NCBI GenBank assembly: GCA_028583405.1
Contig: CM053243.1
Coordinates: 34,561,420-34,625,419, forward strand
Length of the DNA: 64,000 nucleotides
Direction: 5' to 3'
Source of the DNA: Pogonophryne albipinna
Taxonomy: Eukaryota; Chordata; Actinopteri; Perciformes; Artedidraconidae
The stretch's first letter is position 1; each line of letters opens with the position of its first letter. A model generated the notes under the pieces. It did not search any database and was not told the origin of the DNA. It was given only the letters and a program-made list of their open reading frames with translations. The position numbers and the translations under genes are program-made. Of the stretch, positions 1-64,000 are shown piece after piece.

Positions 1-359
1 CAGAAGCCAGCCGAAGACTACTTCAGATGCGGCAGCATAAGCGCCAGGTGGTGGATTATGCTATCGAGTTTCGCACGGCAGCAGCGGACAGCGGGTGGAA
101 TATTCCGGCTCTTCGCGACGCTTTTCGGACTGGATTAGCAGATTCAATCAAGGACCAGCTGGCTCCCCTGGAGGTACCCCGGGACCTGGAATCTCTCATC
201 GCCGTTTCCATCCGGATCGACAACCGACTTCGGGAAAGAGAGAGAGAACGTCGACACAGCCGTGACGGACATCCCAGTTTCCAGGGCTTTTTTCCACGAG
301 CCTTTCCACCAGAGGAGGTTTTTCAGCAAGCTTACCAGCCAAGAGGAGGGCGCTGGTGA
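1..359 (+). CDS. gag: gag polyprotein, C-terminal part (partial)
   Basis: This is the last ~119 codons of the structural protein that packages the retrotransposon RNA. Reading is open from base 3 to the TGA at 357-359. The ATG at 27 is internal, because the aligned full copy starts 556 bases further upstream (55612 versus 56168). The end is an arginine/glutamate-rich stretch (RERERERR) followed by a short tail. No CCHC zinc knuckle is present before the stop, where sushi-type gags usually carry one. The stop overlaps the first pol codon as GTGA. Confidence 0.85.
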
Positions 360-3300
360 GCAAGTTTTCCACAGACTTTCCTCCTCGTCCAGTTACCAAG
401 GTAAACATTTTTATTAATGATCAGGTCATTTCCCAAGGAGTGCTAATAGACTCAGGAGCGGACGAAAGTCTTATGGATTGGGGCATAGTCAAACAGCTTG
501 GTATAAAAACTGTCCCTCTATCTTCTCCCATTACCGCCAGTGCTTTAGACGGACGTTTGTTGTTTACAGTCACCCACTGCACAGAACCTATCCAGATCAC
601 TGTAAATAATGACCACACTGAAGTTATGCAGTTTCACATTTTTGAATCTGCTCAGCATCCGGTTATTTTGGGTTTTCCGTGGCTAAAAATCCACAACCCA
701 CACATTGACTGGCGCTCAGGAAGGGTTAAGGAGTGGGGAGAGGATTGCATTAACAGGTGTAAACATTCACGCTCTGTTAAAGCACCAACAGACCCTAGTA
801 GGATCGTCATTGATCACCCAGACTATCCTGACCTACAGAAGGTACCGTCATGTTATCATGATCTTAAGGAAGCATTTAACAAATCAAAAGCCATGTCGTT
901 ACCTCCTCACCGACCTTTTGATTGCCCCATTAATCTCTTACCGGGGGCTCCCATTCCCAAGGGAAAACTGTATTCGATCTCAAGGCCAGAGAGAGCGGCA
1001 ATGGACGACTACATTTCCGCTTCTCTCAAATCAGGGATTATCCGTCCTTCATCTTCCCCAGCTGGAGCGGGGTTTTTCTTCGTGGGAAAAAAGGACGGTT
1101 CTCTGAGACCTTGCATAGACTACAGCCCTCTTAATGACATTACGGTAAAAAACCGCTATCCTCTGCCACTCATGTCCTCTGCTTTCGAGCTACTTCAGAC
1201 TGCCAAGATTTTTACCAAGCTGGACTTAAGAAATGCTTATCACTTGGTTAGAATAAGGGAAGGGGATGAGTGGAAGACAGGATTTAATACTCAGAGCGGT
1301 CACTATGAGTACCTTGTTATGCCTTTTGGACTGTGTAATGCACCGGCTGTGTTTCAGGGTTTTGTGAATGAGGTTTTGCGGGAATTTTTGAATGTTTCTG
1401 TGTTTGTGTACCTTGATGACATTTTGATTTTCTCACCAGACTCTAAGTCCCATGTTCACCATGTCCGTCAGGTTCTGCAGAAACTACTCGAGAATCAATT
1501 ATATGTCAAGGCAGAGAAGTGTGAGTTTCACGTAGAAAAGGTGGCCTTTCTAGGATATATAATCTCACCAAACCAGATGCAGATGGAACCTGCTAAAGTC
1601 AGTGCAGTTTCCAAGTGGCCAACACCAGACTCCAGGAAGAAGGTTCAGCAGTTCTTAGGGTTTGCAAACTTCTACAGAAAGTTTATAAGAAACTTCAGTT
1701 CTGTAGCTGCTCCTCTGCATGTTCTGACTTCTTCCAAAGTCCCCTTCAAGTGGACTCCCCAGGCTGACTGCGCTTTCCAGCTCCTCAGGGAGAGGTTCAC
1801 CACAGCGCCGATTCTCACCATTCCGGATCCCCAGCGCCAGTTTGTGGTCGAGGTCGATGCTTCCAATGAGGGAATTGGAGGCATTTTGTCCCAAAAATCC
1901 TTGAAAGACAACAGGATACACCCATGTGCCTTCCTGTCGCGGAAGCTGACGGCGGCAGAGAAGAACTACGATGTGGGAAATAAGGAACTGTTAGCTGTAA
2001 AAGCTGCTCTGGAGGAATGGAGACACTGGTTGGAGGGGGCAGAACAGCCGTTCTTAGTTTGGACAGACCATAAGAACCTGGAGTATATCAGAAAGGCTAA
2101 ACGCCTCAACTCTCGGCAGGCCAGGTGGACTCTATTTTTCAGTAGGTTCAACTTCACTCTCTCTTTCCGTCCCGGATCTCAGAATCAGAAACCTGATGCC
2201 TTGTCTCGCCTTTTCGATCCAGAACCTTTTTCGGTAGAGCCCAAGACCATCCTTCCATTAAACCGTATGGTCGGAGCCTTTTCCTGGCAATTAGAATTGG
2301 ACGTTAAACAGGCTAACGCATTAAACCCAGCACCTAGCAAAGGTCCAAACCACCTGCTCTTTGTTCCTGTGTCTCTCCACTCTAAGGTCATCCACTGGGC
2401 CCACACGTCGGTGATCTCGTGCCACCCTGGAGTTAAAAGGACTATGTACAGGATTAAGCAGCGTTTCTGGTGGCCAGCCATGAAGAAGGATGTGCAGGAG
2501 TACGTAGCGGCTTGTCCGGTGTGTGCCTGCAATAAGACCTCGTCCCAGGTCAAGATGGGTTTGCTCCAACCACTGCCGATTCCTCAACGTCCCTGGTCAC
2601 ATATATCTATGGACTTTGTGACAGGTCTTCCCTCGTCCAGAGGCAAAACTACGGTTCTGACAGTGGTGGACCGGTTCTCCAAGATGGTTCATTTCATTCC
2701 TCTAACCAAGATCCCCTCTGCCAAGAGTACCGCAGAGGTCATGATGAACCAAATATTCAGGATCCACGGATTTCCAAATGACATTGTTTCCGACAGAGGT
2801 CCACAATTCATTTCAGCTTTCTGGAAGGAGTTTTGCAGACTCATAGGCGCTACTGTCAGCTTGTCTTCAGGTTACCACCCTCAATCAAATGGACAATCAG
2901 AGCGTCTGAATCAAGAACTGGAGACTACACTACGCTGTCTCGTTTTCCAGAACCAGACCAACTGGAGCGACCACCTCACTTGGGTGGAGTTTGCACACAA
3001 TACTCTTCCCACGGCGGCCACAGGTCTCTCGCCTTTCCATTGTGCCAATGGTTATCAACCGCCGCTGTTCTCAACCGACGAAGGGGAAGTTAAGGTACCA
3101 TCAGCTCACGCCTTGATTAGACGCTGTCGCCGAGTTTGGGCTGGAGCTCGCCAATCTCTGCTACGAAGTTCGGCTCGGATGAAGGATGTAGCAGACATCC
3201 ACCGCAGGGCCGCTCCCAGTTACAAACCGGGTCAAAAGGTGTGGCTTTCCACCAAGGACCTACCACTTCAGGTGGCTTCCAAGAAGTTGACTCCAAGGTT

Positions 3301-3694
3301 TGTGGGGCCTTTTCCGGTGTCAAAAGTCATCAATCCGGTATCTGTGCGCCTAAGACTTCCCAGAACCATGGGGGTACACCCTACATTCCACGTCAGCAAG
3401 ATTAAGCCAGTTCATGAGAGCACGCTGATTCCCGCCTCCAAGCCCCCTCCACCACCCCAGTTCTTCGAAGGTGGCCTAACGTACAAGGTCCGCAAGTTGC
3501 TGGAGGTCCGCAATAGGGGTCGAGGCAAGCAATTCCTGGTGGATTGGGTGGGTTATGGTCTCGAGGAAAGGTGCTGGGTTCCTGCGAGATTCATTGTGGA
3601 CAAAACCCTGATTCAGGATTTTTATGATCGGCCTGGGCCGTCAGGAGTCGGCCCTAGAGGGGGGGGTACTGTTGTGCACCGTCAAAAGTGTTAA
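356..3694 (+). CDS. pol: pol polyprotein, intact reading frame (copy 1)
   Basis: An uninterrupted frame of 1112 codons, in the -1 frame relative to gag. Domains in order: aspartic protease (DSGA at residues 32-35), reverse transcriptase (palm YLDD at 352-355), RNase H (from about residue 495), integrase zinc region (H683, H690, C720, C723), integrase catalytic D753, D813 and E849, and a C-terminal chromodomain at about 1043-1090. The order RT-RNase H-integrase plus chromodomain defines a chromovirus of the gypsy group. It has no ATG before residue 40, past the protease active site, so it is probably made by frameshifting from gag and then processed. The last eight codons run into the 3' LTR. 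All key residues are present, so this copy of pol may be functional. Confidence 0.93.
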
Positions 3695-4148
3695 TAATCA
3701 TGTTTCATATTTATGTGTTATTATTGCTCACTTCCTGTTTTGTTTGTTTCACGCCTCATTTCAGGTCCCTTGACTCACTTCCCTCATCAGTATCAGCCCC
3801 GCCCCTGATTGTGTTCACCTGTGTATGGTTGTTGAGTGCTTAAAGTCCCCAGTCTCCCAGCGTTCAGTGTCAGTTCGTTTTTGTCCTGTCCTCATGCCAG
3901 AGTTCTGCTCTTCAGCGTTTGCACTTTTGATTCAAGCCTATCTTTGCTCCTGAAACTTATTATAAGTTTAGTTCCTCACGTTGTGAGCGATTTTCTGTTG
4001 TACCTTGTTTAAGCCTTTTTTGTCATCTCGTAAGAGTGATTTTCTTTTGTTACCTTTTTTTACAAATAAAGTATATTAATTATACTTTACCTTTGGCTCC
4101 CGGGTCGTGCATTTGAGTCCTTATCCTTGTGTAACCAAGTTCATAACA
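3670..4148 (+). repeat. 3' LTR of gypsy copy 1
   Basis: Starts TGTTGTGCACC and ends TTCATAACA, 479 bp. It is preceded by a polypurine tract (A-G-rich, long G run at about 3656-3666). It differs from the 482-bp LTRs of copy 2 by small indels and several substitutions. AATAAA lies at about 4066 in the AT-rich 3' part. Confidence 0.9.
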
Positions 4149-4153
4149 CAACT

Positions 4154-4955
4154 ACGGTGTAGTTGTCCCTTCCGTTGACCTGGGTTCCCTGCAACCGTAT
4201 GCAAAACCCATGGTCACAAATCTGGGCGTCAAAATTGACTGTGCTTTTAAATTGGATAAACAAATCAACTCAGTGGTTAAGTCCAGTTTTTATCACTTGA
4301 GGCTCCTGTCCAAAATCAACCAGTTTTATCCTTTTTAGACCTTGAGCGTGTAATTCATGCCTTTGTTTCTACGCGTCTAGATTACTGTAATGCACTTTAT
4401 GCCAGCCTAAACAAGACCTCGCTGGCACGCCTGCAGCTGGTACAAAACGCTGCGGCTCAGCTGCTTACAGGAACACCCAAGCATGAACACATCACACTAA
4501 TTCTGGCTTCCCTCCACTGGCTTCCTGTCCATTTTAGAGTTAATTTTAAGATGTTATTGTTTGTTTTTAAATCGCTTAATGGGCTGGCCCCTCAGTACAT
4601 CTCAGACCTTCTACAGGTGTACACCCCCTCAAGGGCTTTGAGGTTGGCTGATCAGCTGCTGCTGGTAGTCCTTAATACCAAGAAAAAGACCAGGGGAGAC
4701 CGAGCCTTCTCAGCGGTAGCCCCCAGGCTCTGGAACAACCTGCCCCCCCATGTCAAATTGTCGCCCACCCTTCAAACGTTTAAGACCCACCCGAAGACCC
4801 ACCTCTTTTCCCTCGCTTTCGAGAATCTATTCTATGTGTGCCTTTTATCTATTATTGTAATATCATATTTTATTATAATGTTATGTCTGCTGTGAAGCAC
4901 TTCGGTAAAACCCTCTGTTTTAATATGTGCTATATAAATAAAGTGGATTGGATTG
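4154..4955 (+). pseudogene. L2-like LINE, 3' end fragment with broken reverse transcriptase
   Basis: The translation gives the C-terminal end of an L2/CR1-type ORF2: a DYCNALYASL-like stretch, LHWLPV, then RAFSAVAPRLWNNLPP and FKTHPKTHLF. These motifs are typical of fish L2 tails. A stop/frame change occurs near 4336. It ends in AATAAAG followed by a short GGATT tandem tail, the usual L2 3' end. The 5' part of the LINE is missing. Confidence 0.75.
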
Positions 4956-5173
4956 GATAGTTATGCCATGAATGAAAAACTTGGGTCGCAGGTTCCTCAA
5001 CAGTGCATAACAAGACATCTATCAATATGTGTGTATACCATGTCATTCTGCACATTTCTTATACTATCTACATACATCTTATAAGAGTATAATACATATG
5101 TATAATATCAGTTTAATAATAAACAAATAAGTGCTTGAACATAGTTAACATTGCAGGAAAGCAATATATTAGA

Positions 5174-5440
5174 CGTTAAGTACTTTGTCAGGCTTAATAT
5201 TTATCTGTAGATACAAATGTCACTGTGTGTGCTGTGTGCTCTGCATGTGTGACCATTAAAGAGGGTTTCATCCCTCCATATTCTTCTTCTATACCCCCAA
5301 AGCTTTTTTCTAATTCAAAAGAAGACCTTAACCTAAAGTACTCTTTAATGTTTAAATTAAGCCTTATTAGTTTGTCTGTTTTGCACATCCTCCTATTAAT
5401 ATCTAATAATAAAATAATACAATTCAATAACGTGCTTTAA
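5174..5440 (+). repeat. dispersed repeat, shared with 63785-63937
   Basis: Stretches such as AAAGAAGACCTTAACCTAAA and CAGTTTGTCTGTTTTGCACA-like sequence recur at 63785-63937, in the same orientation. About 65 bp at 5213-5280 are absent from the other copy, so it has either been inserted here or deleted there. No family name is recognised. Confidence 0.6.
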
Positions 5441-5693
5441 CCACCAGGTGTCCCTTTCTATCAGCTGTGCACCTTTAATGTGCGTCATGTGCAATGTTTA
5501 CAGTGGGAACAGCTGTGAGGTCCGTGCAGAAAGCAGAGCAGTGTATAATATATATCACTCAGTATAGGCCTACATTTCTGTCTTTGTTTGTATGCTTTAG
5601 TTTAGTAGATATCTACAAACAAAAAGTCGATATTCTTCTAAAACCATTTAGTGCTTCACATAATAAAATACACAACGGCTGTATCCTGATATA

Positions 5694-7282
5694 CAGTGGG
5701 GCAAAAAAGTATTTAGTCAGCCACCAATTGTGCAAGTTCTCCCACTTAAAAAGATGAGAGAGGCCTGTAATTTTCATCCTAGGTACACTTCAACTATGAG
5801 AGACAGAATGGGGGGAAAGAATCCAGGAAATCACATTGTAGGATTTTTAATGAATTAATTGGTAAATTCCTCGGTAAAATATGTATTTGGTCACCTACAA
5901 ACAAACAAGATTTCTGGCTCTCACAGACCTGTAACTTCTTCTTTAATACCCTCCTCTGTCCTCCACTCGTTAACTGTATTAATGGCACCTGTTTGAACTC
6001 GTTATCAGTATAAAAGACACCTGTCCACAACCTCAAACAGTCACACTCCAAACTCCACTATGGCCAAGACCAAAGAGCTGTCAAAGGACACCAGAAACAA
6101 AATTGTAGACCTGCACCAGGCTGGGAAGACTGAATCTGCAATAGGTAAGCAGCTTGGTGTGAAGAAATCAACTGTGGGAGCAATTATTAGAAAATGGAAG
6201 ACATACAAGACGACTGATAATCTCCCTCGATCTGGGGCTCCACGCAAGATCTCACCCCGTGGGGTCAAAATGATCACAAGAACGGTGAGCAAAAATCCCA
6301 GAACCACACGGGGGGACCTAGTCAATGACCTGCAGAGAGCTGGGACCAAAATAACAAAGGCTACCATCAGTAACACACTACGCCGCCAGGGACTCAAATC
6401 CTGCAGTGCCAGACGTGTCCCCCTGCTTAAGCCAGTACATGTCCAGGCCCGTCTGAAGTTTGCTAGAGAGCATTTAGATGATCCAGAAGAGGATTGGGAG
6501 AATGTCATATGGTCAGATGAAACCAAAATATAACTTTTTGGTAAAAACTCAACTAGACGTGTTTGGAGGAGAAAGAATGCTGAGTTGCATCCAAAGAACA
6601 CCATACCTACTGTGAAACATGGGGGTTTTTGGGCTGTTTTTCTGCAAAGGGACCAGGACGACTGATCCGTGTAAAGGAAAGAATGAATGGGGCCATGTAT
6701 CGTGAGATTTTGAGTGACAACCTCCTTCCATCAGCAAGGGCATTGAAGTTGAAACGTGGCTGGGTCTTTCAGCATGACAATGATCCCAAACACACCGCCC
6801 GGGCAACGAATGAGTGGCTTCGTAAGAAGCATTTCAAGGTCCTGGATTGGCCTAGCCAGTCTCCAGATCTCAACCCCATAGAAAATCTTTGGAGGGAGTT
6901 GAAAGTCCGTGTTGCCCAGCGACAGCCCCAAAACACCACTGCTCTAGAGATCTGCATGGAGGAATGGGCCAAAATACCAGCAACAGTGTGTGAAAACCTT
7001 GTGAAGACTTACAGAAAACGTTTGACCTCTGTCATTGCCAACAAAGGGTTTATAACAAAGTATTGAGATGAACTTTTGTTATTGACCAAATACTTATTTT
7101 CCACCATAATTTGCAAATAAATTCTTTAAAAATCAGAAAATGTGATTTTCTGGATTTTTTTTTCTCATTTTGTCTCTCATAGTTGAGGTATACCTAGGAT
7201 GAAAATTACAGGCCTCTCTCATCTTTTTAAGTGGGAGAACTTGCACAATTGGTGGCTGACTAAATACTTTTTTGCCCCACTG
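5694..7282 (+). mobile_element. Tc1/mariner (Tc1-like) transposon, inactive
   Basis: The 1589-bp element begins CAGTGGGGCAAAAAAGTATT and ends with its inverted complement. It is flanked by TA on both sides (5692-5693 and 7283-7284), the Tc1/mariner target. Inverted repeats are near-identical over about 100 bp and fade out by about 145 bp. The transposase frame lies between them. Confidence 0.93.
6060..7066 (+). pseudogene. Tc1-like transposase pseudogene
   Basis: Tc1 transposases cut and paste their own element in the nucleus. Residues 1-157 (6060-6533) hold the paired-like helix-turn-helix DNA-binding half ([20 protein letters not shown] start) and the first catalytic aspartate (WSDE). A TAA at 6531-6533 lies where relatives have a glutamate codon, which is consistent with a single G-to-T change. 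Around 6620-6630 about 20 bases are missing and the frame changes. The rest (6629-7066) keeps the second aspartate (HDNDPKH) and the final glutamate (NPIENLW) of the DD34E triad. Two disabling changes make it non-functional. Confidence 0.9.
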
Positions 7283-7310
7283 TATATTATATGCTTGAGG
7301 AGCTGTATGT

Positions 7311-7365
7311 GCGTGTGGTACAGTGTGTAGATGTGTGTGATACAGTGTGTAGGTGTGTGTTGTAC
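7311..7365 (+). repeat. short minisatellite, ~22-bp unit
   Basis: About 2.5 copies of a GTGTGTGATACAGTGTGTAG-like unit directly after the Tc1 element. Confidence 0.6.
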
Positions 7366-7499
7366 ACAGTGGCGTTTTTATATGTACAAAAATGGTGGGG
7401 CACAAACAACTTAGATGTGTATATATAAGCTTCTGATGCTTTTTTAAAGATGTAAACAAATAGCTGTAGGCTATCCATGGTCCCGATAGAGAGAGGCAG

Positions 7500-7770
7500 A
7501 GGTGGGAGTAAGTCCTACATGTGCAAGTCATGAGCAAGTCTCAAGTCTTGACCTACAAGTATCAAGCAAGTCCCAACCCAGATAGCAAAACATGTTTGGC
7601 CCACACAAAACACCTTCATCCGGCCCACATACAGCATGGAATGATGGCACTTGGGCGCTCCGCTCCGCCAGATCTGGGCCACAAGCAAGCCATAGCAATG
7701 CCACATGTCAACCAAAAACGAACCACAACCACACAGAACTGGACCTAATCTGGGCCACGTTTTTAATGGT
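7500..7770. repeat. unclassified dispersed repeat fragment
   Basis: Begins with reiterated CAAGTC/AAGTCTC motifs (7514-7570), then CCAGATAGCAAAACATG followed by CTGGGCCACA-type pieces. The CCAGATAGC start mirrors the GCTATCTGG end at 43680-43690, so both may be ends of one DNA element family. No coding capacity. Confidence 0.35.
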
Positions 7771-7889
7771 TGTATCATAATTTATTAATATTGGTGAACT
7801 AGCCACTGCATCATTACATTTTCAAAATAACTGGGATACAATCCAACCATGCCAGAATAATAAACAATAAAATAAACACACCTGTGAGG

Positions 7890-8507
7890 CAGAGTCCTGC
7901 ATCGGGTCGGGTACCGTCGGGTACCCGACGGGTGACCCGGAAAAAAGGTGATTCGCGGGTGGTATTTTTTCAAACGCTTTTTTCCGGGTTCGGTTCTGGG
8001 TAAAACAAAGATGATGCAGGTCGGGTCGCGGGTATTGCATAATAAATATATTAAAATAATAATAATTTAGTTTAATGTTTAAATCCTCAGACCTCTCCCC
8101 CGCGGGACCGCGCATAATCATAACCTCTGCAGCGCATCAATCTGCTGCTGTGCGCGCCACATTCGAAATGGCTGAGGTGAAGCTCTCTAGCGGAGAATAC
8201 AACACTTCCTCAAGAGCGAAATCCAACGTCTGGGAGGCTTTTGGTGTCATCCTAGATGGAGAAAATAACCAACATCCCACGCTTTTTGAGACAAATATGC
8301 AACTGCGTGTGTTAATAATTGCACGTTTTCACTGCTCATATATAGGCTATGCGGGTTCGGGTCGGGTTGCGGATCTTGTGCCGGCGGGTCGGGTCGGGTT
8401 GCGGAACTAATTGGCAATATGTGCTGGTAGCGGGGCGGGTTCGGTATTGCACGTCGCGGGTGCGGGGCGGGAGCGGGTCTTGAAAATCAGACCCGTGCAG
8501 GACTCTG
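7890..8507. mobile_element. hAT-type non-autonomous element with 8-bp duplication
   Basis: 618 bp with perfect 12-bp ends CAGAGTCCTGCA, flanked by the exact 8-bp direct repeat CTGTGAGG (7882-7889 and 8508-8515), the hAT hallmark. The subterminal regions are crowded with GGGTCGGGT-type words in both orientations, likely transposase contact sites. Confidence 0.9.
8168..8275 (+). pseudogene. remnant of hAT transposase N-terminus (possible BED finger start)
   Basis: An ATG-initiated stretch of about 36 codons inside the hAT element contains AKSNVWEAFG, resembling the S-x-VW-x-x-F start of BED zinc fingers in hAT transposases. Nothing downstream continues it. I infer that the element is an internal deletion derivative of an autonomous hAT. 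Confidence 0.4.
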
Positions 8508-8739
8508 CTGTGAGGTGGGATGGATTACAGTGCTCACTATCACAGATTTTTTCAGATTTGTGAACAATATTTGAGAGAAATGGTTATTTTGTGTATATTG
8601 AACATGTTTTAGATCTTTGAGTTCATCTCATGAAAAATGGGAGCAAAAACAAAAGTGTTGCATTTATATTTTTGTTCAGTGTATAATACCTTGTTAAATT
8701 CAACATGTATATATTCTACTTACTTGTTTATTTCTTGTC

Positions 8740-8840
8740 TTGAATTTTTATTGTACAATGCCATGTCTTTTTATGCTGCTGCAACGCAAACATTTCCCAA
8801 ATTGGGATCAATAAAGTACTATCTTATCTTATCATTATCT
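8740..8840 (+). repeat. LINE 3' tail
   Basis: CCCAAATTGGGATCAATAAA followed by reiterated TATCTTATCT is a typical fish LINE terminus. A related tail lies on the other strand at 63534-63600. Confidence 0.6.
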
Positions 8841-9254
8841 TATATATGTTTTTGATTAAAAAAAGTTATTTTAATGCTATTCGTATGTATGATATCTCCT
8901 TAAAATGTATTTTAATATTTAAAAATGGATGAACATGTGCATAGACAGATCATCCTCCAGAGAGTATGTCTATGCTTCAACTTATTTTTGAAAGCTCAAA
9001 ATATTGAAAACAGTTATTTTATGACAACATTTCAAACTCTTAGATGCACGAGTGAATGGACCCTACACTCTTCCATAAGTGGGTCTAAAAGGACCTGTAT
9101 TAGAATAATGTGTTTTTATGCCATTTGTCATTTTGGTTAAGAAAAATCACTTGTATAATATTTTGTATAATATTTTGGTTCACATTCGAAATATTTTATA
9201 TTTAATCTTTCACAATTTATAATTTATAAAAAAAAATTACATTTTGGAAAAAAA

Positions 9255-9476
9255 CGTTTTGAACATATTGTCCCAAAGATCTCCGCTATTCTGAGACCCT
9301 CACAGTATTCCAGTCCCTTTTCAAAACTCATCTCTTCTCTACTTGTCTACTCATAGCCCCCCCCCCATCAATCCATGCCGGTTGATCAAGTTTGATAGTC
9401 CTATACCCCCCACCCTAACCTTCCCTTATATTGTAAAGCAATTTTGAGTCATTGAAAAGCCCTATACAAATATAAT

Positions 9477-9507
<31 letters not shown>
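9255..9507 (+). repeat. L2-like LINE tail ending in (ATT)n
   Basis: A degraded coding end (CCAGTCCCTTTTCAAAACTC, matching the FKTHLF-type region) precedes AAGCCCTATACAAATATAAT and an (ATT)n tract at 9478-9507. Confidence 0.55.
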
Positions 9508-9508
<1 letters not shown>

Positions 9509-9945
9509 CTGACCTGGAACCTATTATTCCGATGACTGAATAAAGAGTAGAGTAGTGGCCTTATTCCTTTTTTTGTTGCGGCTTCCAATTAGTGGTTTCG
9601 CTGGGAAAATCTGGCTGTAGTAGCATGTTTTTTTTCTTCTCTAAATGACCCTTTAGCTTGTATTAACACTAGCAACTGGAATCAGTTTGATTGCAAATCT
9701 TGCTTTTATTCTCTCTTGACAAGAAAGACCCATGGGGAAGATTTTCATCAAATAAGAGCGAAGCCACACTCTGAGGTTTTTTGCAATCCAATTCATATCA
9801 GATTTCAAGCACTCAGTCTGGTTGCTCAAATGGATTTTTAAACTCTCAACATCTGCCAAGCAACACAATGTATTCACATCCAGAGCATGGATAACTAACC
9901 AACTATCCTGAAAGGCCTCCATTGGGCGTCTTTGTTTACTTCCTT

Positions 9946-10576
9946 AGGCGCGTTCACACCGCAGTACTTTTCCCACTTTAGTTCCGATATAGTTCCGAAA
10001 TGTTACGTTCACACCAAAAAGAGCCGGAACTAAAATTAGTTCATGAGAACCTTTTCACCCCCTTTTCCATCCCTGCTAGAGAGCAGGGACTTTCGTGGGA
10101 GAAAAAGGTTCCTATGTCTGATTGGCTGGGCGGATTGCAAACCACGCCCCGTAAAACTCCCAAAAAGTTTTGTGAAGCCGCCATTTTATTATCCTCGCAT
10201 TAGCATTATTAGCATTAGCCCAGCGCAGAAACGCAGAGAGACTAAGTTATGGCAACACAAAATAAAACATGGGAGCGGTGGAGATGAGGAGGTGTCGGCG
10301 TTCTGGCGATTTACTCGGAAGGCTACTGAAGGCTACTGAAGTCCAACTCCGCGGACTTCCGGCCGGGAACTTTGGGCGGCAGTATACGCCGTGAAGTTGT
10401 TTGCGGCCTGCCAGTAAACCCAAAGCAGAAGAAGAAGAAGTGACGTCACCGGCTTCATTTGCCTAATCCTCCCCCAGGGACTTATTCCGGTGTGAACGCG
10501 ATCTGTACTTAGTTCATGAGAACAAAAGAGTTCTCATGAACCTTTGTGGGAAAAGTACTGCGGTGTGAATGCGCCT
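9946..10576. mobile_element. miniature inverted-repeat transposable element, ~31-bp ends
   Basis: 631 bp. The left end AGGCGCGTTCACACCGCAGT is repeated inverted at 10546-10576 with few mismatches. A further inverted pair based on AGTTCATGAGAACC lies inside. CTT flanks both sides (9943-9945, 10577-10579), compatible with a 3-bp duplication as made by PIF/Harbinger-type transposases; that assignment is only inferred. No coding capacity. Confidence 0.7.
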
Positions 10577-10589
10577 CTTGACATAGTGA

Positions 10590-11200
10590 CATCACTATGT
10601 AACTCTCACGCTTCTATTGGCTAGTGCTCATACACATTGTACGTGGTAGGCTAAGGGGTATGATATCTTTAAGAGGTTGACCAATCACAACAGAGCCGGC
10701 CAGCTAACCAATCAGAGCAGACAGGGCTCTGGTTTCAGACAAAGTGTGAAAAGAGGTGCTGCAGCACAGGAAGTATGAGAAAAATAAAGAGCTTTTTCAA
10801 CATGAAAAGTATAAAACGCATACCAATGCTTTAGGTAAAAGTTGATAAAACGCTGTGAATTGTGGCTATAAACAAGTTTTGAAATCAGAAATATATATGT
10901 TCACCATGTTTTTCCTTCTTCTATGTCCTGCAGTTTATACGAGTTTCATAAAGTTTCACTAAGGGCTTTTTAAACCAGCCCTCCTTTGCTCTCTGTGACC
11001 CACATCAGCTCCCATAGCTAAAGTATGATGGCTAGTCGTAGCTTTAACGTTCTTGTTGGAGCGGGATGACAATGCTCTTTACAATTTGCTGATCAAGACT
11101 TTAGTGTGGTTGCTATAAAAGTTTAAATGTCCATTAAAAAAACTTCTTCTTCCTCCGATTTTCAAAAGTCCTTTATTGTCCTTCTGTTCACACTTCATCT
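10590..11200. other. no recognised feature
   Basis: About 600 bases of ordinary composition between two transposons. I see no convincing frame, repeat or RNA gene. Confidence 0.5.
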
Positions 11201-11218
11201 CTTTAACCCTCCGGTATC

Positions 11219-12645
11219 ACTGTGGACGTTTTTGTCCATATGGGTCATTTTTCACTTTTCATTTTGCAATAACTTTGGTTGTGTTGCTGCAAACGGCCTG
11301 AATTTTTGTAACAAGGCTATTTTCTCGATCTCTTTTGGAATTCAAATTTCAATTTTTCAAATCGGTCTTTAATTCACTGTGTAACAAATCGACTACGCAA
11401 ATTAGTCATTCGAGACAAAAATGTCCACTGCAAAATACTTTGATAAAAACATTATATTAAAAGGTTTTTTTCACAACGTTTTTGAGTTCAATCTTTAAAG
11501 CAACTTCCGCCCTAATAGAAAATATCAAAAATGTAATCATTTTCAGGATTTTAACCCTTTAAATGCCATTTTGAAAACATGAAACCGCTGGGTTTTTTCA
11601 TGATGAAAACAGAGAAAATGAGTTATTTTCCCAAAAATACATATCTGGGGACTGGCTCTTTTTTTTTTATAACAGTCTTGGATATGTCAAAGATTAGCAA
11701 CAAAATGGATTTTTTTGCATTATTAGTTTTTGCACAAAATCAGATTGAACAAAAAAGTTACAAATTAGTCATTAGGGACAAAAATGTCCACTTCCAAAAA
11801 CTGCTCTAAAATGACAACAGATTAATATTTTTTTAAACTTTTTGGGTTAAATCTTTCAATCAACTTCAGTCCTGATCAAAAATACCAAATGTTAAATTAT
11901 GTTCAGGATTTTAACCCTTGAACTGCCGGTTTGAAAACATGAATTTGCGTTTTCTATGAAAAACATGCACAAAAAGGCAGTTATTTTCCATATAATAAAT
12001 GTTGGGGGGGTTGGCTTTTTTTTTTTTTATCACAGTCTTGGATATGTCAAAGATTAGCAACAACATTTTTTTTTTTGCATTATTAGTTTTTGCACAAAAT
12101 CAGATTGAACAAAAAAAGTTACATATTAGTCATTCGGGACAAAAATGTCCACTTCCAAAAACTGCTCTAAAATGACAACAGATTAATATTTTTTAAAACT
12201 TTTTGGGGTTAAATCTTTCAATCAACTTCAGTCCTGATCAAAAATACCAAATGTTAAATTATGTTCAGGATTTTAACCCTTGAACTGCCAGTTTTAAAAC
12301 ATGAATTTGCGTTTTCTATGAAAAACATGCACAAAAAGGCAGTTATTTTCCATATAATAAATGTTGGGAGGTTCGGCTTCTTTTTTTTTATCACAGTCTT
12401 GGATATGTCAAAGATTAGCAACAACATTTATTTTGGTGGATTATTAGTTTTTGCACAAAATCAGATTGAACAAAAATGTCCCATCCACTCCCATTATAAC
12501 CACATCTTTTGATCTCTCCGCCATACCGGTATAAAATCATGCATTTTGTAATGTCAGGGTTTTATATTGGAGGAAAATAGTTCAATGTGTCCTTTTTACT
12601 GTATATGACCAGATGTGACATTTTACATTGAATTACATGCTTGTC
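11219..12645. repeat. left piggyBac arm: three-plus tandem ~360-bp units
   Basis: Each unit contains GGACAAAAATGTCC, a near-palindrome, and TTAACCCTT (11551, 11911, 12273), echoing the TTAA plus CCCT of the element end. Unit types from outside in are B (GACTGGCTC) then A, A (GGTTGGC/GTTCGGC). About 170 bp next to the tip (11219-11390) is absent from the right arm. Confidence 0.85.
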
Positions 12646-12997
12646 ATGTCTTGGTTTACAGTTTACAGCATTCGCAATTTTCTCCTCATCTCTTTACCTT
12701 TGATGTGTGTGAGAATGTAGGAGTAAGTGTTCTCTCATGGCATTTTGTTTTTCATTTGTGCTGTTTCATGTGTCTTAGAGGTAAACAGAGGTATGATCTT
12801 GACCCAGCTTGACCTTGTTGTTTTGAATTGTTTGGAACTTCAAAGGCTTTGATAATGTCTCTTTAGCATACAAACATACACAGCCATACATGCACTAAGT
12901 CAATAAGCGAACACCTGGCTGCAAAGCCAGATCCATAAATATGTGTAGTTTGGCTGGCTGGTCGTTTCATTCCTGTGATACGCAACAAGCGAGTAAG

Positions 12998-14805
12998 ATG
13001 AAGAGGCGCTTCTCTGTGGAAGAAGCTAGGGATATGGTGATGCAGCCGGCAAACTCCAGCGAGCTGCTTGACTCTTCTTCTGAATCAGAAACAACCTCAG
13101 AAGAAGAATGTGATGTAGAGTTTGTAGTGGAGTCTGATCCTTCTTCTTCTGACCCTTCCACTGAAACTGCAGAGGAAACAGAAGATTCTGGCATTGGGTG
13201 GACATCAAAAAATGGTGAAATCTGGTCTCCCTCTAACAACGACACGCTGCGCTACATTCCCGCTGCCAGAGGTTTGGTTCCAGGGCCCACGCGTTATGCC
13301 ATTACAAGAATTGATGACGTGGAATCCTCCTTCAATTTATTTTTCGCTGCTGAGATCATCAGTAGTATTGTCAACATGACAAACTTGCAGGGGGGATGTT
13401 CGGTGGCAAACTGGAGTGATGTGGATGCCACAGATATTCGTGCATACATCGGTCTCCTGATTTTGGCTGGAGTGTACAAATCGAAGGGCGAATCCACCCG
13501 CAGCCTCTGGGATGACCACAGTGGACGTGCCATCTTCCGTGCCACAATGACCCACACCAAATTCCACCCTCCGGTTTGACGACAAGCTGATGAGACCTTC
13601 CGGTCACAGAGAGGACAAGCTTGCCCCCAACCGCTCTCTCTGGGAGAAGTGGACACATCGCCTTCCGATGCTTTTCAACCCTGGTGAAGATGTGTGTGTG
13701 GATGAGCAGCTTGTCCCCTTCAGAGGCCGCTGCAAATTCCGACAATACATACCAAGCAAGCCAGCAAAGTATGGGCTAAAAATCTGGATCAGCGCTGACG
13801 TTGAAACCTCCTATGCCTGGAAGTGCCAGATTTACACCGGTAAAGCTGCTGGCAGTGCTGCCGAGGTGGGCCAGGGAAAGCGTGTCGTCCTGGAAATGAC
13901 AGAGGGGCTCCAAGGGATCACTGTGACTTGTGACAATTTTTTCACGTCATATGCACTTGTGCAGGAGCTACTAAAGAGGAAAGTGGCCCTTGTCGGAACC
14001 ATCCGAAGAAATAAGCCTGAGCTTCCATCCAAACTCCTGCAGGTGAGGCAGAGAGCAGCCCTCTCCTCTCTTTTTGGTTTTACCAAGAACACCACAGCGG
14101 TGAGCTACATTCCCAAACGGGGGAGAAACGTGCTCCTCCTCAGCAGCAAACACAGGGACCCAGCTGTGATAGAGGAGGAGAAAAGGAAACCTGTGAACAT
14201 TGCAGACTACAACCACTGCAAGGGAGCTGTCGACAACCTAGACAAGGTATGGAGGCATTACCAGTATATAAATAATACATGATACAGTTGTTAATAATTT
14301 AAAAGAATATTTGTATTAATTTTGTATTGGTCTTTTGTAGGTTGTGGGCTCCTACAGCTGCAGGAGGATGACCCATCGGTGGCCACAGGTCCTCTTCCAC
14401 AACATGATAGATGTCTCTGCCTTCAACGCATTTGTGCTTTTTACTGCTGTGGATCCCTCCTGGAAGCAAGCCAAGTCCTTCAGGAGGAGGCTTTTCTTGG
14501 AGGAGTTGGGGAGATCTCTGGTGTCTGCAAAAATCATGCGGAGAAAGCATCCACCTCGTACACCGGCTGCTGTTACCATAGTGGCGGACATACAGGCCTC
14601 TGCAGCTGCCCCTGACACCGGCACAATCGCAAGCGGCTCTGCCCCTGACACCGGCACAACCGCAAGCGGCTCCACAAAAAAGAGGGGACTGTGCTGGATG
14701 TGCACTGGGGAAAAAAAGAAAAGTGCAACCACTTGCATCAGGTGTGAAAAGTTCACCTGCAGAGAGCACCAAATCCCCTGCTGCAGGTTCTGCTGGATGA
14801 ACTGA
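12998..14805 (+). pseudogene. piggyBac transposase, one intron, frameshifted
   Basis: The family excises and reinserts at TTAA. Translation starts best at 12998 (MKRRFSVEEARDMV, the usual start). An acidic N-terminal region of about 70 residues follows, then the catalytic core with aspartates in CVDEQLVPFRG, TVTCDNFFTSY and GAVDNLDK. Between AVDNLDK and VVGSYSC lies a 94-bp phase-0 intron (14247-14340, GT...TTTGTAG). The C-terminus has a cysteine-rich finger (CWMC, CIRCEKFTCREH, CCRFCW), typical of the family. A frame change at about 13565-13570, just before LRFDD, breaks the protein; a few residues also seem missing there. AATAAA at 15005-15010 could be its poly(A) signal. The aspartates, finger and intron are otherwise intact, so the loss looks fairly recent. 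Confidence 0.88.
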
Positions 14806-15091
14806 TCTCTCTCTCTCTCTCGCACGCACATACACACACACACATTATTTGTTATCTCCATCTATCTTACTCCCTCTCTAACACACATACTTGCTCTATC
14901 TTCATCCATCTCTCATTTTATTCAACACACACTCATACATATCATTGTTCTGTTTTGACAATTTGATTTGTTCATGAATGTTGATTGCAGTTTGCTGTTT
15001 GGAAAATAAATGTTGACATTGATACATCTGATGCTGATTTAAAAATGATTTCAGAGAAAGTTGAAAATAGTATTACTTCAGTGTTTTTATA

Positions 15092-17452
15092 GGTCATATA
15101 ATTCAATGGTAAAATTTCACATCTGGTGATATACAGTAAAAGGGACACATTTAACTATTTTCCTCCAATATAAAACCCTGACATTATAAAATGCATGATT
15201 ATATACCGGTATGGCGGAGAGATCAAAATATGTGGTTGTAATGGGAGTGGATGGGACACGAGTGGCTAATGTGTGACTTTTTTGTTTAATCTGATTCTGT
15301 GCAAAAACTAATTATCCACCAAAATCAATGTTGTTGCTAATCTTTGACATATCCAAGACTGTGATAAAAAAAAAAAAGCCGACCCCCCCAACATTTATTA
15401 TATGGAAAATAACTGCCTTTTTGTGCATGTTTTTCATAGAAAACGCAAATTCATGTTTTCAAACTGGCAGTTCAAGGGTTAAAGTCCTGAACATAATTTA
15501 ACATTTGGTATTTTTGATCAGGACTGAAGTTGATTGAAAGATTTAACCCCAAAAAGTTAAAAAAAATATTAATCTGTCATTTTAGAGCAGTTTTTGGAAG
15601 TGGACATTTTTGTCCCGAATGACTAATTTGTAACTTTTTTGTTCAATCTGATTTTGTGCAAAAACTAATAATGCAAAAAAATAAATGTTGTTGCTAATCT
15701 TTGACATATCCAAGACTGTGATAAAAAAAAAAAAGCCGACCCCCCCAACATTTATTTTATGGAAAATAACTGCCTTTTTGTGCATGTTTTTCATAGAAAA
15801 CGCAAATTCATGTTTTCAAACTGGCAGTTCAAGGGTTAAAGTCCTGAACATAATTTAACATTTGGTATTTTTGATCAGGACTGAAGTTGATTGAAAGATT
15901 TAACCCCAAAAAGTTAAAAAAATTAATCTGTTGTCATTTTAGAGCAGTTTTTGGAAGTGGACATTTTTGTCCCGAATGACTAATTTGTAACTTTTTTGTT
16001 CAATCTGATTTTGGGCAAAAACTAATAATGCAAAAAAATCAATTTTGTTGCTAATCTTTGACATATCCAAGACTGTTATAAAAAAAAAGAGCCATTCCCC
16101 AGATATGTATTTTTGGGAAAATAACTAATTTTCTCTGTTTTCATCATGAAAAAAACCAGCAGTTTCATGTTTTCAAAATGGCATTTAAAGGGTTAAAATC
16201 CTGAAAATGATTACATTTTTGGTATTTTCTATTAGGGTGGAAGTTGCTTTAAAGATTGAACCGAAAAAAGTTGTGAAAAAAAACTTTTAATATAATGTTT
16301 TTATTAAAGTCTTTTGCAGTGGACATTTTTGTCTCGAATGACTAATTCGACTTTTTTGTTTAATCTGATTCTGTGCAAAAACTAATTATCCACCAAAATC
16401 AATGTTGTTGCTAATCTTTGACATATCCAAGACTGTGATAAAAAAAAAAAAGCCGACCCCCCCAACATTTATTATATGGAAAATAACTGCCTTTTTGTGC
16501 ATGTTTTTCATAGAAAACGCAAATTCATGTTTTCAAACTGGCAGTTCAAGGGTTAAAGTCCTGAACATAATTTAACATTTGGTATTTTTGATCAGGACTG
16601 AAGTTGATTGAAAGATTTAACCCCAAAAAGTTAAAAAAAATATTAATCTGTTGTCATTTTAGAGCAGTTTTTGGAAGTGGACATTTTTGTCCCGAATGGC
16701 TAATTTGTAACTTTTTTGTTCAATCTGATTTTGTGCAAAAACTAATAATGCAAAAAAATAAATGTTGTTGCTAATCTTTGACATATCCAAGACTGTGATA
16801 AAAAAAAAAAAGCCGACCCCCCCAACATTTATTTTATGGAAAATAACTGCCTTTTTGTGCATGTTTTTCATAGAAAACGCAAATTCATGTTTTCAAACTG
16901 GCAGTTCAAGGGTTAAAGTCCTGAACATAATTTAACATTTGGTATTTTTGATCAGGACTGAAGTTGATTGAAAGATTTAACCCCAAAAAGTTAAAAAAAT
17001 TAATCTGTTGTCATTTTAGAGCAGTTTTTGGAAGTGGACATTTTTGTCCCGAATGACTAATTTGTAACTTTTTTGTTCAATCTGATTTTGGGCAAAAACT
17101 AATAATGCAAAAAAATCAATTTTGTTGCTAATCTTTGACATATCCAAGACTGTTATAAAAAAAAAGAGCCAGTCCCCAGATATGTATTTTTGGGAAAATA
17201 ACTAATTTTCTCTGTTTTCATCATGAAAAAAACCAGCAGTTTCATGTTTTCAAAATGGCATTTAAAGGGTTAAAATCCTGAAAATGATTACATTTTTGGT
17301 ATTTTCTATTAGGGTGGAAGTTGCTTTAAAGATTGAACCGAAAAAAGTTGTGAAAAAAAACTTAATATAATGTTTTTATTAAAGTCTTTTGCAGTGGACA
17401 TTTTTGTCTCGAATGACTAATTTGCGTAGTCCAATCGAATGATACCGGAGGG
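15092..17452. repeat. right piggyBac arm: six ~360-bp units in A-A-B-A-A-B order
   Basis: Inverted relative to the left arm. GGACATTTTTGTC recurs at 15602, 15959, 16321, 16679, 17036 and 17396, a spacing of 357-362. Units with GCCGACCCCCC (type A) and with AGAGCCA...CCCCAGATATG (type B) alternate A-A-B twice. The second block repeats the first at an offset of about 1074 bp. Confidence 0.88.
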
Positions 17453-17456
17453 TTAA

Positions 17457-19400
17457 AAAAAAAAGGTAAAAAACATCATCATCGCACATTCTGAACATAT
17501 TTACACCTCAAGAAATCCACACAGCATCTTTCTCTCCCTGTCCCGGTGATATTATTCTTTTCAGCATTTGGGAATTATTGAGGTTGTCTCCAATAAAAGG
17601 ATTTCACAGGATTTGTATACATTACCCACTGATGGTGATGTGTGAACAAATGTTAGCGAAGATTCTTTTAAAATATTATTGTGTGTTCTTACCATAAAAT
17701 ACAAGCACATCAATATTTCAAAAATACATTTCATTTACCCTTATTTATGTCATGTTATCTTACTTGAGACAGAAATGAATAATTTAGCAGCAGATACATG
17801 ATTGGATTTGGACCGCAGAAACAGCTCCAGAATTGCAGGCCTGGCATATGAAAGACAGTTTTGTTGCATAACAACATCTGGCAGTGCCGCTGTCAGCTTT
17901 GTTGAGCTGTCTGACAGGAGATGTTAGCATCCTGCCATCCTGCCTGCTGTACAGTACACGTAGGCAGTCTGCTAGCTGGCAGGAGCTGTCTCTCATCATA
18001 CCAACCAATCATCCTGTAATCAAGAGCAGCGTGCCATGGTCCTCAATGGATAAAAGCAAAAATGGTCTTTGTTCACATTTTTCATATGACAGCAATATTG
18101 CACAGTAAAAATAAACTGAACTTTGGACAACTTTTCTGATAATGGCTTTTTACCAGCAGAAAATAAAGATACAAGGTGAGACACTGCAGGTACAAACAAA
18201 TAGATGTTCATGCACTGGTTGGTTTTAAGAGTTTGGGGTGTCTGGATCTACTGCGCAGTTAAAGGCCTTACATGTTCTATAAGGATAGCCAAAACACAGA
18301 TAGACATTTTAAACAAATGCAATTTTTTGTAAAAATTCCATTAAAAAAATGATCTGTAGAACAGCCGATCTCTGCTCTAATCCCACTGCTTAAAACCTAA
18401 ACCCCTTTAAAGTAACAAACAAAAAAAAGTAGTCACAGCACAGAAGGATGCGTAATTAAGTCGATTATTTGTTTATATATCATTTATAATCAGTAATATT
18501 TTTGTATATCAATTTTGACATTGCTTAATTTTGTATGTATAATAATTCTCATGTAAACATTTTGTATTATTGTTTTACACATTCGAAATAAATCGAGTCA
18601 AATCAAGGTAACAACCTCTCAAGCCGGCTGGCTTCAGAGAGTTGAACTGAGGTATGGAAACTAAGAACACCATATGTGGTAATTGTACAGCTAATATAAC
18701 ACAACACATTAGTTGTATTTCCTTTAACTGGTGGATATAGAGTTGCTCCGGGGAGGGGGGGTTGAGATGCACAGGCTGCAGTGGAGACGCTGCGCACAGC
18801 TGATCGACAGCTGGGACACAAACCACCAAATACAAACACATAATTCAGATCCAGTCGTCATGACTCCACTCCGGAGGGATTCCCCGATCATTTCTTACAG
18901 TTTCTCATCATGGGGGGGTCTCCTGTCCCCGGTACAAACACACTGCCTGAGGAAGGCTATGTGTATTTTTTTTGTCATTAACCTTTTTCGGACCACTTAT
19001 TTATTTATTTTGGTGACGATCCGACCTCCATGCTGCTACTCTGGTTCAAACTGCATCCACCAAACAATATGATTTATATCGACCTCCCCAAAATAACCAG
19101 AATCTGACACGGTGTGAGATGTCTTTTTTAGCTGTTCTGTCGTAATTTCCTGCGATCTCCTTCATAAAGTCAGTCAGAATGAATGAATGGGCGTTTCTTT
19201 GACTATTTATAGGCAAATCTGGGCGTTACGTGAAGCCCGCAAAAGCTGCACCGCATTTCGAGTTGATTGTGATTTATAAAAGGGAAACAGGCGAAGGAAG
19301 TGCTATACGCACTTTCCTCGCCGGTACGCAATTTTTTGTGAATCGGAACATGTCGGAACATTTCTGTACCTATTTTTTTGCTTTGTACTACGTAAGCAAC
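17457..19400. other. no recognised gene
   Basis: Nearly 2 kb of unremarkable sequence. Short open frames are present but none has a recognisable motif or splice context. AAATAAATCGAGTC near 18585 may be an old retroposon tail. Confidence 0.5.
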
Positions 19401-19414
19401 CTTCCCACGTGAGT

Positions 19415-19847
19415 CCATGGATGTATAATAAGAACTGGATACAGCGTGGGAGGCGGGGCCTCATTCATTCCTATGAGAGCTGCTCATTAGCGCATGATGA
19501 TAAAGTGGCCCAACTTTTGAGAGAGTGAAACGTCACAGATTACCCGGCATGCCTGAGAAGTACCCCTATGTGCGCTCATAGCGCATGCGCAACTTTAACC
19601 AAAATGCTCGTTCACATCAAGCACGTCAATTTGCGTACACGTAACAGCACCGCACGTTCATGACAGCATGGTAATGATTTGTTATTATGATGGATTTGAT
19701 ATTAACGAGGCGGCAGTTAGCAGCTAGCGGCTAGCTAGTCATTATGCTAATGTACACATCAATCGTTATGTACTTATATTACGCTGTAACAGGATCTAGT
19801 GATATCCAAGCAACAGAGCTTCATTTAGCATGAAAGAATGATTGCAC

Positions 19848-19896
<49 letters not shown>

Positions 19897-20070
19897 TTAT
19901 AATAAGTAATATTAACTTTATTTAATACAACATTTACGGTACAAGATGTAATCATACAGCCCATGTTGTATGATAATGGATTATAGCAAACATGTGCAAT
20001 ATATCCATTATTACAGCTCCGTGGGATGGCAGTAAGACGATATGGGTCCGTTCTTATTGTGCATCCATGG
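19415..20070. mobile_element. probable non-autonomous DNA element with ~21-bp inverted ends
   Basis: CCATGGATGTATAATAAGAA at 19415 is matched inverted at 20050-20070 with two mismatches. The interior has a (TA)n tract (19853-19894). Target duplications were not clear, so the family is unassigned. Confidence 0.5.
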
Positions 20071-20802
20071 GTAAAGATAAACGCAACTCACATTGGTTTC
20101 TCAAACAGCATCTCTGTAAACTACGTGTATTGTATTCCCTGAATTTCACTCTCTGCCTTTAGCGGCTCGTTGTAGCTCCAATAGCTCCAGCCCCCACCCT
20201 TCCTGTGAGCACAGTGTGCTCTGATTGGTCGGGACACGTAACATGAACGTGCCGGGCGGCGCGGTCCCGTTGGTTAGATGCACGTTCATAATGCAGAGGG
20301 AAATAACTCTCAGAATAACGTTATTAGCACATTTTTACAACTTGAGGAACGAATGTTTTTAATAAGGGCTATACAAGTGTTCATACTGGGTAGTTTATTT
20401 AGTTTAAAAAAAATTATCCAACGATCTACAGACCACTCTTTCCCCATGTAAGTCAATGGGAAAAAGTGTTTCCGGGCCTGGCAATGTTGGAGCAGATATC
20501 TCTGCTCCGCGCCGATCCTATATGAGTTTGTTTTAAAAGAAGGAAAACTCAAAACAGCCAGGATAGGGGTTAAACAATAATCTGCTTTAATGGTAAACAC
20601 AACACAATACACCATACAGAGCACTCTGCAACAGTACTCCGGGCTCAATTCTTACCACCGGGTGATATACGTACCACGACAGCCAGTCAGGAAGAGAGCA
20701 TTGAGCATAAGAATGTTACAGTATTTATACACATAAGCGGGGAGGAGTTTTGGCCGGTTTGCCTAGGCAATGAGTCAGCAGTTTGTTGATTCCATCACCT
20801 TA

Positions 20803-20921
<119 letters not shown>

Positions 20922-21093
20922 TACCCTTAGGCAGTCCCACAGTCATGCTTTGGAGTTATATAATTTCACAGACAGAGGACTCTTTAACAGAACGCACACA
21001 CATTCCCCCTAAAACATCTTTAACATACACATCTGTTTAAACCAATTATTCCAAAATGTGGAGAAAATGTAGTACTTATAACATGAAAAAACA

Positions 21094-21183
21094 GATAGAA
21101 ATCAATAAAACACAAACACCGGTATTGCTCAGCATAATGATAGAAATCAATAAAACACAAACACTGGTATTGCTCAGCATAAT
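21094..21183 (+). repeat. 45-bp tandem duplication
   Basis: Two head-to-tail copies starting GATAGAAATCAATAAAACAC, with one difference seen (CCGG versus CTGG). Confidence 0.9.
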
Positions 21184-22028
21184 GAATACACACATCTCAT
21201 CCTGCAGTCCCTCGTAAATGTCACATGTCTTTCTCTATGAAAGCCATATTTGTTGGGGTTTACCAGTCATCATCTCATGACCTCCTCAGGACCAGCTAAC
21301 CAACAAAGCTTAACTGTTCCTATACCCTAAGGCCATCTCTGAACTTCCCTTCCACTCCGAAGTCAGTTCACCCAGAATCACAAGGACCATTGTCTCTCTA
21401 ATTGTGTGTGACCCAATCGTCTCCTGCTCTTTAGGAGTCTTGAAATGAACGCACATACATTTCTCTCATTAATTTAAGCTTCCAGATTTATACAGAAAAC
21501 TCTTACAGACAATCTACTGAGTTCTGCCCTTGAAAGCCCAAAATGACTTTCTGAAACACTTATCAATGGGTAATTATTTTACTTAAAGCAGAGGTCACAG
21601 ATTGTCCTGTATCCTTACCTACTCACAAAATAGCCAAAAAACCACCTCCTGATTATTAACAAGTCAAGTGGAAGAAAAGACCATTTGCGCTAAATGTACT
21701 TCTACTAAAAATGGGACTTCATTATAGGAACATCAATGTAAAAAACCTCTCTATGATTAAGAGGAAAAACTTGACTTGTCCATCCAAGTTTTAATACACA
21801 TATATTAGATGACATTAAAAATGAATATACCAGAAATACGCTGTATCAAACTTTCTGCCATAACACTTTACTTCAATTCTTCAGCAACCAAACGGAAGTG
21901 TAGTACCGCCGTTTGGCCAGCACGAATATTTTCATCTGAGTCCGGCGCACTTCCTGGGGGCTTGCGTGAGTCCTACGCACGGCGTTATAAATGAGGCCCC
22001 AGCTGTTTTAGCGCAGTTCTCCAGTGAA

Positions 22029-22049
22029 GGGGGGGGGGGGGGGGGGGGG
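22029..22049 (+). repeat. poly-G run of 21
   Basis: An uninterrupted run of 21 G, a potential G-quadruplex former and a likely sequencing or assembly weak point. Confidence 0.95.
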
Positions 22050-22106
22050 AGTCTCCCTCCGCAGCCAGTTGGCGTATTTTTTTTGGCACAATTCCGTTGT
22101 ACAGAC

Positions 22107-22975
22107 CAGAGATGGGGTCGTTACTAAAAAAGTAATATATTACATATTACATATTACTTAAAAAAAAAAGTAATATATTACACTACTTCGTTACTCTCTA
22201 CATAAAGTAACTCGTTACTTTACTCGTTACTTTACTCGCAGGGCCGGCCCGCCCCTCCCTACAGGCAGATCACGCAGACTGCGGCGCACCTACAGTGTAA
22301 GCGCGCCACAGTTTTGCCTCTGCGAGACTCCACTTGCATCCTCAATTACTATTGCATTAAGGAAGACATAACACAAGTCTTTCTTTTTAGATGCTCTAAA
22401 ATAGGCTACCAGCCTACCACAACAAGCTAACAGTCTGTGAAACGTCAAGACACTAATTAATGAAACCAGTTCAAGACGCATTATTCTTATCATTCTTTAT
22501 GAGCGCAGTAACGGTAAGGTATCTAATTACTTATTTATTTAGTATTCCATAACTTAGTAACAGAGATGGTCAAACTAAAGTGGTAGAGACATGGCAGAAT
22601 TCCTACAATGAAGCGGGACATTGAACTGTTCACCCGTGAGAGGGCGATCAACAAAAGAGAGCGAGCGGCCCCGTTGAGGGAGTTTACAGATGAAAAGACT
22701 CAGCCATGTTTACGCAGCACTGCACGTGGAGATGTGGTCTCGCATATCGCGCAGATTACATAGGCCTACATGTATATAAACCTGCGGCGGAAACCCCTCT
22801 TGTCTGTCAGTGAGTGTGATTATTTTATAAAAGTAACGAAGTAACGCGTGTCGGGGCAATGTTAGTAACTGTAGTGTGATTACTGAATTATAAACACGTT
22901 ACACTACTCCGTTACCGACAAAAGTAATATTATTACAGTAACGCGTTACTTTGTAACGCGTTACACCCAACTCTG
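22107..22975. mobile_element. hAT-type non-autonomous element (GTAACGCGTTAC family)
   Basis: The 869-bp element starts CAGAGATGGGGTCGTTAC and ends GTTACACCCAACTCTG. It is flanked by the exact 8-bp repeat GTACAGAC (22099-22106, 22976-22983). Many GTTACTTT and AACGCGTTAC words fill both ends. No open frame of note. Confidence 0.92.
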
Positions 22976-23516
22976 GTACAGACTGACGTTAACAGCAGCC
23001 CTGTCTGTGCACACGGAGACCGACTCTGTCGTCCGGTGATCTAACCGCCTTCTGGAAAAGCTTCACAAGTACGTCGGTACGCAAATGCGCTTTGTGACAC
23101 AAGTGCTGGTACGCATTTCAGATTACGCCTGGACTACAGCAAAAGTATTCTCCGTCAGGACTTCCTGCAACAACACCACGCCGTTATCTTGATTCTGATT
23201 GGCCAGAAGACATTATCAAAGATGCTCTATTGAGAAGACGATCACTACGTGACAAAAGTTTTCAAAACCGTTTCTGGTCTTCGGTATTTCCAGACAAGAG
23301 GCTACTGAAATCAATCTTACTAACTGCCGTCTGTGCAATTATCGGCGCGAGTTGGCGGACTTTATTTTGTTTACTTTAACATAATTTTTCAAGGTGGGGC
23401 TAAGCCATTTCTTGGTATGGGTGTAGCCTACCCCAGCCATACCCTGGCGCTGCCACTGGTGGGATGTATGGGGCGGGCCATTCTGCACATGCGTTAAATG
23501 CGTTAAATATTTTAAC

Positions 23517-24474
<958 letters not shown>

Positions 24475-24599
24475 TTTTGATATCACTTAATTATACGTTT
24501 AATACATTTAACCTCTTAAGCCCGAGGGTCCCCCCAGTGGAACCCTCCCACCGTTTTTTTATGAGACTATGTCTCAGGGCTTCTTAACATTTATGAAAC

Positions 24600-25250
24600 T
24601 ATTAATGTTCCATACCCTTTTAACGCTAAGAAACTCAGCTAACTGACAATGTGAACCATTTTTAGCTAAAAGAAACACAAGAGTAATACCAAGCCTTTGA
24701 ATTAGCATGGAGAGAAAAAATGCTAACTAATGCTAACGGAATTTTGCACAGCACTCACGGTAGAAATGCCCTTATTACTATCTTAACTGCACAAACAAGA
24801 TATCCGATTAAAGCTGAGACTCCACAGATTCCAGACATGTAATATCATCACTGTACGACCCCGAATTGCGGAGCTATCAGCCAGAAAAGAGAAAGTAAAC
24901 AACATCCGGTTTAAAAAGTATTACAATAATTTCGTCTTACCTTTTTTGATTTGTGATCAAAAGTTGTGTTCACCGGAATAAAAACACCGCTCAAGGTTAA
25001 TCCAATGTCTTTGTGTCACGTAGACATTTTGACTGATAATCCTTCATCATATTTATGGCAATATACTGGGTATAAAGTTTTGCCGTCCAGGCGTGCACTT
25101 TCAGATATGCTTTGTTCGCTTCTCTATTACGTCCGCTATGGTAATGTTTACGTGGATTTGGGAACTGCCCATCGATTCTATTGGTTCTGATGGTTAAGAA
25201 AAAGGTGTAAATCACACGAATCGACCAATGGGTTCCAGAGATATGGTCCT
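24600..25250. other. no recognised gene
   Basis: Inside the TTAA-flanked region, with ATGCTAACTAATGCTAAC-like short repeats near 24720. No supported coding region. Confidence 0.4.
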
Positions 25251-25254
25251 GCGT

Positions 25255-25518
25255 AAAGTATAAAGAATGCCAGCCAGTTTAAGTACATTACGCAGCCGAC
25301 TTCATTTATTGTTTACTACGTAACCGCAGGCATTGCAGCAGAACCCAGAGCGCACGGAGCACAGAGCGGACAGCAGATAACGGAATTGCAGTTTTATTGC
25401 TTATAGATTATCAGAACATTTCAAAGGGGACACAGCCACATTGGATATTAACCTATGGATTAACTACATCATCGTTTTAATGCCATTGAAGACCAGTTTA
25501 GACCAGACAAAGAGGAAG
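25255..25518 (+). promoter_or_regulatory. possible promoter and first exon
   Basis: GTATAAAG at about 25257 could be a TATA box. About 260 bases downstream, AGAGGAAG|GTAAGCC (donor at 25519) is a strong splice donor. An ATG at 25480 opens 13 codons (MPLKTSLDQTKRK) up to that donor. No second exon was identified, because the foldback element begins 640 bp downstream. If real, it may have been the first exon of the outer TTAA element's gene. Confidence 0.3.
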
Positions 25519-25914
25519 GTAAGCCATTAGCCTAGCGCATGCTAGTACCTAGCGCCACTTGTTTTGATGTACGTTTTTGTTGATAACGTCGCAAGTTTGT
25601 ATCTTTCAGTGTCGAGGTGGGCACCTTTAGATTCTGTGTCTTTACGATCATAAACGATGTGTTGGATGTGCAGCTAGGATAAGTAATAAGGGAGCTAGGA
25701 GTGATTTTCGGTGCAGTAATAGGTTAGCATTTTTCGCTCGGGGCTAATTCAGAGGCTCACTGTTAGCATTGTGTGTTTTTTTTGAAAAAATAAATGAAAA
25801 AGATCAGTTAAATTAGTTTTTTCCGTTATATGGATATAAAATATTCATAGTTTATTAAATAGTAAGGTTCCTTAGACGTTGTTTCCTGCAAATGACGCGA
25901 TTTCGGTCCTTGGG

Positions 25915-25950
25915 GCCTATAAGTGCTATATAAATAAACTTGCCTTGCCT
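25915..25950 (+). repeat. LINE/SINE 3' tail
   Basis: AAGTGCTATATAAATAAACTTGCCTTGCC is an L2-type retroposon tail. Confidence 0.45.
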
Positions 25951-27059
25951 AAGAGGATAACAGAGTATGTTTTTATATATATATATATATATTTTTTTTT
26001 TTTCACAACAGTTGTATTTGGATGGAATGAATACCTATAGTGATAATTCAAAGTAATAAAATGATTTTTACAGTGAAAAAGTTCAAATGGAACTGATGGT
26101 TCCCAAATTACCCAGAGGTGAGTCCGCCTGGACTTTATTTTTCTAAACCTCTCTAAAAAGACGACGCTGAAGTTGGCTTCCGATTCAGGGCATCCGATTC
26201 GGCAGTTAAGGGGAAAGTTAAGGGACATTTAATTTACAGCGCTGAGCGAACAATCCTCCGTGTTTGAACCTCTTAAATCGCTGCATAGCCGATTTATTTG
26301 GACTGGATTGTCCCAGAGAGGCTAAAGATTCTTTATAACCCAGTTTGAGATTTGTGAAACCTTGATTCTATTTGTGAAAATACAAACAAGGGAGATTTCA
26401 GTGCTTTTTTCGCATCCTGACCACATTAGACCAGGTCCTGACCTAAAACAAATAGACCTACACTCATCAAATCTGGACTGGATTATCCCAGAGGGTCTAA
26501 AGATTCTTTATAACACAGTTTCAGATTTGTGAAACCTTAATTCTATTTGTGAAAATACAAACAAGGGAGATTTCAGTGCTTTTTTTACATGTAGACCACA
26601 TTAGACCAGGTCCTGATCTAAAACCACTAGACCTACACTCATCAAATCTGGACTGGATTATCCCAGAGAGTCTAAAGATTCTTTATAACACAGTTTCAGA
26701 TTTGTGAAACCTTGATTCTATTTGTGAAAATACAAACACAGGTGGAAGGCTGAGGCTGCTGCAGCAGGCCAGGATCAGGATCAGAAAGTGAACCTCCCAG
26801 CTGGGCAAGCCTTTATGCCTTCTTGAGGCTCCGCCTCTAGATGGGCGGGCACAAACAGGACGACACTCCCAGTACCTGCCAGAGGACAGCAAGGCAGAGA
26901 GCACAGACAGGCAGAAGGGGGAGGGGTCGTCACAACATGTTCTTTTGTTTTGTTTTATTGTTCTGTCTTTTTATTTATTTAAGTATTCCAGTAATGTATG
27001 TTGCATGTTTTAATTTGATTGTATTTACTTGTTTAAATGAAATTTGCTTTAGGTTCACT

Positions 27060-27180
27060 TATAAAATCTGTCCAGGGACAACAGATGAAAAATAGCCTCT
27101 TGGCTAACTCTGGCACATTTACAGGAATGTTAATTAATGTGCACTTTCCCTGTTAAACAAATGAATAAATAAATAAAAAT
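27060..27180 (+). repeat. retroposon 3' tail within the left arm
   Basis: CAGGGACAACAGATGAAAAA-type sequence, then TAATGTGCACTTTCCCTGTT and AATAAATAAATAAA. The same tail is inverted at 46930-47055 in the right arm, so it predates arm formation. A related tail ends the SINE at 40001-40110. Confidence 0.6.
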
Positions 27181-27518
27181 AAGTGTATGCTCCTCATTTA
27201 GGTGATAATTCTTGAGCTACAAAGTTTTCGTATCTAAATTACCGTTTCATAGCAAACAAAAAAATGAAAGAGATGTTAAAGGAATTCAGGTTCATGAGAT
27301 AAAGAAAAAGGCTAACCTTCAGTCTTTCATCCACTTTGAACAGCTTCTGCTGCTTTGTCCTAAAGCAAAATATGAATAGCAATTATTTTCTGAGAGAGAA
27401 GACAGGATTACAATGAACCAACTTTCTCATACCATTGTTACCAAAGTGTTATTTTCTAATCTTGTAATGTCTTTCACATTCCAAGCAATCCTAGTACTCA
27501 AGATGACATACTGTAATT

Positions 27519-28034
27519 GTGACCCGCTCTATCGAAATCAGTCGGAAGTCGCAACGGCTCATTTCAAAATAAACGTGGATTTACGTAAAAAACTATTTTT
27601 TCGGGGTTCGGGTGTTTTGTTTGATTTTAAACAAACAAAGTCTTGGCTTTCAGAATATGAAACTTTTATTTCCAAAATCACATGATAAATACATTTTTGA
27701 AGCTTGTAAAGGGACTCGCAATCTGCTTCCGCAGCGCCGCCCCCTCCCTCCGGCTGACATTATGAATGTAAGAGTATAGTAATCATAGATAACACGGCAG
27801 GGTCCGTTACAGTTTGTTTTCATCTGATTTCAAATAAACAAAGTCTTGGCTTTCAGAATATTAAACTTGTTTCGGCAAATTCAGAGGATAAATACAACTT
27901 GGAAGCGTGTAACGGCATAATTACAAGCGGAGAACGGAGTAACTTAACGTCACTGCAGGCATAACAACAGCCGGTGTTTCTCGTGAGTGTTTTCCCCGGG
28001 AAACAAACACAATACTCACAAACGCAAAATTACA

Positions 28035-28075
<41 letters not shown>

Positions 28076-28383
28076 ATACACACACACTCGCGAGCTTCCC
28101 CTCCAAACGAAAATATCTTCCCTCCGTAGTATTTTGATAATTTGCTCCGCTAATAATCAATCAGATCGATGGATTCCAGAGAAGAGAAAACTTTGAAGGC
28201 CTTTTTCTCAAAATGATGACTCGGTGACAGTCATTATATAATGTGACATATTTCGCTTAATATTTGGAGTACAACAACAATCCTGATATCATTAGAAAGC
28301 TAGGAATCTCCTCTTTCCAACAGTGTATACAACTCAAAATGTGTCTTCGGGTCAATGCGACTGATTTCGATGGAGTAGGTCAC
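27519..28383. mobile_element. 865-bp DNA transposon with AATT duplication (superfamily unknown)
   Basis: The ends are GTGACCCGCTCTATCGAAAT and, inverted, GTGACCTACTCCATCGAAAT; CAGTC follows both. AATT flanks both sides (27515-27518, 28384-28387). The opposite arm has a single AATT (46604-46607) at this point, so insertion is proven internally. It contains a ~210-bp internal repeat (CAAAGTCTTGGCTTTCAGAA at about 27638 and 27839) and a (CA)n tract at 28036-28072. Confidence 0.85.
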
Positions 28384-28592
28384 AATTAGGCAAACAAAGC
28401 TTGTTGCTTAAAGTAAACTTGAACAATGCTAGTTATAGACTATATTTAATTTCCTGTTGAAATGTTTTGCCTGCAACTGTAAATACATTAAGTCTATATA
28501 AGTATACCTACTTATCTGTTGAATTTTTATTTGCAACAAAAAATTATAATAAATTTGAGAAGTAAAGACTTTATTCTTCCTTAATTAGCTTT

Positions 28593-29097
28593 TGTAGTGG
28601 AAATGTCATATTTCAGCTTATATGTCTTATGTTACCTTATATGCTAAACCAAATGCTTCTCATAACATTGTCTAAAACACCTATATCATTTCCTGAGATG
28701 TGCTGTCTTCTTCTCATACTCTAATGTGGGTTTTTATTCCCAAGCGCTTCAAGGCCACACAGCTGATTTGGCAGACTATGTTGAGGCTACTCCTCTTTAA
28801 CCAAAGTCTCCCTATTCTGAGACACTATCTACAGCTCAAGGACAGGTGTCTAATAACAATGAGACCATGTGAAGACAGATTTCTGAACTTCCCTCCCTTT
28901 CTTGTATATAAGCTTTGCTATTTTATTATATCTGCGCACACTCCTGCAGACTATCCTATACTCTGTGAGACCTGTGTCTTTGAATATATTCAAATAAATA
29001 ACCAGAAAGACAACTCTGTTTGTTTCACCATTTATTTGTTGATCACTCTGACTTGTGTATCTCCACCGTATTGACTGGGTCTAAGATTTCCATAACA
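28593..29097 (+). repeat. 5' LTR of the endogenous retrovirus
   Basis: Starts TGTAGTGGAAATG and ends CCATAACA. TATATAAG at 28915-28922 and AATAAA at 28993-28998 mark the promoter and poly(A) signal. Confidence 0.9.
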
Positions 29098-29512
29098 ATT
29101 GGCGCTGCGAGCAGGGTCTCTGCAAGTTCGATTGGGGACACCTACGGACGCTGGGGGTCGCGCTCCAGGATCCTCGGATCCTCCTCTACCTCGACAGAAA
29201 CCGTATGGGACGAGAGGACCAGCGCCGGGGGTGGAACCGATTGACTTCACGAGATCCAACGAACTCAAAAGGCTTTCAATACTCGGTGAGATGTACAGTG
29301 TCTAAATTGTTTAAAGTTAAACGTAATTAAACTCCATGACATTTATGAGAGGGACTGCTCGAAAGTAGGATATTTGGGATATCCGTCGTAGCCTGGGTTT
29401 ACGATCAGTTTTTGTGTGATTTGTACGAAAACAAATATCACATCACCGACGGGTGACAACGAGTGTTTTGATAAACACGGAGTGTTTTAGGTAACACTTT
29501 AAAGACTTTGTT

Positions 29513-30400
29513 ATGGGAGCAAAGCAGAGTACGGGAGTGTTTTAGGTAACACTTTAAAGACTTTGTTATGGGAGCAAAGCAGAGAAGGGGGCTGGTATAC
29601 TCCTCCTGAGGGTCCGATTGTAGATGTCATGCGAGCAAACCACGGTGAAAACAGTCTGTCTAAATTAAATATCTGGACGGAAATGTTCGGATTTCCAAAG
29701 GGAGGTTCTTTCAGTAAATTAAAAATCAAAAACCTAAGGGATAAAATTACAAGAGTGTGAAGATGGAATGAAAAAGAAGAGTAAAGTAAAAGACTTATAA
29801 AAAGCTGGACACTCACAGAAAGTGTTTATAATAGCCTACTGGGAGGATGAAGCAGAATGCCGTGAAAGAAGGCAGTTGGCCTCGGGGCATTAAAGAAAAT
29901 ATTAAGGTTGAAGATGAATGTGAATAAAAGAAGGGAAATAAATTATTTCCAAAACCATGTAAAACCCAGACATCTCTGTGTCCTTCCATTGCAGGCTGGC
30001 TGGCCCACCTCAACCACCTCCACCGCCACTACAAGCCCCAGCCATGCAGTCAACAGACTCCCCGTCAACTCCAAGTTCGTCCACCCCCATCAGCCCCAAG
30101 TAGATGGGGACAACAGCGGGATAAACAAACCTGATGCCCAAGCAGGTGTTTGGGGGACACCTCAGTAATGCCTTTCTCAATGGACTCACAGACACAGCGC
30201 AAGCTACGCAGAATGCTGGCCGCTCACAATACCGAGGGAGAGGCAGAGGAGGTTTTCCGAGGCAGAGGACGAGAAGCAAGACCTTCATTTGACGAAAGAT
30301 GTTTCAAGTGAGGCAGTGTTGAACATTGGATTCTGGGACTGCTCACAGAACACTGGCAGTGGAGGCAGAGGGGGACAGCAAGGACGGGGCCATTCACAAT
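29513..30400 (+). pseudogene. gag: retroviral gag pseudogene
   Basis: Gag forms the virion core. The start at 29513 reads MGAKQS, with the glycine needed for myristoylation. A 55-bp tandem duplication (about 29481-29590) repeats this start. Downstream, matrix-like coding is shared among several frames with many stops. A single CCHC-type knuckle can be traced near 30290-30345, but its second cysteine position is a TGA. A (CA)n tract (30486-30520) lies just after. The gene is thoroughly inactivated. Confidence 0.65.
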
Positions 30401-30483
30401 CAGACTGACCTACACCAGATGGGGAGGAAGGGGCCCGATCGAGCGAGACGGAAATTCAGCCAGCAGCATCTGAACAGGGAAGT

Positions 30484-30522
<39 letters not shown>

Positions 30523-30559
30523 CATGCCATTGAGTAATTGGAAAATGTAGAAGACACAT

Positions 30560-32210
30560 TCTGTGGTAAAAAGGGCAGATTTGCCTGATTGCAAATTTTG
30601 TGGTAGATTTATTCACTCAATAGGAGCGGCTAGGGTAACTGTAAAGGAGAAGTTTTTGTATCACTTCAGAGTAAAGATAACGGTGATGACAGTCATCCAT
30701 TTCCCACATCAGTCAAAAACAGTTTTCTTTTATCATCTGTTCTGCCCAATAAATTTACTGGGCAGAGATCCGATTCTCCGGTTCGGCTTAGACCTCATTT
30801 TTCCACAAATGAGGGTCTTAAAGTCCGACAGCCATCTCCTACGATTGTTCAAAAACTGGCATTTGATGATAAAGAACTGGTGAATGTGTACCAATGGCTG
30901 CTGACATATCCTGATTCTCAGGCGTTGTTGCGTTTGACTGATCAACGTGTTTTTCCACCTGCTGTGTTCATGGAGACTTCTCATTTGCATTGTACTGCTA
31001 ACGTTGTTGATGATCCGTGTAAATGCTATGATGAGAGTTTTCTGTTAGAATGTGTGAATGATGAGCTCATGCTTAAAACTATGTATTGGAGTTTGCTGCG
31101 CAGAGCTGGTTCCTGATACACTCACACCCACACAACACAAGCTGTGTCAAATCCCAGGGGCGGTCCACACATTTCACTAGCCAGGGGCCCCACTGATAGA
31201 TAGAGGGATTTGGGTCCAATCGTTAAAGATTGGGAGTCAGTCACTGATTGGTCACCTACACACACAGAATATGTCATGTACTCTATGTCACGTGACATGT
31301 ATAAGATGAAAATCTGCACGAACGTAGCCGTTCTGCGCACATTGCTGTTGGTTGAGGAGGATGACGTTGGTGATGCCATTTGTCCACCTTTACGGGTAAT
31401 TCTCATATCTCTGAGCTTCCTGCCGCGCTTTCAGATGTGCCATACTCACTCTGGGCAGCTCACAGATATGACGTAGGTTTAATGTCCACGTTCCGTCCAA
31501 ACCCCAGTACCCATTGAAACGTGAAGCTGTTGATGGCATTCGGCCAGTGTTTACCTCTCTGCTTAAACAAGGGGTCATTATTCCGTGTAACGATTCCGGT
31601 ACGCACTCCAGTGTTTCCTGTCAAAAAGATCAGAGACAAACCTCCTGACGAGTGGAGATTTGTCCAGGATTTACGAGCTCTAAATGCAGCTGTGCATGCA
31701 CGCTCGTCCCCGAATCCTTATCTGATTATTTCCCTCTGCAGCATTTTTTTTTACTGTCATAAGATCTCTCAAATGCATTTTTCAGTGTTCCTGTACACAA
31801 AAACAGTCAATTTTGGTTCGCATTTGAATATAATGGTAAACCTTACACATTCACACGTTTGTGTCAAGGCTACTGTGAATCTCCTACTGTGTACAACCAG
31901 GCATTGTGTACAAGGTTGGCCTCTCTCCAAGTTTCTAAAGGCACCGCTCTCATCCAGTATGTTGATGACCTCATGATTTGCGCACCCACAGCAGAACAGT
32001 GTGGAGCTGATACCATTTCCTTATTAAAACACCTCGCAGACGAGGGCCACAAGGCCAGTTTGTCAAAACTCAAATATGTACAAAGAACAGTTACATTTTT
32101 GGGTCATGTCATTTCAGGAGAGGGGAAAGCGCTTTCAGATAAGCGTATTGCATCATTGGCTACTCTGCCAAAACCTGTCACTAAGCGACAGATGATGTCA
32201 TTTTGACGTA
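30560..32210 (+). pseudogene. pol: retroviral protease and reverse transcriptase, broken
   Basis: A protease end (NLLGRD motif at about 30740-30770) is followed after stops by the RT fingers (WRFVQDLRALNAAV at about 31650) and palm (QYVDDLMICA at about 31950-31985). At least three frames are needed from 31500 to 32206. Reading stops at 32204-32206, just before foreign DNA begins. The style of the palm and thumb motifs resembles epsilonretrovirus-like elements of fish. It cannot yield an active enzyme. Confidence 0.75.
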
Positions 32211-32216
32211 TGTGTT

Positions 32217-34345
32217 CATAACACACGGCTGTTGTTATGCTTGCTGTGATGTTACATTAGTCCGTTCTCTGTTTGTAATTATGCCGTTACAAGCTTCAAA
32301 GTTGTATTTATCATCTGAATTTGCCGAAACAAGTTTAATATTCTGAAAGGCAATACTTTGTTTATTTGAAAACAGATGAAAACAAACTGTCTTTTATATA
32401 AAATTGAAGTATTATACAAGTAAAACTACATTTTGCTTTAATCCCAGGTAATTGTAGAATGAACACAGTCTTCCTTTGAAGATGTATAAGTCAGGTGTCT
32501 TGAGGAGTCAGAATTACCTACAAATCATTGTACACACTTGTAAATATTATGTTCCACTTGTTACCATTGTGAGTCTATTTTTATGCAGCTCTGCGTGATT
32601 TTGTAGCTACAATTCAGACTAATACACTACCAGAGGTGGAATAAGTACTCAGATATTGTACTTGAGTAAAAGTACAAGTACTCAGATCTTGTAGTGAAAT
32701 TATAGGTACTCAGATCTTGTACTTGAGTAAAGGTAGAAGTACCAGAGTGTAGGAATACTCTGTTACAGTAAAAGTCCTGCATTCAAAATGTTCCTCAAGT
32801 GAAAGTAGAAAAGTATTCTCATCTAAATATAGTGAAAGACAGTAAAAGTAGTCGTTGTGCAGATTGGTCCATTTCAGAATAATATATATGATATGTTTTA
32901 TAATGATTGATCATTAAAGTGTTCTCAAAGCTGGTAAAGGTGCAGCTAGTTTGAATGACTTTGTAGACTGCAGGGTAGTTGGTGGATTTACTCCAGGTGG
33001 AACTAAAGTCTGATTTAACACTTGATTAGATATTGCATCATTCATCCACATCATTCTGTGATGTAACTAAAGTTATTAAATACATGTAGTGAAGGAAAAG
33101 TACACCATGTACCTCTGACTTATGTTCACTGCCAACCTAAAAGTACCTCAAAAATAGTAATCAATGATGTATTGAAAAGTTATCTGGCTGATTGTTTTAT
33201 ATCAGCTCAGCCAGGTTATATGGGAGGCCCAGTCTACGTACACTCTAAAAAACAATGCCTTGGCTTAACAAAGGAAATCAAAGCAATAGGTTGCATCGAT
33301 GGTTATTGAGTTAAGACAACTTCTAATGAAATTGTGTTAAAGCAACAAAGTTATTTGAGTTAGGGGAGAAGGCTTTTCCTCTACAATCAGAGGTGTTTTC
33401 AAATACCACTTACTTAATAATTGGTAGCATAAACACAAGTTTTTAAGTTGATTACTCCAAAAGTTCCAACTTGTTTTACCGTATGATTTAAATGTAATAT
33501 TAAGTTGTATGTACTTAATTACCACATGTTGAACATGAACACATGTTTTTAAGTTGACAACCATTTATAAATTAAGTTGCTCCAAATAATATTGTATTCA
33601 ATAGGGTTTTTCTCTTAGCTTTTTCATGTTTTTGCCTTTAAAGAAAGAAATTAATTGATTCCACAACAAAAATATTAGGCAATTCACTTTTTATTTTTGA
33701 ACTGCAGTTGTTTATTTCAACACATGATGTTTCAATCAGGAGAGTTTGAATTTAAAGTTGTATTTGAATGACAAAAGATGACACTCACCTTAAAATGTCC
33801 TTTGTATATTTCTATTTGTCTTAACTGTGGGAACTTGTCCAGGCATCTTAAGTGGGAGTGGACTTGAAATCCTTAACTCAAGGTGTAGAACAATTAAGTT
33901 ATCAAGCCAATTGCATTACTTACTTCAACTTGAATTTAGTTTGAAGTCAATTAACGCAGAAATCAGAGTTCAAATGACACAATATTAAGTTGATGTAATT
34001 ACCAACATTATTACGTCAACACAACTTATAAATTAATGTTTGCAACTTAAAATGTTTATCTAAATCAATTAACTCACATTTTTATCTTGGAACCATGCAT
34101 TTAATTAAGTGGAGGTGAAAGGTCCCCTGAATTCGTTTTTAGACGTACAGATCACTCATTTTGAAATATTAAACTTAGTTTTCTTTTCTTTAATTTTTCA
34201 TCCTCGTGTAAAATGCTATCACATTGGGTTGTTTATAGCATAAAGAACATCTGATTTAATGTGAGGTAGGGAAATAATCATTTGAGTATGTGCATATAAA
34301 TATGTAATTTACAACAGCTGTAGGATGCTGGAAAAGGTTGAAAAG
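32217..34345. repeat. block of other repeats inserted in the retroviral pol
   Basis: It contains a minus-strand fragment (32222-32393) of the AATT transposon at 27519-28383. Next comes a hAT-like left end (CAGAGGTGGAATAAGTACTC from 32634) with TACTTGAGTAAAAGTAC words. From about 33240 there is an AT-rich stretch beginning TACACTCTAAAAAACAATG and filled with TTAAGTTG motifs. The RT connection region is missing, so this block replaced or displaced it. Confidence 0.6.
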
Positions 34346-34359
34346 TGCTTGAATTTGAC

Positions 34360-35663
34360 TTTGGAAAAGGTGTAAGAACCCTCTTATGCCTTTGCCTGAA
34401 GACGGTGACGAACACGACTGTGTGCACACCTAGACCGGACTTAAAGGACGTTCCTCTGACCAACGCTGACCTCATTTTGTATGTTGATGGGTCTGCCTTT
34501 CGCGACCAAGGGGGCACTAATCGGGTGGGTTTTTCTGTTGTTTCAGATTCTGCTGTACTCCGTTCCGGACCAATCCCATGTCACCTCTCAGCACAAGCAG
34601 CAGAGCTCATCGCACTAACTGAAGCCTGCACGTTTGCAGAAGGCAAAACTGTGACTATATACACTCACGTTATGCTTTTGGGGTAGTACACAATTTTGGG
34701 GCTATTTGGAAGTGTAGACAATTTCTGAAATCTGATGGCAAACCAGTACTTAACCATGTACTGATTCCTCTCGCACCTCACGCACACTCATTTGTTAAAA
34801 TCCCAGTCTCCTCCTTCTATCACAAAATGTTGTCACTGACTTCCATGCAGCAGCTAGCTACACCAGTTGAGAAGGCTCAGTGGAAGGCTGATGGGGCTGT
34901 TTTTGACCCAACCTCCAGCACCTGGGTTGGTCCAAATTCCAATCCATGTCTCCCAAGACATTTCTTCCCTCATTTTGCTAAGTTGACACATGGGTTGGAT
35001 CATGTGCCTCCCACCAGGCCATTTGAGCACCTAATGCTGGATTTCATTGAGCTTAGCCCATCAGAGGGTAAGAAGCACTGTCTGGTGGTGGTTGACATGT
35101 GGTCCAAATGGGTTGAAGCTTTCCCAGTAAAAGCACAGACAGCAAATGCTGTTGTGCTTATCATCCACAGAGTGGGGGTGGGGTGGAAAGAGAGAACGGC
35201 ACAATAAAAACCAAACTAGCAAAATGCTGTGCAGACACAGGTCTGTCATGGACACAAGCTCTGCCCATTGTGCTGATGTACATGCAGAAGGAAAAGAACA
35301 CGGAGCCAACTCAGCCCATTTGAAATCCTTTTTGGGGCTCCTCCACAGATTGGACTCAAGGCTCCAGGATGTCCTCTTCCCTCCACAACTTTGTGTGAGG
35401 ATGCTATGTTGTCATATTGTGTTAACCTGTCATCCACTTTAGCAGCCTTGCCTACCCCTGCCACTGGTCCACTTCACCATCTCCAACCCGGCAACTTCGT
35501 GCTGGTCAAGGATTTCCGGAGAAAGAGCTGGAAATCCAATCATTGGCAAGGTCCCTACCAGGTGCTCCTCGTCACCCAGACAGCGGTCAAGGTCGCCGAG
35601 AGAGCTACGTGGGTCCACGCCAGCCACTGCAAGGTCGTAGTCACAGGAAAGGAGAAACGGTAG
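34360..35663 (+). pseudogene. pol: retroviral RNase H and integrase, broken
   Basis: RNase H is recognisable from YVDGSAF (about 34478) to AQAAELIALTEAC (about 34595-34640). A frame change follows near 34665. The integrase core shows the first catalytic aspartate in LMLDFIEL (about 35030) and VVVDMWSKWVEAFP. A deletion/frameshift at about 35155-35190 removes the second catalytic aspartate region. Reading resumes in ERENGTIKTKLAKC and ends with a C-terminal DNA-binding-like domain (about 35480-35640). It is non-functional. Confidence 0.75.
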
Positions 35664-35966
35664 AAGCAGACGACAACAAGTGACGTGTCCTAGTCACCAA
35701 CGGAGACGACAACAAGTGACGTGTCCAAGTCACCACCAGCACCACACTTGCACTACATACACCAAAACACACTACACACAAGGTGTCACGAGCGAGTGCC
35801 AGCTGAGCGGTTCCATATGCCTCTGGTTCCTCGTTTGTGTTACCAGTGTGCGGAGTCTGACTGTCCGTGTCACAAACTCGACCGATGGAATACACACACA
35901 CCCCATGGAGCATTCCCGCCTCGTGATGAGGGCTCGCCTGGAAAGACGACAATGCAACCGTGAGCA

Positions 35967-36221
35967 ATGTGCGGATACTACTGGAGAGTCTGGACAATCA
36001 TAGAATGGTTCCTCTGCATATTTGCCCTGGCGATCATTTTCGGCCTATTAATCAGTTGTACCTGTTTGATTATCCCAATACTGAAGAAGTGCGTTTCCAG
36101 CATGGTATCCTCAGCTTTCGTTCAGTATGCTGCTATTCCATTACAGGGCAATCCTTTGCGCCACAGTGAGATAGACCAGATAGAATCAGAAGAGTCTGAT
36201 TTCGACACTACAATATAATCC
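35967..36221 (+). pseudogene. env: retroviral env remnant: transmembrane C-terminus only
   Basis: A single hydrophobic segment (about 20 residues, starting near WFLCIFALA) followed by a short cysteine-containing cytoplasmic tail and a stop matches the end of a retroviral transmembrane subunit in form and position, about 190 bp before the 3' LTR. Between 35663 and 35967 no surface subunit or fusion region is visible, so env is almost entirely deleted. Confidence 0.6.
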
Positions 36222-36412
36222 ATGTGTACCCTCCTCTTATGCTTACATTATATTGGAGTCTGTCCTCCACAAAAACAGCCAGTTTTCTATGATATATTTG
36301 TGATGTGTTTACTTAAACCAGCGATGGAGTGTATTCATTGATGTGTTCTATCAGTCTGTCCTGTCATTTGGTTTATTTTCATGATTGATCAAGTATGATC
36401 AAAAGGGGGGAA

Positions 36413-36917
36413 TGTAGTGGAAATGTCATATTTCACCTTATATGTCTTATGTTACCTTATATGCTAAACCAAATGCTTCTCATAACATTGTCTAAAACAC
36501 CTATATCATTTCCTGAGATGTGCTGTCTTCTTCTCATACTCTAATGTGGGTTTTTATTCCCAAGCGCTTCAAGGCCACACAGCTGATTTGGCAGACTATG
36601 TTGAGGCTACTCTTCTTTAACCAAAGTCTCCCTATTCTGAGACACTATCTACAGCTCAAGGACAGGTGTCTAATAACAATGAGACCGTGTGAAGACAGAT
36701 TTCTGAACTTCCCTCCCTTTCTTGTATATAAGCTTTGCTATTTTATTATATCTGCGCACACTCCTGCAGACTATCCTATACTCTGTGAGACCTGTGTCTT
36801 TGAATATATTCAAATAAATAACCAGAAAGACAACTCTGTTTGTTTCACCATTTATTTGTTGATCACTCTGACTTGTGTATCTCCACCGTATTGACTGGGT
36901 CTAAGATTTCCATAACA
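36413..36917 (+). repeat. 3' LTR of the endogenous retrovirus
   Basis: The same 505-bp length as the 5' LTR. Differences seen: TTTCACC for TTTCAGC, CTCTTC for CTCCTC, and CCGTG for CCATG. TATATAAG lies at 36735-36742 and AATAAA at 36813-36818. Confidence 0.9.
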
Positions 36918-38066
36918 ATTTCCATACTTACCCGATTTGATGAGTGTAGGTCTAGTGGTTTCAGATCAGGACCTGGTCTAATGTGGTCTACATGTGAAAA
37001 AAGCACTGAAATCTCCCTTGTTTGTATTTTCACAAATAGAATAAAGGTTTCACAAATCTGAAACTGTGTCATAAAGAATGTTTAGACCCTCTGCGATAAT
37101 CCAGTCCAGATTTGATGAGTGTAGGTCTAGTGGTTTTAGATCAGGACCTGGTCTAATGTGGTCTACATGTAAAAAAAGCACTGAAATCTCCCTTGTTTGT
37201 ATTTCACAAATAGAATAAAGGTTTCACAAATCTGAAACTGGGTTATAAAGAAACTTTAGACCCTCTGGGATAATCCAGTCCAGATTTGATGAGTGTAGGT
37301 CTAGTGGTTTTAGATCAGGACCTGGTCTAATGTGGTGAAGATGCGAAAAAAGCACTGAAATCTCCCTTTTTTAAATTTTCACAAATAGAATAAAGGTTTC
37401 ACAAATCTCAAACTGGGTTATAAAGAATCTTTAGACTCTCTGGGATAATCCAGTCCAAATAAATCGGCTATGCAGCGATTTAAGAGGTTCAAACACGGAG
37501 GATTGACTGCGGTCAAGCCTGCCTCCACTCTGGAAAACCTGGTCAAGCCAGCCCGCACGTGATATTGCGGTGCGCGAATATCCTATTCATTACGGTAGAG
37601 TTCTGGAAACACTGCCTCTGTGTTAAGATGAGAATAAAACAAAAACTGTCCAGTATCAAAGACTCATCTCACTCCAGGGTGATAGCAGGACACCCCATCT
37701 AGTCACTTAGAAACAATCAGGACATTCTGATGTACAGTTTCAAAATAAAAGACCTTTGAAGTCTCATATATGAGCTATCATCCCTGTTTTTAGATGAGAA
37801 TAAAACAAAAACTGTCCAGTATCAAAGACTCATCTCACTCCAGGGTGATAGCAGGACACCCCATCTAGTCTCTCAGAAAAAATCAGGACATTCTGATGTA
37901 CAGTTTCGAAATAAAAGACCTTTGAAATCTCTATTGTATGAGCTATCATCCCTGTTTTTAGATGAGAATAAAACAAAAACTGTCCAGTATCAAAGAGTCA
38001 TCTCACTCCAGGGTGATAGCAGGACATCCCATCTAGTCACTCAGAAAAAATCAGGACATTCTGATC
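36918..38066 (+). repeat. left inverted arm, inner part
   Basis: Three copies of the 175-bp unit in the opposite orientation to those at 26295-26735 (TTTGATGAGTGTAGG at 36936, 37111, 37285). Then the boundary sequence, a ~110-bp spacer with CACGTGATATTGCGG, and ~2.6 copies of a 166-168-bp unit (AGATGAGAATAAAAC at 37626, 37792, 37960). Confidence 0.9.
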
Positions 38067-38180
38067 CTTTGCCACTCCACGTTATCATTGTAACTCAATC
38101 TTGAAAATGACACCGTTAATAATTTTGCAAACGATGTCATCACTATCACTGAAGTGAGCCATCATGAACGAACTTATGCT

Positions 38181-38211
38181 AATCATAAATCTATCGATTA
38201 GATTTATGATT
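38181..38211. repeat. perfect hairpin, 13-bp stem
   Basis: AATCATAAATCTA, loop TCGAT, then the exact inverted TAGATTTATGATT. It lies in the foldback core, 115 bp after the tandem array. Confidence 0.85.
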
Positions 38212-39451
38212 CGAAAATAATAAAAGTAGGGTAGACATGTGGATATTATCCGGATGAACAGGTTCGTTCCACAGACCTTATTTCCAGCTATTTTCCAAAA
38301 CCCGATGGAGAAATCTCATTGCTTTCTGTCGAGGGAATCCGAGCGCAGCTTACTTCCGGGTTTTAGGACGCGTCACTGCACCACTTGCATAGACCTCACA
38401 GCGGGCGGAACTTGTCATAAAGTCCGCGAAAATAAAGCCCGCCCATTTAGAGGGAAGATATGATTGGTCAATTGTACTGTCATTTGACATTACTCTCTCG
38501 TTGAGTTACTATAGCTGGCCCTCTGTGAATGTAGAGGGACCAACGAGCTCTCCCGTCTTCACAGTAACTCGCAGAGACGGCATTTAACCCTTCACATTCC
38601 AACAGAAACTGAACAGGCAGATTCGAAAGGATTTATTTATTTGGAAATGTTATTTTAAATACAATTAAATCAAGTTATTTTGGTAAAACTAATGAAAAAT
38701 GTACCAACAAAAAATATTTAAAAAAATATTTAAAAAAAAAGTTTTTTTTATGTTTTCAAATATTATTTTTTAGAATATCTTAGGCCCTCACAGAGGGTCT
38801 AGAGGGCCCTGACGGCTCGCCACTGGTGCAGTTTCACAGGATAACGAACCTCAACCTGAAGAACCACTTTTACGCGGAGTTGGATCGGCATGCTGTTGAG
38901 CTTGTTCAGGAAGAAGGCGGCACGCAAAGGCGAAGTGTCTGAAGTTCAGCTCTTCACCGCCTATGACCTCCAGGTGAGTCGGTTAAGCCTCTTGGTGTTT
39001 TATTATCATACTAGAGTGGATTTTCTGTGTGTATGTTGGGGGGCAGAGGGTCAGCCTGATAGATTTAGATTTATTATTAAGATACTTGTGTTTGGGGAGG
39101 GAACAGCAGTGTTAATGTTATTGCACCTTGTTTTTGTGCTAATGTGATACAGGTGGGATCGCAGACGCCTCAATTGCTTCAAAATGGTAATCTCTTCAGT
39201 CATGGAAGAGCCCTTGTGATATAAATTGTTGTGTGGCTATGCTGTTTAGCATCCAAAGTAAAACAAAGATATGTTTTCGCACTCAAGGATCAAGGTGACG
39301 TCCATAGCCGACGTGCTGCTCTCCTCCCTGCCTGGATTTCTGCATGAGGATGACTTCAGGTTTCTGAGGCTGTGGCATGTAAGTCAGCATAATAACTGTT
39401 TTGAATGTATGTGACAGATCATCAAAAAATATAGTTTATCTTATAAATACA

Positions 39452-39490
39452 CATGCACACACATGCACACACACAAACATGCACACACAT

Positions 39491-39537
<47 letters not shown>

Positions 39538-39554
39538 AACAGACACACATACAA

Positions 39555-39593
<39 letters not shown>

Positions 39594-39690
39594 CAGACAC
39601 ACACATGCACACACAGGCACACACACACATACACACACAGATACACACACATACACATACACAAACTTACACACACATAGACACATTTCC
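39452..39690 (+). repeat. (CA)n-rich compound microsatellite
   Basis: Long CACA runs mixed with ATGCAC, ATACA and AGACA steps, inside an intron of the pseudogene. Confidence 0.95.
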
Positions 39691-40000
39691 TTACATGGGA
39701 GGTTACAATAGTGTCATATGCTAATAACTTTGTTTCCTACTGTGTGTTTCAGCTGGGATGTCAGGATTTGGTGCTGCCCATTACCACCAGCTCCAGGCCC
39801 CACAGCTACAGGCCCCACAGCAAGCAAGTACAAGTACTGGTATGATGCCCTACTCTTTCACTACACTAACGTTTTGAGAGACGGGGACACAGAACTCAAT
39901 GAATACTATTTGACATATGTATGACTTACAATTCAGATTTTGTGTTCAGACATCCTGTGGTAGTTGACAACAATATGCTGGAACATTTAATTTGATTGTT

Positions 40001-40293
40001 TATTTGATGAGGGACAATGCACATTAATGAACACTTTAGACAGGTTATGTTTCCAGTGTAAATATGCCGGATTATAGCTTTGAGCTAATTTCCATCCGTA
40101 GTCCCTGAGCAATGGGAGTGAGGGGGGGAAGGGGGATGTCCGGTGCCTTGCTCAAGGGCACCACGGCAGGGCAGGAGGTGAACTGGGACCTCTCCAAGTA
40201 GAAGTCCACACTCCATATTTTTAGGTCTGGTCGGGGACTTGAACCGGCGACCCTACAGTTCCCAGTCCAAGCCCCTACTGACTGAGCCACTGC
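40001..40293 (-). repeat. tRNA-derived SINE (minus strand)
   Basis: On the minus strand the head shows an A box-like TGGCTCAGTCAGTAGGGG (from about 40290) and a B box GGTTCAAGTCC (about 40236-40246). Then come the conserved CCCTTGAGCAAGGCACC and a LINE-like tail ending in AATAAA. It lies in an intron of the pseudogene. Confidence 0.75.
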
Positions 40294-42654
40294 AATCAGG
40301 TTATGTTGCTACTCCCAAAGTATAGTGAAATATAACTAATGATTTTGTTTCTACAGGGATATCGGGAATGGGATACGGCTCGGTGCAGTACACCCCCACA
40401 ACGTGCACAAAATGGTTTGCCATTGTATTCCTCATTAATGAACCCAATTTACTACTAAAATGTAAAGTAATATCTTTGTAGGCAAATCAAATCACACTAG
40501 TCGTGTTTTTTGTGTAAATGTTACAGCATTTGTGTTTCCCTCCTCTAGACTTCTTTAGAGGAAACTGCCACCAGTTTGATCCCATGCTGGTCATGGTTGC
40601 AATGGTAAGTGAACAAGACGATCATCTAACATTTGTAGACATTTTCTGATCTGTGTGTGTGTGTGAAAAGTTTAAATCTCTATATTCTGATGATGATCAT
40701 TGCTCTCTTCTTTGTTCATCTGCCTTCTTTGATTGAATACTTTATCAACAGTTTGAAAAAAGTACAGGGGCACAGTTATACAATAATGCTAAAAGCCAAG
40801 GATAACAAAAAGCCCTGAATGCTTGTTTCCATTGTGGTCCTGTGTATTCAATTAATCTGTATGAGTTCTCTCTCCTGATAGGATACTGAAAATGCCTTTT
40901 CTGTTTACCAAAGAGCTGTAGGGAAGGGGAGATCCCTGTTACTGACTAAACACTTGATCACAATATATTCACACACACACACACACACCTAATAACCTTT
41001 CAAAATGTGTGCAGAATGTTTGCGTTTTACAGATGGAACCACACAGATGCACGGCGATGACACCAGGCTGCTTTTGAAAGGCAAGTCTATTAGACTTAGT
41101 GTAATTCCTCATGAGTCATTTGCAGGTTATTTTCAATTCTCACTTTACACTTTTCAATTATGTTTTTCTTAAGACATTGTCATCCAGAAGATGACTTCAA
41201 TGCTCGCTGAAGTACTTGTGGTGGTAAAGGGCCTGTCCAGAGATGTGCAGTTCATCAAGAATGAGTTGGCAGAGGGCAACATGACCCCGGCTGGTAGTCA
41301 GGGACCAGGGTCAGCCACATATGTTCCCCATCCAGCTGCCAATCGCCAATGAAGACGGCTTCAATGAGGCTGAATCATTGCTGAAGAATGAATCAGTCCG
41401 TCAAAAGATGGTAATTTGACAGACTGAACTGCATTCATTTATGAAATGTGGATAATATCAGTGCGGTCAAAATGTGCTTAGTTATTGCCCTTTAGCTACT
41501 CAACCACAAATAATTCTAGTCTTAGCTACTCAACCACATATAATTGTAGTAACATTTACATCTAACATTTATATTGACATGACCAAAATTGGGACACCAG
41601 GGTTAAAGTGGTTAAACATAACGACTGGCATGAACTTGACTGAATACCATGGGCTGGAATATCAGTGTATCAAGTGTATAAAAAACAAAGTTGGTCTCTG
41701 TGTATGAAATAAGAGTGCTGTTGTGCTGTTTCTAACGTATGTCCCACAGAACGTAGCTCAATACAACAGTTAAAGCAGTGGCCTATTTGTTTCTCTCGTC
41801 TGATTTAGATTGCTTGTCTGGCTCTGGTAGGAGGCACCAATTCAGAGAACCTGATCAGACGGATGCTGACAACTGCTCTGACTAACGCCTTAGCCTTAGG
41901 CTGGAAAGAAAGACAAGCGTTGCAGCAGCAAGAAGCCATTCAAGGAACCGGCAATACAAGACTGCATGTTTGGTGAGTTTCCTCCCCTGCAAACTACTTA
42001 TTAGCTTAAGTTTAGGGAGTGAGGTGTGACTGATGGTGATTCAGAACATAATTATGCTCTTTGTGAGCCATATAGTACCAACTACCGAGTTTGAATCCAA
42101 CTCCTATAATGTATTTTATGTCTCTTCTCTGCCCTTGTTTCATGTCTCTCTGTAATCCCCTGTTGAAGAATAAAGCATGAACTTAATCTAATAAAAAAGG
42201 TTAGGTTGGAATCAGGTGATGGTGAAGCGATAAGAAATAAACCAAAAAAAGACAACCTAATTGGTGAGCTTTAGAGGTGCTCGGATGCAAATGTTATTAC
42301 CTGGATAGAGCCAGGCTAGCCGTTTGCTCCTCTTTCCAGTCCAGTCTTTTAGCAAACTGGCTGCTGACTGTATCTTGTGTTACTGTACAGAGTGAGAGTG
42401 ATTTTCTTATTATAACAGAAGTTGTATGGGATACACACACTCTCTCTTCCTCACGCTTATTTTTGTAATCTTGTCTTTCAGCTGCTGCTCGGCAGTTCGA
42501 CCGCAAGCTGACCCACAATTGCTTCAGTGAAACTGTGAAGAAGTGGCTTCGTTATGCTCCAGAGCGCGAGGGAGGCATCCCAAGGAACACAAGTGAAACG
42601 AACACAAGTGAAACCAAGTCCAAGTCCAACTTAGGGTACCCCACCACACTCTAA

Positions 42655-43270
42655 TGTGTTTTCCTTGTGCATACAGTACAAAGGTTACCGCCTCATAGAC
42701 AATACTGTTCTTTCATGGACAATAGACTGTTGTTCTTACAGTAAAAAATAAGTCAAATGTTTACAGCTTCGCCTTCATGGAAGACTTGAAGCTTCAGGCT
42801 GTTCTTGTTTGGAGTTGCATCAATGGTTCTTACACACCCTCTTTTTTTATGGGGGTATCTTGTGTCACTGTATATTTGCACATACGATGTGTCTTCTGCA
42901 TTTATTCCACAGCGTTTGGGGAGCAATAACGGGTTAAGAGTCTTGCTCAGGGACGCATTGCTGCCTGTTTTCTAAAATAAATTTGAATATTAAAATCATG
43001 TTTTCTGTCATTTTTAGTTTGATTTCATACATTTTGGGAAATATGGTAATTCAAGGTAATTTTGAACAAGCTAATGACAATCGTCTGCCAACAATACATG
43101 GTGTAGTGTGTGTTTACAAGTTTGGACCACTTCATTCAGTACAGTATTGATGTTGCACTTGTTAATGGTCTGTTAAGATGTAGACCTATACGCAGAAAAG
43201 TCATTGGTGAAAAACATTCACTTTTTTAATGTGTTACAGTATGCTTAGAAAAGTTGAATATTTTAATGTA
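42655..43270. other. no recognised feature
   Basis: Downstream of the pseudogene. AATAAA near 42978 could be its poly(A) signal; otherwise nothing is identified. Confidence 0.4.
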
Positions 43271-43281
43271 AGTTTTACATT

Positions 43282-43690
43282 TAGATTTCCATTTAGATGA
43301 TGGTTGAATCAATATTGATTCCTAACACTGATTCAATATAAAATCAACTAAAATCTATATGTAGATTCCCATTTGGATGATGGTTGAATCAATATTGATT
43401 CCTAACACTGATTCAATATAAAATCAACTACAATTTACATGTAGATTCCCATTTGGATGATGGTTGAATCAATGTCGATTCCTAACATTGATTCAATGTA
43501 AAATCAACCAAAAATGTGCATGTAGATTCCTATTTAGATGATGGTTGAATCAACATTGATAGTGTCAGTTATGGTTGAAAGTCCAACGTTTATTCAACAT
43601 TAAAACAATTTGCGCTTTCTGTTTATTTTCAATGTCCGGGTTTCAACATGGATTCAATATTTCTGCCTAACCATATTTCAACATTGATTC
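43282..43690. repeat. ~81-bp minisatellite within a DNA-element-like repeat
   Basis: Four units containing GATGATGGTTGAATCAA at about 81-82-bp spacing (43297 to 43555). TTCAACATTGATTCA words follow, with an end GCTATCTGG. The words are partly self-complementary (TTGAATCAA, TTGATTCAA). Confidence 0.75.
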
Positions 43691-43896
43691 ACTCATATTT
43701 TGCTATCTGGTTAACCTGCAAGTTGCTCTTTAAGTGGTCGTTTGGCTTTTCTTATTCATTTCTCACCTGGCCATCTGCATAAAAGTACAGAATGCTGAAA
43801 TCACTGGATGGGTTAACTAAATATAATTCAAATGTATCTATAGATTCCTGGATCTGACGGAGTTTGAATGGAGGACAACAAATTGAAATCCAGAAT

Positions 43897-43898
<2 letters not shown>

Positions 43899-43978
<80 letters not shown>
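43899..43978 (+). repeat. (GA)n microsatellite
   Basis: About 40 GA units. Confidence 0.97.
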
Positions 43979-43980
<2 letters not shown>

Positions 43981-44339
43981 ACATATACTTCTTTTCGAAA
44001 GCACCTCGTTTAATGTTAAATGGTCTAACTAAAATATCGCCTCCAGGATCAGTTTTGTTTCTTTTACTTTCATATAATTACAGAAGAAGTACTGTTGTGA
44101 TTTTGTATTTGAATTGGTCTGTTGTATTGGAATCTGTTATGAACTGTCCAATTGAATCTGTTATGAACTGTTGTATATATATATTTTATGAACTGTTGTA
44201 TTGTAATCTGTTTTTTTTATATTGAATTTAACATTGAAATCAAATCAATAAACATATTTTATTTAAATTGTATCCCGGTTGTTGTTTATCGTTTCAGGGA
44301 CAGTAGCACGAGACAAGGATCTAAAAGTTTTCAAGTTTG

Positions 44340-44412
44340 TATCTTCTTGGTCGAATGCACTTATTGTAAGTCGCTTTGGATAAAAACGTCAGCTAAATGT
44401 AATGTAATGTAA
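44340..44412 (+). repeat. L2/SINE 3' tail
   Basis: GTAAGTCGCTTTGGATAAAA, then GTCAGCTAAATGTAATGTAA, a very common fish retroposon terminus. Confidence 0.75.
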
Positions 44413-44742
44413 AAGTGGGTAAAGATAAAACTGCAGTAAGATACTGTTTTAATGCATACACTACTGTAAAGTTATACTGTATAAACTACAGTAATGTATT
44501 TTTTTTTCACAATACAAGTATTGTATAATCACAGTAAAATATTGTTTTTGAGATTACAGCAACCTACAAAATTACAGTAATGTTTGTACTAGTGTTTTTT
44601 AAATATTTTGAGATTTGGTTGAGCAGGGTATACTTGTACTTTTACTAGTCCTTTATTAGAGATGTGTCTGTTGTTTGTGTTTATTTTTAGTGTCAGGATG
44701 TAACCCTTGTCTTTTTCTCTGCAAACAGAATCTACCTACGGG

Positions 44743-44950
44743 TACAAATAAATAACCTGAACCTGAATCTGAACCTGAAAGTAAAAATACAGTACTGATT
44801 TTATTACTGTAAACTAAATACAGGATCGCTACTGTAAAGTAAAAATACAGTACTGATTTTATTACTGTAAACTAAATACAGGATCGCTACTGTAAAGTAA
44901 AAATACAGTAACTTGTTGGCAACTTTGCTGCCAGTAATTTACTGTAAAAT
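44743..44950 (+). repeat. LINE tail plus 58-bp tandem repeat
   Basis: AATAAATAACCTGAACCTGA tail, then GTAAAAATACAGTACTGATT at 44781, 44839 and (partial) 44897, period 58. Confidence 0.8.
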
Positions 44951-44969
44951 CCCCTGTAATTTTTTTAAC

Positions 44970-47961
44970 AGTGTGGAGTGAGATGAGTCTTTGATACTGG
45001 AAAGTTTTTGTTTTATTCTCATCTTAACACAGAGGGATGATAGCTCATATATGAGACTTCAAAGGTCATTTATTGTGAAACTGTACATCAGAATGTCCTG
45101 ATTTTTTCTAAGTGACTATATGGGGTGTCCTGTTATCACCCTGGAGTGAGATGAGTCTTTGATACTGGACAGTTTTTGTTTTATTCTCATCTTAACACAG
45201 AGGGATGATAGCTCATATATGAGACTTCAAAGGTCTTTTATTTTGAAACTCTACATCAGAATGTCCTGGTTTTTTCTGAGTGACTAGATGGGGTGTCCTG
45301 CTATCACCCTGGAGTGAGATGAGTCTTTGATACTGGACAGTTTTTGTTTTATTCTCATCTTAACACAGAGGGATGATAGCTCATATATGAGACTTCAAAG
45401 GTCTTTTATTTTGAAACTGTACATCAGAATGTCCTGATTGTTTCTAAGTGACTAGATGGGGTGTCCTGCTATCACCCTGGAATGAGCTGAGTCTTTGATA
45501 CTGGACAGTTTTTGTTTTATTCCCATCTAAAAACAGGGATGATAGCTCATATATGAGACTTCAAATGTCTTTTATTTTGAAACTGTAAATCAGAATGTCC
45601 TGATTTTTTCTGAGTGACTAGATGGGGTGTCCTGCTATCACCCTGGAGTGAGATGAGTCTTTGATACTGGACAGTTTTTGTTTTATTCTCATCTTAACAC
45701 AGAGGCAGTGTTTCCAGGACTCTACCGTAATGCATAGGATATTCGCGCACCCCAATATCACGTGTGGGCTGGCTTGACCAGGTTTTCCCGAGTGGAGGCT
45801 GGCTTGACCGCAGTCAATCCTCCTTGTTTGAACCTCTTAAATCGCTGCATAGCCGATTTATTTGGACTGGATTATCCCTGAGAGTCTAAAGATTAATTAT
45901 AACACAGTTTGAGATTTGTGAAACCTTTATTCTATTTGTGAAAATACAAACAAGGGAGATTTCAGTGCTTTTTTTACATGTAGACCACATTAGACCAGGT
46001 CCTGATCTAAAACCACTAGACCTACACTCATCAAATCTGGACTGGATTATCCCAGAGGGTCTAAAGTTTCTTTATAACCCAGTTTCATATTTGTGAAACC
46101 TTTATTCTATTTGTGAAAATACAAACAAGGGAGATTTCAGTGCTTTTTTTACATGTAGACCACATTAGACCAGGTCCTGATCTAAAACCACTATGCCTAG
46201 ACTCATCAAATCTGGACTGAATTATCCCAGAGGGTCTAAAGTTTCTTTATAACCCAGTTTCAGATTTGTGAAACCTTAATTCTATTTGTGAAAATACAAA
46301 AAGTGAGATTTCAGTGCTTTTTTCACATGTAGACCACATTAGACCAGGTCCTGATCTAAAACCACTAGACCTACACTCATCAAATCGGGTAAGTATGAAA
46401 AGCTAATTAAGGAAGAATAAAGTCTTTACTTCTCAAATGTATTATAATTTTTTGTTGCAAATAAAAATTCAACAGATAAGTAGGTATACTTATATAGACT
46501 TAATGTATTTACAGTTGCAGGCAAAACATTTCAACAGGAAATTAAATATAGTCTATAACTAGCATTGTTCAAGTTTACTTTAAGCAACAAGCTTTGTTTG
46601 CCTAATTACAGTATGTTATATTGAGTACTAGGATTGCTTGGAATGTGAAAGACATTACAAGATTAGAAAATAACACTTTGGTAACAATGGTATGAGAAAG
46701 TTGGTTCATTGTAATCCTGTCTTCTCTCTCAGAAAATAATTGCTATTCATATTTTGCTTTAGGACAAAGCAGCAGAAGCTGTTCAAAGTGGATGAAAGAC
46801 TGAAGGTTAGCCTTTTTCTTCATCTCATGAACCTGAATTCCTTTAACATCTCTTTCATTTTTTTGTTTGCTATGAAACGGTATTTAAGATACGAAAACTT
46901 TGTAGCTCAAGAATTATCACCTAAATGAGGAGCATACACTTATTTTTATTTATTTATTCATTTGTTTAACAGGGACAGTGCACATTAATTAACATTCCTG
47001 TAAATGTGCCAGAGTTAGCCAAGAGGCTATTTTTCATCTGTTGTCCCTGGACAGATTTTATAAGTGAACCTAAAGCAAATTTCATTTAAACAAGTAAATA
47101 CAATCAAATTAAAACATGCAACATACATTACTGGAATACTTAAATAAATAAAAAGACAGAACAATAAAACAAAACAAAAGAACATGTTGTGACGACCCCT
47201 CCCCCTTCTGCCTGTCTGTGCTCCCTGCCTTGCTTTCCTCTGGCAGGTACTGGGAGTGTCGTCCTGTTTGTGCCCGCCCATCTAGAGGCGGAGCCTCAAG
47301 AAGGCATAAAGGCTTGCCCAGCTGGGAGGTTCACTTTCTTATCCTGATCCTGGCCTGCTGCAGCAGCCTCAGCCTTCCACCTGTGTTTGTATTTTCACAA
47401 ATAGAATTAAGGTTTCACAAATCTGAAACTGTGTTATAAAGAATCTTTAGACTCTCTGGGAAAATCCAGTCCAGATTTGATGAGTGTAGGTCTAGTGGTT
47501 TTAGATCAGGACCTGGTCTAATGTGGTCTACATGTAAAAAAAGCACTGAAATCTCCCTTGTTTGTATTTTCACAAATAGAATTAAGGTTTCACAAATCTG
47601 AAACTGTCTTATAAAGAATCTTTAGACCCTCTGGGATAATCCAGTCCAGATTTGATGAGTGTAGGTCTAGTGGTTTTAGATCAGGACCTGGTCTAATGTG
47701 GTCAGGATGTGAAAAAAGCACTGAAATCTCCCTTGTTTGTATTTTCACAAATAGAATCAAGGTTTCACAAATCTCAAACTGGGTTAAAAAGAATCTTTAG
47801 ACTCTCTGGGATAATCCAGTCCAAATAAATCGGCTATGCAGCGATTTAAGAGGTTCAAACACGGAGGATTGTTCGCTCAGCGCTGTAAATTAAATGTCCC
47901 TTAACTTTCCCCTTAACTGCCGAATCGGATGCTCTGAATCGGAAGCCAACTTCAGCGTCGT
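44970..47961 (-). repeat. right inverted arm of the foldback element
   Basis: Reverse complement of the left arm. Order: ~4.4 copies of the 166-168-bp unit (GAGTCTTTGATACTGG at 44985, 45152, 45320, 45488, 45655), spacer, boundary sequence, ~3 copies of the 175-bp unit (45850-46390), a single-copy stretch, ~2.7 copies of the 175-bp unit (47380-47850), then boundary and tip. It lacks the retrovirus and the AATT transposon seen in the left arm. Confidence 0.9.
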
Positions 47962-48341
47962 TCTAAACAGGTCAAATTTAACTTGTTTTGCAATATCAAT
48001 CTTGATACAGGGTACTTATTATATGTTATAGTTTGGATTCCTAAAGCTTTTAGTCTACTAACCCATCATTCAAGGGTGGTTTTTACTATAAGTAATGTTT
48101 TTTTTTTAGGCGGACATTAGAATTTACATGTTTTTACTATGTTCCATCTGAATTTACTTTAAAATAAAAACATCTATATTGATTCTGACACTTCTACATC
48201 CAACTCACAGATGTAACCTTGCTTTGAGAGAAAAGATTATTAATTTACCCCTTTTAGAAGTGAAGATATAGTCTTTGTTGTGTTAGTGGCATTTTCGAGC
48301 CTGAAACCTGAAAAAAAAAGGCTCAGGGCTTAAGAGGTTAA

Positions 48342-49000
48342 GTCAAGCTAAGGTACTTGTGATGGTAGCTAGTTAGTGCTCTTACCTGTGAGGCCTCCTC
48401 CAAACAGCATAATAACCAGACTGTATCATTAAAACTAAGTACCAGTTCTAGATCCTTGACTTTAGACAAACAATTCAAAAGACAAAATGTATTTAAAGAC
48501 CAATCTTTATTTGAAGGTGCCTCTTAACCTGAGATATTAGTTATACAGTAATAGTGTTGACAATCTAAAAAAACTGAGCAACTCAACAGTCAACTTTATA
48601 TTTCTTATTGTCTAAGCATTTATTATTTTCATTTTTCCCCTCTCATATTCAGTGTGGACGGATTGAGACAGCGTGGTGTCCAGAGAGCTGCAGAGACTTC
48701 AGGGAGAAATCTCCGTGTGATGGACGTCCTGTCTGTTGGTTTGGAGAGGACTGAGGGTCTTTCCTCTGCGAGGAGGACCAGGCCTGATGGAGGAGCCCAT
48801 TCTGGGCATAGCTGATACCAACTGCACAGGCTTAGTCTGTCACTTTATTTGACTAAATGTGTTTACTTATACATTTAATAGGTTTACACCTTCTGTCCAT
48901 ATGTGCTTTTTATTTAAAACATGTTTGATTAACTTTTGGTTCACATTTCAATCAATTGTATTTGTATTTGAACTCCTTTCGTCCATTATTCTTACTGAAA
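48342..49000. other. mostly featureless; possible exon at 48655-48840
   Basis: After CTCATATTCAG (acceptor-like, ending 48653) one plus-strand frame stays open for about 55 codons to a stop near 48820, and AATAAA follows at 49179-49184. There is no recognised motif and no partner exon, so this is weak. Confidence 0.25.
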
Positions 49001-49216
49001 ATGTTAGATTACACATTCACATCTGACTGAAGATTGGCCCCATTTATTTTTGACGTTGCAAACTCTGCGGTACAAGGCACATGATGTGAAGCTCATAAAG
49101 TGAGGCACATAGAAATAATCAGCTGATGGAGTGTAGATGTGAAAATAGCTGCATTCGATCAGCTGACTGTGTTTTCACAATAAAAGTAGTTTCTTAGTGA
49201 ATGTCCTGTACTGGTC

Positions 49217-50665
49217 TTAAAATCTCATAGCATCAGCTTTTAATGTTCCTCTTGGATGTTCTTCTTGACCCTCAGAGAAGGAGAAAATGTCGTGTCTTTC
49301 AGGCATGTCCTTTCCTAACAAAAATGACAGGAAACATAAAACATATTATTGCAGAACAAGTGTGTTATTTATGAAAGAGGTGTGTTTGTGTGTTTAGGGG
49401 CTGTAGATATAATTATTTTGTAATTTATTTATTTTTTATTTCAACAGTGAGCTACAAAGACAATCAGATTATGAATGAACAGTATGAAGTTCATCAACAT
49501 TGAAATATATGTTATTATCAAAATAATATTTAACTGTTATCAAAACGTAGTGCAACTGTAGAAGCTTGCTCTGTTGTCTCACTGAAAGAATCACTTTTAC
49601 CACGTTTTTTCAGACAATATTGAGAGATAAATAGTAGCAGTTCTCACTATGTCTTAAATATCTTTGCCTTCAATACATTAAATTAGAAAGCTGACAAAAT
49701 CATATTGCTTGTTAACATCTAAATGTAACTTTTTGCATGGAAAAAACCCTCAACTTCACTGATGTGTAGGTGATCTAGTATTTAGTATTGTTTAATGGAA
49801 CGTATATCAGTGTATTAAAGTCAATACTTCATTCATTTAAACCAATATCTTTCTTGATTCTTTGTACAGTATGAAAAAAAGAGTCTTTGTACCTGTGCTG
49901 AAGTTCACTGCTGTGAGGAGTCCAGTTCTGTCTCTCACTCTCTGGTCCAGCCTGTCTGCATCACCTGGACACCTTAAATAAACAGATATATGTAAAGTAC
50001 CATGTGTACAAACAATATAACTGATTCTCTTCTGTTGAACATGTTGGATTGTGTATTGTACGAGTCATTTTTATTTTACTGTAACTTTGGAAGTTGTGTT
50101 ACCAATGCTTACTGTTTATTTGATACCAATTTGGTAATGCAATTAATAAAAACAACAAGGTTTGGGTTCGTTCTTCAGATGACTGTGACGTTAACGTGTA
50201 AGCTCAATAATGCTCCAGCTCAACCAACCATATTGTAATCATCTTGAAATATGACATTAATAATTGTAATATACACACATCTTATTGTGAGGTTGATTTC
50301 ATATACACTACTTCAACATTAGCTTGTCTACATACTTGAGCATAGCCAAGTTAAATTAACCTTAGCGATGCATACAGTTCCTACCTACATAATAAAATAT
50401 CTCTCTAAGTTACAAGGATGACCTTATTTTATCAACCTCAAACAGAAGCCGTTTGTTCTACAGTATTATCCCACTTAACACTTGTCTATTTCGTTTTAAC
50501 CTTTATATATACAGTCTATGATTTTAACTTGGAGGCTACGATTAGCATCGTTAGCACCGATGTAGCTACCACTCGCTTACACGCTAACCCAAGCCTTAAC
50601 ATTCATTACGTAGCTGATTCAAATCATTAACACATAAATAAGTACTCGATTTTCACTTACCGCAT
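49217..50665 (-). CDS. candidate three-exon small gene, 60 residues, unknown function
   Basis: The predicted coding parts on the minus strand are 50665-50661, 49972-49893 and 49314-49217. Donors read GCG|GTAAGTG and CAG|GTAC; acceptors read TTTATTTAAG|G and TTTTTGTTAG|G. Joining them gives one uninterrupted frame from ATG to TAA, starting MRCPGDADRLDQRV and ending LKADAMRF, rich in charged residues with no signal peptide or membrane segment. A TATA box (TTATATAT, 50718-50711) lies about 45 bp upstream of the ATG. AATAAA is available at 49048-49043, about 170 bp past the stop. An upstream overlapping ATG would give a short dead-end frame. I do not recognise the protein, and splicing is inferred from consensus only. 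Confidence 0.38.
49320..49890. other. AT-rich, inferred intron 2 of the minus-strand gene
   Basis: No repeat or coding signal recognised. Confidence 0.3.
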
Positions 50666-50710
50666 GCATGCACCGTCTGTTGCAACCGTAGAGCGAGTCA
50701 CAATAGTCCG

Positions 50711-50718
50711 ATATATAA
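50711..50718 (-). promoter_or_regulatory. TATA box of the candidate minus-strand gene
   Basis: TTATATAT on the minus strand, 46 bp before the inferred start codon and upstream of a strong splice donor. Confidence 0.4.
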
Positions 50719-50899
50719 GCATGAAGAACAAACAAACAAGGCCGGGGTCAAGTTGTGTTAATTCCCTGGATGAGCTGAGCAGGCAGAGTGCCTGTAACTT
50801 CACGGAGCAGCTAGCAGAGAGACAAGAAGCTAGCAGCAGCAGTCACTTGACAGAGCCGTCACTCAATGTGACCACGCCCTAATTTATGCAAAAACTTTA

Positions 50900-51540
50900 A
50901 GACCTAATATAAATAAAAGGGTCGCGTTAGAAAACAATTCACTCACAGATCCATAATCATGAAGGTGGAATCTAACTATATTCATAATAATATCTATTGC
51001 ATTCATGGGTAGAAACATGTTTTTTTATGCTGTAAAGTTGGGCATTTTAACATGGGGGTCTATGGAAATTGCTCCTTTCTGCAGTCAGTCCCTATCGGCC
51101 AATATATGAACTGTAGTGTGTTGCACTTCAGTATTGGCGTCCCGGCTATTCCCCGCTTGGTTGAGATATGTAGACTACAGTATGTAGTTTGTTGATAAAT
51201 AGGACATGTTGTGCTTTTTCTCAGGTTCATCCTCTGACATGTTTACATGCTTTAATGTTTACCCTCTGTCTAAAACCACAACCCTCTGCTCTAATTGGTT
51301 AGCTTGCTGGCTCTGTTGTGATTGGTCAACTGCTAAGAGATGCGTTGGAAATCTCCTGCTCCTTAACATATTACGTACAATGTGTTGGATTGATAGCCAA
51401 TAGAAGCACAAGTGTAACATAGTGATGTCACAATGTTACGGATGTAAACAAAGGTCGACAATCAAGGATTTTAGCCCTTGCCGATCATTTACCTGCACAA
51501 AAACCTATTTACTGTAACAAACTTCAGGAAAGGGCAAACC
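50900..51540. other. no recognised feature
   Basis: Ordinary intergenic-looking sequence with short frames only. Confidence 0.5.
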
Positions 51541-51548
51541 CCTAAAAG

Positions 51549-51985
51549 CATACTTGCCAACCCTCCCGATTTTCGCGGGAGACTCCCGATTTCATTGCCC
51601 TCTCCCGGTTCCCTCTCGGGGTCATATTTCTCGCTCATTTCTCCCGATTTCTGACAATATCAGATTTACTCAGGACTGTTTCCACTCAGACTTTAATACA
51701 GCTACACCATTGTTTGGTTTCCATGGTAGCGCGTCTCTTTAGTAGGGCGCGCAACTGACAGTCTGAGAGGGTGAGGAAGAGAGTCACAGTAAACTGAACA
51801 AGAATCGACAACTCTACCCTCTGCTCACTCCTTTCCATGCTACAGGCCGCAAGACAGTGCACTAACAACTACAATAAGCATGTTAATGTTAAGCTAATAC
51901 AGCTCCGGCGATCCACTAACCGCCCCCCCAACGCGGTGGTTTTGAAATGCTCCCGATTTCTGAGGTTTCAAGGTCGGCAAGTATG
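51549..51985. mobile_element. hAT-type miniature element, exact 8-bp duplication
   Basis: 437 bp. The ends CATACTTGCCAACC and (inverted) CATACTTGCCGACC are flanked by CCTAAAAG on both sides (51541-51548, 51986-51993). CTCCCGATTT words are repeated at both ends. No coding capacity. Confidence 0.93.
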
Positions 51986-51993
51986 CCTAAAAG

Positions 51994-52866
<873 letters not shown>

Positions 52867-53329
52867 GGACAGAGCACTATGCATGATGAATAATTTTATA
52901 ATGACCACTTCACTGTCTTGATGTGTGATATCTTAAGTGGTGAAAACGAAAAGTCCCAAGGAGATAGTTATATAATACGCCAAAGCCAATTGGATTTGGA
53001 AGTCATTTGGCGGTGTGTCTGACTGCAGAAGGATGTCATTGGTGGGGCTGTGGAGAATACGTGAATTTTGCAAAATCAAATTTAGCAAACCTACTTTTCT
53101 CACCAAGGCTTTAATCCTTGATTAAGTTATTGCATACTCCTTCTTCAATCTGATCCTTCTGCATTATGATTTAGTACAGTAAGTACAATCTCTTAAGAAT
53201 CAGGACAAACTTTATGTCTCGAGCACGAAGGCTTAAATATCTACAAAAAATATTTTTAAATTGGAGCTGAGACCGTCAACTAGCCACCTACACTCTTGAA
53301 AACGAGATTTTTAATATTTCATTCTAAAG

Positions 53330-53620
53330 CCACAAATGGTAAGAAGCTGCAATAAAAGCCTCCACTTTTCTGAGAAGGCTTTTGGCAAGATTTTGGAATC
53401 TGGCAGCAGGGATTTTCACCGATTCAGCTACAAGAGCATTAGAGAGGTTGGCCACTGGGCGATAAGGCCTGGCTCAGAGTCAGTGGTCCAGTTCATCCCA
53501 AAGCTGTTGGATCGGGTCGAGATCAAGGCTCTCTGCAAGCCAGTGAAGTTCTTCCACACCACACTGAGCAAAGCATTTCTTCCTCTTGCCATTCATTTTT
53601 TAAAGCCAAACACTGTTGCT
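53330..53620. repeat. fragment of a dispersed fish repeat
   Basis: GTTCATCCCAAAGCTGTTGG and CCAGTGAAGTTCTTCCACAC are phrases I recognise from an abundant fish DNA repeat. Ends are not visible and the family is not named. Confidence 0.4.
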
Positions 53621-53799
53621 CCTGAATCAATCATAAACAAACATACACACAAAGGAAGTACAGTGCTTTTAAAAAACAGATATATATGTTGTGGCTTAAG
53701 GCAGCACACTTCTGTTTGCATTATACTTATCACCAGCCAATTGATTGTTGTTGGCGAAGTTTACATTTATGTATACAGTACAAATAAATAATTATTATA

Positions 53800-55113
53800 G
53801 ATTACATGTCCAGTAACATGTTGATATTGTGGAAGTCATTTGAGTTTCAAGGAGGACAGAAACATTGGATTGAGATGGCTCTAGTGCATCTTCTAGAATG
53901 AGGGATACAGTGCTTGATGGCCAAGTCCCCCAAGTAACATCTCTGGTGTTTCAGCTTCAATTTAGTACTAAATAGGAAAAATGTCATGTCTCTGCCTTTC
54001 TGATTGGAATAGAAAATCATGTAATATCCGAAAAATCGGCCCATCTGTTTTTGTCCCTGTTTTTCAAAAACAGATGAAATAACAGAAGTGATGGGCATGA
54101 CTGACATCATGAAAATTATACACATGAAAAAACAACATCTTACAGGCCTGCTGTAATTTTTACACCCGTTCTGGCAAAGGAAGGTTCGAGAAATCCGGGA
54201 AAACAGATTGAATTAACTCTTTGAATCCAGGTTTAATTTTGATCAAATCAGAATTGTGATTGTTTCGAACATTGGTAAGACCTATCAATTGCATGTTGGG
54301 TGAATTTTGCAGTGTTACTTTCAAGGTTAAATTGAGCTTTGTTTTGTGTTATATGATGCCAAAATATCCCCAAAGGGCAGAAACTATAAATCTGCCCTAG
54401 TACTACGATAAAACATTTGTGTACATGCGGATACGGGGGAATAGTGTTAATAGTGGTATGCTTTTGTGATGCATCAAAACAAATGTATGGATAATCCACG
54501 TATCTCTTTTTCAATATAGCCAAATAGTGATCAATAATTATATAGTCAAGTTTTTTCGTACTTTTTCTAGGAATTGTGTCAATGGTTTCAGAATAAAAAA
54601 GTCCATTCACTTCATTAAACTGTAACTATCTCTCTTAGCTGTTGGTTATAAACCCTTTTTTTGTTGTTTAAGTGAAGGGACTCTTCTTGAAACATCCTAT
54701 CAATCCGTTCAGGAACACAATTGGCTGTATAAGTGTATTCAACTGGCTGAGAGTGATGTGTGGCTGTCTACTAATAATAGCCATCACCTCACGGCACTTA
54801 ACTCACTTTTATGGTTCCTTATCCAAAGCCACTGCCTTCTCCTTCCTATACTTCAGATTTTACTTTTGAAACAATTTATTAACCTAAATCTTTGAGGACA
54901 CAGGTAGTTAAAATCTACTCCAGCATATACTGGGTGTACTCTTGCTAGAGGATGTTGCTGTAGCTGCCTTTTCAGTTTTTTTCCCATGACGCAGTATGGT
55001 ATAAAAATTGACCAGCATCTTGAAAAATGAAGATCAGTCGTAGGTCACATGTCATAAGGCTGTTGGTAGGAGTTTGAATGGCTTTGCTGATCCAAAATTA
55101 TTTCTCTGGCTGC
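53800..55113. other. no recognised feature
   Basis: Unique-looking sequence up to the gypsy insertion; GCTGC at 55109-55113 is the left target duplication. Confidence 0.5.
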
Positions 55114-55595
55114 TGTTGTGCACCGTCAAAAGTGTTAATAATCATGTTTCATATTTATGTGTTATTATTGCTCACTTCCTGTTTTGTTTGTTTCACGCCT
55201 CATTTCAGGTCCCTTGACTCACTTCCCTCATCAGTATCAGCCCCGCCCCTGATTGTGTTCACCTGTGTATGGTTGTTGAGTGTTTAAAGTCCCCAGTCTC
55301 CCAGCATTCAGTGTCAGTTCGTTTTTGTCCTGTCCTCATGCCAGAGTTCTGCTCTTCAGCGTTTGCACTTTTTGATTCAAGCCTATCTTTGCTCCTGAAA
55401 CTTATTATAAGTTTAGTTCCTCACGTTGTGAGCGATTTTCTGTTGTACCTTGTTCAAGCCCTTTTTGTCATCTCGTAAGAGTGATTTTCTTTTGTTACCT
55501 TTTTTTGTACAAATAAAGTATATTAATTATACTTTACCTTTGGCTCCCGGGTCGTGCATTTGAGTCCTTATCCTTGTGTAACCAAGTTCATAACA
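55114..55595 (+). repeat. 5' LTR of gypsy copy 2
   Basis: TGTTGTGCACC to TTCATAACA. The TATA-like TTTAAA (55283-55288) is followed 25-30 bp later by GTCAGTTCGTT (55313), the inferred transcript start. AATAAA lies at 55512-55517. The only difference from the 3' LTR that I found is G at 55170 versus A at 59893. Confidence 0.95.
55283..55323 (+). promoter_or_regulatory. LTR core promoter and inferred transcript start
   Basis: TTTAAA at 55283-55288 and GTCAGTTCGTT at 55313-55323. The start is inferred because these 11 bases are exactly complementary to the sequence next to the LTR (55597-55607), as in self-primed Tf1/sushi elements. Confidence 0.6.
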
Positions 55596-55596
55596 G

Positions 55597-55607
55597 AACG
55601 AACTGAC
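55597..55607 (+). promoter_or_regulatory. self-priming site for reverse transcription
   Basis: AACGAACTGAC begins one base after the 5' LTR and pairs perfectly with GTCAGTTCGTT at 55313-55323. No tRNA-type TGG primer site is present in the 16 bases between the LTR and the gag ATG. Confidence 0.8.
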
Positions 55608-55611
55608 CACA

Positions 55612-56526
55612 ATGGACTCAGCCGACCCAAAAGCTCTTCACGCCGCCCTGTCAGCCCAAGGCGTGAGGATTTTTCGTCACGAGGAACAGCTGGGATTAAT
55701 CAGCCAAGGAGTGCAGGCACTGGTAGGAAACCAGGCCGAGCTCCAAGTTTCCTTCTCTGCACAGATACAACAGCTGACGGATCAGATGCAGCAGTTCATC
55801 ACTCACCTTCAGACTGCTCCGCCGATGACGTCAGTCACAGCTGACCGCCTGCATGTCGCGGATCCTGTTGACGCTGTCAATCCGAGCCAGGCTGTTTCCT
55901 CCTCACTACGGCTGGCTCTCCCGGAGAGGTTTTCCGGAGATTCCATAAATTGCAGAGCCTTCCTGGTGCAGTGCGACCTGCATTTCCAACACAACCCAGG
56001 CGCTTTCTCATCAGACCATGGTAAAGTGGCGTTCATCGTGTCCCATTTAACGGGAAGAGCTGCAGCCTGGGCTACTGCAGAATGGTCCAGAGACACGGAA
56101 CTATGTTACTCATTACCCGACTTCACAGACACTATGAGTCGTATTTTTGACCACTCATCACCTGCAACAGAAGCCAGCCGAAGACTACTTCAGATGCGGC
56201 AGCATAAGCGCCAGGTGGTGGATTATGCTATCGAGTTTCGCACGGCAGCAGCGGACAGCGGGTGGAATATTCCGGCTCTTCGCGACGCTTTTCGGACTGG
56301 ATTAGCAGATTCAATCAAGGACCAGCTGGCTCCCCTGGAGGTACCCCGGGACCTGGAATCTCTCATCGCCGTTTCCATCCGGATCGACAACCGACTTCGG
56401 GAAAGAGAGAGAGAACGTCGACACAGCCGTGACGGACATCCCAGTTTCCAGGGCTTTTTCCCACGAGCCGTTCCACCAGAGGAGGTTTTTCAGCAAGCTT
56501 ACCAGCCAAGAGGAGGGCGCTGGTGA
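55612..56526 (+). CDS. gag: gag polyprotein, intact (304 residues)
   Basis: The structural protein of the particle. The start ATG lies 17 bases after the LTR. Residues about 22-65 are predicted to form a coiled coil (glutamine-rich, heptad-like). Residues about 98-260 match the retrotransposon gag capsid fold ([41 protein letters not shown]). The tail is basic and acidic ([11 protein letters not shown]). Only three cysteines occur (114, 121, 165), so the CCHC knuckle normal for sushi-type gags is absent, and the arginine-rich tail may take over RNA binding. The TGA at 56524-56526 overlaps pol. Confidence 0.93.
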
Positions 56527-59500
56527 GCAAGTTTTCCACAGACTTTCCTTCTCGTCCAGTTACCAAGGTAAACATTTTTATTAATGATCAGGTCATTTCC
56601 CAAGGAGTGCTAATAGACTCAGGAGCGGACGAAAGTCTTATGGATTGGGGCATAGTCAAACAGCTTGGTATAAAAACTGTCCCTCTATCTTCTCCCATTA
56701 CCGCCAGTGCTTTAGACGGACGTTTGTTGTTTACAGTCACCCACTGCACAGAACCTATCCAGATCACTGTAAATAATGACCACACTGAAGTTATGCAGTT
56801 TCACATTTTTGAATCTGCTCAGCATCCGGTTATTTTGGGTTTTCCGTGGCTAAAAATCCACAACCCACACATTGACTGGCGCTCAGGAAGGGTTAAGGAG
56901 TGGGGAGAGGATTGCATTAACAGGTGTAAACATTCACGCTCTGTTAAAGCACCAACAGACCCTAGTAGGATCGTCATTGATCACCCAGACTATCCTGACC
57001 TACAGAAGGTACCGTCATGTTATCATGATCTTAAGGAAGCATTTAACAAATCAAAAGCCATGTCGTTACCTCCTCACCGACCTTTTGATTGCCCCATTAA
57101 TCTCTTACCGGGGGCTCCCATTCCCAAGGGAAAACTGTATTCGATCTCAAGGCCAGAGAGAGCGGCAATGGACGACTACATTTCCGCTTCTCTCAAATCA
57201 GGGATTATCCGTCCTTCATCTTCCCCAGCTGGAGCGGGGTTTTTCTTCGTGGGAAAAAAGGACGGTTCTCTGAGACCTTGCATAGACTACAGCCCTCTTA
57301 ATGACATTACGGTAAAAAACCGCTATCCTCTGCCACTCATGTCCTCTGCTTTCGAGCTACTTCAGACTGCCAAGATTTTTACCAAGCTGGACTTAAGAAA
57401 TGCTTATCACTTGGTTAGAATAAGGGAAGGGGATGAGTGGAAGACAGGATTTAATACTCAGAGCGGTCACTATGAGTACCTTGTTATGCCTTTTGGACTG
57501 TGTAATGCACCGGCTGTGTTTCAGGGTTTTGTGAATGAGGTTTTGCGGGAATTTTTGAATGTTTCTGTGTTTGTGTACCTTGATGACATTTTGATTTTCT
57601 CACCAGACTCTAAGTCCCATGTTCACCATGTCCGTCAGGTTCTGCAGAAACTACTCGAGAATCAATTATATGTCAAGGCAGAGAAGTGTGAGTTTCACGT
57701 AGAAAAGGTGGCCTTTCTAGGATATATAATCTCACCAAACCAGATGCAGATGGAACCTGCTAAAGTCAGTGCAGTTTCCAAGTGGCCAACACCAGACTCC
57801 AGGAAGAAGGTTCAGCAGTTCTTAGGGTTTGCAAACTTCTACAGAAAGTTTATAAGAAACTTCAGTTCTGTAGCTGCTCCTCTGCATGTTCTGACTTCTT
57901 CCAAAGTTCCCTTCAAGTGGACTCCCCAGGCTGACTGCGCTTTCCAGCTCCTCAGGGAGAGGTTCACCACAGCGCCGATTCTCACCATTCCGGATCCCCA
58001 GCGCCAGTTTGTGGTCGAGGTCGATGCTTCCAATGAGGGAATTGGAGGCATTTTGTCCCAAAAATCCTTGAAAGACAACAGGATACACCCATGTGCCTTC
58101 CTGTCGCGGAAGCTGACGGCGGCAGAGAAGAACTACGATGTGGGAAATAAGGAACTGTTAGCTGTAAAAGCTGCTCTGGAGGAATGGAGACACTGGTTGG
58201 AGGGGGCAGAACAGCCGTTCTTAGTTTGGACAGACCATAAGAACCTGGAGTATATCAGAAAGGCTAAACGCCTCAACTCTCGGCAGGCCAGGTGGACTCT
58301 ATTTTTCAGTAGGTTCAACTTCACTCTCTCTTTCCGTCCCGGATCTCAGAATCAGAAGCCTGATGCCTTGTCTCGCCTTTTCGATCCAGAACCTTTTTCG
58401 GTAGAGCCCAAGACCATCCTTCCATTAAACCGTATGGTCGGAGCCTTTTCCTGGCAATTAGAATTGGACGTTAAACAGGCTAACGCATTAAACCCAGCAC
58501 CTAGCAAAGGTCCAAACCACCTGCTCTTTGTTCCTGTGTCTCTCCACTCTAAGGTCATCCACTGGGCCCACACGTCGGTGATCTCGTGCCACCCTGGAGT
58601 TAAAAGGACTATGTACAGGATTAAGCAGCGTTTCTGGTGGCCAGCCATGAAGAAGGATGTGCAGGAGTACGTGGCGGCTTGTCCGGTGTGTGCCTGCAAT
58701 AAGACCTCGTCCCAGGTCAAGATGGGTTTGCTCCAACCACTGCCGATTCCTCAACGTCCCTGGTCACATATATCTATGGACTTTGTGACAGGTCTTCCCT
58801 CGTCCAGAGGCAAAACTACGGTTCTGACAGTGGTGGACCGGTTCTCCAAGATGGTTCATTTCATTCCTCTAACCAAGATCCCCTCTGCCAAGAGTACCGC
58901 AGAGGTCATGATGAACCAAATATTCAGGATCCACGGATTTCCAAATGACATTGTTTCCGACAGAGGTCCACAATTCATTTCAGCTTTCTGGAAGGAGTTT
59001 TGCAGACTCATAGGCGCTACTGTCAGCTTGTCTTCAGGTTACCACCCTCAATCAAATGGACAATCGGAGCGTCTGAATCAAGAACTGGAGACTACACTAC
59101 GCTGTCTCGTGTTCCAGAACCAGACCAACTGGAGCGACCACCTCACTTGGGTGGAGTTTGCACACAATACTCTTCCCACGGCGGCCACAGGTCTCTCGCC
59201 TTTCCATTGTGCCAATGGTTATCAACCGCCGCTGTTCTCAACCGACGAAGGGGAAGTTAAGGTACCATCAGCTCACGCCTTGATTAGACGCTGTCGCCGA
59301 GTTTGGGCTGGAGCTCGCCAATCTCTGCTACGAAGTTCGGCTCGGATGAAGGATGTAGCAGACATCCACCGCAGGGCCGCTCCCAGCTACAAACCGGGTC
59401 AAAAGGTGTGGCTTTCCACCAAGGACCTACCACTTCAGGTGGCGTCCAAGAAGTTGACTCCAAGGTTTGTGGGGCCTTTTCCGGTGTCAAAAGTCATCAA

Positions 59501-59864
59501 TCCGGTATCTGTGCGCCTAAGACTTCCCAGAACCATGGGGGTACACCCTACATTCCACGTCAGCAAGATTAAGCCAGTTCATGAGAGCACGCTGATTCCC
59601 GCCTCCAAGCCCCCTCCACCACCCCAGTTCTTCGAAGGTGGCCTAACGTACAAGGTCCGCAAGTTGCTGGAGGTCCGCAATAGGGGTCGAGGCAAGCAAT
59701 TCCTGGTGGATTGGGTGGGTTATGGTCTCGAGGAAAGGTGCTGGGTTCCTGCGAGATTCATTGTGGACAAAACCCTGATTCAGGATTTTTATGATCGGCC
59801 TGGGCCGTCAGGAGTCGGCCCTAGAGGGGGGGGTACTGTTGTGCACCGTCAAAAGTGTTAATAA
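56523..59864 (+). CDS. pol: pol polyprotein, intact (1112 residues)
   Basis: It supplies protease, reverse transcriptase/RNase H and integrase for cytoplasmic cDNA synthesis and nuclear integration. Motifs are as in copy 1: DSGA at 32-35, YLDD at 352-355, integrase D753, D813 and E849, chromodomain about 1043-1090 ([10 protein letters not shown] to WVGYG and CWVPARF). The first differences from copy 1 include S for P at residue 10. The pol frame is open back to 56433, overlapping gag by about 93 bases with no ATG, so a -1 frameshift in that window is the likely route. No canonical slippery heptamer is seen; CTTTTTC at 56454-56460 is the nearest. The chromodomain may guide insertion towards particular chromatin. 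Confidence 0.95.
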
Positions 59865-60318
59865 TCATGTTTCATATTTATGTGTTATTATTACTCACTT
59901 CCTGTTTTGTTTGTTTCACGCCTCATTTCAGGTCCCTTGACTCACTTCCCTCATCAGTATCAGCCCCGCCCCTGATTGTGTTCACCTGTGTATGGTTGTT
60001 GAGTGTTTAAAGTCCCCAGTCTCCCAGCATTCAGTGTCAGTTCGTTTTTGTCCTGTCCTCATGCCAGAGTTCTGCTCTTCAGCGTTTGCACTTTTTGATT
60101 CAAGCCTATCTTTGCTCCTGAAACTTATTATAAGTTTAGTTCCTCACGTTGTGAGCGATTTTCTGTTGTACCTTGTTCAAGCCCTTTTTGTCATCTCGTA
60201 AGAGTGATTTTCTTTTGTTACCTTTTTTTGTACAAATAAAGTATATTAATTATACTTTACCTTTGGCTCCCGGGTCGTGCATTTGAGTCCTTATCCTTGT
60301 GTAACCAAGTTCATAACA
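59821..60318 (+). repeat. polypurine tract and 3' LTR of gypsy copy 2
   Basis: A G-rich purine tract (59824-59833), then TAC, then the 482-bp LTR from 59837. The last pol codons and stop lie inside it. Confidence 0.95.
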
Positions 60319-60323
60319 GCTGC

Positions 60324-60640
60324 CTTAAAGGTATATCATAATTCTTGTTTATATGCACATAGTACATTGCCTATTTTATTTATTTGACTACTAAGAGAAA
60401 GCAATGTCCTTTCTCCTAGAAGTTAATGAATTTATTTTGGTTTGTTTACTCCCATTTACCGATACCAGGGACTTCAAAAATTGGTTTTACACTTAATGAA
60501 TTAACCTTGGGAAATACCAAGCGTATGTGCTGATCTAATATTTCTAAGCATCTCTGACATTATTGTTTTCACTTTGCATCACAGATTATCGGGGTGCTGG
60601 CATGTTGTCATCCAAACGGTTTAGATTTGTTTTCCCAGAG
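60324..60640. other. no recognised feature
   Basis: Sequence after the insertion continues that before 55109; nothing identifiable. Confidence 0.5.
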
Positions 60641-60645
60641 TGTAA

Positions 60646-60880
60646 AGGCCCGGACACATCAAGCCGATTTCGGGCGTCGATAGATGTCGATAAATGTCTG
60701 GCCGTCGATTAGGGATGCCAGAAACTGATCATGATCAAATTCGAAAATCGGACAGCCCTGGCAAATATTAATTGATTTAGCGTCCTGTCGCCCTACTCAG
60801 ATTGGTGTGTCCCGCACCGTTGTGTCTTTTCGGCCGTTCCAACATCTTCCGCCGCCGATTCGACATGTCGAATCGGCCGC
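60646..60880. repeat. possible miniature element fragment with a 22-bp perfect palindrome
   Basis: GGCCCGGACACATCAAGCCG at 60647 is partly matched inverted by TTGGTGTGTCCCG at about 60803. A perfect 22-bp palindrome centred on GACATGTC lies at 60855-60876. GTCGAT words are repeated. The boundary is uncertain. Confidence 0.4.
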
Positions 60881-60889
60881 GGAGCCTTC

Positions 60890-61790
60890 GGAGGCTGTCT
60901 GCAAAAGAAATCACTCTGATTGGCTGTTCAGCTAAGCGAAACACTATTTGCCTGAATGGGAGTGCAGTACAGTACTTAAGTAAATGTACTTTGTTACTGT
61001 CCACAATCTGCCTAGAAATATTTTAATGTTGTAGCTGTTCAAGATGGTCATTTTAAAATGTTTTAAAAATATACCGTTAGTAGGCTAGTTAAACCAATAA
61101 TAATGCTACGGCTGCAACTGACAGTTATGTAGGCACATTTAGATTTTTTCTTAACGCTGTGTGATTAAAAGAATAAACACAAATAGCAGGATAGGCACAC
61201 ATATTTGCTATATATTGCCCCACTGAAAAGGCACTGCACCAATACTGTTAAAAATATTCAACCCAGTCTCACAGCATTTCGTGTTAGAGTCACGACATTT
61301 AATCTATTGATTTATGTTCAACAACACGATTTTCCCCTTTTTTTCATGTCACAGAACGATTTGAAATGCAATGCATTTCTATTGGTTGTGTGTTTCGTGC
61401 CTGCAACACGTCTTTTTGTCTGGTCGGGTCTTGGAAGACCGGAAGCTGTGTGGTTCATAAAAACATGTTCTCACTCAATATGAAGCCACGATTATTGTTT
61501 TTATTTTAAATCGTATAATGTTAGACTTTTTTTGCCATCCGCGAGGAAAATAAATGGGGCTCAGAGCCTCTGAATACTGAAATCAGTATTTCCTTCTAAT
61601 TTGTTATTCTTTTCTAAATAACACACTGTTATTTACTCAACAATAACACACAATTATCCTTGTTTTTATTTATTTGTTTAATTCTATAATCTCTGACTTT
61701 TTTGGCGTCCGTCAGGAACTGAATTTCAAAATAAAATAACCGGAAACAGATGTAGGCCTATATGGGACATTTCGAGCATCATTGCGATAC
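60890..61790. other. no recognised gene
   Basis: AT-rich sequence with short frames; no recognised repeat ends. Confidence 0.5.
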
Positions 61791-61921
61791 ACAGCCACTG
61801 AACTGATTACCCAAGATCCTCAGCTATGGTTTAAGCTCTGTGATTGGATGTTTTAGCCACAATGCACGTTGGGATATGGTGTTAATGCGATATGAAATCC
61901 GAAGAACATTTCAGAGTTTAG

Positions 61922-62337
61922 GATGGCCGAAGACTCTACACTACCCATAATCCTCAGCTATCGTTTGGGACTAAACGATAGCCTTTGCTTGACAAACGCC
62001 GTGATTGATCAATCTTCAAGCTCTGGGATTGGATGTTGGAGTGGCAGTGCGCCAAGGTTATGCCGAGCGTCAAACAGCACTTTGAAATGGAACGAAACCA
62101 CGGCAGACTATCCAAAACTGGACTTGAACGGGACCAGCCCCCCCGCCCAAGAACTACACATGCTGGCTATTGTGTTTCGCAAAATGTTCTATGGGACGTC
62201 TCTACTGGGAAAGTTTTTCCCACAGTTAGAAGTTGCCAGTATTAAACACATTGGTGTTATCAAATTTAAAACATATAATTACGAAATGGGTGAAAATTGC
62301 TTGTGTCCATAATGGGCAGCATTAATATATCAGCCTG
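61922..62337 (+). repeat. duplicated unit, copy A
   Basis: Shares blocks with 62946-63392: AGCTATCGTTTGGGACTA, GATTGGATGTTGGAGTGGCA, CAGACTATCCAAAACTGGAC and GAAAATTGCTTGTGTCCATA. A shorter relative lies at 61797-61860 (CCTCAGCTATGGTTTAAGC, TGATTGGATGTT). Confidence 0.85.
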
Positions 62338-62359
62338 TCCTCCTACAAAAAACGACCAT

Positions 62360-62940
62360 ATAGGTCGATTGTTCAGCAGCTTATTACGACCCAGAGTCAC
62401 GGTTTAAAGTGTAGCACGTCTAGTGGTTGTGCAAGAAACAACATGCTCCCGTTGATTGCAAACGCTCCGGAGATTCTTTTATTCACAAATAACCCTCTCT
62501 GGAAAATCCTAAATTGTGCAATAGTTTGGCCATTAAAATGCTTTTTGATTAGATTTCTGGCGAGAAGTGTATATTGTACTTTTATAATCTACGTCCAGTG
62601 GATGTGTAGGATCTATAGTTTGATAGATATTACGAAGATGATTTGAGGTCTCGCCAGGAGAACGTGTATATGCGGCAGCTTCCATGTAAAGTTAGCGTCA
62701 ACCCTCACGGGGTGAAAACAGTATTTCCGGTCTCAAAGTTTTCATAATAAAACCGGAAGTATTCCCCTCACTGTCAAATGATTACACAGTGATATCTGCA
62801 TTACTCATCCACTAAAAAACATCAGTTTATCCTTGTTAATTACACAATATTGATTGGTTTAAATTGTGTACAATGCTTTTGTGTTTTTAACCTTTGATTC
62901 GGAGAAACAAATAGTTTTTATGGAGTTTAGACACTACAGA
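62360..62940. other. spacer between the duplicated units
   Basis: No gene or mobile end recognised. Confidence 0.4.
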
Positions 62941-62945
62941 GTTTC

Positions 62946-63392
62946 CGAAGACACGACACTACCCAGAATCGCGAGCTATCGTTTGGGACTACAACATCCG
63001 CTTTCCTTTACAAACCCCGTGATTAGTTCTCAAGCTCTATGATTGGATGTTGGAGTGGCAGTGCGACAAGGTTACACTGAGCGTCAAACAGCTCTTTGAA
63101 ATGGAATGGAACAACGGCAGACTATCCAAAACTGGACTTGGACGGGTCCAGCCCAGCCCCAGAACTACACATGCTGGCTATTGTGTGTTTCACAACATGT
63201 TCTATGGCACATCTCTTGTAGTTTTAAAAGATGTTTTCGTATTTCCCATAATTAGAAGTTATCAGTATTAAACTGTGTACATCCCTGGAGATTTAAGGGA
63301 TACGAAACACAGTGGTGTTATCAAATTTAAAACATATAATTTATAAATGGGTGAAAATTGCTTGTGTCCATAATGGGCAGCATTAATGTACC
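62946..63392 (+). repeat. duplicated unit, copy B
   Basis: Direct-orientation diverged copy of 61922-62337, offset about 1020 bp, with about 30 extra bases near 63270-63305. Confidence 0.85.
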
Positions 63393-63533
63393 CACATGAC
63401 AGCTAAGGTCAGAAGAGCTTTATTTAACAGCTGGTCTTATGTCTGTGACCCCTCCTGTTGTTAATTGATACGCCTGAAACCTCCACTTGTCAAGGTTCAA
63501 AGGTAAATTTTGAAAATATGGCAGTAGCCATCG

Positions 63534-63610
63534 ATCATCTTAAGATAAGAAAAGATAAGATATACTTTATTGATCCCAAGTTGGAAACATTTTTTGTTAC
63601 AGCAGCATGT
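63534..63610 (-). repeat. LINE 3' tail (minus strand)
   Basis: AAGATAAGATATACTTTATT and GATCCCAAGTTGG are the reverse complement of a tail like that at 8740-8840. Confidence 0.6.
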
Positions 63611-63614
63611 ACTA

Positions 63615-63735
63615 CTTTGTTCTACTCCACTACAATTCAGAGGTTAACCTGGTATTTTTACTCCACTACATTTATTTTAGTTACTTTGCAGATTCTGATT
63701 AATGATGTGAAATATATACAACCCATATACAAAAA
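63615..63735 (-). repeat. hAT-like fragment (AGTACTCAGATC family)
   Basis: TTTTTACTCCACTACATTTA on the plus strand is typical of the same family whose left end occurs at 32634. Confidence 0.4.
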
Positions 63736-63784
63736 AAAGTGTATCTCGAGCCGGTTTCTCAAACTTACCTACCCCACCTTTAAG

Positions 63785-63937
63785 TAATTTGTCAGACTTA
63801 ATATTTATCTGTTGATACCCCCAACGTTTTTTCTTATTCAAAAGAAGACCTTAACTTAAAGTATTCTTTAATGTCTAAATAAAGCCTTATCAGTTTGTCT
63901 GTTTTGCACATCCTCCTGTTAATATCTTTGGACATCC
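63785..63937 (+). repeat. dispersed repeat shared with 5174-5440
   Basis: AAAAGAAGACCTTAACTTAA and CAGTTTGTCTGTTTTGCACA match the earlier copy. Confidence 0.6.
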
Positions 63938-64000
63938 TGCACTAAACTTTTTTATTGTAGAGATCACTACAGTATCTTCTTGATATTTTCTATTCTTTAT

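Follow-up and report, generated by a model that had tools for sequence, protein, structure and literature searches.

A young foldback transposon family with 9-bp target duplications in Pogonophryne albipinna and a probably composite member carrying gene fragments

The window analysed here is the whole stretch of 64,000 nucleotides from contig CM053243.1 of the Pogonophryne albipinna assembly GCA_028583405.1. An initial annotation of this DNA had proposed a foldback-type element, which was confirmed by inverted arms and by the tip ACGACGCTGAAGTTGGC that begins at 26161 and whose mirror closes at 47961. The arms contain tandem arrays of 175-bp and 168-bp units, in agreement with the tandem-repeat arms predicted there, although that account had missed how the arms are built and that the loop between them holds pieces of genes. 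The following features were identified (forward strand, +; reverse strand, -):

26152 to 26160, no strand: left 9-bp target duplication TCTAAAAAG, 8/9 identical to the right one
26161 to 26298, +: left terminal tip, a 138-bp flanking domain
26299 to 26738, +: left outer 175-bp tandem array, 2.5 copies
26739 to 27518, +: left arm spacer, first part
27519 to 28383, no strand: nested MITE of 865 bp, its ends short and inverted, flanked by AATT on either side; empty site kept in the right arm
28384 to 28593, +: left arm spacer, second part
28593 to 36920, +: nested decayed LTR element, gamma-type provirus-like; empty site kept in the right arm
36934 to 37457, -: left inner 175-bp array, mirroring the left outer array
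37618 to 38065, +: left 168-bp tandem array, 2.7 copies
38066 to 38825, +: dispersed repeat of about 760 bp, left edge of the loop
38826 to 44974, +: loop gene unit, dispersed also outside foldback arms
38826 to 38973, +: SAMD3-like exon flanked by splice-like signals, its reading spread over two frames
39280 to 39378, +: second SAMD3-like exon
39753 to 40605, +: first three exons of the DUF4806 gene, edges set by eye, with a 308-bp insert between exons
41035 to 42651, +: last four exons of the DUF4806 gene, with frame breaks (approximate edges 41035-41080, 41173-41416, 41809-41971 and 42472-42651)
44974 to 45705, -: right 168-bp tandem array, 4.4 copies
45863 to 46386, +: right inner 175-bp array
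46398 to 47383, -: right arm spacer, uninterrupted
47384 to 47823, -: right outer 175-bp array
47824 to 47961, -: right terminal tip
47962 to 47970, no strand: right 9-bp target duplication TCTAAACAG

The two arms matched each other in inverted orientation in three pieces, namely 26161-27518 with 47961-46604 (98.5%), 28384-28593 with 46607-46398 (99.5%) and 36919-38065 with 46401-45255 (95.0%). These add up to about 2.7 kb, with a longest unbroken outer match of 1,358 bp, and the best inverted match scored 2,360 bits as compared to 44.6 bits in 20 Markov copies of the 24-49 kb region. The arm match of 2.7-3 kb described earlier was recovered in sum, but the left arm is not continuous: the division of the match into three pieces indicated that it was interrupted by two later insertions, the MITE and the LTR element, which had gone unreported. 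The LTR element is 8.3 kb in size, and its LTRs (28593-29100 and 36413-36920) are 99.4% identical; an exact 4-7-bp duplication was looked for at its edges and none was found. The 308-bp insert among the DUF4806 exons lies at 39987-40294. Empty sites in the right arm or in other copies showed that MITE, LTR element and 308-bp insert all arrived after the insertion of the foldback element at this site. Since the LTR element accounts for 8.3 kb and the two other inserts for about 1.2 kb, the 21.8-kb span corresponds to an element of about 12.3 kb, and the earlier idea of one very large element was not supported.

The 9-mers directly outside the tips of the window copy, TCTAAAAAG and TCTAAACAG, are identical at 8 of 9 positions, and its left and right 138-bp tips differ at a single position. 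In a set of 21 elements for which both tips could be reached, the window copy among them, the flanking 9-mers matched at 8/9 or better in 17 (12 perfect, 5 at 8/9), one further pair matched at 7/9, and three (L014, L021 and L043) matched at 6/9 or less. Mismatched pairings of the same flanks served as a control and exceeded 6/9 in 0 of 420 cases. This difference identifies a genuine family of DNA transposons whose insertion creates 9-bp target duplications, as had been claimed for the window copy. Its members range from 0.7 to 22 kb and lie at unrelated sites with 9-bp duplications, and a check of breakpoints, suggested in the initial annotation, found the same tip base in the other copies as in the window copy. 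The family is young, with a mean tip divergence of 1.4% among the 56 best-scored tips; as 40 of 379 candidates from the tip search were scored, this value and the above counts are biased toward well-kept copies.

Between its inverted ends the window copy holds gene fragments, consisting of broken SAMD3-like and DUF4806 exons with their introns kept, so that they were apparently taken up as DNA. A homology search with the loop gene retrieved clear DUF4806 relatives, and the protein hits pointed to an Antarctic notothenioid as the probable host. DUF4806 was also the best Pfam match, at an E-value of 0.01-0.02 that falls short of the cut-off, and there were a few weaker ones. A SAMD3-like and a DUF4806 part joined in one protein was found in 0 of 62 related proteins. 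The same loop is present in an independent copy (L010), which has an internally deleted left arm and its own perfect duplication, AATTATAGC. Where the loop unit lies outside foldback arms, it has an additional SAMD3-like exon upstream. One could regard the SAMD3-like/DUF4806 unit as an accessory gene of the family rather than as cargo, given that it occurs in many copies (3,380 candidates, of which 40 were scored) and is present at seven loci in arm context, which were, however, chosen for having the unit. We consider this improbable. The unit also occurs without arms at 5 of 13 loci examined; the frame breaks in exons 38826-38973 and 41809-41971 are common to the window copy and L010; and short solo members of the family (L028, L030, L035, L043 and L013) consist of arm sequence.

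These solo foldback elements are common, measure 2.2-2.4 kb, and provide a key to the arms, as each 3-kb window arm equals a solo element minus its inner tip. The five named above are colinear with the arm up to base 1927-2147 and then continue into a full mirrored tip, and solo elements differ in their number of 175-bp units. In both window arms the mirrored tip stops at tip base 91 and is followed by the 168-bp array; on the left it adjoins the inner 175-bp array and runs down to base 91 at 37505. In terms of structure, with no historical order implied, two foldback elements thus frame the moved DNA. The loop was also found at C2:21.3M, C2:28.8M, C18:15.9M, C9:13.1M and C3:30.8M, where one or both sides carry sequence of an arm or of a 168-bp array. 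Among the seven arm-context loop loci (outer ends examined at five), both tips were seen in the window copy and L010 only, and one tip was damaged or not found at three. The whole unit is therefore present at more than one site, with different target duplications, and the recurrence of the loop within the same tips at these two sites showed that it moved as one unit. It appears very improbable that two unrelated solo insertions merely face each other by chance and that the 21.8-kb span was never mobilised as a whole. The closeness of each arm to a solo element would be expected in that case, but the 8/9 duplication sits outside the outermost tips, both inner tips are truncated at base 91, and L010 has its own perfect duplication around the same arrangement.

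We infer the following order of events. Two 2.4-kb solo foldback elements arranged as mirror images, having lost their inner tips, would have formed a composite around a loop made of the dispersed 760-bp repeat and the broken, intron-containing SAMD3-like/DUF4806 unit. The outer tips, presumably recognised in trans by a transposase encoded elsewhere, then moved the whole as one unit, and the MITE, the provirus-like LTR element and the short insert landed after insertion at the window site. Altogether, we consider it probable that the window copy is such a non-autonomous composite of a young foldback family with 9-bp duplications, moved as a unit and later hit by insertions.

The reverse order, in which a long-armed element with arms extended through inverted duplication came first and gave rise to the 2.4-kb solo elements by deletion, is a serious possibility to which we give the lesser credence. 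The inner array in one arm is a direct repeat of the outer array in the opposite arm, and recombination between the two would delete the loop and leave exactly a solo element; internal deletions are present in L010, C18 and C3. C9 and C2:28.8M each have a pair of loop copies in head-to-head orientation with a 168-bp array between them, and C3 is similar and probably belongs here. These head-to-head loops indicated that arm extension by inverted duplication occurs in this family, and such a process, instead of two solo elements, could also have produced the mirrored arrays of the arms. In the star-shaped spacer tree, long and solo forms are mixed and left unordered. A long-armed ancestor, however, needs an extra reason for the mirrored array and the partial mirrored tip (from base 91) in both arms, features that follow directly from two enclosed solo elements.

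Outside the nested LTR element the window copy contains no stop-to-stop frame of at least 120 aa, in the loop or elsewhere, and no Mutator-type transposase was found in it, in accordance with its earlier description as non-autonomous. Other long copies as possible sources of a transposase were discarded: the 15.9-kb element L011/L012 contains a mariner-like frame as well as tandem arrays, L039 has a LINE-like frame, and by eye all of these were judged to be nested insertions. The Mutator domain (PF10551) was detected at six places in the genome, all over the family cut-off with 31-36 bits. No family tips were found near the five that were examined, all but C14:28.1M, in flanks that reached 1.5 kb at three of them and about 4-5 kb at the other two. 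The Mutator loci L045-L048 were rejected as partners, with patchy common stretches and element ends that could not be defined. Of the proposed Mutator-like nature, the duplication length and the arms fit, while a Mutator-type transposase with these tips was not found.

Enzymes of the Merlin kind make 8-9-bp duplications, and a PHD-finger transposase is characteristic of Rehavkus. The 9-bp duplications of the fish family fall within the 8-11 bp reported for the Mutator superfamily and also fit Rehavkus, listed with 9 bp in a table of the same source (PMC6446971). We regard membership in Mutator as plausible and a mobilising enzyme of the Mutator kind as most likely: most foldback elements are placed in Mutator according to the account in PMC4079207, and Tm1 of root-knot nematodes brings a Mutator-like transposase together with composite foldback ends and duplications of 9 bp in the part of PMC3169594 concerned. 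A different enzyme that makes 8-9-bp duplications, such as one of the Rehavkus or Merlin type or one not yet described, is a less likely but serious possibility. It would agree with the lack of a Mutator transposase linked to the tips at five of the six Mutator-domain places, with the duplication length of Rehavkus, and with a 2019 survey whose relevant sections found limited evidence of Mutator in chordates and doubted the zebrafish records (PMC6446971).

Mutator-type transposons in vertebrates being debated, a young fish family with clean 9-bp duplications offers a concrete handle on this question. If the composite build is true, it would be a natural example, in a vertebrate, of gene fragments being packaged and dispersed by foldback elements. 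More tentatively, a vertebrate composite foldback, perhaps driven by the Mutator type that is disputed in chordates, might have spread a two-gene-family chimera with introns in a recent burst across the genome of an Antarctic fish, and might be enlarging its palindromes further and further through inverted duplication. Our literature search met no vertebrate foldback family with 9-bp duplications, though one may still be in print.

The window element looks like a composite foldback or a Pack-MULE in its way of working. Tetris and DAIBAM of Drosophila virilis, as described in the sections of PMC4079207 concerned, likewise have long terminal inverted repeats (a flanking domain, tandem repeats of about 220 bp and an inner domain), 8-10-bp duplications and a small element with the same tips, and are likewise apparently non-autonomous, with no transposase found. 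The fish family differs in its host, in having two different arrays (175 and 168 bp) and in that each arm is itself a mirrored solo element, and its loop holds gene exons whereas the middle of Tetris is described there as without apparent coding capacity. In the composite Ising TE of D. melanogaster, as outlined in PMC6431247, DNA between two foldback elements also moves as a unit, of hundreds of kb as compared to about 12 kb here; the fish unit has lost its inner tips and is found at several places in a vertebrate. Tm1 likewise has MITE-like members, target duplications that are mostly 9 bp long, and composite inverted repeats containing tandem units, but its tandem units are 13-15 bp long and one member carries a Mutator-like transposase, of which none was found in the fish family (PMC3169594, in the portion on Tm1). 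Plant Pack-MULEs, as summarised in PMC6431247, enclose gene fragments between terminal inverted repeats as the fish element does, whereas the fish cargo is a dispersed repeat in its own right, in a vertebrate host and with a putative link to Mutator.

The tips, arms and flanking 9-mers with which the initial annotation had delimited the foldback element were all present in the window sequence at the bases reported. The length of 21.8 kb given there did not hold as the element's own, which comes to about 12.3 kb when three inserts (an LTR element, a MITE and an insert of about 308 bp) are subtracted.

Features of the foldback element (window coordinates)
26161-47961, foldback element with outer tips, inverted arms and loop
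27519-28383, nested MITE, flanked by AATT on both sides
28593-36920, nested LTR element with 508-bp LTRs that are 99.4% identical
38066-44974, loop; from left to right a dispersed repeat of about 760 bp, two SAMD3-like exons, seven exons of a DUF4806 gene and further sequence to 44974
39987-40294, insert of about 308 bp, absent from the copies L010, L037 and L029 and from that on C18
Both arms, from outside in: tip (138 bp), 175-bp array, spacer of about 1 kb, mirrored 175-bp array, mirrored tip down to base 91, about 110 bp, 168-bp array

The 138-bp tips differed at one position between left and right, and the inverted match of the arms scored 2,360 bits versus 44.6 bits for the best match by chance (20 Markov copies). 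Two later insertions in the left arm split this match into three colinear pieces (1,358, 210 and about 1,147 bp); the right arm was uninterrupted at the sites matching both the MITE and the LTR element. The latter held decayed pieces of an RVT_1 reverse transcriptase, an integrase core (below its cut-off) and an MLV-type integrase C-terminus, and no exact duplication of 4-7 bp was found at its edges. A 171-bp inverted match of 91% between MITE (27809-27978) and LTR-element interior (32220-32390) suggests a related MITE inside the LTR element.

Within the window's own 1.07-Gb assembly we found 127 matches to the first 300 bases of the element (40 scored of 379 candidate places), and 36 stretches were fetched around such places. 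Duplications were counted in 21 elements with both tips in reach, including that of the window and counting L011 and L012 as two ends of one; 15 loci with one tip in reach and stretches L001-L008, repeats of the same places, were left out. The 9-mers flanking the tips were identical in 12 of the 21 and matched at 8/9 positions in five; the poorer matches were L015 (7/9), L043 (6/9), L021 (2/9) and L014 (1/9). Flanks paired across different elements never exceeded 6/9 (0/420). Of the lengths 6 to 12, only 9 yielded perfect matches among the 21 pairs. The smallest elements were L014 (529 bp, no duplication) and L020 (711 bp, 8/9), the largest that of the window at 21.8 kb. The right flank of the 529-bp element (L014:232-760) begins with a 5-mer followed by another tip, as if two copies shared one junction. 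Mean divergence of 56 tips was 1.36% (maximum 5.1%), a figure biased toward young copies as the tips were drawn from scored ones. Frames in family copies are, judged by eye, mariner-like (L011/L012) and LINE-like (L039).

Five short solo elements of 2.2-2.4 kb (L028, L030, L035, L043, L013), which differ in their number of 175-bp units, track the window arm to base 1927-2147 and then close with a full mirrored tip. The arm thus equals a solo element minus its inner 90 bases, plus the 168-bp array. The long element was probably formed from two solo elements that would have enclosed intervening DNA, the unit then moving as a whole by its outer tips. Conversely, the long arms might have come from an inverted duplication. 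The inner array of either arm forms a direct repeat with the outer array of the opposite arm, and solo elements would then be products of deletion between these two arrays. At C9:13.1M and C2:28.8M the 168-bp array has loop copies head to head on either side; these copies therefore lowered our confidence in the two-solo origin slightly, from quite probable to probable, and raised the inverted duplication from unlikely to somewhat doubtful. The stretches L076 and L077, which take in only part of each loop, matched themselves in inverted orientation over about 1.1 kb. A spacer tree of 16 rows was a star that does not decide between the two readings. Larger palindromes of the same family lie in L076 (G000:C9:13117300-13120300) and L077 (G000:C2:28778400-28785100), and C3:30.8M (L078, L065) resembles their head-to-head arrangement.

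Whatever the origin of the arms, the loop carries gene fragments. Its leftmost part, a repeat about 760 bp long, has copies dispersed across the genome (2,732 candidates, of which 40 were scored). The DUF4806 part matched protein P0001 of Gymnodraco at 83%, and its best five protein matches were all from Antarctic notothenioids. The SAMD3-like part, labelled from the names of 2 of its 35 matching proteins (fish and unnamed), reached 61-67% in the best, from Trematomus, Solea and others, with notothenioids recurring. No protein spanned both parts among the 62 from both searches, which covered proteins of 0.55-1.75 times query length, so that a much longer fusion would escape; two that apparently extended past the SAMD3-like part were artefacts of poor alignment. 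By eye, the exons are bounded by splice-like signals and separated by intron-sized DNA, and the cargo was therefore probably captured as DNA rather than as a spliced transcript. SAMD3-like exon 38826-38973 needs two frames both in the window and in L010, and exon 41809-41971, compared with P0001, is broken at one and the same position in these two copies. The shared defects indicate that these copies have one dead passenger in common; the window has one additional break at about 41320.

Scoring of a subset of 3,380 candidates gave 40 places that carry the probe 40000-43200, and 13 loop loci including the window were examined. Seven were bordered on one or both sides by sequence of the arm or of the 168-bp array (window, L010, C2:21.3M, C2:28.8M, C18:15.9M, C9:13.1M, C3:30.8M), five shared upstream non-arm DNA with C12 (C12 itself, C6:25.6M, C1:0.84M, C1:5.7M, C1:37.9M), and C20:11.6M was placed in neither group. 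In L010 the loop lies between two tips flanked by a perfect AATTATAGC duplication, and the left arm is internally deleted; the loop-bearing element has therefore moved. One tip was damaged at C2:28.8M, one was not found in the fetched stretch at C2:21.3M and C18, and C9 and C3 were fetched without their outer ends. Since loop copies occur in non-arm DNA, that at C1:37.9M stopping at the loop's own end base, 44974, the cargo is itself a dispersed unit, independent of the element. The C12 upstream DNA contains a further SAMD3-like exon. At G000:C12:22521881-22528359 (L051, L052) the dispersed unit joins SAMD3-like and DUF4806 exons outside foldback arms, with a frame at its upstream edge that is, judged by eye, tyrosine-recombinase-like.

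The window holds a second mirror-image structure (11391-17431) with a 361-bp tandem array (11398-12476) opposite a 357-bp array (15259-17424) and ends GACTACGCAAATTAGTC; no matching 9-mers were found outside it. An LTR element at 55113-60319 has LTRs of about 484 bp (99.8%), and positions 1-4152, at the left edge of the window, contain the 3' part of another copy (99.6%).

The PF10551 profile matched six places in the genome, all above its cut-off (31-36 bits). The element's tip was absent from the five looked at, which were four 3.3-kb loci and C2:47.3M, the flanks of C6:5.1M being read further out; the sixth place is C14:28.1M. A Mutator transposase domain over cut-off is thus present in this fish genome (L045-L048, L072), its match being without internal stop in two of the six. 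Duplications of 8-9 bp characterize the Merlin superfamily; the 9-bp duplication together with the foldback arms points to Mutator, of which the element may be a member.
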